A DNA stretch of 42,797 bases from contig NZ_CAJXYK010000051.1 in assembly GCF_913063425.1 (NCBI RefSeq), positions 1 through 42,797 on the forward strand, read 5' to 3'. The notes beneath the pieces were generated by a model that saw only the letters and a program-made list of their open reading frames with translations, searched no databases and had not been told where the DNA came from. Position 1 is the first letter of the stretch; each line of letters begins with the position of its first letter. Below, in pieces: positions 1-42,797 of this stretch. This DNA is from an uncultured Thiohalocapsa sp. (GTDB taxonomy: Bacteria > Pseudomonadota > Gammaproteobacteria > Chromatiales > Chromatiaceae). Position numbers and translations under genes: made by a program.

Positions 1-1875
1 GGGGGTGGCGGTGACGCCGGAGAAGCTCGCGGTGACGGTCGGCGGGGCGGCGGCCGCGATGACGGGCTCGCTCTCTGTCCCGCTGCCGCCCGCCGGAGTG
101 GCATCCGGCGGCTCCGCTGGGGTCGGCTGCGGTGCTGCCGGCGGTTGGGCGCCCAGCAGCTCCGTGAACGGCAGCCAGCGCGCCACCTGCAGGCCGGCGC
201 CGTCGCCGGCGACGCCGCCCGCCAGTGACGCGAGCGAGACGGTCTGGCTGTCCAGCTGCTGGCGCTGCAGGAGCACATAGTCGCGGGTCTTCTCCAGCCG
301 CCCGCGCAGCGCACGGATGCGGTTGTCGGTGCGCTCCATCTCCACCTGGGCGATGCGGTACTGCACCACCAGCCCGTTGGCCGCGGGCGTGGGCGGCGCC
401 GGGGGGGCGCCGTCGTGCGCGGCGAGCCAGTCGGCCCAGCCCTGCGGCGGCGGGGGATTCGGCGTGTCGTAGGGGTAGAGGTCCGGGTCGCCTGCGCCCG
501 TGTGGGCGGCGGCGATGGCCGCGCGCCGCTCGGCCTTGACGCGGTCGTAGAAGGTCGCCGGCAGCTCGGGTGCGGGCTCGGGCTCGGGCAGGTCCAGGGC
601 GCGGATCTCCGCGGCGCTGAGGTCGATGTCCTCCGCCTCCAGGAGGTGGTAAAGGCGGTCGTGCTCCCGGTGCCAGTCATGCCAAGCGGTGTGGGCGCGG
701 CGGTGGTGGCGGTGCAGGTCGTCGGCGAGGCGTGCATCGATGGCGGGCAGGTCCAGCAGGTCCGGGCGGTAATCCGCGGCGGACACGGCCAGCAGCAGGC
801 GCAGGCGCTGGCCCGCCGGCCGGCGCAGGTCGAGCGGGTCCCCCGGCAGGTGGCGGCGGATCAGGTCCGCCACCGTCGCCTCCGGCACCGGCACCATGTC
901 CACGCCGAGCTGCGCCGGCAGCCAGCGCAGCCGCGGGCGCGCCGGTGGACGCGCTGCGGCGTCCTCCAGCAGGGCGAGCGGCAGCTCGCCGGCGGCGGGG
1001 AGGACGTCGAGCCGCAGCGCCGCCTCCAGGTGCTCGCCCACCGGCGTGCCGGCGGCGATGGCCGCATCCCGCGCTGTGAACAGGGCGTCGCGGGTCTGCG
1101 CCAGCAGCACGCGGTGGCCGGCATCGGGCAGCGCCGGCCGCCGGGCTGCCGCCACGGAGACCCAGGCCAGGCGCAGGCCGAGGTCCGCAAGGCGCAGGTC
1201 GCCGGCGTCCGGGGCCGGGTCGGCGGCGCCGGCATCGACCTCGCTGGCGGGCAGGGACTCCAGCGCCAGCAGGGCCAGCAGTACCGCGTGCCCCAGGGCG
1301 TCCAGAAAGGCGCCGTCCAGCTGGCCCGCGACGAGACGGTTCTGCAGCGTGGCCGGTGCCAGGTCCGCGCGGGCGGCGTCGCTCACGGCCAGCCGGCGCA
1401 GCGCCAGGCTGCCCACGGCGACGCTGCGCAGGTCACGGGTGGGGTCCAGCTCGGTGCGCCGGCAGGGGTCGATGCCGGGCTCCGCGTCATAGGGCAGGTA
1501 GCGCCGGCGCAGCACCAGCTGGTAGACGCCGGCGGCATCCGCGGCGCCCGTGTCCCGCAGCCAGCGCTGCACCAGGGCGGCCCAGGTGTCCCGCAGCGGT
1601 CCGAAGAGCCCGAGCGCGCGGCCGTTGGCGGCCACCGCCAGGCCCGAGCGCACCCGCAGACCCTCGCCCGCCGGCGTGTCCGCGGCGGGGGGCTTCAGGT
1701 CCAGCTCCAGGCCGTGCAGGATGCCCGCGGGTCGCCCGGCGAGCAGCGGCGCGAGTCGGGCGTCCGCATAGGCCTGGAGCTGCTCGAAGGCGCGCTCCCC
1801 CATGGCCCGGCCCGGGAACAGGTGCGGGCGGGACAGGGCGCCGGCGGCGGGCTGAAACGGCGTGAGTCGGATCAT
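1..1875 (-). CDS. eCIS-associated protein with LHGL/GREL-type N-terminal module (partial, 3' end outside window)
   Basis: An uninterrupted minus-strand frame runs from the ATG at 1873-1875 to base 1, giving at least 625 residues with no stop, so the C-terminus is outside the window. It starts 14 bases after the stop of the preceding gene and is the last visible gene of the contractile injection operon. The N-terminus reads MIRLTPFQPAAGAL, followed by ILHGLELDL near residue 52, then a GLAVAANGRALGL stretch and a beta-strand-like GVYQLVLRRRY. The next two upstream genes have the same order of elements, so the three appear to share a module. Residues from about 500 on contain a charged helical segment (QVEMERTDNRIRALRGRLEK) that may form a coiled coil, then an Ala/Pro/Thr-rich part. 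I recognise no enzymatic motif. A structural role at the baseplate periphery is inferred from position only. Confidence 0.85.
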   Translation of the reverse strand, partial: MIRLTPFQPAAGALSRPHLFPGRAMGERAFEQLQAYADARLAPLLAGRPAGILHGLELDLKPPAADTPAGEGLRVRSGLAVAANGRALGLFGPLRDTWAALVQRWLRDTGAADAAGVYQLVLRRRYLPYDAEPGIDPCRRTELDPTRDLRSVAVGSLALRRLAVSDAARADLAPATLQNRLVAGQLDGAFLDALGHAVLLALLALESLPASEVDAGAADPAPDAGDLRLADLGLRLAWVSVAAARRPALPDAGHRVLLAQTRDALFTARDAAIAAGTPVGEHLEAALRLDVLPAAGELPLALLEDAAARPPARPRLRWLPAQLGVDMVPVPEATVADLIRRHLPGDPLDLRRPAGQRLRLLLAVSAADYRPDLLDLPAIDARLADDLHRHHRRAHTAWHDWHREHDRLYHLLEAEDIDLSAAEIRALDLPEPEPAPELPATFYDRVKAERRAAIAAAHTGAGDPDLYPYDTPNPPPPQGWADWLAAHDGAPPAPPTPAANGLVVQYRIAQVEMERTDNRIRALRGRLEKTRDYVLLQRQQLDSQTVSLASLAGGVAGDGAGLQVARWLPFTELLGAQPPAAPQPTPAEPPDATPAGGSGTESEPVIAAAAPPTVTASFSGVTATP

Positions 1876-1889
1876 TGGGCGTGGCCTGC

Positions 1890-3728
1890 TCAGGGCTGGT
1901 TGCGGGCGCGCTCGGTCCAGCGCTCGCGCAGGGCCGGGTCCACATCGAAGCGCGGCAGGGCCGCGGCCATGGCCGCCGCGGCATCCATGTCCGTGACCAG
2001 TCCCGCCAGCGCCTCCAGCAGCGCCCGCAGGCCGTCGCGGTTGGCCACCGCCAGCAGCGTGGGCCAGCTGAGGTCATCGTGGCGGCGCTCGATGAGGAGC
2101 AGCAGCTCGGTGACGGCGAGCACCACGTCTGCGTCCTGGTCGAAGGCCCGGCGCAGCTCCGCCAGGGCCGCGCGTGCCTGCGGCGACAGCGGCGGGCGCA
2201 GGCGCTCGAGCCGCGGCCAGTCCAGGCGCGTCAGCAGCAGCGCGTTCTCGTCGATGATGCGCTCCGGCACCGGCGTGGGCGCGTCGATGGGCAGGGCGGG
2301 TCGGCCCGGCGGTGTCACGGGCTCGCCGGGGCGGATGGGCGTGTCGCCGGGGTCCGGCCGGCCGGGCGGCCGGATGATCGGATCGGCATCGCGCGGCGGG
2401 GGCTGGTCGGGTGCCGGCTGGTCGGGAGGGGGCAGGCTGCTGCCGCGCGCCAGCACGATGCCGCTGACGGCGGTTTCCGCGGTGCGGGTGGGCCGGCGCA
2501 CCCAGCGCAGGCCGCCCTCGGGCACCCGCGCCCAGATGGCGGCCCAGGTGCCCTGGTCCAGGTCCAGCCGGTGGCGTGCCGGCAGCGGGCGCAGGCGCAG
2601 CATGAGCGGGTCCAGCCGGGCCAGCGGCGGCGGGTCCGTGTTCGCGGGGACGGACTCCAGCGCCCGGGCGAATTGCCCGTAGTCCGCATCCCCGAGCGGC
2701 GCCAGCACGATGATGTCCACACCGGCCTCGGGCCGGTCCAGTGGCAGCGGCGGCAGGGGCATGGACTCGCGCAGGGTCAGCGCCAGGTCGCCCTCGCGGA
2801 TGGGGGCGACCCAGACATCGAAGCCCTCCGGAAAGAACCCCTGGCGGCCCTGCACCGGGTCGAAGGCGTCCTTGGGCGCGCTGCCGGCGGGCGGCAGCAG
2901 CGGGAAGTACTCCGCGGCCGGGAAGTCGCCGCCGAGACCGCCGGCGCGGCGCTCCGCCAGCACGTCCGCGAGCAGGGCCTCCCAGCGTCGTGACAGGTCG
3001 TGCTGCAGGTCGTCCGGGTCCGGCAGGGCGCGGGCCGGGGTGCGCAGCAGCTCGGGGTCCAGCCATTGCGGGCGGTCGTCGGCGATGGCGAGCACGCCGA
3101 GCGGCAGGCCGTCCTCGGGCAGGGTGGCCGTGGGCAGGTCGCCCCGGGCCTCCCGGGCCATGACCTCGGCACGCACGGCGAGCCGCCGGCCCAGCGGCGA
3201 GACGCCGGTGAGCGGTGCGAGCCCGAGGGTCATGCCCTCCACCATCACGGCATAGTCGCCGGTGCGCGGCGCGGCCAGGTCGCGCGGGAAGACCTCGGCG
3301 CGCCCGTTGCCCTGCTCGGCATACTGGAGCACCAGGGCGTAGAGCCCCCGCGGCAGCCGGGAATAGCTGCCGCCGTTCTGCCCGGCGATGGCCGCGCGGT
3401 CGCCCAGGTCCGCGGTGATCTCAGCGGTCAGCTCCAGCACCCGCCCGGCGCCGGTGACGCCGAGCCCCGGACCCACGCGCACCACGCCCGTGCCGCTGTC
3501 CAGTGTCGCCGCGAGCCCCCGCAGCACGCCGGGGCCGATGACCCGGCCGAATTCCCGCAGGCGCCGGTCCAGGTAGAGCTGGTCGCGGGTCAGGTCGTCC
3601 GCCGTCAGCAGGCGGCCGTCGAAGTAGTTGCTGCGGGTGAGCCGCGGGTCCAGGTCGGCGCTGCCCTGCTGCGCCCGGGCGGCGAGCCCGGCGCTGCCGA
3701 GGGGGACGAAGGCGGGCGTGGTGCTCAT
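1890..3728 (-). CDS. eCIS-associated structural protein with shared N-terminal module and Pro-rich linker
   Basis: This is a 612-residue protein. The N-terminal part carries NYFDGRLLTADDLTRDQLYL followed by VIGPGVLRGL (about residues 34-72), then VGPGLGVTGAGRVLEL and GLYALVLQY. This order of elements is also seen in the genes on both sides and recalls uncharacterised proteins commonly found next to tail-like particle baseplate genes. Residues about 430-485 form a Pro/Asp/Arg-rich linker, and the rest is helical and Leu/Ala/Arg-rich. No catalytic motif is visible. It lies 17 bases after the stop of the 294-residue protein and 14 bases before the next gene, so it is almost certainly co-transcribed. 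I infer a baseplate-edge or fibre-attachment role. A soluble scaffold is equally possible. Confidence 0.88.
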   Translation of the reverse strand: MSTTPAFVPLGSAGLAARAQQGSADLDPRLTRSNYFDGRLLTADDLTRDQLYLDRRLREFGRVIGPGVLRGLAATLDSGTGVVRVGPGLGVTGAGRVLELTAEITADLGDRAAIAGQNGGSYSRLPRGLYALVLQYAEQGNGRAEVFPRDLAAPRTGDYAVMVEGMTLGLAPLTGVSPLGRRLAVRAEVMAREARGDLPTATLPEDGLPLGVLAIADDRPQWLDPELLRTPARALPDPDDLQHDLSRRWEALLADVLAERRAGGLGGDFPAAEYFPLLPPAGSAPKDAFDPVQGRQGFFPEGFDVWVAPIREGDLALTLRESMPLPPLPLDRPEAGVDIIVLAPLGDADYGQFARALESVPANTDPPPLARLDPLMLRLRPLPARHRLDLDQGTWAAIWARVPEGGLRWVRRPTRTAETAVSGIVLARGSSLPPPDQPAPDQPPPRDADPIIRPPGRPDPGDTPIRPGEPVTPPGRPALPIDAPTPVPERIIDENALLLTRLDWPRLERLRPPLSPQARAALAELRRAFDQDADVVLAVTELLLLIERRHDDLSWPTLLAVANRDGLRALLEALAGLVTDMDAAAAMAAALPRFDVDPALRERWTERARNQP

Positions 3729-3745
3729 GGATGATTCTCCGTGGA

Positions 3746-4630
3746 TCAGCCTTGCATCAACTCGACCAATTGGGATGCGGTGGTGATGAAGGGCCGGATC
3801 AGGTTGTCGACGCTGACCCGGGCCGGGTTGATGACGATGGCGTCGGGGTCCGGCGCCTGGATGCTGAGCCGGGCGAGCGGGATGGCGGCGGCCCCGGCGA
3901 GGTCTGCGGGCGTGGGCGCCGGCGTGGCGTCGTCATCGAACAGGTGCAGCAGCCGGGCGTGCAGCATGAGCTGGGCCGCCTCGGCCGGTGAGCCCGCGGC
4001 GGCATTGACAGCGGCCTGCTCTTCGGCGCTCAGCGCCGGCGGGGCCGGGTGCCGCGGCCAGGGGCGGTAGCCCGCCTCGGCGTCGGCCGGCGGCTCCGGC
4101 GCCAGTATCAGTGCCACGCTGTCGGCGATACGGCTCGGCTGCACCGCGTCGGTGGACAGGTTCAGCTTGCGCGCCAGCACCGGCTGCGCGGCCGTCGGGC
4201 AGTCCTGGTAGCGGGCGTGCAGCAGCAGCCGCAGGGTGTCGCCGTCGCGGCCCTCGGCCAGGTCCGTCGGCGACTGGGCCTCGAGCCAGGCGCGCAGGTC
4301 CAGGCAATGGGTCTCGGTGACCATGAGCTCCCGCCCGAGGCCGTCGATGCCGACCCCGGGACCCACCAGCACCCGGGTCAGCATGTCGTCGTCCGGGGTC
4401 TCGGTCTCCGCCGGGTCCAGCCAGACGCGCAGCCCCGCCAGGGTGCCGGCGCCGTGCAGCCAGTACTGCTGGCGGGTGAGCCGGCGGCGGTGATAGGCCT
4501 GCTCGGCGCGGGTGGCCTCCAGGCCCAGCAGCATGCCGGCCTCGTAGGCGACCCGGGCCAGGGGCTCGTCCAGGGCCGCGTCGGCGCGCAGCGTGGCCTC
4601 GTCGCCGCTGCCCCAATCCGTGCTGCTCAT
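3746..4630 (-). CDS. eCIS-associated protein, short member of the shared-module group
   Basis: The 294-residue product begins MSSTDWGSGDEATL. It contains GMLLGLEATRAEQAYHRRRL, then WLHGAGTLAGLRVWLDP (about residues 32-73), then VGPGVGIDGLGRELMV and TLRLLLHARYQ. The same series of elements occurs in the two downstream genes, and this is the shortest of the three, so it may be close to the minimal module. The C-terminal third carries an acidic patch and the closing segment RPFITTASQLVELMQG. It lies 26 bases after the tail-protein-I-like gene. Function is unknown. Position in a baseplate gene block and the shared module suggest a particle component. Confidence 0.87.
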   Translation of the reverse strand: MSSTDWGSGDEATLRADAALDEPLARVAYEAGMLLGLEATRAEQAYHRRRLTRQQYWLHGAGTLAGLRVWLDPAETETPDDDMLTRVLVGPGVGIDGLGRELMVTETHCLDLRAWLEAQSPTDLAEGRDGDTLRLLLHARYQDCPTAAQPVLARKLNLSTDAVQPSRIADSVALILAPEPPADAEAGYRPWPRHPAPPALSAEEQAAVNAAAGSPAEAAQLMLHARLLHLFDDDATPAPTPADLAGAAAIPLARLSIQAPDPDAIVINPARVSVDNLIRPFITTASQLVELMQG

Positions 4631-4656
4631 GACTCAGGAACCTCCGGTGCCGGCGC

Positions 4657-7086
4657 TCATGCCCCCGGCCCCCGTTGCAGGTGAATGGGTGACAGGGCCG
4701 GCGCGTTGGCGAGCACGCCCTCGCGGCCGATCCAGGTGTCGTCGAGGCGCACCCGGCGTGCCGGCGGGCCATGCTCGACGAAGCTGTCCACCGCCAGCAG
4801 CGGCGCCAGTCCGAGCACGAAGGGGTGCTCCGTGGGCACGATGCGCCACTGCACCCGCGCCGGCATCTCGGCGGCCAGGCAGTCGCGCACCTGCTGCTCC
4901 TGTGCCCGCGCCGGGCCGTGCAGCAGCACGCTGACGCGGTGGGCGTAGTGCTCGAAGAACGCGGCGACGGCGGCCTGCTCGTCCAGCTCCGCCACCTCCG
5001 GGGCGAACAGCGCCAGCACCTCCGGCACCTCGGCGGGCGCCGGCGCCTCGGCGAGGAAGAGCGCGTCGCCGACGATGCTGTTGGCATTGGCGCCGGTGCC
5101 GAGGGTGAGCGGATGGTCGGCGTCGTCCAGGTCGAGTCCCAGCACCGTGGCCATGGTGCGCCGCAGCCGGAAGTTCTCCACCACCACCACCTCGCCCCGA
5201 CCGACGCCGCCGTCGGTGGCGATGTCGAGGGCCAGCTGCACGCCGGCGAGGGTGCCGCGGCGGCGCTGGATCTCCGTGCCCGCGGCGAGCTGGCGGCGTT
5301 GGCGCTGCTCCGGCCAGGCCGCCGGCAGGTCCAGACCGAGGCTGGCGGCGAGCCGGCCAATCTGCGCCGCCGGCATGCTCGCCGGGTGCAGGTTGGCCTC
5401 CGCCGCCTTGATGCGGCCCTCGATGGGGGTGAGCACGCCCTCAAAGGCGGCGAGCAGGCGCTCGCGCAGGTCGGCGCCGTTGGCGGGTGTGCCCGGGCCA
5501 GCCTCCATGTCCGGCGCCGCCTGTTGCCGGAACAGCTCCGGCAGGTAGGCCTCCTGGTAGGAGAAGCGCGGGGCATAGACGCGGATGGCATGCACCGCCG
5601 GCGTGCGGCGCCCGTCGCTGGTGAGCACCAGGCGCAGCTGCAGGAAGCGCCCGCGCAGCTCGCGCACGGCACCCTGGCGGCGCTGCAGCAGCAGCTCGAA
5701 GAGTCCGGCCTCGCCCGGCACCGGCTCGATGAGGGGCCGGGTCGCCGGCAGCTCGGTGCCGAGGGGGCTCCACTGCAGGGCCGGCTGCTCGATGAAGGGC
5801 AGGGCCGTGCGCGTGTCCGGCTCGTCGAAGGCGCGGGCGTAGAGGCGCAGTCCGCAGCCGGGCGGGATACAGCCCTCCAGGTAGAGCCGGTGCCAGAGGT
5901 TGCCGGCGGCGCCCGAGTCCAGTCCGGTGTCGCCTTCTCCCAGCAGCAGCGTCGCCCGCGCCGCCCGCGGGTAGACGGGGCGCGGCAGCGCCAGCAGCAC
6001 CGGCGTGGCGGGGCGGGCGTCGGTGGCGCCGGCCGGCTCCGGGCGCGCGGCATAGCGCAGCCGGCCATCCACACCGCCGACGAAGCGCGCCCCGACGGCG
6101 TGGCGCAGCGGATGGCGCTCGCCGAGCAGGCGGGCATCGCTCACTGGGCCGGCCGCCGGGCGCTCCGGCGGCAGCTCCCAGACCGGGCAGTCCCGGTGGC
6201 GCCGGGCGCTCGGTGCAGCAGGCTCGGCGGGTGCATCCGGTGCCGGCGGCAGGGTGGCGAGGCGAGCGCCGGGCAGCAGGCCCAGGTCGGTGCAGAAGGG
6301 TGCATCGGTGAGTGCGAATGCCTCCCAGGGCGCGTCCGCGTCCTGATCCCGGCGCCGGCGCAGGATGGCCTGGCTGTCGCCGTCGTGGGCGAGCACGAAG
6401 AGCCCCCCGTCGCCGATGGCCAGGGCCAGCGGTGCCCAGCTCCCCGGCAGGTCCTGGGACCAGGCCAGCCGCAGCGGGTCCGGATTCACGACCAGCGGCT
6501 CGAAGCGCCCGGGCTGGGGCGCATAGGGCTGCGGCAGGGGGCCACCTGTCAGGCGCAGCAGGGCGGCGTCGCTGAGCGCCCAGACAGCGCCGTCCGGGTC
6601 CAGAGCGGCCCGGCGCAGCGGTGCCGCAAGCTCGACGGTGGCCTGCCGGCGCCGGCGCAGGTCGAGAAGCAGCAGGCCGTGGGCGTCGGCGCCGTCGCTG
6701 TAGGGCGCCGCGAGCCGCACCGTGCGCTCGGGCCCCTCCGCCCCCACGGCGCCGATGGCGAGATCCGTGAACACCCCGGCGGGGGCGGTGACCGGCGCCA
6801 GGGCGTCATCGGTGAGCGGTGCCCAGGCGCCGCCGGCGGGCGCCACCTCGATGCCGGTGCCGTCGGTGCTCAGGCGGCCGAGCTGGCCGAAGCCGTCGCG
6901 CACCAGCGGTGCGGCATCGCGCCAGCGTTGCAGCGCCTCCGCCGCCGGCAGGCCCGGCAGGTTGAGCACCTGCGCCTGCGCCAGCACCAGCGCCCGGCGC
7001 CCGGCGTCCCAGCGCAGGCGCGTGGAGCGGTGGGCCAGCTCGTGGGGCTCGCGCAGCAGGAAAAAGGCTGTGCCGTTGATGTCCAT
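4657..7086 (-). CDS. Phage tail protein I-like baseplate protein with large N-terminal extension
   Basis: This is an 809-residue protein. Residues about 505-625 match the tail-protein-I type of baseplate protein: YLPELFRQ, then RERLLAAFEGVLTPIEGRI, a LGLDLPAAWPE segment and RRRGTLAGVQLALDI. Such domains are known in contractile tails and eCIS (Afp12-type position) and help join the baseplate to fibres. The first 400 or so residues are unusual. They hold repeated beta-rich units (for example LLLLDLRRRRQATVEL, GAVWALSDAALLRLTGG, PLALAIGDGGLFVLAHDGD) that look like beta-propeller blades, followed by a His/Cys-containing linker. It starts 25 bases after the baseplate J gene. The propeller is my reading of the repeat pattern and not a confirmed fold. 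Confidence 0.9.
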   Translation of the reverse strand: MDINGTAFFLLREPHELAHRSTRLRWDAGRRALVLAQAQVLNLPGLPAAEALQRWRDAAPLVRDGFGQLGRLSTDGTGIEVAPAGGAWAPLTDDALAPVTAPAGVFTDLAIGAVGAEGPERTVRLAAPYSDGADAHGLLLLDLRRRRQATVELAAPLRRAALDPDGAVWALSDAALLRLTGGPLPQPYAPQPGRFEPLVVNPDPLRLAWSQDLPGSWAPLALAIGDGGLFVLAHDGDSQAILRRRRDQDADAPWEAFALTDAPFCTDLGLLPGARLATLPPAPDAPAEPAAPSARRHRDCPVWELPPERPAAGPVSDARLLGERHPLRHAVGARFVGGVDGRLRYAARPEPAGATDARPATPVLLALPRPVYPRAARATLLLGEGDTGLDSGAAGNLWHRLYLEGCIPPGCGLRLYARAFDEPDTRTALPFIEQPALQWSPLGTELPATRPLIEPVPGEAGLFELLLQRRQGAVRELRGRFLQLRLVLTSDGRRTPAVHAIRVYAPRFSYQEAYLPELFRQQAAPDMEAGPGTPANGADLRERLLAAFEGVLTPIEGRIKAAEANLHPASMPAAQIGRLAASLGLDLPAAWPEQRQRRQLAAGTEIQRRRGTLAGVQLALDIATDGGVGRGEVVVVENFRLRRTMATVLGLDLDDADHPLTLGTGANANSIVGDALFLAEAPAPAEVPEVLALFAPEVAELDEQAAVAAFFEHYAHRVSVLLHGPARAQEQQVRDCLAAEMPARVQWRIVPTEHPFVLGLAPLLAVDSFVEHGPPARRVRLDDTWIGREGVLANAPALSPIHLQRGPGA

Positions 7087-7111
7087 GGGATGTTGCGAAA
7101 TCGGCTTGCCG

Positions 7112-9316
7112 TCAGCACAGGTCCGGGATCACGGGCGCGGGCACGCCGTTGTCGTCGCCGCCCGCGGGCAGCTCGCCCAGCCCCGCGGGCAGGGTCGGGT
7201 CGGCGCTGCCGCTTCGTACCTGCACACCGAGCAGGTCCGGCACCTGGTAGTCCTGCAGGATCAGCTCGCCACCGGCCACCGCCCGCCAGGGGCCGGCGTT
7301 GGGGCCGGCCTCGGACGGCCCGCGGGCGAAGAGCACCAGCTTGTTCACGGCGCGCACGCCCGGCACCCGGGCCACCTGCACGCCGGCCTCCGCCGCGCGC
7401 ACATCGCCGCCGAGGCCCCAGCCGGTGCCGTCGGCGCCGCCGGGGGCGAGGGGCCAGAGCCAGGCGGCGAGCGTCTCGCGCACGGCGCGCAGGGTGGCCT
7501 CCTCGGTGGCGGCGTCCGCCACGTCCACGGCGACGCCGACGGCGAGCTGGACATACTCCGGGCTCAGCACATAGAGCTCGGTGCCGACGGTGACGCGCGC
7601 CAGCAGATGGTCGAAGACATCCCGCAGCAGCCCGGGCGTGGGCCTGGGCGCGGCGGCCACCGCGGGCACGGGGCCGGGCGGCACCACAAAGACGCTCACC
7701 ACCCCGGGCACCTCCCGGCGCAGACTGCGGATGCTGGTGCCGGGCAGCAGGCCCGGGCGCACCTCGGCGCGGGCCACGGGGCTCACCGGGTTGCCCTCCG
7801 CCAGCAGCCGGAAGTCCTCCGCGGTGACGGCGCGGTTGCGGTGGGCGAGGAACTGCGGGATGCGCCGCTCGGCGCGGGCGATGTCCTCGGCGTCCACGCC
7901 GCCGCTGAGGGCGCGCTCCTGGCGCACCCGCAGGCCCGGGTCGGCGGCGACGGCGTCCAGGCTGTCGGCGGGCAGGTTGGAGGCGGCACCCCCGCCGTGG
8001 CGGTAGCGGGCGGCGCGGATGCGCTTGCCGGCGAGCGGCCGGCGCCCGTTGATGCCGTCGCCGAAGTGCACCCGTCCGGCGCGGGCGTCCAGCCGGTACA
8101 CCTGGGCCCTGTCCGGCTGGCCGTAGAGGATGTCCACGGGCGTCCAGTCCTCCCAGCGGCCGGTGTCCTCCACCTGCAGCACCAGGGTGGCCGGGTCCAG
8201 GTCCAGGTCCGGCAGGTCCAGCACCTGGTCCGGCTGGCCGGTGCCGATGCCGAGCATCAGGTCCTCGCGCAGGCCCTGGGCGCTGACGGCGACGGCGTTG
8301 ATGCCGAGCCAGCCGAGCGGCAAGTCGGGCTCGGTGGCGCAGGAAAGCCTGAGCCAGAGCGCCACCCGCGCCGGCTCCACGCCCTCCGGCAGCTCGGGTG
8401 GACGGTCCCCCACGCCCGCCTCCAGCGGGTCGGCCACGGCCAGGTCCTGCATCAGCGCCGTGTTGCGGGGCAGGCGCAGGCGCACCACGCCGGCGCGGCG
8501 GGCGCCGCCGGAGCTGTCCGCGGCCACCTCCAGCGGCAGCGGGCGGATGCGCTCGATGCCGGCGCTGTCGGTCTCGCGCACCAGAAGCTCCCAGGTGAGC
8601 GGGCGGTCGGGCAGCTCGGTGGCGAGGCCATCGGCGTCGGTGTTGGTCTCCACGGGCGGCGTCAGGCCGATGTTGAGCACCCGCCCGGCCAGGTCTGTGC
8701 GCAGCGCGTCCATGCTGCCGCCGGCGCTGCGGGGCAGGGCCAGGGCCAGGTAGTAGTGGTGATCCAGGCTGCCGGCCAGCGACAGGCCCTCCTCGGCCGG
8801 CACGAAGTGGCGGGGGCGGAACGCCTGGGGCACCACGTCGGCGGCCAGGCCGTGCTGGTCGCGCAGGTCCTCCAGGGTGTAGCCGAGGGTCTCGAGCAGG
8901 TCCGGCGCCAGGGCCTCTTTGATGACCGGGTGCAGGGCGAGGGGCAGGGGCGTCACCTCGCCCAGGGTGATGCAGTCCGTGCCGGCGCCGGAGACGGTGC
9001 TCTCAGCCGGCAGCAGGGGCTGCACACTGTGGCTGCGCTTGGGCGGGTCGATGCACACCAGGCCCTGCGCCGGGCGTGCGGCGCGGATGGGCACCTGGAG
9101 CAGGTTCAGGATGATCCGCCGCTGGCGCTCGGGGATGGCGTTGGCGCGGAAGAGGATGGTCTCAGTGAGCCACGCGAAGACATCCGTCAGCGCATACAGG
9201 GGGTCGCCGGGGGCGATCTGCGTCAGCTCCGGCAGGTGCCCGGCGAGCCGCTGGCGGGCCTCGGCGACGAGGTCCTCGAAGCGGCGGTCGTCCAGATTGG
9301 GCACGGGCAGGGGCAT
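7112..9316 (-). CDS. Baseplate J-like protein (gp6/Afp11-type)
   Basis: This 734-residue protein begins MPLPVPNLDDRRFEDLVAEA, the usual opening of eCIS and tail baseplate J proteins (function known for the family: it forms the baseplate ring that surrounds hub and spike and is the platform for the sheath trigger). A mid-protein signature, GGVDAEDIARAERRIPQFL followed by HRNRAVTAEDFRLLAEG (about residues 470-515), is typical of Baseplate_J. The 734 residues are long compared with classical phage J proteins but ordinary for eCIS versions. It follows gp25 and precedes the tail-protein-I-like gene, the conserved order in these loci. Start codon is the ATG at 9314-9316. Confidence 0.94.
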   Translation of the reverse strand: MPLPVPNLDDRRFEDLVAEARQRLAGHLPELTQIAPGDPLYALTDVFAWLTETILFRANAIPERQRRIILNLLQVPIRAARPAQGLVCIDPPKRSHSVQPLLPAESTVSGAGTDCITLGEVTPLPLALHPVIKEALAPDLLETLGYTLEDLRDQHGLAADVVPQAFRPRHFVPAEEGLSLAGSLDHHYYLALALPRSAGGSMDALRTDLAGRVLNIGLTPPVETNTDADGLATELPDRPLTWELLVRETDSAGIERIRPLPLEVAADSSGGARRAGVVRLRLPRNTALMQDLAVADPLEAGVGDRPPELPEGVEPARVALWLRLSCATEPDLPLGWLGINAVAVSAQGLREDLMLGIGTGQPDQVLDLPDLDLDPATLVLQVEDTGRWEDWTPVDILYGQPDRAQVYRLDARAGRVHFGDGINGRRPLAGKRIRAARYRHGGGAASNLPADSLDAVAADPGLRVRQERALSGGVDAEDIARAERRIPQFLAHRNRAVTAEDFRLLAEGNPVSPVARAEVRPGLLPGTSIRSLRREVPGVVSVFVVPPGPVPAVAAAPRPTPGLLRDVFDHLLARVTVGTELYVLSPEYVQLAVGVAVDVADAATEEATLRAVRETLAAWLWPLAPGGADGTGWGLGGDVRAAEAGVQVARVPGVRAVNKLVLFARGPSEAGPNAGPWRAVAGGELILQDYQVPDLLGVQVRSGSADPTLPAGLGELPAGGDDNGVPAPVIPDLC

Positions 9317-9355
9317 GTGCTTGGGCTCCGTTGCGCGGGGGTGGTCCGATGGCCG

Positions 9356-9763
9356 TCAGCCGGCGGCGCCGGCGGGGGTCAGGGCCAGGCTCAGGCCGAA
9401 GGTCGCCGGCCGCTGCGGGGCATGGCGCGGGCGGTAGCGGATGCTGATCTGCGCCGCCGCCGGGTCGTCCGGGTCCGCGGCCACGTCCACTGCCTCCACC
9501 CGGATGCGCGGCTCCCACTGCGCCAGGGCCTTGCGCACCCGGGCGCCGATCATGGAGCGCGTGGTCTCGTTGTTGGGCTCGTGCACGAAGTCGAGCAGCC
9601 CGGCGCCGAAGCTGGGCCGCATGAGCCGCTCGCCGGGGCGGGTGAGCAGGATGGCCAGGATCACCTGGCGGAAGCTCTCGTCCTCCCGCGCCCAGCGCAG
9701 GCGGCCGTCGGCGTCGAGGCCGTCCAGGCTCCAGCTGAGGATGGTGGGCGTGGCGGTGGACAT
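9356..9763 (-). CDS. Baseplate wedge protein, gp25/GPW family (Afp9-type)
   Basis: The 135-residue product is the size expected for gp25-like lysozyme-fold baseplate wedge proteins, which nucleate sheath assembly at the baseplate. Recognisable blocks are ESFRQVILAILLTRPGERLM, PSFGAGLLDFVHEPNNE and IRVEAVDV. The glutamate after the RPGE turn, part of the well-known EPR-like core of this family, is present. It begins 7 bases after the stop of the membrane-segment protein and precedes baseplate J, as in other contractile systems. Confidence 0.95.
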   Translation of the reverse strand: MSTATPTILSWSLDGLDADGRLRWAREDESFRQVILAILLTRPGERLMRPSFGAGLLDFVHEPNNETTRSMIGARVRKALAQWEPRIRVEAVDVAADPDDPAAAQISIRYRPRHAPQRPATFGLSLALTPAGAAG

Positions 9764-9770
9764 GACGGGC

Positions 9771-11399
9771 TCAGCTCCGTTTCGGGAAGGGCAGGCAGAT
9801 GCGCACCCAGGGCAGCCAGAAAAAGACGATGTTCAGCAGCGCGATCATGATCATCAGCAGGATCATGGCCACCAGCGTGATCACCGGCAGGCTGAAGGAG
9901 CAGATCCACTGGATGCCGAGCGACGTGCCGGAGGGCTCGCCCACCACCTCTTCGGTGGCGCCCTTGTTGAGCTTGAGGCCGTCCAGCAGCTGCTGGGTGT
10001 CCGCCGGAATGAGCATGGACGCGCCCTTGGCCAGGCCGCGGCGCAGGTCGTCCAGGGAGGGCATCTGCATCACCGCCGGGCGGCTCGCGTCCGGGTCGAA
10101 GGGGGCGGCGACGCGAAACGGCAGGCTGCGCGCCTGCTCGCCCCAGACCACGCACTCGCAGCCGTCGGCGTCCCGCGTGCGCAGGAAGGGCAGCACCTGG
10201 AACAGGTCGTCGGCGCCCTGCTGGAACTTCGGCACCGGTACCTCGCCCGCGGTGCGCTCGGCGGCCGTCAGCACCCGGGCACCCAAGGCGCTGTGCAGCT
10301 CCTCGGCGTCCGCCGCGGTGATGGACAGCGACGTGCCCAGGGCGCCGCCGGCGGCGGGCGCTGCCGGCAGCGGGTCGCTGTGGGCGTTGCCCAGGCGCTC
10401 GCGGTCCGCGAGCCAGGCCACCAGCGGGCTCGGGTCCGCCGCCGCGTGGGCAGCCAGATAGTCCAGCAGCGACAGCCCGTCGGAGAAGGTCTGGGTGCCG
10501 GCCCAGGCGGCGAGGTCGGCGTTGTCGTCGGCGGCTGTCTCGGTGCCGGCTGCGCCGAGGTGGTAGCGCTGCACCAGGAGCCGCAGCACGGCCGCGAACA
10601 GGGGGCTCGCGCGGCCGTCCTGCACCAGCGCGCCGTGGGCATCGCGCCAGTGGCGGTCGAGATCGGCGCCGCGGTCGAGCGGGTAGGGCAGCCCGGCGCG
10701 GTCGGCGGCGATGAGGGCGTCGGTGTCCAGGTCCGCCGCCGGCGGCAGGAACTGCCCGCCCAGGGGCAGGAAGCCGAACAGCACCGTGCGCGTGCGCCCG
10801 TCGGCGCCCGTGACCACCAGCGGCTGGAGCGGATGGGTCTCCTCGCCGCTGTAGGGGCCGGCGGGTGCGGTGCGTGCGCGCAGCTCGCGGGTGGGGTGCT
10901 GGAGCTTCAGCAGCCGCTCCCGGCGCTGGCGCAGGCGGCGCTTCACGTCCGGGTCCCGGCCGCGGGCGTCGGTCCGGTCAGCGCGGTCTTCTCCGGCCTC
11001 CGCCGGCAGCCGCCAGCCCGTGGCCGTGCCGCCCTCGAGCCGCCAGATGCGCTCCGCGGCGCCGCCGATGCGCCGGATCACGAAGCCGGCGGAGGTGATG
11101 CGCTGGGGGTCCAGTGCCGGGCGGCCCGGCGTCTCGCACACGGCCTCGCAGGCCACCAGGTAGAAGGTGCGGTGCACCGGCAGACGCAGCACCAGGGCCT
11201 CGTCGTGACGGCTGAAGCGGTCCGCCTGCTGCCAATCCGCCTGCCGCGGGTCCGTCAGGGTGCCGGCGGCGAGGGCGTCGCGGAAGCGCGGCACGAAGTC
11301 CGCCTCCAGCCAGCGGTGCAGCGCCGCGCCGCCGCCCGGGGCATAGTGCGGGGCCGTGAGCAGCACGGGATGAGCGGATTGCGCCATGGCCGTCACCAC
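9771..11399 (-). CDS. eCIS-associated protein with C-terminal transmembrane segment
   Basis: This is a 542-residue protein inserted between the spike gene and gp25. The start is either GTG at 11397-11399, overlapping the preceding stop, or ATG at 11385-11387 (538 residues). Neither has a clear ribosome binding site. Most of the chain is soluble and Asp/Ala/Leu-rich with a basic helix (VKRRLRQRRERLLKL) near residue 155. The last 45 residues contain a long hydrophobic stretch, SLPVITLVAMILLMIMIALL followed by NIVFFWLPWV, ending in a short Lys/Arg tail. This is enough for one long or two closely packed membrane helices. I do not recognise the family. Position in the baseplate block plus a membrane segment suggests that it tethers the particle or baseplate to a membrane. 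This is inference. Confidence 0.86.
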   Translation of the reverse strand: MVTAMAQSAHPVLLTAPHYAPGGGAALHRWLEADFVPRFRDALAAGTLTDPRQADWQQADRFSRHDEALVLRLPVHRTFYLVACEAVCETPGRPALDPQRITSAGFVIRRIGGAAERIWRLEGGTATGWRLPAEAGEDRADRTDARGRDPDVKRRLRQRRERLLKLQHPTRELRARTAPAGPYSGEETHPLQPLVVTGADGRTRTVLFGFLPLGGQFLPPAADLDTDALIAADRAGLPYPLDRGADLDRHWRDAHGALVQDGRASPLFAAVLRLLVQRYHLGAAGTETAADDNADLAAWAGTQTFSDGLSLLDYLAAHAAADPSPLVAWLADRERLGNAHSDPLPAAPAAGGALGTSLSITAADAEELHSALGARVLTAAERTAGEVPVPKFQQGADDLFQVLPFLRTRDADGCECVVWGEQARSLPFRVAAPFDPDASRPAVMQMPSLDDLRRGLAKGASMLIPADTQQLLDGLKLNKGATEEVVGEPSGTSLGIQWICSFSLPVITLVAMILLMIMIALLNIVFFWLPWVRICLPFPKRS

Positions 11400-12034
11400 A
11401 TGTTGCCCGCGCCGGGGCTGTAGCTGGCGCTGACCACGGAATTGGCCAGAACGGTGTCGGCCTGCAGCACGCCGGAGAAGCTGCTCATGGCAGCGTTCAC
11501 CGTCACCATGGCCGCGTTCACCTCCACGTCGGCGCCCGCCTGGACACTGACCCGCCCGGCGGCGGTGATGCTGATGCCGTCCTGGGCCAGGGTCACCTCG
11601 TCGCCGCCGCGGCGGATGCGCACCTCGCCGGCACCGTCGTCGATCTCCACCCGGTTGCCGGAGGGCGTGCGCAGCGTGGCCCTGGGTCCGGCGCCGTCGT
11701 CGAGCTGCAGCATGCAGCCGCGCGGCGTGCGCAGCAGATAGTGGTCCTCGGGCGGGTCGGCGGCGTCCGGGAAGCTGTCGGCGCCGGACCAGAGCGCGCC
11801 CAGCACCAGCGGCAGGTCCGGTGTGACGAAGCCCACCACCACCAGCTCGCCGATGCGCGGCAGGCAGGCGAGGCCATAGCCGCCGCCGGCGGAGGGCACC
11901 ACCACGGGCGCCCAGAAGGCCGTGGGCGCCCCCACCAGGCTCACCTGGATGCGCCCGCGGGCGTCCGGGTCCTGGTTGTCCTGCACCTCCGCCAGGTGCA
12001 GGGCGGCGAGCTCGCCGAGGCCGTGCGGGGTCAT
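11393..12034 (-). CDS. Spike protein, gp5/VgrG OB-fold type
   Basis: This 213-residue protein has the gp5/VgrG pattern: an N-terminal beta-barrel part with GRIQVSLVGA, FWAPVVVPSAGGGYGLACLP and GELVVVGFV, then GALWSGADSFPD, then a C-terminal region of short repeating strands (GNRVEIDDGAGEVRI, GDEVTLAQDGISITA, GADVEVNAAMVTVNAA) of the kind that forms a trimeric beta-helix needle. Known role of the family: the spike that tips the inner tube. Its ATG overlaps the stop of the hub gene by 4 bases (12031-12034), so translation is probably coupled. In many eCIS hub and spike are a single VgrG-like protein (Afp8); here they are split. Confidence 0.92.
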   Translation of the reverse strand: MTPHGLGELAALHLAEVQDNQDPDARGRIQVSLVGAPTAFWAPVVVPSAGGGYGLACLPRIGELVVVGFVTPDLPLVLGALWSGADSFPDAADPPEDHYLLRTPRGCMLQLDDGAGPRATLRTPSGNRVEIDDGAGEVRIRRGGDEVTLAQDGISITAAGRVSVQAGADVEVNAAMVTVNAAMSSFSGVLQADTVLANSVVSASYSPGAGNMW

Positions 12035-13083
12035 GCCGCCTCCCCCCAGCCGCTGCGATTGAGCCGCAGGCGGGCGCGGTAGCCGGTGGCGCTGTCGAAG
12101 CCGTGCAGGCAGTGACTCACGCGCCAGGTGCCGGCCATGCGCGCAGACACACCGGCCAGGCGCACCTCGCGGCCGGCGCGCAGGCGTGGGTCGCCGACGC
12201 AGGTGACCTCGCCGGTGCAGAAGGCGCGGGCGCGGCGCTCGAAGTGGCCGCGGGCATAGGCGCGGCCGAGGCCCTCGCGGGTGGGCAGGGGCTGGGGCAC
12301 CAGCTCGTTGCCGGCCCAGCCGAGGAGGTCCAGCAGCTCAGCGGCGCCGCTGCCTGCGGGAGCGGGCTCCAGGCGCGCGCGCTCGCCGTTGATGCCGCTG
12401 CCGGCGGCGAGGTCCCAGCCCTTGACCTCGGTGCGGGTGGGCTGGTGGGCCAGGTCCGCCAGCAGCCGGGCGCTGAGGGCGTTGTCGGCGGCGTCCAGGG
12501 TGATGGGCTCCGGGTCCGGCGCCTCCGGGCGCGCGCGCAGGATGCCGTTGTGCACCCGCAGCGCCACGCCGAAGGGCCCGAGCACCCGCAGCAGAAAGGC
12601 GAGGTCGCTCTCGGTGAGCTGGTGCCAGTCGGCGGCGACAGCGGAGACGGCCACGTCGTGCTCCAGTCCATGGCGCTCGGCCACCGTGCGCACCAGGGTG
12701 TCGGCATCGGTGGCGGCGTAGACCATAGGTGCGCGCGCCCGGGCCAGGCGATGCAGCGGGTCCTGCAGCAGCAGCACCAGGCGCGGGGCGCCGTCGCCGT
12801 AGCGCTCCTCGATGCCGGTGAGCTCGCCGTCGAAGACGCGCAGCTCGGCGTCTTCGCCAAAGGCCACCTGCACCCGGTCGCCCAGGGCGATGTCCAGAAA
12901 GCGGAAGTCGGGTGCGTCGTCTTCCGGCCCGGCGCCGAAGAAGTTGAGCAGCAGCTCGCCGTGGGCCATGCCGTGCAGCGGCAGGTTGAGCGTCGCCCCC
13001 TGCAGCGCGTCGGCGAGGTCGGCGCGCTCCGTGCCGGCGACCTTGAGCCGCGGTCTGGCGCTGGTGTAGGCGGGGTCGGGCAT
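12031..13083 (-). CDS. Baseplate hub protein, gp27/late-control-D type (N-terminal half of a VgrG)
   Basis: The 350-residue product resembles phage late control D/gp27 hub proteins. Supporting segments include RVQVAFGEDAELRVFDGELTG and the ATDADTLVRTVAERHGL block followed by LTESDLAFLLRVLGPFGVAL. These correspond to the region of hub proteins where the chain enters the second beta-barrel domain. The family forms the trimeric hub that adapts the six-fold tube to the three-fold spike. It is followed with a 4-base overlap by the spike gene and preceded by the DUF5908-like short gene. Start ATG at 13081-13083, with only a weak purine run (GAGAG) upstream. Confidence 0.92.
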   Translation of the reverse strand: MPDPAYTSARPRLKVAGTERADLADALQGATLNLPLHGMAHGELLLNFFGAGPEDDAPDFRFLDIALGDRVQVAFGEDAELRVFDGELTGIEERYGDGAPRLVLLLQDPLHRLARARAPMVYAATDADTLVRTVAERHGLEHDVAVSAVAADWHQLTESDLAFLLRVLGPFGVALRVHNGILRARPEAPDPEPITLDAADNALSARLLADLAHQPTRTEVKGWDLAAGSGINGERARLEPAPAGSGAAELLDLLGWAGNELVPQPLPTREGLGRAYARGHFERRARAFCTGEVTCVGDPRLRAGREVRLAGVSARMAGTWRVSHCLHGFDSATGYRARLRLNRSGWGEAA

Positions 13084-13113
13084 GGCGAATGGGGGCTCTC
13101 TCGCTTAGGTCGA

Positions 13114-13281
13114 TCAGTCGGTGAGCAGGCGCGCGCGGCGCTCTTCGGCCAGCGCCAGCAGGCGCAGGACCTGCTCCTCCTCGGGCGTCGCCGGTGTCAG
13201 GGCGCCGAGGGGGTCCGGGTCGCCTTCCGGCTCCCCGCCGCCGGTGACTTCCAGGTCCAGCTCGTCGATGAGAATGGGCAT
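13114..13281 (-). CDS. Short DUF5908/Afp6-like protein
   Basis: This 55-residue protein begins MPILIDELDLEVTGGG. The opening M-P-x-x-I-x-E-L-x-x-x-V is the hallmark of the short DUF5908 proteins found at the Afp6 position next to the Afp7-like adaptor in eCIS loci. The C-terminal half (PEEEQVLRLLALAEERRARL) is a predicted amphipathic helix. ATG at 13279-13281 is preceded by GGGAG at a good distance. The frame stays open upstream to 13602, but that part lies inside the Gly/Ala/Ser-rich 3' end of the neighbouring gene and is not real. The role of the family is not firmly established. Confidence 0.8.
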   Translation of the reverse strand: MPILIDELDLEVTGGGEPEGDPDPLGALTPATPEEEQVLRLLALAEERRARLLTD

Positions 13282-13294
13282 GGCAGGGCTCCCG

Positions 13295-14413
13295 TCAGTC
13301 GAAGCCGACGCTGGTGGATGCGGAGGCGCGCAGGTCGGCCCCGGCGGAGGCGCCCGCTGATGCGCCCCCGGATGCGCCCAGGGATGCGTCGGCAGACGCG
13401 CCGAACGCGGCGCCGGCTGAGGCCGAGGCACCGGCGCCGGCCGTGAGGCCAGCACCCAGACTGCCACCCAGACCCGCGCCGGCACCCGCGCCCAGTCCGG
13501 CTGAGGCGCCCGCCGAGAGGCCGGCGCCGAGGCCGGCAGCGGCGCTGAGCTGGCCGGTGAGGGAGGCGCGTGCGTCGATGCTCGCTGACCCGCTGAGACC
13601 ACCGCCGATGCCGGCGCTCAAGTTGGCGCCAGCGCCCGCGGACAGCCCGGCGGTGGAGAAGGCGCCGGCGATGCCGGTGCCGATGGCGCCGGACGCGCCG
13701 AAGCTGAAGCCGGCCCCGCCGACGGCGGCGCCGGCCTTCACCGACAGCCCCAACTTGCCGCCCAGGGCCGCCGTGGGCTGCACCCCCGGCAGGCTGAGCC
13801 CCTGGCCCATGGCATCCCGGGGCGACTCCAGCCCGTTGAAGGCGGCGGTGCTGCGCCAGTCCGTGCTGGGCACGGGCGGGCTCCAGTCCGGGGCCTGGGT
13901 GCTGACATCGGCGAAGGTCGGGTCAGCGCCGGCGCCCGGCGCGTCCGCGCTGCCGGCGCGGGGCTGGTAGCGGTCCTGCTGGAGCTTGAGCGACACCGTG
14001 GCGCGCAGCGGCAGGCCGGTGGACGAGAAGAAGTCCAGCGTCTCGTCCATGCTGAGCATGAGCCCGACGAACTCGAAGGCCCCCCACTGGAACAGGCAGC
14101 GCGACGGCGCCTTGAGCTTGCTGCCTTCCTCCACGGGCTGCATGAAGCGCTCGTAGAGCACGCCGGTGCGCCGGCGCACGTCGGTGCCCTCCGCGCTGGT
14201 GTCGAACACCAGCTCCACCGTGAGCGTGCCGGCGCTCTTGTCCAGGTACTGGGCGGCGTTGCCGTTCTTGCTCTTGTCGTTGGCGGACAGGGAGTTGGCC
14301 AGGCTCACCTTCAGCGAGTCCGGATTGAACTGCACGTCCACGGCCTGACTCGGGTTGCCCTGGTCCGTGGGCCCGCTCACGGGCAGCAGCTTGGCGCGGG
14401 TGGGGTCCGGCAT
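13295..14413 (-). CDS. CIS tube-cap/adaptor protein (Afp7-like) with Gly/Ala/Ser-rich tail
   Basis: This 372-residue protein has an N-terminal domain of about 160 residues typical of the Afp7/CIS-tube adaptor family: DVQFNPDSLKVSLANSLSA, GTLTVELVFDTS, then FQWGAFEFVGLM and FFSSTGLPLRATVSLKL. Family members connect the inner tube to the hub and normally continue into a LysM domain. Here I see no LysM motif. From about residue 200 to the end the chain is almost entirely Gly, Ala and Ser in irregular GAG/GAS/GLGA repeats, resembling silk-like or antifreeze-like low-complexity sequence. AGGAGG lies 10 bases before the ATG at 14411-14413. The tail could be a flexible tether, an elastic lumen filler or a drifting spacer. 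Confidence 0.9.
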   Translation of the reverse strand: MPDPTRAKLLPVSGPTDQGNPSQAVDVQFNPDSLKVSLANSLSANDKSKNGNAAQYLDKSAGTLTVELVFDTSAEGTDVRRRTGVLYERFMQPVEEGSKLKAPSRCLFQWGAFEFVGLMLSMDETLDFFSSTGLPLRATVSLKLQQDRYQPRAGSADAPGAGADPTFADVSTQAPDWSPPVPSTDWRSTAAFNGLESPRDAMGQGLSLPGVQPTAALGGKLGLSVKAGAAVGGAGFSFGASGAIGTGIAGAFSTAGLSAGAGANLSAGIGGGLSGSASIDARASLTGQLSAAAGLGAGLSAGASAGLGAGAGAGLGGSLGAGLTAGAGASASAGAAFGASADASLGASGGASAGASAGADLRASASTSVGFD

Positions 14414-14450
14414 CTTGGTGTCGCCTCCTGTGTCGCGCTCTGGATTCGGC

Positions 14451-14987
14451 TCAGACGGGCCGCGTCAGCTCGAGCCCTTCATGCACCAGGTGCAGCTCCT
14501 CGATGGCCACCTGGTTGGCGGTGCCGGACAGGTCCGGCCCCTTGAACTTGATGGGCAGGGCGTTCAGCAGGGTCCAATGCATGACGGTCTCCGGGCTCGG
14601 CGCCGTGGTGAGGCCGGCATCTGCGCCCGGGGCGTTGCCGAGCACCTCGATGACGCCCACCATGCGGTAGTCGTAATCGGCCTGGCGGCTCACCACGTCG
14701 AACCAGGCCCAGAGGTCGTTCAGCGTGGTGACGCCGCGCTTGAGAATGACCGGCGAGAACTTGGTGCGCCCGGGCAGCTGCACCTCGCCCCAGTTGCGCC
14801 CGCCTTCCTGGACCGTTTTCGGCTCCATGGTGGCCTCGAGCCCACTCACCTCGCTGAAGGCGCCGCCGCAGAGGACATTGGTGGTGCGCCCGGCGGCGGC
14901 GCTGCGGGTGGCCGCGGCGGTGGGTGCAGCGGCCTCGTCGGCGGCGAAGAGCGTCACCCGGAAGCGGAAGGGGATGAAGGGCGTCAT
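14451..14987 (-). CDS. Tail tube protein, second copy (Afp5-like)
   Basis: This 178-residue protein is of the gp19/Hcp-like tube family: PFRFRVTLF at the N-terminus, FSEVSGLEATMEPKTVQEGG, LKRGVTTLNDLWAWFDVV, then LLNALPIKFKGPDLSG and EELHLVHEGLEL. These are the standard blocks of eCIS inner tube proteins. A short Ala/Thr-rich insertion after residue 16 and a longer loop before the PIKFKGPDL block distinguish it from the first tube gene, so it probably occupies the specialised lower ring next to the baseplate (Afp5 position) and not the bulk tube. GGGGAG is 7 bases upstream of the ATG. Confidence 0.93.
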   Translation of the reverse strand: MTPFIPFRFRVTLFAADEAAAPTAAATRSAAAGRTTNVLCGGAFSEVSGLEATMEPKTVQEGGRNWGEVQLPGRTKFSPVILKRGVTTLNDLWAWFDVVSRQADYDYRMVGVIEVLGNAPGADAGLTTAPSPETVMHWTLLNALPIKFKGPDLSGTANQVAIEELHLVHEGLELTRPV

Positions 14988-15008
14988 GGCTGTGCTCCCC
15001 TGCGCCGG

Positions 15009-16724
15009 TCAGGCCGCCGCCGCCGGGCGCCCGTCGGCACCGACTGCGCCCCGGCCCCCAGACGCCGGCCCCCCAGACGCCGGCCCCCCAGACGCCGGCC
15101 CCCCAGACGCCGGCCCCCCAGACGCCGGTCCCCAGCTGCCGGCCTGGTTGACGAAGGTGAGCCGGACGCGGTCCAGCGGGAAGGCCGGCGCCAGCTCCAG
15201 CTCGTAGCCCAGCACACCCGGCGGCGCACCGCCGACGGGGCGCAGCGGGCGGATGCTGAAGGCGTCCCGGGGCTGGGCGCCGCGCAGGGCGCCGCGGTCG
15301 TGCAGGCTGCGGCAGAAGCGCTCCAGCAGCAGCGGCACCCGTGGGTCATCGGGGTCGGCGTCGAAAACCAGGGCCTCGCCCAGGCGCCTCAGGCGGCGCT
15401 GAAGCCAGCCGAGGAACCGCTGTACCTCACCGGAGCGCCAACCGGGGGCGGTGCGGCCCACGGCATCCGTCGGGTGCAGCGCCGGCACCAGGAGCCGCTC
15501 GTCTTCCAGCTCAAGGCTGCCGCCGCGCTGGTGCAGCACGCCGACGCCGGGGCTGGTGCGCAGCGCCGCCGCCTGCTCCCGCGCCACGGGCGGGTAGGGA
15601 TTCCCGGCGCTCACCAGCGCCATGCCGGCCGCGGAGCGCCAGGGCCCGAGCCTGGCCGCCACCTGGGCCTGGGCGCCGGCCACCACGCCCACGGCGCTGC
15701 GCAGCCCGAGGTCGGCGTCGCGCAGATAGGGCCAGAGCAGCTGCAGCCGGCGGCCCCGGGACCAGCCGGATCCTGCTCGCGCCGCGAGCTGCGCCAGGGC
15801 CGCCGGCTGCGGCACCGGGTCCCGGTGGGTGCCGGCGGCGGCGAGCGGCAGGGTGTAGAGGCACATGAGGTCCGGGCGATAGTCCGCCAGCGCCCCGGCG
15901 ACGGCGCCGAGCAGGGTGAGCGTGGGCAGCGGCGGGGTCGGGGAGACCATCTCCGGGCCGTGGCGGCGCTCGCGGTGGCCGTCGTCATGGCGCACGCTGC
16001 AGGGCAGGAAGCGGGGCGCCGGGTTCGGCAGCCGCACCCGGGGCGGCCCCGCGAGGGTGGGCGGCACCTGAAGGCGCTCCAGGTCCGGCAGGGCCAGGAT
16101 GCCGATGTCCGGGATGGCCAGCGCGAGCCCCAGCCCGCGCAGGGCCAGCGGCATGTGCAGCGGCAGGGGTGCGGACGGGTGGGCCGCGTCCGGGTCGGCG
16201 AGGGCCGCTTCCGGCAGGCCGAAGAAGCCGCCGCGACCTTCCGCCTCCGGCACGACGATGACCCAGAGCAGCTCGCCGCCGTTGGCGAAGAAGTCCGCCA
16301 CCGCCTGGGGCAGCCAGGCGCCGCTGCCGCCGAGGGTGCTCGGATGGCCGGCCGTGGCCGTGGCGGCGTCCGGGAAGAGATCGGTCAGCTCCGCCGCGGC
16401 GCGCAGCGGCAGCGGCAGGTGCTTAAGGGCGCTGAGCCGGGCGCGGGTGGCCGCATCCAGCTCGCCCGTCGAGGCTGCGCCGGGCGCTGCCGGCGGAGCC
16501 GCCGCAGGGCCGGGCGGATGCGCCGCGTCCAGATGGTCCACGGCGGCGCCGAAGCCGATGTCGCGCAGCGCCGCGCGCGCCCGGGGGCGCAGCCGCTCGG
16601 GGCGCACCCGCCCCGGGCAGTGGCCGATGAAGCAGGCCGGCAGCACCGAGCCCGCGGCGTCCGCCGGGCGCGGCGTGAGCCGGACCCGGCCGGCCATGAG
16701 GTCCATGTCCGCGGTGCCGGTCAC
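15009..16724 (-). CDS. Degenerate second tail sheath-like protein with GPASG repeat tail
   Basis: This 571-residue protein starts with GTG at 16722-16724, overlapping the tube gene stop by 4 bases. It occupies the place of the extra sheath genes (Afp3/Afp4) between tube genes. Sheath-like blocks remain: LWVIVVPEAEGRGGFFGLPE, LALAIPDIGILALPD, FLGWLQRRLRRLGEALVF, then LLERFCRSLHDRGALRG and LELAPAFPLDRVRLTFV, which align in order with the C-terminal sheath domain. It lacks the N-terminal Y-x-x-PGVFVEE opening of a canonical sheath. The last 35 residues contain five GPASG units coded by the 15-bp repeat at 15046-15135. It may be a baseplate-proximal sheath ring or a sheath regulator. The assignment is weaker than for the main sheath. 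Confidence 0.78.
   Translation of the reverse strand: MTGTADMDLMAGRVRLTPRPADAAGSVLPACFIGHCPGRVRPERLRPRARAALRDIGFGAAVDHLDAAHPPGPAAAPPAAPGAASTGELDAATRARLSALKHLPLPLRAAAELTDLFPDAATATAGHPSTLGGSGAWLPQAVADFFANGGELLWVIVVPEAEGRGGFFGLPEAALADPDAAHPSAPLPLHMPLALRGLGLALAIPDIGILALPDLERLQVPPTLAGPPRVRLPNPAPRFLPCSVRHDDGHRERRHGPEMVSPTPPLPTLTLLGAVAGALADYRPDLMCLYTLPLAAAGTHRDPVPQPAALAQLAARAGSGWSRGRRLQLLWPYLRDADLGLRSAVGVVAGAQAQVAARLGPWRSAAGMALVSAGNPYPPVAREQAAALRTSPGVGVLHQRGGSLELEDERLLVPALHPTDAVGRTAPGWRSGEVQRFLGWLQRRLRRLGEALVFDADPDDPRVPLLLERFCRSLHDRGALRGAQPRDAFSIRPLRPVGGAPPGVLGYELELAPAFPLDRVRLTFVNQAGSWGPASGGPASGGPASGGPASGGPASGGRGAVGADGRPAAAA
15046..15135 (-). repeat. 15-bp tandem repeat coding GPASG units
   Basis: Four perfect consecutive copies of a 15-base unit (plus-strand phase GACGCCGGCCCCCCA, at 15061-15120) are flanked by partial or imperfect copies on both sides. 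It lies in frame at the 3' end of the second sheath-like gene and codes a Gly-Pro-Ala-Ser-Gly tail. The identity between units indicates recent slippage expansion, so copy number may vary between strains. Confidence 0.95.
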
Positions 16725-17176
16725 AGCTGCTCGATGGTCTCCACGGCCAGCACCAGCTCTTCCATGGCCACGTCGGTGCCGCCTTTGGCCGTGAGGGTCG
16801 GACCGGTGTACTTCATGGGCATGGCCCCGAGCAGGCGCCAGGTGACCACCGTCTGGCTCTGGCTCTCGTCCTGCAGCCGCACCTCCACGGAGCGCTTGGC
16901 GTCCACGGCGCCGCCGCGGATCTGCTCCAGCCAGTCGTAGATGTTCTGGGCGCCGATGACGCCGCGCTTCAGGGTCACGTCGCCGGCCTTGTGGATACCG
17001 GGGATCTTGGTGACATAGTTCACCGGCACATTGCCGTTGCGGTACTCGGCGATGGTGACCTCGGCATTGAGGCCCGAGACCTCGGCGAAGCCGCCGATCA
17101 CCTCGGCCTCGGTGCCGTCGCCTAGGGCCACCAGGAAGTTGAAGGCGGAATAGGGGGTGGGGCGTTGAATGGGCAT
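16721..17176 (-). CDS. Tail tube protein, main copy (Afp1-like)
   Basis: The 151-residue length is typical for eCIS inner tube proteins of the gp19/Hcp-like fold. It has YSAFNFLVAL, GFAEVSGLNAEVTIAEYRNG, VTLKRGVIGAQNIYDWLEQI, then LLGAMPMKYTGPTLTA and EELVLAVETIEQL. Family role: stacked hexameric rings forming the tube that is driven into the target and carries cargo. GGAG lies 6 bases before the ATG at 17174-17176. It follows the main sheath gene after 109 bases, and its stop overlaps the next gene by GTGA. Confidence 0.95.
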   Translation of the reverse strand: MPIQRPTPYSAFNFLVALGDGTEAEVIGGFAEVSGLNAEVTIAEYRNGNVPVNYVTKIPGIHKAGDVTLKRGVIGAQNIYDWLEQIRGGAVDAKRSVEVRLQDESQSQTVVTWRLLGAMPMKYTGPTLTAKGGTDVAMEELVLAVETIEQL

Positions 17177-17224
17177 GGTGCGCTCCGGTTGGGTCCTGTG
17201 CGGGCTCGGTCGGCCGGTCGGGTC

Positions 17225-17292
17225 TTAAGGCGTGCTCTCGGGCTTGCTCCCAGGCTTGCTCTCGGGCTTGCGCTCAGGCTGGGCCTCAGGCG
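17225..17292 (-). repeat. 12-bp tandem repeat at the sheath stop, codes KPES in the +1 frame
   Basis: Five imperfect 12-base units (phase GCTCTCGGGCTT on the plus strand, from 17233 to 17292) begin at the sheath stop codon and fill much of the sheath-tube spacer. On the minus strand, the frame shifted by +1 at the stop is open for 20 codons and reads as Lys-Pro-Glu-Ser-type repeats before a TAA at 17225-17227. This looks like a former or alternative C-terminal extension of the sheath. Confidence 0.8.
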
Positions 17293-19526
17293 TCCGCCGT
17301 CTTCTGGCCGATGCGGAAGATCACGAACTCCGCCGGCCGCAGCGGCGCGACGCCCACCAGACACACCAGGCGGCCGTTGTCGAGGTCGTTCTGGGTCATG
17401 GTGCTGCGGTCGCAGCGCACGAAGAAGGCGGCCTTGGCGGAGCCGCCGAGCAGGCGGCCGTTGAACCACTCGTTGTAGAGGAAGCCCTCGACGGTGGCCG
17501 TCACATTGGCCCAGAGGCGCTCGCCGTTGGGCTCGAACACCACCCACTGGGTGGAGACGTCGATGGAGCGCTCCAGGTACAGGAAGTAGCGCCGCACGTT
17601 GACGTACTGCCATTCCGGGTCGCTGGAGAGCGTGCGCCCGCCCCAGACCCGGTGGCCGCGCCCGGGGAAGGAGCGCAGGCAGTTGATGCCGTTGGGGTTC
17701 AGCAGCTCCTGCTGGAACTGGTTGATGTCCTGCGCGAACCGGAGCGCGCCGATGACGACCTCGTTGGCCGGGGCCTTGTGCACGCCGCGGGTGACATCGG
17801 TGTTGGCATAGACGCCGGCGATGAAGCCGCCCGGAGGCACTGTGATGGTCGGGCGGCGCCCGGTGGGGTCTGCCGTAACCACCCAGGGGTAGTAGAGCGC
17901 GAGCCGGGAGTCGTCGAAATTGCCCGCGAATTCGCGCACCTCGGACAGGGCCATGCCCTCCTGCGCATCGACGATGCCGATGCGATAGCGCATGCGCCGG
18001 CAGTGGGCCTGCATGGCCGCCACCACCTGCTGGTGGCTGTCGGCATGGGCCGCTGCGGCCGGGGTCATGACAATGGCGATGTCCTCGATGTCCTCCAGCG
18101 CGGCGAGGCCGGTGTTGCCCTGCACCTCGTCCACCTCGCCTGCGTAGTCCGTGCCCCCGGGGGTGTCGCCGTCGCTGCCCGGGCTGCCGTTGGCGGCGCC
18201 GGCGCCCATGCGGATGAGCCAGCGCGGGCCGGCGGCGACCGTGGCGGGCGGGTCCAGGAAGGCGTCCTCGAACAGGCTCTCCAGCGCCGCGAGCACGTCG
18301 GCGCCGGTGACCGGGGAGCCGTTCAGGGTCTCCGCGATGGTGCAGGACACGGGGGCGGTGAGGGCGTCCAGACGCCGCTCCGGCGTCGCCGGCATCACCG
18401 CGGGCATGCTGTCGGCCCCGTCCGGTGCGGTGCTCATGCCGGTGTAGCTGTGGATGATCTCGCCCTGCTCGTCGTCCGGCTCGTCGCCCGGGTCCGCCAG
18501 GCGCACGTCGATGTCGAAGCCGCGCTTCACCATCACCGCGGCGGCGGCGCCGGGCTCCGCCGCCAAGGCGGCGAGGCGCAGGGGGATGTCGTCGGCGACG
18601 CCCTGATTCAGGTCCGCCAGCACCGTGAAGGTCGTGCCGGCGGCGTCGATGGTGCCGCGCAGCTGCCGCAGCGTGCCCCAGTGGGCGGCGCCCGTGAACG
18701 CGGACAGGTCGGTCTCGTCGGTGAGGGTGATCTCGGCGGCATCACCGTCCGCGAGCGGACCCGTGGTGGGTTGGCGGGCGTAGACCCGGGTGAAGGTGGT
18801 GCTGGCGGCGGCGACGCCGGCGGCCATGAGCCGGCCCTCGGTGGCGCCGTCCGGGGCGAGCTGATCCGGCGTGGTGCTGCCGGAGGCGGCGGTGATTTCC
18901 GCCAGGTTGTCCACGATGTCGTAATGGTCGCCGTTGCGGCGCACCAGGCCGCGGAAGTCCATCGGGAAGCGCGCCGGCGGCACGTCGCCGGCGACGCCGG
19001 TGGCACGGATCTCCTGCGGCAGCCCGGTGGCGTCCAGGAACAGCACTTCGCCGTCGGCGGGCGTGGTGGTGCGCTCGCGCCTGAGCAGGTTCTCGCTGTC
19101 GCGCCAGCGCAGCTCCAGGGTGAAGTCGCCGCGCGCCCCGGGGAAGCGGCTGGTGAAGGTGACCACGCCGTTGGCGTCCGTCGCAGTGGCCGCATCGGCG
19201 CTGCTGCCGGCGCTCGTCGCATCGGTGCTGTTGACGCCGGCAACCACCCGGGCCACGTAGAGCTGCTTGCCGCCGTTGTCGAAGAAGGCGCGGGCGGCGA
19301 TGGCGGTGTGGTTCAGTATCGCATTGCCGCTCAGGCTCAGGTCCTCGGCGTCGCCGTAGATGCGCACGAAGTCCGCGAAGCTGGTGCAGACCTCCGGCCT
19401 GCCGCGCAACGGGCCGGAGCGGGTGGGGCCGACGATGGCGGCTACGCTGGTGCCCACGCCCTCGATGGAGCGGGAGCGGAAGCTGACTTCCTCTACGAAG
19501 ACGCCTGGGGCGAGGTACTCGGGCAT
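17286..19526 (-). CDS. Tail sheath protein, main copy (Afp2-like)
   Basis: The ATG at 19524-19526 has AGGAG 9 to 13 bases upstream. The 746-residue product opens MPEYLAPGVFVEEVSFRSRS and VGTSVAAIVGPTRSGP, the canonical sheath N-terminus whose arm interlocks with neighbouring subunits. It ends with the conserved sheath C-terminal domain: HRVWGGRTLSSDPEWQYVNV, RRYFLYLERSIDVSTQWVVF, NEWFNGRLLGGSAKAAFFVR, then APLRPAEFVIFRIGQ. Between about residues 100 and 430 there is a large insertion of beta-rich, Asp/Thr/Ala-rich sequence, making the protein about twice the length of Afp2-type sheaths. Such insertions form the outer surface of the sheath in other systems. Function by family: contractile outer sheath. 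An open frame continuing upstream to 19739 belongs to the neighbouring gene's shadow. Confidence 0.95.
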   Translation of the reverse strand: MPEYLAPGVFVEEVSFRSRSIEGVGTSVAAIVGPTRSGPLRGRPEVCTSFADFVRIYGDAEDLSLSGNAILNHTAIAARAFFDNGGKQLYVARVVAGVNSTDATSAGSSADAATATDANGVVTFTSRFPGARGDFTLELRWRDSENLLRRERTTTPADGEVLFLDATGLPQEIRATGVAGDVPPARFPMDFRGLVRRNGDHYDIVDNLAEITAASGSTTPDQLAPDGATEGRLMAAGVAAASTTFTRVYARQPTTGPLADGDAAEITLTDETDLSAFTGAAHWGTLRQLRGTIDAAGTTFTVLADLNQGVADDIPLRLAALAAEPGAAAAVMVKRGFDIDVRLADPGDEPDDEQGEIIHSYTGMSTAPDGADSMPAVMPATPERRLDALTAPVSCTIAETLNGSPVTGADVLAALESLFEDAFLDPPATVAAGPRWLIRMGAGAANGSPGSDGDTPGGTDYAGEVDEVQGNTGLAALEDIEDIAIVMTPAAAAHADSHQQVVAAMQAHCRRMRYRIGIVDAQEGMALSEVREFAGNFDDSRLALYYPWVVTADPTGRRPTITVPPGGFIAGVYANTDVTRGVHKAPANEVVIGALRFAQDINQFQQELLNPNGINCLRSFPGRGHRVWGGRTLSSDPEWQYVNVRRYFLYLERSIDVSTQWVVFEPNGERLWANVTATVEGFLYNEWFNGRLLGGSAKAAFFVRCDRSTMTQNDLDNGRLVCLVGVAPLRPAEFVIFRIGQKTADA

Positions 19527-19572
19527 GGCCTTGGTCTCCTGATGCGTGGCGCGGCGGGCGAATCGGTTGAGG

Positions 19573-20421
19573 TCAGGCGGGTGCCACCGCCAGGTGGGTG
19601 CGCGCGGCGGAGTCGAGCCGGGCGACACCGCCGGGAACCAGATCGAGCGCCAGCGCCGCGGCCAGCGCGAAGGGCGCCCGGGTGCTGCCGAGGCGCATGG
19701 CCGCGAAGCCCGCGGCGGGCGGTGCCTCCGGCGCTGCACCGGTCGGCGCGGTGGCGCTGAGGCTCGCGGTATAGCTCGGCACGCCGTCCGGCAGCGCGGG
19801 CAGCCGGCTGAGCAGCAGCCGGAAGTCCCCGTGGGCGTCGGCCTGGGCGACGAAGGCGCGTACCTGCGCGGGGTTGTCGCCGTCCGCCGGCACCAGGGTC
19901 ACGTCGAGCCGCAGCCGCGCCCAGCGCGCGGGGGTGCCGTCCAGCGCCGGGTCGCCGGTCTGCTCGAAGACCAGCCGGCCGACGAGCACGCCGCCGGTAA
20001 CGGTGTTGCCGGCGGGCACCATGGCGCCGACGGGCGAGCGGTAGAGCAGCAGCGGCTGCCCCGCGTCGCCGGTGATGTCCAGGTCGAAGGCGAGCGGGTT
20101 GAAGCGCCCGGCCGGGTCCGCCGCGGTGCCGGCGACGCGGTAGGGGGTGAGCGCCGGGCGGGCGCGCTCGGCCTCGCTGGCGACGCCGTCCACGATGGAC
20201 GCAGCGGGGGGTCCGGCGGGCCGGCGCCAGAGCACCAGCTGCCCGGGCTTGGCGCGCCAGCGCAGGTCGCGTGGATAGGTGCTCAGGGTCACGGCCAGGG
20301 GCTCGCGCACCGGCGCCAGGGTCTCCGGGTCGTCCGGGTCGCCGCTGGTGGCGTCGAGCCACAGCAGGGCGCCGTCGGCGTGGAGGATGTTGGTCTCCAG
20401 GACCTGGACCTTCGTGTCCAT
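19573..20421 (-). CDS. eCIS-associated beta-sandwich protein of unknown function
   Basis: This is a 282-residue protein from the ATG at 20419-20421, starting 13 bases after the DUF4255 gene. The opening is MDTKVQVLETNILHADGAL. The central part, VLVGRLVFEQTGDPALDG followed by ARLRLDVTLV and AQADAHGDFRLLLSRLPAL, resembles the carboxypeptidase-regulatory-like/transthyretin-type beta-sandwich pattern (G-x-V-x-G-x-L, then a conserved A-D-A-x-G-x-F-R-L turn). No catalytic residues are recognisable. It lies between the terminator and the sheath, so a role in capping or decorating the distal end is possible. That is inference from position only. Confidence 0.85.
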   Translation of the reverse strand: MDTKVQVLETNILHADGALLWLDATSGDPDDPETLAPVREPLAVTLSTYPRDLRWRAKPGQLVLWRRPAGPPAASIVDGVASEAERARPALTPYRVAGTAADPAGRFNPLAFDLDITGDAGQPLLLYRSPVGAMVPAGNTVTGGVLVGRLVFEQTGDPALDGTPARWARLRLDVTLVPADGDNPAQVRAFVAQADAHGDFRLLLSRLPALPDGVPSYTASLSATAPTGAAPEAPPAAGFAAMRLGSTRAPFALAAALALDLVPGGVARLDSAARTHLAVAPA

Positions 20422-20434
20422 GGCGGTGCAGCCC

Positions 20435-21028
20435 TCAGACGGTCCCGGACGGGAAGACCCGCGAGCGCACCGGGCCGTGGCTGGTGGCGTCCGGGCGCAG
20501 GCGCAGCTGCAGGGTGCGGATGACATAGGCCGCGGACAGGGTGAAGTCCGCGCCGAGGCGGTCCCAGATGCGCATCTGGTCCTCGATGCTGATGTCCTCG
20601 GGGGCGATGCTCGCCTGCTCGGCGCTGCGCCATTCGGCGTCGTGCTCGACGAGGGCCGCCAGGTCCAGCAGCGGCTCGTTGGCGATCTCCAGCATGGCCC
20701 AGGCCAGCAGGTCTGCCTCCAGCGCGGCGCTGGCGGCATTGGCGATGAGCAGCAGGTGCAGATTCACCGGCAGCTCCCGGTCGGGCTCGGCGCCCACACC
20801 GGCGGGGCCGGGCGCCGGCGTGCGCCGGTTGCGCCCGTGCGGGTCCACGGCGATGCGGTACAGGTAGAGGCCGAGCTGGTTGCCGCTCAGGGCTTCGCTC
20901 AGGTCGGCGCTGCCGAGCACGGTCACCCGGGCGGTGGTGCTCCCGCTGCGCCAGGGCTCGGGCAGGCGGGCGGTGAGCCGGTCCGCGAGCGCGGTCACCG
21001 CGCCGTGCACCCCTTGGAAGGACGCCAT
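20435..21028 (-). CDS. DUF4255 (Pvc16 N-terminal) tail-terminator protein, Afp16-like
   Basis: This 197-residue protein matches the DUF4255/Pvc16_N family: VTALADRLTARLP, SGNQLGLYLYRIAVDPHGRN, ELPVNLHLLLIANAASAALE, then LAWAMLEIANEPLLD and FTLSAAYVIRTLQLRL. Family members cap the distal end of the tube and sheath and fix tail length (Afp16 in the antifeeding prophage). It starts at the ATG 21026-21028 with GAGG upstream and follows the winged-helix-like gene by 11 bases. DUF4255 genes are among the most reliable markers of eCIS loci, so this gene helps to separate the locus from an ordinary phage or pyocin. Confidence 0.94.
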   Translation of the reverse strand: MASFQGVHGAVTALADRLTARLPEPWRSGSTTARVTVLGSADLSEALSGNQLGLYLYRIAVDPHGRNRRTPAPGPAGVGAEPDRELPVNLHLLLIANAASAALEADLLAWAMLEIANEPLLDLAALVEHDAEWRSAEQASIAPEDISIEDQMRIWDRLGADFTLSAAYVIRTLQLRLRPDATSHGPVRSRVFPSGTV

Positions 21029-21039
21029 TGCGTTGGACC

Positions 21040-21363
21040 TCAGGCGTCGCGGTCCGGGGTTTCGGCGCCGTCCGCGCCGGCATCATCGGCTCCCGACGCG
21101 TCCGGGTCCGCCGCATCCCCGCCCGGGGCGACGGCGCCGTACACCAGCTCGCCGCCGGCGTTGCGCTGCGGGCGCACACGGCCCTGGGCCTCCAGGTGAC
21201 GCAATGCCTTCTCCACCATGCTCCTCGTCTCCAGCAGGCGCTGGCGGGCGATCCACCAGCGCGTGATGCCGTCCACCGTGTCCCGCGCGCCCTGGTTGGC
21301 GGCCAGGTAGCGGGCGATCTCTTCCGCAAGGGCCGCCACCGCGTCCTCGTCGTCGCTGCTCAT
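21040..21363 (-). CDS. Small winged-helix-like protein, first gene of the eCIS operon
   Basis: The 107-residue product starts MSSDDEDAVAALAEEI at the ATG 21361-21363. A TTG at 21424-21426 in the same frame would lie inside the -24/-12 promoter element, so the ATG is the better start. The block YLAANQGARDTVDGITRWWI and then VEKALRHLEAQGRV looks like a small winged-helix fold, with the last helix and wing ending in G-x-x-VYGAV. The C-terminus is acidic and low-complexity (Asp/Ala/Gly). Small proteins of this kind occur at the head of eCIS operons. Whether this one binds DNA or is a structural part is not known. Confidence 0.8.
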   Translation of the reverse strand: MSSDDEDAVAALAEEIARYLAANQGARDTVDGITRWWIARQRLLETRSMVEKALRHLEAQGRVRPQRNAGGELVYGAVAPGGDAADPDASGADDAGADGAETPDRDA

Positions 21364-21409
21364 CTCTGCTGGGCGCGGGCTCCGTGGCGAGCGTTTGGGG
21401 TCGGGTATG

Positions 21410-21425
21410 AGCAAGCGCTTTGCCA
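21410..21425 (-). promoter_or_regulatory. Sigma-54 (-24/-12) promoter for the eCIS operon
   Basis: The minus strand reads TGGCAAAGCGCTTGCT. Compared with the sigma-54 consensus TGGCACG-N4-TTGCA/T, it has the invariant GG and GC pairs at exact spacing and differs in two positions of the -24 box. The predicted transcription start is about 21399, leaving a leader of roughly 36 bases before the ATG at 21363. A sigma-54 activator gene lies directly upstream. The strand, spacing and location all agree, so this is a strong candidate. Confidence 0.75.
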
Positions 21426-21479
21426 ATCTGCCCAGGTGAAGCAGAACAATGGCTTAGCAGCAGTCGGCGTCGCCCCTGT

Positions 21480-21501
21480 GGGTCCGGAGTGACCCAGGGC
21501 G
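21480..21501. promoter_or_regulatory. Palindromic site 1, possible activator-binding site
   Basis: The core GGGTC-N6-GACCC is followed by AGGGCG. It lies about 55-75 bases upstream of the -24 box. Nineteen of 22 positions are identical to the site at 21701-21722, and these are the only two copies I see. Binding by the adjacent sigma-54 activator is inferred. Confidence 0.45.
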
Positions 21502-21573
21502 CAGGGGCCTCGGGGTCGGGCCCAGGCACGCCGGCGCGAATCTCTGTTGCGTCCGGCGCGAGGCGGGCAGGCG

Positions 21574-21614
21574 GGTAGGTCGGATCAGCCTGTCAGGGCG
21601 TAACCCGACCTGCC
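21574..21614. repeat. REP-like imperfect inverted repeat
   Basis: The arms GGTAGGTCGG and CCGACCTGCC enclose about 20 bases that include a TCAGCC/GGCGTAA pair, the form of a common proteobacterial intergenic REP palindrome. It lies between the sigma-54 activator gene and the eCIS promoter. Confidence 0.6.
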
Positions 21615-21700
21615 GGAGCGAGCCGTGCCCGGTGTCTGCTGGTTCTGAAGCCAGTCGAAAGCCCGCTGTCGAGGTGCTGCAGCGCCGGGTGCCGGGGCCT

Positions 21701-21722
21701 GGGTCGGAAGCGACCCAGGGCG
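21701..21722. promoter_or_regulatory. Palindromic site 2, possible activator-binding site or terminator stem
   Basis: A perfect inverted repeat with 8-bp arms (CTGGGTCG and CGACCCAG, 21699-21718) and a 4-base loop is followed by the same AGGGCG seen at site 1. It lies 34 bases after the stop of the sigma-54 activator gene and could also act as a terminator stem. No T-rich run follows on the minus strand, which speaks against an intrinsic terminator. Confidence 0.45.
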
Positions 21723-21756
21723 GGGTGCAGGTGACCCGGATGGGTGTGACGCGGAT

Positions 21757-23121
21757 TCAGCTGCGGGCGGGTCCGGCGTCGATGGCGTGCTTTTTGAGGA
21801 GCTTGCCCAGCGCCCGGCGCTCCTTGTCTGCGCGGCGGGCGGCCTCGGAGACGTTGCCGCCGGTGGCCTGGAGCAGGTCGGTGAGGTAGCTGCGCTCGAA
21901 GGCCTCGATGGCGCGGGCCTTGGCCACGGCGAAGGGCTCCTGGGTGGGGGCGGCGGACACCGATGGCATCGCCTCACCGGCCGCCGGCTGTGGGAAGACG
22001 AGCGCCCCGTCGGCGAGCAGCACACTGCGGTGAATCAGATTCTCAAGCTCGCGCACGTTGCCGGGCCAGGGGTGGGCGGCGAGCACCGGCAGGGCGGCGG
22101 GGGCGAGCTCCCGGGCGGGCAGTCCGTACTCGGCGCAGAAGCGGTGGATGAAGTGGCGTGCCAGCAGCGGGATGTCCGTCACGCGCTCGCGCAGCGGCGG
22201 CAGGCGCAGCGCGAGCACATCCAGGCGGAAGTAGAGGTCGGCGCGAAAGCCGACGCCCGTGCTCAGGCGGCGCAGGTCCGCGTTGCTGGCGGCCACCACG
22301 CGGGCGTCGGAGCGCAGCGTGCGGCTGCTGCCCAGGGGACGGTACTCGTGCTCCTGCAGGAACCGGAGCAGGGCTGCCTGGGCCTTGGGCGAGAGGGTCT
22401 CGATCTCGTCCAGGAACAGCGTACCCCCGGCGGCATCGCCGATGGCGCCGGCGCTGGCGGTTTTGGCGTCCGTGTAGGCGCCGCGGGCGTGGCCGAAGAG
22501 CTCGTTCTCCAGCAGCTGGTCGGGCAGGGCACCGCAGTTGACGGCGACGAAGGGCCCGCCGGCCCGCGGACCCAGATAATGCAGTGCCCGCGCCGCCAGC
22601 TCCTTGCCGGTGCCGGTCTCGCCCTCGATGAGCACCGGCGCCGCACAGGGCAGCATACGGCCCAGCACGGCCATGGCCCGGTTGAAGGCGGGTGCGCGGC
22701 CGATGAGGTTGAGCTCCGCCAGCAGCCCCGCCAGCGCCGGGTCCAGCGCGTCCGCCGCGGGCTCCGGCAGTTGGCGGCAGAGGCGGGCGAGCCGGAAATC
22801 GAGCTCCGGCTGCTCGCAGGGCCAGCGCACACAATCGCAGCAGAGCTCCGCGAGGCGGTCGCCCCAGCCTGGGTGACCACCCACCAGGACGGCGAGGGCG
22901 GGAATCCCCCGCGGCCGGCAAAGCGCGTGGAGCCGTTCGGCCAGTGCAGTGTCAGGGGTGCCGGCGAGCACCAGAAGCGGCGCGGCGGGTGGGCTCGCGC
23001 TCAATGACTCCAGCGAGCTGATACTGACGGCGTAGCCGAGCGCGGTGCAGGCGCCGGTCACGGCCTCAAGGCGGTCGGCGCCGCCGGCGGTGGGCAGGAG
23101 AAGGAGAGATCTGTCGCGCAT
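21757..23121 (-). CDS. Sigma-54-dependent transcriptional activator (AAA+, Fis-type HTH)
   Basis: This is a 454-residue bacterial enhancer-binding protein. Residues 1-130 form a receiver-like or unknown sensory domain in which I see no convincing phospho-acceptor Asp context. The AAA+ domain follows, with Walker A GETGTGKE (167-174), Walker B GTLFLDE (233-239), then FRADLYFRLDVLALRLPPLR and HPWPGNVRELEN. The C-terminal Fis-type helix-turn-helix reads GNVSEAARRADKERRALGKL. The sigma-54 contact loop, normally GAFTGA, is GAYTDA here (214-219). Family role: ATP-driven remodelling of closed sigma-54 RNA polymerase complexes. It lies upstream of, and in the same direction as, the eCIS operon with its -24/-12 promoter, so that operon is the obvious target. 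Confidence 0.94.
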   Translation of the reverse strand: MRDRSLLLLPTAGGADRLEAVTGACTALGYAVSISSLESLSASPPAAPLLVLAGTPDTALAERLHALCRPRGIPALAVLVGGHPGWGDRLAELCCDCVRWPCEQPELDFRLARLCRQLPEPAADALDPALAGLLAELNLIGRAPAFNRAMAVLGRMLPCAAPVLIEGETGTGKELAARALHYLGPRAGGPFVAVNCGALPDQLLENELFGHARGAYTDAKTASAGAIGDAAGGTLFLDEIETLSPKAQAALLRFLQEHEYRPLGSSRTLRSDARVVAASNADLRRLSTGVGFRADLYFRLDVLALRLPPLRERVTDIPLLARHFIHRFCAEYGLPARELAPAALPVLAAHPWPGNVRELENLIHRSVLLADGALVFPQPAAGEAMPSVSAAPTQEPFAVAKARAIEAFERSYLTDLLQATGGNVSEAARRADKERRALGKLLKKHAIDAGPARS

Positions 23122-23620
23122 CCGGGCATACCCCGCTGGGTCGGGTACCGCGCGCGACTGTGGTTATGATGGTCTGCGCGGCGAACCGAATCAGGTTATC
23201 CGCCGTTGGCTACAGCCGCCGGGGTGCCTGCGATACGCTGCCAGGGAATCCGGCCAACGGGTTGCCCCGCGCCTGTGCCGGTACGCGAGGTGGACACGGC
23301 TCCGCGGCCGCCCCCATCAACCGACGGTAGCAACCTCGCCGATAGAGGGGTATGCGGGATTTCCGCGAGCACCCGCAAGTCTGACGGAATCCCTGAGTCG
23401 ATGGAAAGGGAAAAGCTGATGACCGGCCCGATGGCCAGTGCCGACGGTCCCCATCAGGACATCGACGCCATGCGCGAAAACGCCCGAGCAGGCCGCTGAA
23501 TCATCCCTTTTCGCGTCTTTCGCGTACTTCGCAGCTCCAAAATTCCGGTCTTTTCAGGGTCGCCCTGCGGTTCAGTGCTGACAAGATCTGGGACGCTCAG
23601 TAACGCGCGAACGAATGACA
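23122..23620. other. Intergenic stretch without recognisable gene
   Basis: About 500 bases between the start of the sigma-54 activator gene and the first GGGGACGT motifs. It must contain the activator promoter. A plus-strand reading frame ending at 23499 has a purine-rich AAAGGGAAAAG before an ATG at 23419 that would code only 26 residues (MTGPMASADGPHQDIDAM at its start). I could not link it to a family and do not call it a gene. Confidence 0.5.
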
Positions 23621-23704
23621 TACAACGTCCCCGTATCAGCGCCGAATTAGGTATAACGTCCCCTAATTAGCGTCAACTGTTATGGGGACGTGATACTTAA
23701 TTGT
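23621..23704. repeat. REP-like motifs with GGGGACGT/ACGTCCCC core
   Basis: Three motifs occur in both orientations: TACAACGTCCCCGTATC, then AGGTATAACGTCCCCTAATT, then TGGGGACGTGATACTTAATT. They belong to the same family as the tandem array that follows and the motifs around the transposase gene at 29299. Confidence 0.75.
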
Positions 23705-23721
23705 CTGATGGTGTCCACCGA

Positions 23722-23853
23722 CGGTAATACGGGGACGTTATACTGAATTCTTGGATGCTTTCTCTCGGTAATACGGGGACGTTATACTGAATTCGTGGAT
23801 GCTTTCTCTCGGTAATACGGGGACGTTATACTGAATTCGTGGATGCTTTCTCC
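23722..23853. repeat. 44-bp tandem repeat, three units
   Basis: Units start at 23722, 23766 and 23810. Each begins CGGTAATACGGGGACGTTAT and ends in GGATGCTTTCTC. The second and third units are almost identical, while the first differs by one base in the AATTCGTGG part. There is no variable spacer, so this is not a CRISPR array. It lies 85 bases before the YSC84-domain gene. Confidence 0.95.
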
Positions 23854-23859
23854 CGCGTC

Positions 23860-23877
23860 CTGCGCAATCCTGCGCAG
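23860..23877. promoter_or_regulatory. Perfect inverted repeat upstream of the YSC84-domain gene
   Basis: Arms CTGCGCA and TGCGCAG enclose ATCC. It lies about 60 bases before the ATG at 23939 and could be an operator or a hairpin. No regulator for it is identified. Confidence 0.4.
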
Positions 23878-23938
23878 ACCCCCGCACGGCGCGCTAAGCT
23901 GTCGCCCGTCTTCCCGAATCGATCATGAGTCAACACCC

Positions 23939-24733
23939 ATGCCTATCACTCCGCGGCTGCCCCCGCGCCGACGCTCCCCGGCCGCGCCGGCGCTCGCATT
24001 CGCTCTGGCCTGTGCCTGCCTGTCGCCGCTGCTCGCGGCGCAATCCATGCTCGACGGCCTCAAGGAGAAGGCCGCGGCGGCCGCGAGCAAGGCGGGCGAG
24101 GTGGCCGGGGAGGTCACGGATACGGTGGGCAAGGCCGCCGGCGATGCGGCCCGGACCACCGAAGCCCTGGGCAAAAAGGCGGTGGACAGCGTCAAGACCA
24201 CGGCGGCGGAAACGGCAGAGGATCTGGGCGATGCGGACACCCCCGCCGCCACCCGCGCCAAGCTGGACCTGATGGCCGCCGAGACCCTGGACCGCCTGCT
24301 CCGGGAGCGCCCAGACGTGGCCCCACTGGTGGGGGCGAGCTACGGCTACGCCGTGTTCGACACCCGCCAGGTGAAGCTCGGGCTCGCCGGCGGTTACGGG
24401 CGCGGCGTCGCCGTGGACAACGACACCGGGGAGCGCACCTATATGCGCATGGCCAGCGCCGGCGTCGGCGTGCGGCTCGGCTTCGGCGGCTTCGATACGC
24501 AGTTCGTGATCCTGTTCGAGACGCCCTTTGCGTACAACAAGTTCGTCACCCAGGGGCTCGACGCCACCGCCGAGGCCACCACCATGGCCGGCGACAAGCT
24601 GGACCGCATGGCGCTCGGCTTCGAGGACGGGCGTGCCGTCTTCGTGCTCACCAAGCAGGGCTGGAAGGTCGCCGCCGGCCTCACCGGCAGCCGCTATTGG
24701 CCGGACGAGGCGCTCAATGCGACGGACTCCTGA
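23939..24733 (+). CDS. Secreted YSC84/SYLF-domain lipid-binding protein
   Basis: This is a 264-residue protein from the ATG at 23939. The N-terminus (MPITPRLPPRRRSP) with a hydrophobic stretch and LLAAQS is a signal peptide, so the product is exported. Residues about 40-100 form an Ala/Lys/Glu-rich amphipathic helical region. The C-terminal part has the SYLF/YSC84 blocks GYAVFDTRQVKLGLAGGYGR, GERTYMRMASAGVGVRLGFG, then FVILFETPFAYNKFVTQG. In eukaryotes this domain binds phosphoinositides. Bacterial members are mostly uncharacterised, periplasmic or outer-membrane-associated. The frame is open further upstream to 23843, but the signal peptide starts at this ATG. The cytochrome gene follows after 64 bases and could be co-transcribed. 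Confidence 0.88.
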   Translation: MPITPRLPPRRRSPAAPALAFALACACLSPLLAAQSMLDGLKEKAAAAASKAGEVAGEVTDTVGKAAGDAARTTEALGKKAVDSVKTTAAETAEDLGDADTPAATRAKLDLMAAETLDRLLRERPDVAPLVGASYGYAVFDTRQVKLGLAGGYGRGVAVDNDTGERTYMRMASAGVGVRLGFGGFDTQFVILFETPFAYNKFVTQGLDATAEATTMAGDKLDRMALGFEDGRAVFVLTKQGWKVAAGLTGSRYWPDEALNATDS

Positions 24734-24797
24734 CGGCGGGCGACGGGTGCCTGAGAGACGCACAGTGCATGGGTGCCGGGCGCGGCTTTGGCCCGTC

Positions 24798-27185
24798 ATG
24801 AGCCTCGTGCTGCGCCTCGGCGCTGCGATGCTCGCTCTGTCGGCCCCGGGCGCCTGGGCAGCACCGGAGCCGGCGGCCGGCTCCGCGACGGCGCACGCCA
24901 CCGGGCCGGCCGCACGTCCGGCGGACGCGGGCTACGTCGGCAGCACCCGCTGCGGCGACTGTCATGCCGATGCGCTCGCGGCCTGGCGCGGCTCCCACCA
25001 CGACCTCGCCATGGCCGAGGCGACGCCCGACACGGTGCGCGGGGACTTCGACAATGCGAGCTTCACGGCCCATGGCGTCACCAGCCGCTTCCACCGCAAG
25101 GACGGCGGCTATTGGGTGCACACAGACGGACCGGACGGCGAGCTGCGGGACTACCGCATCGCCTACACCTTCGGCTGGGAGCCGCTCCAGCAGTACCTGA
25201 TCCGCTTTCCCAACGGGCGCCTGCAGGCGCTCGGCATCGCCTGGGACACACGCCCGGCCGCCGACGGTGGCCAGCGCTGGTTTCACCTGTATCCGGCCGA
25301 GGGCGACTACGACCACACGCATCCGCTGCACTGGACCGCACGCGACCAGACCTGGAACTACCAGTGCGCGGAATGCCACTCCACGGCGCTTAGCAAAGGC
25401 TACGACGCCGACACAGACAGCTACGCCACCACCTGGGCCGAGATCGACGTGGGCTGCGAGGCCTGCCACGGACCCGGCGCCAGGCATGTCGCCCAGGCGC
25501 AGGCCGCCGCCGGCGGTGCGCCAGATGCCTGGACCGCAGACAAGGGGCTGGTGGTGGACCTCATGGACCGCGACGGCGGGCACTGGACCATCGACCAGGG
25601 CACCGGGCTGCCGCGCCGCGAGCCCGCCCGCAGCAGCCATGCGTCGCTGAATACCTGCGCCCGCTGCCACGCCCGCCGCGGCCAGATCCACGCCGACTAC
25701 ACGCCGGACGTGCCGCTGGCGGACACCCATCGCCTGGCGCTGCTGGGGGAGGGGCTCTACCACGCGGATGGGCAGATCCTGGACGAGGTCTTCGTGCACG
25801 GCGCCTTCCTGCAGAGCCGGATGCACCAGCAGGGCGTCACCTGTACCGACTGCCACGACGCGCACTCGCTGGCGCTGCGGGCGCCCGGCAACGCGGTCTG
25901 CGCCCGCTGCCACGCGTCCAGCCGCTACGGCGTCGCCGCGCACCACCATCATCCGCTGCCGGACCCACCGGGCACCAAGGGCAGCGGCACCGCCTGCGTG
26001 GACTGCCACATGCCGGAGCGCACCTACATGGTGGTGGACGACCGCGCCGATCACAGCCTGCGCATCCCGCGGCCGGACCTGTCCGTGGCGCTCGGCACCC
26101 CCAACGCCTGCAACGGCTGCCACAGCGACCAGACCCCGGCCTGGGCGGCGGCGCAGATCGACAGTTGGTACGCCGAGCCGGCGCGGCCCAAGCATTACGC
26201 AACGGCGCTGCACGCCGGGCGCGAGGGCGCGCCCGAGGCTGCCGAACAGCTCGCCGAATTGATCGCCGATGCCGACGCCCCCGCCATCGTCCGCGCCACG
26301 GCCGTGGACCTGCTCGCGGGTCAGCCCGCGGCGCCGGACCCGCGGCTGCTGGCGGACGCGGCCATGGCCGACTCGCCGCTGCTGCGCGCCGCCGCCGCCC
26401 GCGCCCTGGAGCGCCTGTCGCCGGATGCCGCCGTGCGCATCGGGCTCATGCTGGTGGCGGACCCGGTGCGGCTGGTGCGCGTGGACGCCGCCCGCGCGCT
26501 GGCGAGCTTCGCGCGGCTGGAGGCGAACATCCCCGGGCGCAAATCCCCCATGCAGCGGGCGCTGGCACCGGCCCTCGCCGAGTACCGTGCCATCCGGCGG
26601 GTCAACGCCGACCGGGCCGAGTCCTGGCTCAATCTGGGCCTGCTGGAGGCGCTGCTCGGCGACAGCACCGCAGCCGAAGCCGCCTATCGCAGGGCCATGA
26701 CGCTGGAGCCTGGCTTCACGCCGGCCTATGCCAACCTCGCCGACCTGTACCGGGCGCTCGGGCAGGACAGTGCGGGTCGCCGGGTGCTCGAAGACGGACT
26801 CGCCAAGGCGCCGGCCGATCCGGCCCTGCTGCACGCCCTGGGCCTGCTGGAGATCAGGGCCAGGCAGCTGCCGGCGGCGGTGGCAGCCCTCGCCCGCGCC
26901 GCCGAGCTTGCGCCGCAGCGGCCCCGCTACGCCTATGTGCACGCGCTGGCGCAGGAGGCCGCAGGCGACCCGGACGCAGCACTCGCCACCCTCGCCGCTG
27001 CCGCCGACCGCCATCCCAACGACCGCGACATCGCCCTGGCCCTGGTGACCATCAACGCCGAGGCAGGCCACACCGACGCCGCCATCCGCTGGGGCGAGCG
27101 TTACCTGGACCGCTTCCCGGACCCAAGCGGCCAGGCCACCGGCTTCCTGAACCGCCTCAAAGCGCAACAACCGCAACAGCCGTAA
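24798..27185 (+). CDS. Octahaem c-type cytochrome with HEAT and TPR repeats
   Basis: This is a 795-residue protein with a signal peptide (MSLVLRLGAAMLALSAPGAW). A GTG 36 bases upstream is an alternative start. Eight CXXCH haem-binding motifs are visible at residues 52, 190, 220, 287, 349, 368, 400 and 438, with nothing similar after that. The spacing resembles cytochrome c554-like multihaem proteins. Residues about 470-580 look like HEAT-type helical repeats, and about 590-780 contain TPR units (AESWLNLGLLEALLGDSTAA, TPAYANLADLYRALGQDSAG, PALLHALGLLEIRA). The family is periplasmic and transfers electrons; the repeat half probably docks a partner. The substrate cannot be told from sequence, and no nitrite-reductase-type catalytic haem (CXXCK) is present. 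Confidence 0.92.
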   Translation: MSLVLRLGAAMLALSAPGAWAAPEPAAGSATAHATGPAARPADAGYVGSTRCGDCHADALAAWRGSHHDLAMAEATPDTVRGDFDNASFTAHGVTSRFHRKDGGYWVHTDGPDGELRDYRIAYTFGWEPLQQYLIRFPNGRLQALGIAWDTRPAADGGQRWFHLYPAEGDYDHTHPLHWTARDQTWNYQCAECHSTALSKGYDADTDSYATTWAEIDVGCEACHGPGARHVAQAQAAAGGAPDAWTADKGLVVDLMDRDGGHWTIDQGTGLPRREPARSSHASLNTCARCHARRGQIHADYTPDVPLADTHRLALLGEGLYHADGQILDEVFVHGAFLQSRMHQQGVTCTDCHDAHSLALRAPGNAVCARCHASSRYGVAAHHHHPLPDPPGTKGSGTACVDCHMPERTYMVVDDRADHSLRIPRPDLSVALGTPNACNGCHSDQTPAWAAAQIDSWYAEPARPKHYATALHAGREGAPEAAEQLAELIADADAPAIVRATAVDLLAGQPAAPDPRLLADAAMADSPLLRAAAARALERLSPDAAVRIGLMLVADPVRLVRVDAARALASFARLEANIPGRKSPMQRALAPALAEYRAIRRVNADRAESWLNLGLLEALLGDSTAAEAAYRRAMTLEPGFTPAYANLADLYRALGQDSAGRRVLEDGLAKAPADPALLHALGLLEIRARQLPAAVAALARAAELAPQRPRYAYVHALAQEAAGDPDAALATLAAAADRHPNDRDIALALVTINAEAGHTDAAIRWGERYLDRFPDPSGQATGFLNRLKAQQPQQP

Positions 27186-27189
27186 ACCA

Positions 27190-27454
27190 ATTACGGGGAA
27201 AATTACGGGGACGTTATACTTAACTTCGGGCCGCAGCGCCGCACAATTACGGGGACGTGATACTTAACTTTTGCGCCGCAGCGCCAATTGAGGTTACCGT
27301 CCCCGTATTAAGTCCGGGGACAGTTGCGGGGACGTTATCCTGAACTGCGTCGGACTCGCGACGGCCGCGATGCTGCCCCAGCGCGAGCGTCCGGTAAGAA
27401 TTAAGGTTACCGTCCCCGTATTGGTTACCGTCCCCGTATTGCTGTTCCCGCATT
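27190..27454. repeat. Cluster of GGGGACGTTATAC / GTTACCGTCCCCGTA motifs
   Basis: The spacer between the convergent cytochrome and beta-lactamase genes holds at least six copies of the REP-like motif in both orientations: ACGGGGACGTTATACTTAAC, ACGGGGACGTGATACTTAAC, GGTTACCGTCCCCGTATTAA, GGGGACGTTATCCTGAAC and two tandem GGTTACCGTCCCCGTATT copies near 27401-27440. No reading frame of interest is seen. The motifs may fold into hairpins that end transcription from both sides. Confidence 0.8.
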
Positions 27455-27460
27455 AGGGCG

Positions 27461-29020
27461 TCACGGGGCCTCCTCCAGGCTGCCCGAGAGGGGCGACGGC
27501 TCGGCGGCGTTGCGCTCGAGCCTTGGCAGCAGCGATTCGGCAATGGTGATTGCGCTGCCAAGGTTGCGCGCCTGCAGGTGCTCCAGGATGCGTTGGCCCT
27601 GCGCGGTGGAGAGCAGTCCGCCCGTGTCGGCGCCGCCGGCCGCCTGGGCCAGCACGGCTTCGACCACACGGGCCGCGGGCAGCGTCTGCGCGGGCTGCGC
27701 GTCTGCCGCCGGTGCTGCATCGGCAATGCCGTCGTCCGCCAGAAAGCGCGCTGCGATGTCGTTGGTCAACTGGCGGAAACGGCCGGCATCGCGCCGATTG
27801 CACATGAGCGCGACGCCCACTTCCTCATCCGGCCAGAAGGTGTAGCGCGCGGTGAAGCCATCGATGTTACCGCCGTGCATGAAGCTCGGGCGGCCCAGGT
27901 TGTCGAGCTTCCAGACCCCCAGGCCGAAACGGTGCGCGCCGCTGGGCGGCAGGATGTCGGGGGCCATCATCTCCGCCCGCAGCTCGGGCGAAACGAAGCG
28001 ATGCGTGTGTATGCCGATCATCAGCCGGGTCAGGTCGCCGATGGTCATCGCCCAGCCGCCGGCGGGTCCGCGCCAGCCGCCCGGACCTCCGTCCGGGTTG
28101 ACGAGGTTGGGATAGGCAGTGACGCCGTCCGTATCGTAGCCGGTGGCCAGATTTCTGATGTCGTCCTCGCGCCAGTAGGTGTCGAGGCAGAGGCTGATCA
28201 TGGTCGGGCCGGTGATCACGCCCTCTTTCAGGCCCACGTTCCACCAGGTGTAGGCCTCATAGCCACGGCGCCCGGGGAAATTCGGCGCATGCGTCACAGC
28301 GTCGATCACCGCACCCAGCAGCGAATACCCCGCATTGGAGTAGCGGCCGGACCCGTTCGGCAACGCCTGGAGCGCGGTCGCGTTGTAGGCCTGCTGCACA
28401 AGCCGCGGGTTGATGCCCGGGTGATCCAGCGAGGGGTAGAGACCAATCAGCTCCTGCTCGGTGTCGAGCGCCGGCTCCCAATCGGGCCAGGTGGGTAGAC
28501 CGCTGGTGTGGCCCAGAAGGTCACGCACCGTCACCTCCAGCAGGTTGAAGTGCGGGAAGTCCAGGTGCTGATTGACCCTGTCGTCCAGCGATAAATGGCC
28601 CTGCTCCACCAGCTTCATGATTGCCAGGGCCGTGATGGTCTTGGACACGGAGCCGACCCCCTGCATGGTCGCATGGGTATACGGCGTGTTTGTGGCAAGA
28701 TCGGCAAGGCCATAGCCTTTGAGCAATTCGATCTCGTTGTCGACGACGACGCCGACGGCACAACCCGGCGGGGCGTTGTTGCCATCCAGATAGTCGCGCA
28801 TGATGCTGTCCACCTGGCGCGTGCGTGCCGTTGCGCGGGTGTATTGCGCATCCCCCAGTGCCACCAGCTCGACATTGGCATCGAAGCATTCCTCGGCGGG
28901 CGCCACCTCCTGCCGCGGTGCGCAGCCGATGCTGGTCAAAGCCAGGGTGGTGCAGGCCAGTGCCGCGGCTGCTGTGGATCGCCCTGACACAGGGTGGATC
29001 AAAGGTGCATGGGGTTTCAT
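27461..29020 (-). CDS. Beta-lactamase-family serine hydrolase, predicted lipoprotein
   Basis: This is a 519-residue protein from the ATG at 29018-29020, with CCGGAG at a good distance upstream. The N-terminus ends in a lipobox-like LTSIGC (Cys33), suggesting membrane anchoring. Catalytic motifs of the class C/penicillin-binding-protein-like family are present: S-x-x-K as SVSK (124-127), Y-x-N as YSN (227-229), and HGG (382-384) in place of KTG. Other blocks are VRDLLGHTSGLPTW and YSLLGAVIDAVTH. The family includes esterases, D-aminopeptidases and beta-lactamases, and the substrate cannot be assigned. A C-terminal region of about 120 residues after the catalytic domain is Ala-rich and helical. 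The gene is convergent with the cytochrome and divergent from the transposase. Confidence 0.92.
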   Translation of the reverse strand: MKPHAPLIHPVSGRSTAAAALACTTLALTSIGCAPRQEVAPAEECFDANVELVALGDAQYTRATARTRQVDSIMRDYLDGNNAPPGCAVGVVVDNEIELLKGYGLADLATNTPYTHATMQGVGSVSKTITALAIMKLVEQGHLSLDDRVNQHLDFPHFNLLEVTVRDLLGHTSGLPTWPDWEPALDTEQELIGLYPSLDHPGINPRLVQQAYNATALQALPNGSGRYSNAGYSLLGAVIDAVTHAPNFPGRRGYEAYTWWNVGLKEGVITGPTMISLCLDTYWREDDIRNLATGYDTDGVTAYPNLVNPDGGPGGWRGPAGGWAMTIGDLTRLMIGIHTHRFVSPELRAEMMAPDILPPSGAHRFGLGVWKLDNLGRPSFMHGGNIDGFTARYTFWPDEEVGVALMCNRRDAGRFRQLTNDIAARFLADDGIADAAPAADAQPAQTLPAARVVEAVLAQAAGGADTGGLLSTAQGQRILEHLQARNLGSAITIAESLLPRLERNAAEPSPLSGSLEEAP

Positions 29021-29250
29021 TGGCTGCTCCGGAGGGTGACAGGTGAGGCCGAACGGGTGCCCAAGACTCACCCGGGCAGTTTGCGGCGCCGATCCGCGCT
29101 GAGAACGCACAGGCTCGACGGCGCTGGCCGCATACGCGCTCGGCAAGGCCCCACTGCGCCGCTTGGTCATCAGCCTAGGCAAGGCGCTTCCGGAATGGCG
29201 CGGATCATGGCGCGTCGAGCTGTGGGAAAACTGCTCGACGCCCAACGAGC

Positions 29251-29268
29251 GGGGACAGTATACTGGAC
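29251..29268. repeat. REP-like motif before the transposase gene
   Basis: GGGGACAGTATACTGGAC lies 31 bases before the RAYT start and matches the GGGGACGTTATACTTAA family seen elsewhere. The rest of the 278-base spacer between the divergent lipoprotein and transposase genes shows no gene. Confidence 0.7.
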
Positions 29269-29298
29269 TCACCACTGACCCCACCCGCATGCCCGCTC

Positions 29299-30009
29299 AT
29301 GGCCAGAATCGCCCGCGTCGTCGCCCCCGGCCTGCCGCATCACATCACCCAGCGCGGTAACCGCGGCCAGCAGACCTTCTTCGATGACGACGACTACAAG
29401 GCCTACCGCCACCTGATGGCCACACACGCCGCCGGCTGCGGCACCCGGGTTTGGGCCTACTGCCTGATGCCGAACCACGTCCACCTCATCATGGTGCCGG
29501 ACCACGAAGACGGGCTGCGCTGTGCCGTCGCCGAGACGCACCGCCGCTACACCCGGCGCATCAACTCGCGCAATGACTGGCGGGGGCATCTGTGGCAGGA
29601 GCGCTTCCACTCCTTCGTGATGGATGAAGAGCACCTCATCGCTGCCGCCCGCTACATCGAGCGCAACCCGGTGCGGGCCGGGCTCTGTGAGCGGGCCGAG
29701 GACTGGCCCTGGTCCAGCGCCCGCGCGCATCTGGCGGGGCGCGACGACGAGCTGGTGGACGTTCAGCCCCTGCTGGAGCGCGTGTCGCAATGGCATGTCC
29801 TGCTCGCCGAGCCGGACGAGGACCCCTTCGCTGCCCAGCTCCATGCCCACATGCGCACCGGCCGACCGCTGGGGCAGGACACCTTCGTACAGACGCTGGA
29901 GGCGCGGCTCGGCCGGTCGCTGATGCGCAAAAAGCCGGGGCCGAAGCCCAAGCCCAAGTCGGATGCGCCGCCGAAGGCCGATGCCGAGGCCGCGGGCAGT
30001 CAGAGCTGA
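29299..30009 (+). CDS. REP-associated tyrosine transposase (RAYT, Y1_Tnp family)
   Basis: This 236-residue protein begins MARIARVVAPGLPHHITQRG, the typical opening of RAYTs. The HUH metal-binding motif is PNHVHLIM (HVH at 60-62) and the catalytic tyrosine is Y119 in AAARYIERNPVRAGL. WRGHLWQERFHSFVMDEEHL is another conserved block. The Lys/Pro-rich C-terminus (KKPGPKPKPK) may bind DNA. RAYTs are single-copy, domesticated relatives of IS200/IS605 transposases that are linked to REP palindromes. The GGGGACNNTATAC motifs in this window are the natural candidate for its substrate. Confidence 0.94.
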   Translation: MARIARVVAPGLPHHITQRGNRGQQTFFDDDDYKAYRHLMATHAAGCGTRVWAYCLMPNHVHLIMVPDHEDGLRCAVAETHRRYTRRINSRNDWRGHLWQERFHSFVMDEEHLIAAARYIERNPVRAGLCERAEDWPWSSARAHLAGRDDELVDVQPLLERVSQWHVLLAEPDEDPFAAQLHAHMRTGRPLGQDTFVQTLEARLGRSLMRKKPGPKPKPKSDAPPKADAEAAGSQS

Positions 30010-30064
30010 CAACCTAGGGGAATTTCGTTTACCCTTCAGCTAGTTGGTGGAGCCATCAGCCACG

Positions 30065-30241
30065 ATGTCGAGTCCTGAAACAGGTGCGCCCGAGCAGGCA
30101 GCGCGTCTGCGCGAAGACCTCCGCGCGATGGAGCAAAACCTGCTGGCGGCCCTGCGCCGTCGGACCATCTTTCTCATCGGCGCGATCAGCCTGATCGTCG
30201 TGGTGGACGCGTTGCTCGGGAGGCTTGTGCAGCCTGGGTGA
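30065..30241 (+). CDS. Small helical protein with one membrane segment
   Basis: This 58-residue protein (MSSPETGAPEQAARLREDLR at the start) is made of an amphipathic helix followed by TIFLIGAISLIVVVDALLG, a single predicted transmembrane helix near the C-terminus. The helix-then-TM plan and the R-x-x-T-I/V-x-x-I-G-A-I step resemble the end of the coiled-coil protein at 36468. An in-frame GTG at 30047 and TTG at 30044 are alternative starts. It could be a fragment of such a protein. Real coding status is uncertain. Confidence 0.5.
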   Translation: MSSPETGAPEQAARLREDLRAMEQNLLAALRRRTIFLIGAISLIVVVDALLGRLVQPG

Positions 30242-30359
30242 TGACAATCGTTCGCCGCGTACCCAACTCCATGCAAGGTCTGCAGCGTCAGTTCCTCAGG
30301 TCGCAGCGGGCGTCAGCAAGCTTCAAGCTGGCCTGCACCGCCCGCCAAGCCTGTGTCTT

Positions 30360-30587
30360 TCAGCGAAAGTCCGCCTCTTGGCTGGCCGCGGTGAGGATGC
30401 GCTCGGACCATAACCGCAGGCTGTCGCTGTCGGCTGCCTCGAGAGGCGCGCGCACGTCGTCGGCGGCGGTGCCCCCGAGCTTCTTCTCGATGAGCCAGTA
30501 CAACCCGTCTGCTTCGCCCTCGCGATAGCCGATCTGCTCGCCCTGCTCGCGCCCCTGCTTCAGTCCCTTCTCGATCCCGGCCCAAAA
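30360..30587 (-). pseudogene. C-terminal remnant of an Rpn/DUF4351-type protein
   Basis: On the minus strand the sequence reads GIEKGLKQGREQGEQIGYRE then ADGLYWLIEKKLGG and SLRLWSERILTAASQ, ending at a stop at 30360. This is the C-terminal charged linker plus DUF4351-like tail of Rpn-type (PD-(D/E)XK) nuclease proteins, with no nuclease domain upstream. The homology ends abruptly at a REP-like motif, and past it the frame runs antisense through the next remnant. Confidence 0.7.
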
Positions 30588-30608
30588 AAGGTTGCCGTCC
30601 CCCTGATC
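30588..30608. repeat. REP-like motif at the junction of two gene remnants
   Basis: The sequence AAGGTTGCCGTCCCCCTGAT lies exactly between the minus-strand and plus-strand Rpn-type remnants. It is a variant of the GGTTACCGTCCCC motif. Confidence 0.65.
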
Positions 30609-30627
30609 GGCTGACCTGACCCCCGGT

Positions 30628-31212
30628 TGGAAGTCTGCCGGTTTCGACTTGGAGGAACTGGGCTGCAACCACCGATTCCGCTTCCCGGTGGCGAAGCTGC
30701 TCGACTTCGCCGACCGGCTCGACCAGCTGGAGCGCGACCCCAACCCCTTCGCGCTCATCACCGCCGCGCATCTCTACACCGCCCGCACCCGCCGCGACCC
30801 CAACGCCCGCTACCGCTTCAAGCGCCGGCTGGTGGAATTGCTCTACCAACACGGCTGGAGGCGTCAGCGCATCCTCGACCTGTTCGCAGTGCTGGACTGG
30901 ATGATGCGCCTGCCGGAGAATCTTGAGCAACAGCTCTGGCAAGACATTCAAGACCACGAAGGAGCCAGAAAAATGCGCTACATCACCAGTGTCGAACGCA
31001 TCGGTCGCCGCATCGGCTGGCAGGAAGGCAAGCAGGAAGGCGCGCTTGAAGGCAAGGCCGACATGCTGGCCATGTTGCTGAGCAAACGCTTCGGCCCCCT
31101 GAGCGACGACACCCGCGCCCGCCTGCAGCGCGCTGGCGCCGCCCAGCTCCAACGCTGGGCCGAACGCGTGCTCGACGCCGACTCCCTGAGCGACGTGCTC
31201 GACGAGCACTGA
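30628..31212 (+). pseudogene. 5'-truncated Rpn/DUF4351-type protein
   Basis: The frame opens after a stop at 30604 and reads from about 30628 GFDLEELGCNHRFRFPVAKL, then DPNPFALITAAHLYTARTRR, DLFAVLDWMMRLP, ITSVERIGRRIGWQEGKQEG and the DUF4351-like end LSKRFGPLSDDTRARL. This is the C-terminal two-thirds of a PD-(D/E)XK nuclease-family transposase-like protein common in purple sulfur bacteria. The N-terminal catalytic part is absent. A TTG at 30649 could start a 187-residue product, but truncation at a REP-like motif makes a pseudogene more likely. Confidence 0.7.
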
Positions 31213-31258
31213 CACCCACAGGGACAGCCGGGCTGTTGCAGCATCCCGAACGCCCGCC

Positions 31259-31283
31259 GTGGGAGCGGTATTCCTGCCGCGAC
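31259..31283. repeat. GTGGGAGCGG...CCGCGAC REP palindrome
   Basis: A 25-base copy of the dispersed element with ends GTGGGAGCGG and CTGCCGCGAC. Other copies are at 32163, 33515 (variant), 34296, 35152, 36998 and 37089. It is a typical extragenic palindromic repeat. Confidence 0.85.
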
Positions 31284-31294
31284 AATCAGCCGAC

Positions 31295-31380
31295 CAAAAA
31301 ACGGGGACAAAAAACGGGGACGGTATACTTAATTGACCGGTTCGCCTCCGCCCCGCATTCTGTATACCGTCCCTGTTATT
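31295..31380. repeat. REP-like GGGGACGGTATACTTAATT motifs, both orientations
   Basis: A direct pair of ACGGGGAC units is followed by GGTATACTTAATTGACC. An inverted TGTATACCGTCCCTGTTATT closes the block about 35 bases later. The two halves could form a long hairpin. No gene lies in this spacer. Confidence 0.75.
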
Positions 31381-31433
31381 GCGCCCTAAGGCCGATCACG
31401 CACCCGCCGTCACGCCTTGAGCGCTGTCATCAC

Positions 31434-32550
31434 CGCCGCAGGTCGGTAGTCGCTTGGTGTTCAGCGCCGGCAACGACCCGAACGGCCGTGGTCAGCGCGC
31501 CATCAAGGCCGTACCGGCGACCGGTGTCATCACGGGCAGCGCCGCGCCGCCGACCCGGCCCCGCGGCAGCCGGCCGGCGGCGCGCTCCACCCCTCGCTCG
31601 CGTCCTCACCTCCCGGCTTCCGGCACGGCGCACGCGTCACGCGAGCGCAAGCCCGCCCGCACACCCCGCCGCCGTGACCAATCCCTGCGACCGCTGCCGC
31701 TCGACTGGCGCACCGGGCTGGTGGCCGCCGCGACGCTCTGCCGAGCTGTCTGCGCTCGGGCGCGGGTAGGATCGGGTGAGCGCCAAGGCGAGGTGGCGGT
31801 GGCGGATCACTGGGCCTTGTGCCGCACCAAGCTGCGCGGGGTCATTCGCGGCAGAAACGTGGTCTGCTACTGATTCTCGAAGCCGTGGTCAAGACCCTCT
31901 TCCCCGACCTGCTGGAGCAGATCGCGCTGCCGCCGTGCAAGGTCATCGAAAACCCCTGCGCCGCCTGGCAGGGCATGGCCACATGCTGGGGCACAGCTTC
32001 GGTGGCGACAGCTCCGCGGCGTTCAGTCATGCCCTTTCGGAGATGCTGTCGGCCACTGTCGATCACGCGGCACAAAGCGGCGGCCTGCGGCGAGCTTGGG
32101 ATGAGACGGAGGGTGAGAACCTGGCAAGAGCAGTTGAGCGCGCCGCAACAGCGCCCGGACCCGTGGGAGCGGCATCCCTGCCGCGACACCCAGCCGGACA
32201 CGGAGGCAGCGTCTGCAACCCGAGGTGCACACCAGTTAAGGTTACCGTCCCCCTGATCATTCCCCTGATCATCCCCCTGATCGTCCCCCGGATCAGGCCC
32301 ACAACGAAGCTGGCATCCGCCGAATCGCAGCGCTAACCTGTGGGCACGCAGATTCGCAACGACCGACATCCACCCCATGTCAATCTCCGCGGATTACGAC
32401 CAAGACTTCTTCGCCTGGATCACCCACAACGTGCAACTGCTGCGCAGCGGTCGCTTGTCAGAGGTGGATGCGGAGCATGTCGCCGAGGAGCTCGAAAGCA
32501 TGGGCAAGCGGGATCTCAGGCAGCTGCGGAGCCGCCTGCAGGTGCTGATC
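31434..32550. repeat. 1.1-kb direct repeat, copy A
   Basis: Matches 33567-34683 at an exact offset of 2133 bases. The first 100 or so bases hold about ten scattered differences; after that I see none, including the REP element (32163) and the motif run GTTACCGTCCCCCTGATC at 32240. The copy ends inside the DUF29 coding region. The long open frames inside it (for example 31776-32336) show no family resemblance and lie in GC-rich DNA, so I do not call them genes. Confidence 0.93.
32377..32550 (+). pseudogene. 3'-truncated DUF29 gene
   Basis: The first 58 codons are identical to those of the intact DUF29 gene at 34510 (MSISADYDQDFFAWITHNVQ at the start). At 32551 the sequence switches to unrelated DNA. 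Translation would continue in frame to 32715 with meaningless residues that overlap the DUF2887 gene. It is a by-product of the 1.1-kb duplication. Confidence 0.85.
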
Positions 32551-32626
32551 CTGGCGGATTCTACAGCCTGGGCCCAGGCTGCGGGGGCCGGGGGCGATGG
32601 CAGGTTTCAGCACCGTGAACGGTTAC

Positions 32627-33490
32627 ATGAAGACCGACCACCCCATCTACATCTTCCTGACGGCCGGCCCCGAAGCCTTTCGGGTGCTGACCGGTGGACA
32701 CAGGCTTTCGGGTAAGTACCGTTTCAGCTCCCTCACCATCAAGAGCCTGGAGCGGCGTCTGGACGGGATTCTCGAGCCCGATGGGCACGCCGGGCCAGTG
32801 TACGTGGTTGAATTCCAAGGGCAGCCGCAGGCCAAGGCCTGGTATAACCTGCTCACCAAGATGGGGCTCTACGGCGAGCAGTTTCCCGAGCGCGAAGTGC
32901 TCGGCATCGGCGTGCTGCTGCGCGAGCGCGACCGCCCGGATCAGCCGGCCTGGGCCAACGACAGCGAGCGGCCGCTGTGCATTGTTGCGCTGGATCGGTT
33001 TCTGCCCCAGTGGCTGGAGCGCGAGCCCGAGAACCCCTTTGTCGCCGTGTTCGCGCCGCTGGTGATCGAAGACGACGCCGAGCTGCGCCGCCGCGCACCG
33101 AGCCTCTGGCAGCGCATCCGCGGCGCGCCGCTCAGCGAGGAGGCGCGCGAAGCGTTGTCGCAGGTCTTGGAGTTTTGGTTTTTCGAACGCTTTCGCGGCC
33201 TGTCCGCGCAGGAGATTTGGGCCATGCTGAACCCATCGACCCCCATTCAAGAGACCCGCGCCTACCAGAGCATCTTTGCCGAGGGCAAAGCGGAAGGCAA
33301 AGCGGAAGGCAAGGCGGAAGGTAAGGCAGAGGATCTTGGGCGGCTGCTGGCCCGACGCTTCGGCCCCTTGCCCGACTGGGCCGTCGCACGCATCCAGGCC
33401 GCGCCCATCGCCCAGCTCGACGCCTGGCTCGACGGCATTTTCGACGCCGACCGCCTAGAAGCGCTCATCGGACCGGAGCAGCAGGACTGA
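32627..33490 (+). CDS. DUF2887-DUF4351 protein (Rpn-like PD-(D/E)XK nuclease family)
   Basis: This 287-residue protein starts MKTDHPIYIFLTAGPEAFRV, the family's usual beginning. The PD-(D/E)XK-like core is RRLDGILEPDG (D46) followed by VYVVEFQGQPQAK (E62, Q64, K70), where the usual E-x-K or E-x-Q step is E-F-Q. It continues with NLLTKMGLYGEQFPE and FWFFERFRGLSAQEIWAML. Near residue 230 there are four GKAE units, then a C-terminal DUF4351 domain, LGRLLARRFGPLPDWAVARI. Proteins of this group are recombination-promoting nuclease-like and often present in many copies in purple sulfur bacteria. It lies between the two 1.1-kb repeats, next to the broken DUF29 start. An in-frame ATG at 32597 is less likely. 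Confidence 0.87.
   Translation: MKTDHPIYIFLTAGPEAFRVLTGGHRLSGKYRFSSLTIKSLERRLDGILEPDGHAGPVYVVEFQGQPQAKAWYNLLTKMGLYGEQFPEREVLGIGVLLRERDRPDQPAWANDSERPLCIVALDRFLPQWLEREPENPFVAVFAPLVIEDDAELRRRAPSLWQRIRGAPLSEEAREALSQVLEFWFFERFRGLSAQEIWAMLNPSTPIQETRAYQSIFAEGKAEGKAEGKAEGKAEDLGRLLARRFGPLPDWAVARIQAAPIAQLDAWLDGIFDADRLEALIGPEQQD
33283..33330 (+). repeat. 12-bp tandem repeat coding GKAE
   Basis: Four near-identical 12-base units (GGCAAAGCGGAA and close variants) in the linker of the DUF2887-DUF4351 gene. The number of E-G-K-type units commonly differs between members of this family. Confidence 0.85.
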
Positions 33491-33514
33491 AGCCGCTTCT
33501 GGAGCCCCCCCCGT

Positions 33515-33537
33515 CGGAGCGGCTTCAGCCGCGACAG
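33515..33537. repeat. Variant REP palindrome
   Basis: GTCGGAGCGG then CTTCAGCCGCGAC: a divergent copy of the 25-base palindrome, 30 bases before copy B of the direct repeat. Confidence 0.7.
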
Positions 33538-33566
33538 CCGCGCGTTCCGCATGCCGCAAGTCAGCG

Positions 33567-34683
33567 CGCCGCAGGTAGGCAGCCGCTGGGTGTTCAGCGC
33601 CGGCAACGACCCCAACGGCCGTGGTCAGCGCGCTATCAAGGTCGTACCGGCGACCGGCGTCGTCACGGGCAGCGCCGCGCCGCCGACCCGGCCCCGCGGC
33701 AGCCGGCCGGCGGCGCGCTCCACCCCTCGCTCGCGTCCTCACCTCCCGGCTTCCGGCACGGCGCACGCGTCACGCGAGCGCAAGCCCGCCCGCACACCCC
33801 GCCGCCGTGACCAATCCCTGCGACCGCTGCCGCTCGACTGGCGCACCGGGCTGGTGGCCGCCGCGACGCTCTGCCGAGCTGTCTGCGCTCGGGCGCGGGT
33901 AGGATCGGGTGAGCGCCAAGGCGAGGTGGCGGTGGCGGATCACTGGGCCTTGTGCCGCACCAAGCTGCGCGGGGTCATTCGCGGCAGAAACGTGGTCTGC
34001 TACTGATTCTCGAAGCCGTGGTCAAGACCCTCTTCCCCGACCTGCTGGAGCAGATCGCGCTGCCGCCGTGCAAGGTCATCGAAAACCCCTGCGCCGCCTG
34101 GCAGGGCATGGCCACATGCTGGGGCACAGCTTCGGTGGCGACAGCTCCGCGGCGTTCAGTCATGCCCTTTCGGAGATGCTGTCGGCCACTGTCGATCACG
34201 CGGCACAAAGCGGCGGCCTGCGGCGAGCTTGGGATGAGACGGAGGGTGAGAACCTGGCAAGAGCAGTTGAGCGCGCCGCAACAGCGCCCGGACCCGTGGG
34301 AGCGGCATCCCTGCCGCGACACCCAGCCGGACACGGAGGCAGCGTCTGCAACCCGAGGTGCACACCAGTTAAGGTTACCGTCCCCCTGATCATTCCCCTG
34401 ATCATCCCCCTGATCGTCCCCCGGATCAGGCCCACAACGAAGCTGGCATCCGCCGAATCGCAGCGCTAACCTGTGGGCACGCAGATTCGCAACGACCGAC
34501 ATCCACCCCATGTCAATCTCCGCGGATTACGACCAAGACTTCTTCGCCTGGATCACCCACAACGTGCAACTGCTGCGCAGCGGTCGCTTGTCAGAGGTGG
34601 ATGCGGAGCATGTCGCCGAGGAGCTCGAAAGCATGGGCAAGCGGGATCTCAGGCAGCTGCGGAGCCGCCTGCAGGTGCTGATC
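33567..34683. repeat. 1.1-kb direct repeat, copy B
   Basis: Second copy of 31434-32550. Here the DUF29 gene that begins in the repeat continues intact past its right end, so B is probably the original location and A the derived one. Divergence is limited to the first roughly 100 bases. Confidence 0.93.
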
Positions 34684-34947
34684 ATGCACCTGTTGAAGTG
34701 GGAGCATCAGCCAGACAAACGCGGCCCGAGCTGGTTGAGAGCCATCGATCATCAGCGTGATGAGATCGAAGCGCTGCTGCTCGACAGTCCCAGCCTCCGG
34801 CCGCGGCTCGCCGAGGCCGCCGGCCAGATCTACGCCAAGGCCGTTCGCGACGCCGCGCGTGAAACCGGCCTTGCGGAGGACGCCTTCCCGCACGAGTGCC
34901 CGTATGAACTGGACGACATGCTGGCCGCGGGCTTCTTGCCCGACTGA
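34510..34947 (+). CDS. DUF29 family protein
   Basis: The 145-residue length is usual for DUF29. Conserved blocks are DYDQDFFAWITHNVQLLRSG, VDAEHVAEELESMGKRDLRQ, LRSRLQVLIMHLLKWEHQP and HECPYELDDMLAAGFLPD. DUF29 proteins are helical, very numerous in cyanobacteria and purple sulfur bacteria, and of unknown function. They are often found near Rpn-type and toxin-antitoxin genes. The first 58 codons lie in repeat copy B. Confidence 0.92.
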   Translation: MSISADYDQDFFAWITHNVQLLRSGRLSEVDAEHVAEELESMGKRDLRQLRSRLQVLIMHLLKWEHQPDKRGPSWLRAIDHQRDEIEALLLDSPSLRPRLAEAAGQIYAKAVRDAARETGLAEDAFPHECPYELDDMLAAGFLPD

Positions 34948-35151
34948 CGCGCCGGCATGCAAGCGCCAGTGGGGCCGCGACGCAGGGGTCCGACAAGCGT
35001 CCGACTTCGGACCCAACGCAAGCATCCACCCGGCGGACGGTCAATTGCCCCGCGCACGAGCCCGCGGCAGCTCACTGCCGATCCCGCCGGTGTGCCCCGA
35101 GTGCAGTTGGGCCGGTAGCGGATTGATGTGCCCAGAGCGCGCCTGCCCGCC

Positions 35152-35176
35152 GTGGGAGCGGCATCCCTGCCGCGAC
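35152..35176. repeat. REP palindrome in the DUF29-toxin spacer
   Basis: A full copy of the 25-base GTGGGAGCGG...CTGCCGCGAC element. The 346-base spacer between the DUF29 gene and the end of the toxin gene otherwise shows no gene. Confidence 0.8.
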
Positions 35177-35225
35177 ACCCAGCCGGACAGCAGGATCGCC
35201 CAAAGCTTCGCAGCAAGACGCAGTC

Positions 35226-35246
35226 AAGTATACCGTCCCCATAATT
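35226..35246. repeat. REP-like motif AAGTATACCGTCCCCATAAT
   Basis: An inverted copy of the GGGGACGGTATACTT motif, 48 bases from the toxin stop. Confidence 0.7.
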
Positions 35247-35293
35247 GCGTGCCGTGAGCGACAGCACAGCGCATGTCCACCCAACTGGCTGGC

Positions 35294-35713
35294 TCAGCCA
35301 TCCCAGTGGCTCAGGTGCTGAATGGCCGGCAGCGCCCTGACCTTACGGTGGTAGCGGTCGTCTGCGGTGATCAGGCGAGCATCCGACTCAAGGGCCACCG
35401 CGTGGTAGAGGGTGTCGAAAAGGTGATGCTTGAGATCGACGGCCAGCGCACAGTCCCGCATCAGCACGGCGAAGTCCTCGCGAACGGGGAGCGCCATGGC
35501 CGCGAGCAGTGCAAGATCCTCTTGGGCGCGCTCGGGCGTCTCGCGCACCATGACGGCGGCCACCTCGATCAGCCAGTGCTGCGGCTGAACAACGCGGTGC
35601 TCACCGCGCACGACGGCGGCCATCAATGCTGTCGCCTGCTCGGTGCCGGCCTCGCGCTCGGGGTCGTTAAAGAGCCATTTGATGATGACGCTGGCGTCGA
35701 CAACCAAGATCAT
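35294..35713 (-). CDS. PIN-domain toxin (VapC-like)
   Basis: The 139-residue product from the ATG at 35711-35713 begins MILVVDASVIIKWLF. The acidic residues of the PIN nuclease active site are in the expected places: D6, E50 (HWLIEVAAV), D100 (LFDTLYHAVAL) and D118 (ITADDRY). VapC toxins are Mg-dependent ribonucleases that typically cut tRNA or rRNA. It follows the antitoxin-like gene with the same direction and a spacer of 49 bases filled by a tandem repeat, which is wider than the usual overlap in vapBC operons. Confidence 0.9.
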   Translation of the reverse strand: MILVVDASVIIKWLFNDPEREAGTEQATALMAAVVRGEHRVVQPQHWLIEVAAVMVRETPERAQEDLALLAAMALPVREDFAVLMRDCALAVDLKHHLFDTLYHAVALESDARLITADDRYHRKVRALPAIQHLSHWDG

Positions 35714-35730
35714 GTGCGCGATGCAGCCGC

Positions 35731-35770
35731 CATCAGGGCACATCAGGGCCCATCAGGCCCCATCAGGGCC
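35731..35770. repeat. 10-bp tandem repeat, four units, between antitoxin and toxin
   Basis: Units CATCAGGGCA, CATCAGGGCC, CATCAGGCCC and CATCAGGGCC are contiguous. The antitoxin stop codon (35763-35765) lies in the last unit, so changes in copy number would alter the toxin-antitoxin distance. Confidence 0.95.
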
Positions 35771-35996
35771 GGCCCGATTCCCGCGCGGCGCGGGCGGCGG
35801 CAGCGGTCAGCGCAGGCCGCTTGAGCCGGGCCGCGGTGAGCTGCTCGAAGGCGGCTTGGCGCCGACGCTGCTGTTCGGCCTCGGCAACGGCCTGCTGCAT
35901 CAGGCGGGCGATCACAGCACTCTTGTTCTGTCCGGAAAACTCCCGGTTGAAGGCATCCCGGATGGCGTCCGGAATGCTGAAGTTCATCGTCGCCAT
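35763..35996 (-). CDS. Antitoxin (VapB-like, ribbon-helix-helix type)
   Basis: The 77-residue product starts MATMNFSIPDAIRDAFNREF. The MNFSIPDAIRDAF segment followed by NKSAVIARLMQQAV matches the strand-helix-helix pattern of small DNA-binding antitoxins. The C-terminal half is Ala/Arg-rich and would wrap the toxin. An ATG at 35985-35987 is an alternative start. It is encoded just before the PIN toxin on the same strand, so pair and autoregulation are inferred from context. The last residues (ARESGRP) come next to the tandem repeat. Confidence 0.8.
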   Translation of the reverse strand: MATMNFSIPDAIRDAFNREFSGQNKSAVIARLMQQAVAEAEQQRRRQAAFEQLTAARLKRPALTAAAARAARESGRP

Positions 35997-36148
35997 GGGG
36001 TGCACCGGATTGGTTAAATCTTCAACAAGCTTAGGCGCAAGCGCGTTGGCTCGCAACCCCGTTGATGGGCCTCGACCGCTTCGTCTTGGCGCGCTCTACT
36101 GCGCGTCAGGCCGCAGCGGACTCAGTTCGGACAAACCGCTGCACTGAC

Positions 36149-36232
36149 CGGACCCGCGAGGACCCAAACGCCCGCTACCGCTTCAAACGGCGCCTCCTCC
36201 ACTCACTCTGCCGGCACGGCTCGACGCAATAG
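36149..36232 (+). pseudogene. Small Rpn-type gene fragment
   Basis: Reads RTREDPNARYRFKRRLLHSL then CRHGSTQ and a stop. The block DPNARYRFKRRL is the same as in the remnant at 30628-31212. Only about 27 codons of homology remain, so this is a relic. Confidence 0.65.
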
Positions 36233-36244
36233 CATGTCTGATTG

Positions 36245-36339
36245 TGTCAGGCCAGGATGACCTGACTACGCCGTCCTACCCTGCGTAGTCAGGGCTTTCA
36301 GCCCTGATTCTGTCAGGCCAGGATGGCCTGACTACGCAG
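36245..36339. repeat. Composite palindromic repeat (BIME-like)
   Basis: Two copies of TGTCAGGCCAGGATG(A/G)CCTGAC surround a hairpin AGGGCT-TTC-AGCCCT. CTGCGTAGTCAGG at 36281 pairs with CCTGACTACGCAG at 36327. It forms several nested stems and may work as a terminator or a REP-type element. It differs in sequence from the other two repeat families. Confidence 0.8.
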
Positions 36340-36467
36340 TCAGCGGCCAAGGTGGTCGGAGTTGTGCGCAAGGCCGCCACGCACACCGATCTGCCGAGCA
36401 GATTTGCTATGCTCGACCCCATCTCCCAAGCGATCCCAGCCCCCGACGCAGCCGCCACCCCAGCCCC

Positions 36468-36905
36468 ATGACACTCGCCTTCAGGCTCTACGAACAGGTC
36501 AACGAGGCGCCGGACGATCGCACCCGGTTCCGCCTGATCGTGGACGCTATCCGCGAGCTGGAGGAAGGCTTGCCGCGGCCGGGCGAGATCGCCCGTGGTG
36601 CGGACGTGCGGGAGTCGGAGCTGCGCCTCCAGAAGGAGATCGAAATCGTCCGCAAGGAGATGAAGGAAGTCGAGCTGCGGCTCCAGCAAGAGATCGAAGG
36701 CGTCCGCAAGGAAATCAAGGAAGTCGAGCTGCGCCTCCAGAAGGAAATCGCGCAGGTCCGGGTCGACCTCGAACAGGTCCGGGTCGACCTCAAATCCACC
36801 GAGGCCAACCTCCGCACCGCCATGCACCGCCAGACGGTATGGATCATCGGCGCCATCGGCGCCGTCACCGGGCTCGTCAGGCTGCTCGACTGGCTGCTCG
36901 CCTAG
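36468..36905 (+). CDS. Coiled-coil protein with C-terminal membrane segment (DUF1640-like)
   Basis: This is a 145-residue protein. After a short N-terminal domain (LAFRLYEQVNEAPDDRTRFR) it has a heptad-rich coiled coil formed by three similar units: LRLQKEIEIVRKEMKEVE, LRLQQEIEGVRKEIKEVE and LRLQKEIAQVRVDLEQVR (about residues 52-105). The C-terminus is TVWIIGAIGAVTGLVRLLDW, one predicted membrane helix. The layout matches DUF1640-like proteins common in purple sulfur bacteria. Function is unknown. Confidence 0.83.
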   Translation: MTLAFRLYEQVNEAPDDRTRFRLIVDAIRELEEGLPRPGEIARGADVRESELRLQKEIEIVRKEMKEVELRLQQEIEGVRKEIKEVELRLQKEIAQVRVDLEQVRVDLKSTEANLRTAMHRQTVWIIGAIGAVTGLVRLLDWLLA

Positions 36906-37435
36906 CCTGCCCCGCGCAAGGCGCCCGCAGCAGCGCGCCCGGTCCCGGCATTGATGGCATCGCAGCCGGAGGCCGCTTCCAAAGGCACCCGCGCGCTGTG
37001 GGAGCGGCATCCCTGCCGCGACAGCCCCGCACACACCAGCCCCGCCCAGATCGCAGCCAGAGGCCGCTCCCACACACTCGCGCGCCCCGTGGGAGCGGGA
37101 TCCCTGCCGCGACAATCAACCACACAAACAACCCCGCCCGACAACCAGAAGCCAGCAACAATCAAAGTGACCGACCCCGAAGGTTATCCGCACAGCTTCC
37201 ACCCCCACCACTGCTCCCAACACACATCTGAACCGCCCGCACCAAAACCGCCAACCGCGTCACACACCCAGCGCGTCAAGCATCCCACTCTGCTGATATC
37301 ATCAATCGAGCGGCAAGACCTTCCAGCCCACAGCGCGCCGCACCGGACCCACAGCGGCGCCCGGCACCGCCACCGCAGCCCGCAGGCGCCAGCCCGACCA
37401 GCACCAAACCGGCATCCCGACCCACCCGCGCCGCC
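36906..37435. other. Intergenic stretch with two REP palindromes and no gene
   Basis: Full copies of the 25-base palindrome lie at 36998-37022 and 37089-37113. An inverted half copy (GGCCGCTCCCACAC) sits between them at 37062-37075. The remainder is CA-rich and shows no coding pattern. Confidence 0.7.
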
Positions 37436-38302
37436 ATGGCCCATCCGCTCCATGCCTACCTCGCCCTGCTGGACGACCTGCGCGCCGCCGGCTTCCGCTG
37501 CCACCCCATCCGCGACTACTTCACCGGCAACCAGGCAGGGCAGGGCGCAGCCTCAGCGGGCGAAGACAGCGACACCCGCCGGGCCTACCTCCGCCACGAC
37601 GTGGACCGGCTGCCCGCCCGCGCCGTCGCCATGGCAGAGGCCGAAGCCGCCCGCGGCATCCACAGCACCTACTACTTCCGCTGCGACGCCCGCGGGCGCT
37701 TTCCCGAAGCCGCCATGCGCCGCATCGCCGCCCTGGGCCACGAAACCGGCTTCCACTACGAATGCCTCTCCCGAACCCGCGGCGACCGCGTCGCCGCCGT
37801 GGAGTGCTTCGCCCGTGAGCTCGCCGCCTGCCGGGCCATCGTGCCCGTGACCACTGTCTCCCCGCACGGAGCCCCGCTCGCAGCCAGCTCCAACATGGAC
37901 TTCACCGCCAGCATCGACGCGCAGGCCCTCGGCCTACTCGGCGACGCGACCGACATGGACTTCACCGACATGCTTTATGTCACCGACACCGGCGGCACCT
38001 TCGGCAGCCAGTACAACCTGCGTGATCACGTTGCTGGTCGTAACCTGGACCATCCGATAGCGCCAAAAGGCCTCGCTCGAAGACTGATCGACGGTGATGA
38101 GCGCCGTATTGTCCTGAGCTGTCACCCCGAGCGATGGGCCGTCGGCCGTTTAGCGCTGCTCGAGGCAAGCGCAAGAGAAATCGCCTTGAACCTCCTCAAA
38201 CTGGTGCTGCACCGCGCTAGACGCTGGTTTTCGCCGGCTCTCAACCGAAGCCCATCTCGCGTTAACGGTGCGCACCGCCGGCCATTTCCAAAGTACTCAT
38301 AG
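37436..38302 (+). CDS. Polysaccharide deacetylase-like protein
   Basis: This is a 288-residue protein. RRAYLRHDVDRLPARAVAMA (H54, D55, D57) and GIHSTYYFRCDARG resemble the first motif of NodB-type deacetylases in the divergent form common in surface-polysaccharide loci. AALGHETGFHYECLSR is the second motif. TTVSPHGAPLA gives another conserved histidine. No complete TFDD motif is seen. Role inferred: trimming acetyl groups during glycan or exopolysaccharide synthesis. Base composition falls abruptly around 38020. The 3' third is less GC-rich and matches the following genes, so the gene may be a recombinant. Confidence 0.82.
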   Translation: MAHPLHAYLALLDDLRAAGFRCHPIRDYFTGNQAGQGAASAGEDSDTRRAYLRHDVDRLPARAVAMAEAEAARGIHSTYYFRCDARGRFPEAAMRRIAALGHETGFHYECLSRTRGDRVAAVECFARELAACRAIVPVTTVSPHGAPLAASSNMDFTASIDAQALGLLGDATDMDFTDMLYVTDTGGTFGSQYNLRDHVAGRNLDHPIAPKGLARRLIDGDERRIVLSCHPERWAVGRLALLEASAREIALNLLKLVLHRARRWFSPALNRSPSRVNGAHRRPFPKYS

Positions 38303-38311
38303 GATGTTCGA

Positions 38312-39211
38312 TTATGTAGAACGCGCTCCTCGGCCGGCGGCCACCAGTCCAGCAAAAAACAGCATCGCTTCCCCCGCAAGAAACCACAGCCGTGCGACCA
38401 CCGATAACGTAATCGCAAGCTCAGCGGGTCGCCCGAGCATGACCAATAGGGCAATCAACAGCCCTTCCCGCACACCAAGACCACCGGGCGCGATCACCGC
38501 AACCACGCCCAACGTCGTCGCCAACACGAACGCGAGCCCGTCGTCGAGCCGTGGTGCGCCACCGGTAAAGGCCGCCGCTAGCATCGCGAAGCCCGCGGCC
38601 CAACACACCCACACGCCTAAGAACCAGGGCGCGATCCTAACCAATCCGCTCATCCGTAGCTCAATGTCTGGTCCCTCAAGGCGCAATCGATTCTGCAGCC
38701 AGGATGCGCTGCGTCCAGCCACATCGAATCGCAGCAACCACGCCAGCAATGCCCAGAGTCCAATCGCAAGCCAGGCGAGTTCCCGCCAGCTCGCGTCCAC
38801 TACAAACATAAAGGTGAGCGCGCCCAATGGTACGCCGATCCACAGGGTCAACAGCTGTGCACGCAGCGATGCGAGCGACAGTGGCGCCAGCCTATAAGCG
38901 CTGCGCTCGGCAAGATAACCGGCGCGACCAACGATCAACCAGACCTTTCCGGGGATGTACTTCGCAAATATCGTGACGCCGACTGATGCCAGAGACAAGC
39001 GCAACGATACGGGCAAGCCATGCAGGGCCAAGAGTCTCCACCAAGCCGCCGCCGCCAAGAGGAATCCCGCCAATACCAAGCCCAGAGAAGCGAATAGCGC
39101 CCGAGGGTCAGCGATGTTATAGGCTCGCAAATAGTCAGCCTGTAGCGCCCAGACCACAAGAAACAGCAGCGAGAGATAGACCAGCAGTGTGGACCAAGAG
39201 CGAAGCCGCAT
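38312..39211 (-). CDS. Multi-span membrane protein, LPG-synthase-TM/flippase-like (UPF0104)
   Basis: This 299-residue protein has about eight hydrophobic segments. The signature blocks VGVTIFAKYIPGKVW and VAVIAPGGLGVREGLLIALL belong to the lysylphosphatidylglycerol synthase TM-region family. Members in polysaccharide loci are thought to transfer or flip lipid-linked glycans. It converges with the deacetylase-like gene with only 9 bases between the stops. Confidence 0.9.
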   Translation of the reverse strand: MRLRSWSTLLVYLSLLFLVVWALQADYLRAYNIADPRALFASLGLVLAGFLLAAAAWWRLLALHGLPVSLRLSLASVGVTIFAKYIPGKVWLIVGRAGYLAERSAYRLAPLSLASLRAQLLTLWIGVPLGALTFMFVVDASWRELAWLAIGLWALLAWLLRFDVAGRSASWLQNRLRLEGPDIELRMSGLVRIAPWFLGVWVCWAAGFAMLAAAFTGGAPRLDDGLAFVLATTLGVVAVIAPGGLGVREGLLIALLVMLGRPAELAITLSVVARLWFLAGEAMLFFAGLVAAGRGARST

Positions 39212-39319
39212 AACTCAACTTGTGGACGTTTTCGGATGAGAGGTGAGGGCTTGCCGGAAGCGATGAATAGCGGCCGTTAATGTCGCCTTTGAGTACCGGT
39301 CGCCGGCTTTGGTCGCGCG

Positions 39320-40021
39320 CTAGTCCTCCTCCATGTCTTCGATGTAATAGAGCGCGGAACCCATGCGTTCGCAGCGATAGGATCCCTGTGGACGCATTAC
39401 CACTGCGAGCTGCCACGGATAGACGAAGAAATGAAGATGGGCATTGAGTCCCCAGCGGCCCGGTCGCTCCCGTGGCACGACGACGATCAGCCGGCGGGCA
39501 GCCACGCGCCGAAGCTCCTGCACCGCAGAGCACAGTTGCAGCGCGTGCTCAAGCGTATGTGTCGAAACAACCGTTTCAAAGGCTCCATCAGCGAAGGGCA
39601 GTCCATCGATACTCGCTTCCACAAAACTGATGTTGCCAGCCAGTCTGCGTTCGGCAATATGGTGGTCCACACCCACCCCGGTGCATGAGCCGTCCGCGGT
39701 AAGCTTGCGGAGCAGATATCCGGTGCCGCAGCCCACGTCGCAGACTCGTCCTGGCAGGACGTCGGCCTCGATGCGTCGAATCACGGCGTTAGTGTTGTCG
39801 GTCACCCTGGCGGAGCGACGCCGGATCTGCCCGGCGTAGAAGCGCCTCAAGTCCGTCTGTGACATCGTCGGCGCGCATTGCCGGAGGTCGTCGAAGGCAG
39901 CCACTCGCGCGCCGAAGAGCAACTTCAGGACAGCACGAAACGAGGCCGAATCACGCAAAGCCGGCGGCAACGCCTCCGCGGCGAGAGTATTCAAAAAGCG
40001 GGCGATGGAGCTTCGGGCCAT
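39320..40021 (-). CDS. Class I SAM-dependent methyltransferase
   Basis: This is a 233-residue protein. The SAM-binding motif I is VCDVGCGTGYLL (DVGCGTG at 95-101), followed by ISFVEASIDGLPFADGAFE and VVSTHTLEHALQ (motif III-like). The C-terminus ends in an acidic MEED. The probable substrate is a sugar or lipid of the polysaccharide pathway, by context. Family members act on many substrates, so this cannot be decided. Confidence 0.9.
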   Translation of the reverse strand: MARSSIARFLNTLAAEALPPALRDSASFRAVLKLLFGARVAAFDDLRQCAPTMSQTDLRRFYAGQIRRRSARVTDNTNAVIRRIEADVLPGRVCDVGCGTGYLLRKLTADGSCTGVGVDHHIAERRLAGNISFVEASIDGLPFADGAFETVVSTHTLEHALQLCSAVQELRRVAARRLIVVVPRERPGRWGLNAHLHFFVYPWQLAVVMRPQGSYRCERMGSALYYIEDMEED

Positions 40022-40093
40022 TGGGGAATCCTACTGGGGGGTCTGCGGCCCCAAGATACGGGCATGATTGCGCAACAGAGATCAGTGATGCCG

Positions 40094-41035
40094 TCAACGA
40101 TCCAGAACGCGGGCACGTTCGATCCGCCGCTGTTCGGAGGCGGCGAAGTGCTCCCGATGGATGTCTATCAGACGGTCCCATTCGGCGGCCGGCAGCTTGG
40201 CCACCTCGGCCGGCTGCAGGGCCGGCGGTGAGGTATCACGCGCGGCTAGCTCAAACTTTGCGGCGATGCGCTCTAGCGTTCTCGCCGGCTCAATGCAGAG
40301 CCTGTCATAGTCGACGACCAAGGAGGCGTCCGGCTTTGCGAGACACGCAAGGAGCCCCAGTTCCTCCAACTGCTCGACTTGCCACAAAACCTGATACAAC
40401 GGTTCCCGGTCGAGTACGGACTCATATCCCGGCGGCGCTACACTCCACCAATGTTCCGCGCTGCCAAGCAGGCGCCGCCTGGCCAGGATGAGCGATTGCG
40501 CGGTGAAGCGCATGTCGCGGCGTAGATGCAGCATCCGCGCGTCGGAGAATACATGTCGAATGTTGTCTAGGCGCAGCGTGTTAGTCTGATTCTTGAGAAC
40601 TAACGGCCCGTCGGCGATTCCCGCCAGGGCGGCGACCGTCGCCCGAACCATGTCGGCAGTCGTCGGGTAGTTATCGCCGTCAAACCAGTCGCGCATTAAT
40701 CGGCCGGCCTCATTCGGGGACAACAGCCCCGGAAGGTACCCGAACCTGCTTTCCCTCAAGCCGCCGCGGTAGCCCGAGCATAGCCCAGGCCAGCGCAGGC
40801 TGAGCCTGACCATATATCTGGGCGCCAAGGCCATCAGGTTACTGATATAGGTCAGCCGGTAATGCTGTGCGAGCAACTGAAAGAGCAAGGTGGAGCCCGT
40901 GCGTGGCGCGCCCACCAAGAACACAGGCTGCAATTGACTCGGAATATCTACGTGAAGGGCTTCACATATCCATGGGTCAAAGCCGGCGAATCGCCGTTGC
41001 GCTGCAAGAGCTACCGAGCGGAGCAGGGCGTTCAT
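40094..41035 (-). CDS. Sulfotransferase family protein
   Basis: This is a 313-residue protein from the ATG at 41033-41035. A TTG 51 bases upstream would extend it but has no ribosome binding site. The PAPS-binding 5' loop is PVFLVGAPRTGSTLLFQLLA, and the other conserved region is FSDARMLHLRRDMRFTAQSL, the equivalent of the 3'-phosphate-binding block. It continues with EHWWSVAPPGYE and LVVDYDRLCIEPARTLERIA, which are typical of bacterial sulfotransferases. It most likely adds sulfate to a surface polysaccharide or lipid. The methyltransferase follows after 72 bases on the same strand. Confidence 0.9.
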   Translation of the reverse strand: MNALLRSVALAAQRRFAGFDPWICEALHVDIPSQLQPVFLVGAPRTGSTLLFQLLAQHYRLTYISNLMALAPRYMVRLSLRWPGLCSGYRGGLRESRFGYLPGLLSPNEAGRLMRDWFDGDNYPTTADMVRATVAALAGIADGPLVLKNQTNTLRLDNIRHVFSDARMLHLRRDMRFTAQSLILARRRLLGSAEHWWSVAPPGYESVLDREPLYQVLWQVEQLEELGLLACLAKPDASLVVDYDRLCIEPARTLERIAAKFELAARDTSPPALQPAEVAKLPAAEWDRLIDIHREHFAASEQRRIERARVLDR

Positions 41036-41283
41036 TTTCGGTCCGATTGCGCGGCGGAGCGCTCGGCGCCCGTTCGCCAGAACCAATGTTGGCGAGCCTG
41101 AGCTTCACGTTTGGCCTGCTGTTGCAGACCAGATCGCCGAACACACCGCGTGCACAAAGCACCCGGGGTACTTCTCCACACAGAAGGACCACCAGCTTGG
41201 AACCCGTGCGAGTACAATGATGGGCTATCTTCACACGCCAGCATTGCCCGCCAACCTGGCCTCCCCATCTCCGCGCTCCAGCA

Positions 41284-42264
41284 ATGACATCCAGCTACCA
41301 ATCCCTCGGCGCAGAAGACTATCCTGCGTGGAATGCCTTCGTCGCGGCAAGCCCCCAAGGGAGCGTCTTCGCCTCCACGCCCTACCTTGAAGCCCTGGGC
41401 TGTCGTTTCCAGCTCTTGGCGGTGCGACGGGGAAAGGAGATTCTTGCCGGCGTGCCCCTGATCCAAGGCCATCTCGGCGCCTATGCCTTGCCGCTGTTCG
41501 TCAAGTACGCCGGAGTGCTCTTTGCAGCCTTGCCCGGCACCGAGACGACCCAGGCGAGCCGCCGTTACGAGTTGCATGAGCATCTGCTCCCAGGCCTGCG
41601 CCGTTATCCAAGCTTCGAGTACAATTTCCACCCCGGCTACGACAACTGGCTCCCGCTGCGTTGGGCCGGCTATCGACAGACGACACTCTACACCTACCGG
41701 CTGCCAGCGGAGCGCGCTGGCACTTGGCTGGAGGAAAGCCACAGCCGCGTGAGGCGCCACGTCCGTGCCGCGGAGCGGCGGCAGCTCCACTGTGTGGTAC
41801 GGGCAGACTATGACGACCTGATCTACGACCTATTGATGGCGCCGTACCGCCAACGCCAGGCACCGCCGCCGAAGGGGCGCGCAGCAATGACGCGGTTCGC
41901 GACTGCACTTATAGCCGGCGGACTTGGAAGGGTGTGGCAGGCGGTTTCCGGCCATGGAGACCCACAATGCGCGGCACTCGTCATCGAAGATCAGCAATGG
42001 GCTTATCTGCTGGCTCATGGATGCAAGCCGGAAACAGACCCGGCGGCCAATACGTACCTGATCGCTGAGATCATCGACGACACCTTGGGGAGAGGCTTGG
42101 GCTTCGACTTTGAGGGCTCGGTGATCCGCCCGATTGAGCATTACTATCGCGGGTTCGGTGGCGACCTTGTTCCCTACAGCCGAATCTGGCGGCCAGGGCT
42201 GGCCTCCAACGCCCGCCGACTCGGCCTCGCGGCGGCCAGGCGCGTGCTCGGCTACGAACGCTAG
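41284..42264 (+). CDS. FemAB-type/GNAT acyltransferase of exopolysaccharide loci
   Basis: This 326-residue protein has SVFASTPYLEALGCRFQLLA and RRGKEILAGVPLIQGHLGA in the first domain, YTYRLPAERAGTWLEESHSR in the middle, then AALVIEDQQWAYLLAHGCKP and FDFEGSVIRPIEHYYRGFGG near the end. The latter is typical of the FemAB/BioF2-like acetyltransferase family that accompanies exopolysaccharide and PEP-CTERM/XrtA loci. The acyl acceptor is unknown. It is divergent from the sulfotransferase gene. No promoter could be fixed in the 248-base spacer. Confidence 0.9.
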   Translation: MTSSYQSLGAEDYPAWNAFVAASPQGSVFASTPYLEALGCRFQLLAVRRGKEILAGVPLIQGHLGAYALPLFVKYAGVLFAALPGTETTQASRRYELHEHLLPGLRRYPSFEYNFHPGYDNWLPLRWAGYRQTTLYTYRLPAERAGTWLEESHSRVRRHVRAAERRQLHCVVRADYDDLIYDLLMAPYRQRQAPPPKGRAAMTRFATALIAGGLGRVWQAVSGHGDPQCAALVIEDQQWAYLLAHGCKPETDPAANTYLIAEIIDDTLGRGLGFDFEGSVIRPIEHYYRGFGGDLVPYSRIWRPGLASNARRLGLAAARRVLGYER

Positions 42265-42350
42265 CTGCATATCCATTGCGCGATGCCAGCGATGAGACAA
42301 TCATGCGGCGTCACCTCGGGTGTCCGAAAAAGCCCGCCAAGCGAAAACAC

Positions 42351-42797
42351 TCAGCGCAGTTCCTTGTTGTTTTCCATGTCCATCCACATCGCGAACAGCA
42401 GGAACTGCAGCCCGCTCAGGAACAGGAACATCGCGAACAGGGCCGAGGTCGCGGCCACGGGTCCATGGAAGACGCGGAGCAGGAAAAGGTAGAGTCCAAA
42501 GAGCAGACCGCTTGGGAACAGCACGCTGCCGGCGGCATAGAAGAACAGGAGCGGATGGAAGTCCCGGATCACGTACTTCTGCACCATCCGGTACCAGAAC
42601 AGCCTGTGCAGCAGCAGTGTCAGACGGGGGATCATCCGCAGTGGACGGATGCCGGACTTTTCGCCGATGCCGTAGATGGGGCGGATGGGCACGTCCCGGA
42701 CGCGGAATCCGTGGATGTTGAGGCGCACCAGCAGATCGTTGGGCTGCCCGTAGCGCTTGTACATCTTGTCCCAGTCGATGGTCTCCAGCGCCTTCAG
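42351..42797 (-). CDS. C-terminal part of a GT2 family glycosyltransferase (partial)
   Basis: The frame is open from the right edge of the window (codon at 42795-42797) to a stop at 42351, so at least 149 residues of the C-terminus are here and the N-terminal catalytic domain is outside. The visible beginning, LKALETIDWDKMYKRYGQPN, then LLVRLNIHGFRVRDVPIRPI and YGIGEKSGIR, matches dolichol-phosphate-mannose-synthase-like GT2 enzymes. Two hydrophobic segments (FYAAGSVLFPSGLLFGLYLF and SALFAMFLFLSGLQFLLFAM) form the membrane anchor. Probably part of the polysaccharide locus. Confidence 0.9.
   Translation of the reverse strand: MKALETIDWDKMYKRYGQPNDLLVRLNIHGFRVRDVPIRPIYGIGEKSGIRPLRMIPRLTLLLHRLFWYRMVQKYVIRDFHPLLFFYAAGSVLFPSGLLFGLYLFLLRVFHGPVAATSALFAMFLFLSGLQFLLFAMWMDMENNKELR

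Follow-up and report, generated by a model that had tools for sequence, protein, structure and literature searches.

Probable sigma-54 control of an eCIS operon by its neighboring activator in an uncultured Thiohalocapsa sp.

The eCIS cluster and the genes before it

The window, i.e., the whole 42,797-nucleotide stretch of Thiohalocapsa sp. DNA that was analyzed, carries an eCIS cluster on its minus strand. The first recognized eCIS gene encodes a Pvc16_N protein (20435-21028; Pfam PF14065, E=2.5e-26) and is followed downstream by the contractile sheath (17286-19526; PF04984 and PF17482, PHROG tail sheath). The remaining stretch (4657-17176) holds, by Pfam, two gp19-type tubes, CIS_tube, gpV, baseplate J, tail protein I, and a hub, whose match lies slightly under the Pfam cut-off (29.6 versus 30.1 bits). 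The clustering of sheath, tube, hub, baseplate, and Pvc16 genes identifies the locus as an eCIS. Inside the stretch, the product of 15009-16724 has no Pfam or PHROG match and is sheath-like by iterative HMM search only, making it a possible second sheath-like protein, and the gene at 9771-11399 is unrecognized. The cluster is truncated, since the contig starts at position 1 of the window, and neither an AAA+ ATPase (Pvc15 type) nor cargo genes were recognized in the ORFs scanned. The last visible genes on the eCIS side (1-1875 and 1890-4630) have no Pfam match; NCBIfam CIS13 matches far under the cut-off occur at 1890-3728 and 3746-4630, which may be CIS-related.

The first gene of the operon is orf1 (21040-21363, minus strand), which encodes a 107-amino-acid predicted winged-helix protein. 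Just upstream and in the same direction, the initial annotation had reported a complete sigma-54 activator gene, and Pfam bears this out: the gene (21757-23121, minus strand) is intact and encodes a 454-amino-acid protein with a Sigma54_activat domain (PF00158, E=8.2e-57), an AAA lid, and a Fis-type HTH (PF02954). Its layout comprises a receiver-like fold (residues 1-114), the AAA+ domain and lid (139-375), and the HTH (405-444). The Walker A residues G167, G170, G172, and K173 are invariant in alignments of 28 and 33 sequences, and GAYTDA, a variant common to many relatives, replaces GAFTGA in the loop that contacts sigma-54.

Elsewhere in the window, positions 23612-23855 contain tandem and inverted repeat copies with the core GGGGACGTTATACT, and 29299-30009 encodes a Y1 transposase of the IS200 kind; as a guess, the two could represent a REP-type element with its transposase. 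Segments 31776-32715 and 33909-34947 share the same ORF pattern at an offset of 2133 bases, with a DUF29 gene in the second, and are perhaps a tandem duplication.

A -24/-12 element and two dyads in the activator-operon gap

The -24/-12 element TGGCAAAGCGCTTGCT occupies minus-strand positions 21410-21425, in the orientation of the eCIS genes, and ends 46 bases before the ATG at 21363. It has the sigma-54 promoter frame TGGC-N7-TTGC with both the GG and the GC, and the usual -24/-12 numbering puts the predicted +1 at 21399, giving a leader of 36 nt. The initial annotation was correct in placing a near-consensus element on the right strand just before the operon; the location stands, while the gene that it called the first eCIS gene is the small predicted winged-helix protein, which is no known structural eCIS protein. 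The source genome also encodes a sigma-54 factor. The count within the window is at chance level (one TGGCAAAGCGCTTGCT match found versus 0.82 expected, with at least one copy in 58 of 100 shuffles; 57 one-mismatch -24/-12 matches versus 58.5 expected), and the case for the element is carried by its position and conservation. A consensus scan of 21340-23500 gave no sigma-70-like site, which says little since only 0.1 would be expected by chance.

Between activator and operon, we also found two perfect TGGGTC-N6-GACCCA dyads that the earlier annotation had missed. The distal dyad TGGGTCGCTTCCGACCCA (21700-21717, minus strand) is a candidate upstream activator (enhancer) site, given its rarity in the genome and the same dyad class in relatives. 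Rarity, together with the distances seen in linked loci, likewise marks the proximal dyad TGGGTCACTCCGGACCCA (21479-21496, minus strand) as a candidate enhancer site. The proximal dyad starts 71 bp before the TGG of the -24 element, and a distance of this kind is usual for an activator site. In the 5,899,572-base assembly, the exact TGGGTCN6GACCCA pattern has two copies, both of them here; a reversed control pattern occurs once per strand.

Conservation of the promoter in related loci

Related loci were found by activator similarity alone in a contig search, and eCIS genes and orf1 were then detected in them by HMM searches started from the window genes. Among the best 80 of 159 relatives, which were kept, 40 loci have eCIS genes, 50 have orf1, and 51 have either; these 51 and the window make up the 52 linked loci considered here. 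In a tree of 93 rows, all 52 linked activators fall within one group of 68 (SH-aLRT 97), the other 16 members of which are not visibly linked.

The initial annotation proposed comparing the -24/-12 element in related loci, and this comparison favors it. Counting sites that score at least 20 within 850 bp after the activator, we found the element in 44 of the 52 linked loci versus 3 of 52 on the opposite strand, and 20 shuffles gave a mean of 4.95 and a maximum of 9. Among clade members that have neither linked eCIS genes nor orf1, 1 of 15 has the element, and among the 29 loci that do not belong to the clade, 8 have it (mean of 3.7 and maximum of 7 in shuffles). Eight linked loci have no good element inside 850 bp. 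When the limit is 1.8 kb, 36 of 41 eCIS-bearing loci have one, and L036, L047, L050, L053, and L068 score 18-19. As far as sequence comparison can tell, the arrangement of activator, putative enhancer sites, and sigma-54 promoter recurs beside such clusters in distantly related bacteria.

Dyad classes follow the recognition helix

Perfect dyads with 6-bp arms and a 6-bp spacer number 60 in the gaps of linked loci, versus 18.5 in shuffles (largest 26), the highest count among the 15 spacers tried. Counts for spacers of 0, 4, 8, 10, and 12 are likewise above the shuffle maximum, by smaller margins (46 for spacer 4), probably as a result of nested dyads. The dyads fall into classes: class A, TGGGTC-N6-GACCCA, was defined in the window, while class B, TGCGGC-N6-GCCGCA (Nitrospira and several Acidobacteria), and class C, CAGGAC-N6-GTCCTG (another sub-group), were derived from the very loci used for counting them. 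Dyad class tracks two predicted recognition-helix residues of the activator, which are G-K/R for class A, Q-R for class B, and W/F-E for class C. Forty-seven linked loci have a -24/-12 element. A cognate dyad with at most one mismatch accompanies it in 14 of 20 loci of the G type, all 13 of the Q type, and 4 of 13 of the W/F type (one W-N activator is counted with the last type); at the same threshold, 9 of the 13 W/F-type loci lack a class C dyad, L089 (R-S helix) has no dyad, and off-class dyads are absent from all 47. Allowing two mismatches within 300 bp, 34 of 46 linked loci with the element have a cognate dyad, and for 26 of the 34 the nearest such dyad is 69-94 bp away. The G-type locus L058 has its perfect class A dyad at +112; here the automatic choice fell on a distant -24/-12 element.

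On the tree, dyad class switches approximately two times, so there are few independent replicates of the helix-dyad match; phylogenetically independent contrasts of helix versus dyad had too few pairs. Seventeen hand-picked distances show a 10.5-bp tendency (P 0.007; inter-dyad 0.013), a phasing result that we do not rely on because the hand-picking omitted loci with distant dyads. No pattern suggestive of activator autoregulation was seen in the 400 bp before the longest-ORF start of linked activators, where there is one cognate dyad with two mismatches (L087) and one -24/-12-like site (L071).

Dyads and promoter where gene order has moved

In nine “Candidatus Accumulibacter” loci (L038, L039, L044, L045, L048, L051, L056, L060, and L061), the dyads and the -24/-12 element are both shifted to a position after orf1. 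What lies before the eCIS when the activator gene is elsewhere? We took 7 of the 16 unlinked activators, each of which carries G at the first helix position, and searched their genomes for sheath genes, together with those of the linked L066 and L067. A sheath was present in five of the seven unlinked-activator genomes (L025 and L041 had none). These five genomes gave six sheath regions, one of which (L129) is cut before orf1, leaving five loci. At both L131 and L132, two perfect class A dyads are followed by a -24/-12 element and then by orf1; L127 has a one-mismatch dyad with the element, and L130 has two two-mismatch dyads with it. Dyads and promoter before an eCIS, with the activator gene elsewhere, are clear in four of the five loci and weak in one (L128).

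Genome-wide, the exact class A dyad has four sites in four of 12 other class A genomes and none in the remaining eight; the reversed control occurs in 2 of the 12. Three of the four sites are at an activator-eCIS locus (L038, L044, and L045, by our own coordinate matching) and one is elsewhere. A composite pattern, GGGTCN6GACCCN{50,78}TGGCN7TTGC, was tried as a module finder and matched in 6 of 398 genomes (reversed control, 1). It proved too loose, as the window's match was the only one at an eCIS among the regions looked at: four of the five other regions (L110-L113) have no eCIS match, and the fifth, in G422, is identical to G424 in the matched stretch.

The N-terminal domain of the activator

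AlphaFold2 predicts a fivefold alternation of strand and helix over residues 5-114, with pLDDT of 69-95 by blocks of ten, in a model built on an alignment with many rows that start at the BLAST match and so lack the N-terminus. Foldseek aligns most of the activator with NtrX, FleQ, NtrC1, and LuxO at an rmsd of ∼15-21 Å over all domains, and these large values are probably due to differing domain placement. The Pfam receiver model (Response_reg) has no match in the window activator even at E≤0.05; of the 33 full-length relatives that possess the domain, 3 reach this threshold (best, 0.0053). In the window activator, the catalytic places of a receiver are occupied by P10/T11, A53, and W100, i.e., the acidic pair, the phospho-Asp, and the Lys are missing. 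In the alignment of 33 rows, whose columns are gappy, Lys is found at column 100 in one row, and Asp at column 53 in two and at column 54 in one. Of the 33 rows, 32 retain the proline that follows the usual lysine and one retains the lysine itself, with the lysine column assigned by our own reading.

We rejected a phosphorylated response regulator of the NtrC class as a description of this protein: a receiver fold is predicted, but the acidic pair, phospho-Asp, and Lys are absent. The structural models suggest a degenerate receiver, and it is probably not by ordinary phosphorylation that the activator is triggered. In addition, 17 of the 52 linked activators have fewer than 130 residues before Walker A, which leaves no room for an N-terminal domain (33 are longer, and 2 are uncounted). 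Given the degenerate receiver, with Pfam matches in 3 of 33 relatives and its catalytic residues mostly missing, and the shortage of room in these 17 linked activators, the earlier proposal that this domain senses a specific signal is hypothetical, although its other half, sigma-54 control by the neighboring activator, is strongly supported by the conserved promoter elements, the activator-specific dyads, and their joint movement.

The winged-helix protein orf1

AlphaFold2 predicts a winged helix for orf1 (pLDDT 73), and D28, G32, and W36 are invariant in 29 aligned sequences. Foldseek gave no match at E≤0.001; the best matches (E ∼0.02-0.1) are MepR-, Zur-, PerR-, and Fur-like regulators together with O-methyltransferases, which we take to match through their winged-helix part. 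Pfam matches across the 29 members are weak, with MarR_2 in seven and GntR in six. From its predicted fold, orf1 may be a co-regulator or feedback factor.

Partners of the module

A search of 398 genomes for orf1 found at least four with matches (the window's, G038, G188, and G244), a count that may be too low because at most 12 candidates were scored per genome. Class A dyads and a -24/-12 element accompany orf1 in G038; G188 has the element before its eCIS and no upstream dyad of classes A-C; G244 has neither dyad nor element at the expected place. Pvc16_N occurs in 19 of the 398 genomes, two of which are also orf1 genomes, so the sigma-54 module seems to serve a minority of eCIS in this sample.

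The module also has other neighbors. In G038, the whole module precedes a type VI system (L157, contig C29), and in G244, activator and orf1 do so (L158, contig C1); in both type VI systems TssB and TssC are fused in one sheath ORF of 697-709 amino acids. Activator and orf1 adjoin polysaccharide-export genes at L026 and L058 and a secretin at L072. No eCIS gene was detected in 11 of the 52 linked loci, among which L081 has a downstream eCIS_core protein. Judged by gene neighborhoods, eCIS is the main, not the sole, partner of the module. Cultured relatives that carry the module include Halochromatium glycolicum and Azohydromonas caseinilytica.

A proposed mechanism and its alternatives

It is very likely that the eCIS operon is under sigma-54 control by the adjacent activator. 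From the element and the dyads, which are conserved and move together, we infer that sigma-54 RNA polymerase would transcribe the eCIS operon, from orf1 onwards, from the promoter at 21410-21425, starting at about 21399. The upstream gene would encode the dedicated activator of this operon, whose Fis-type HTH dimers would bind the dyads at 21479-21496 and 21700-21717. DNA looping would then bring the AAA+ ring to the closed complex, which ATP hydrolysis by the ring would open. We put the probability of this joint reading, i.e., sigma-54 transcription from this promoter with a dedicated activator acting via both dyads, at roughly 0.88.

How else might the locus be explained? The -24/-12 element could be a chance match in GC-rich DNA, with another promoter driving the eCIS genes, and the chance-level count in the window would fit this. 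However, the element is conserved strand-specifically in linked loci, cognate dyads lie at comparable distances, and the arrangement persists in genomes that have the activator gene elsewhere, which makes a coincidence very improbable. The dyads might also be bound by some other protein, such as the winged-helix orf1 product, which could repress or autoregulate; its predicted fold and its co-occurrence with the activator in 50 of the best 80 of 159 loci speak for this. We think this unlikely, as dyad class tracks the recognition helix of the activator.

It would be similarly surprising if the activator were a general regulator whose eCIS linkage is incidental. Such a role would accommodate its position with orf1 before two type VI systems and beside polysaccharide-export and secretin genes, as well as the linked loci in which no eCIS gene was detected (L081, with its eCIS_core protein, notwithstanding). 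Set against this, eCIS genes are present in 40 of the best 80 of 159 loci, which were found by the activator alone, and both exact dyads of the window's own genome are in this gap. Dedicated sigma-54 control of the eCIS operon is the reading that we prefer.

Relation to known systems

VasH is reportedly a sigma-54 activator of type VI secretion. The present system resembles the VasH/Sfa type in that a cluster-encoded sigma-54 activator, with RpoN, would serve a contractile injection machine, here proposed from sequence alone. Sigma-54 control of type VI systems is established, e.g., for Sfa2 and the P. aeruginosa H2-T6SS, where the N-terminal domain of Sfa2 is of the GAF type and its binding site lies 2132 bp upstream of the RpoN site (PMC8855297). 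In contrast to Sfa2, the activators studied here are found mainly with eCIS and have an N-terminal domain that resembles a receiver or is absent, most of the nearest dyads lie 69-94 bp ahead of the -24 element, and a winged-helix gene comes first. FleQ, NtrX, and NtrC1, among the best Foldseek matches, share the receiver-AAA+-HTH domain order and fold, whereas the window activator lacks the receiver active site, has GAYTDA, and has an eCIS as its presumed target.

Regulators named as eCIS-linked in the consulted parts of Geller 2021 (PMC8213781) are of GerE/LuxR type, BTAD, and RfaH; these share the eCIS linkage but belong to other families with another promoter logic. By term search, “sigma” is absent from the Geller 2021 text (PMC8213781), “sigma,” “enhancer,” and “promoter” from the review PMC10598620, and “sigma” and “promoter” from PMC4122934. 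No tie between eCIS and sigma-54 was found in the literature searched, which covered passages of mostly open-access papers, making this weak evidence of absence.

More tentatively, activator and orf1 may form a portable cassette for eCIS and type VI systems with an evolving helix-to-dyad code. In this possible scheme, orf1, made first, would report or limit particle production via the activator or the promoter and take over sensing where the N-terminal domain is absent. Little is known so far about how eCIS are switched on. A dedicated sigma-54 activator with recognizable sites would make the promoter and its regulator predictable and would let dyad scans propose candidate targets in many uncultured bacteria; it would also tie eCIS control to the sigma-54 logic of some type VI systems.
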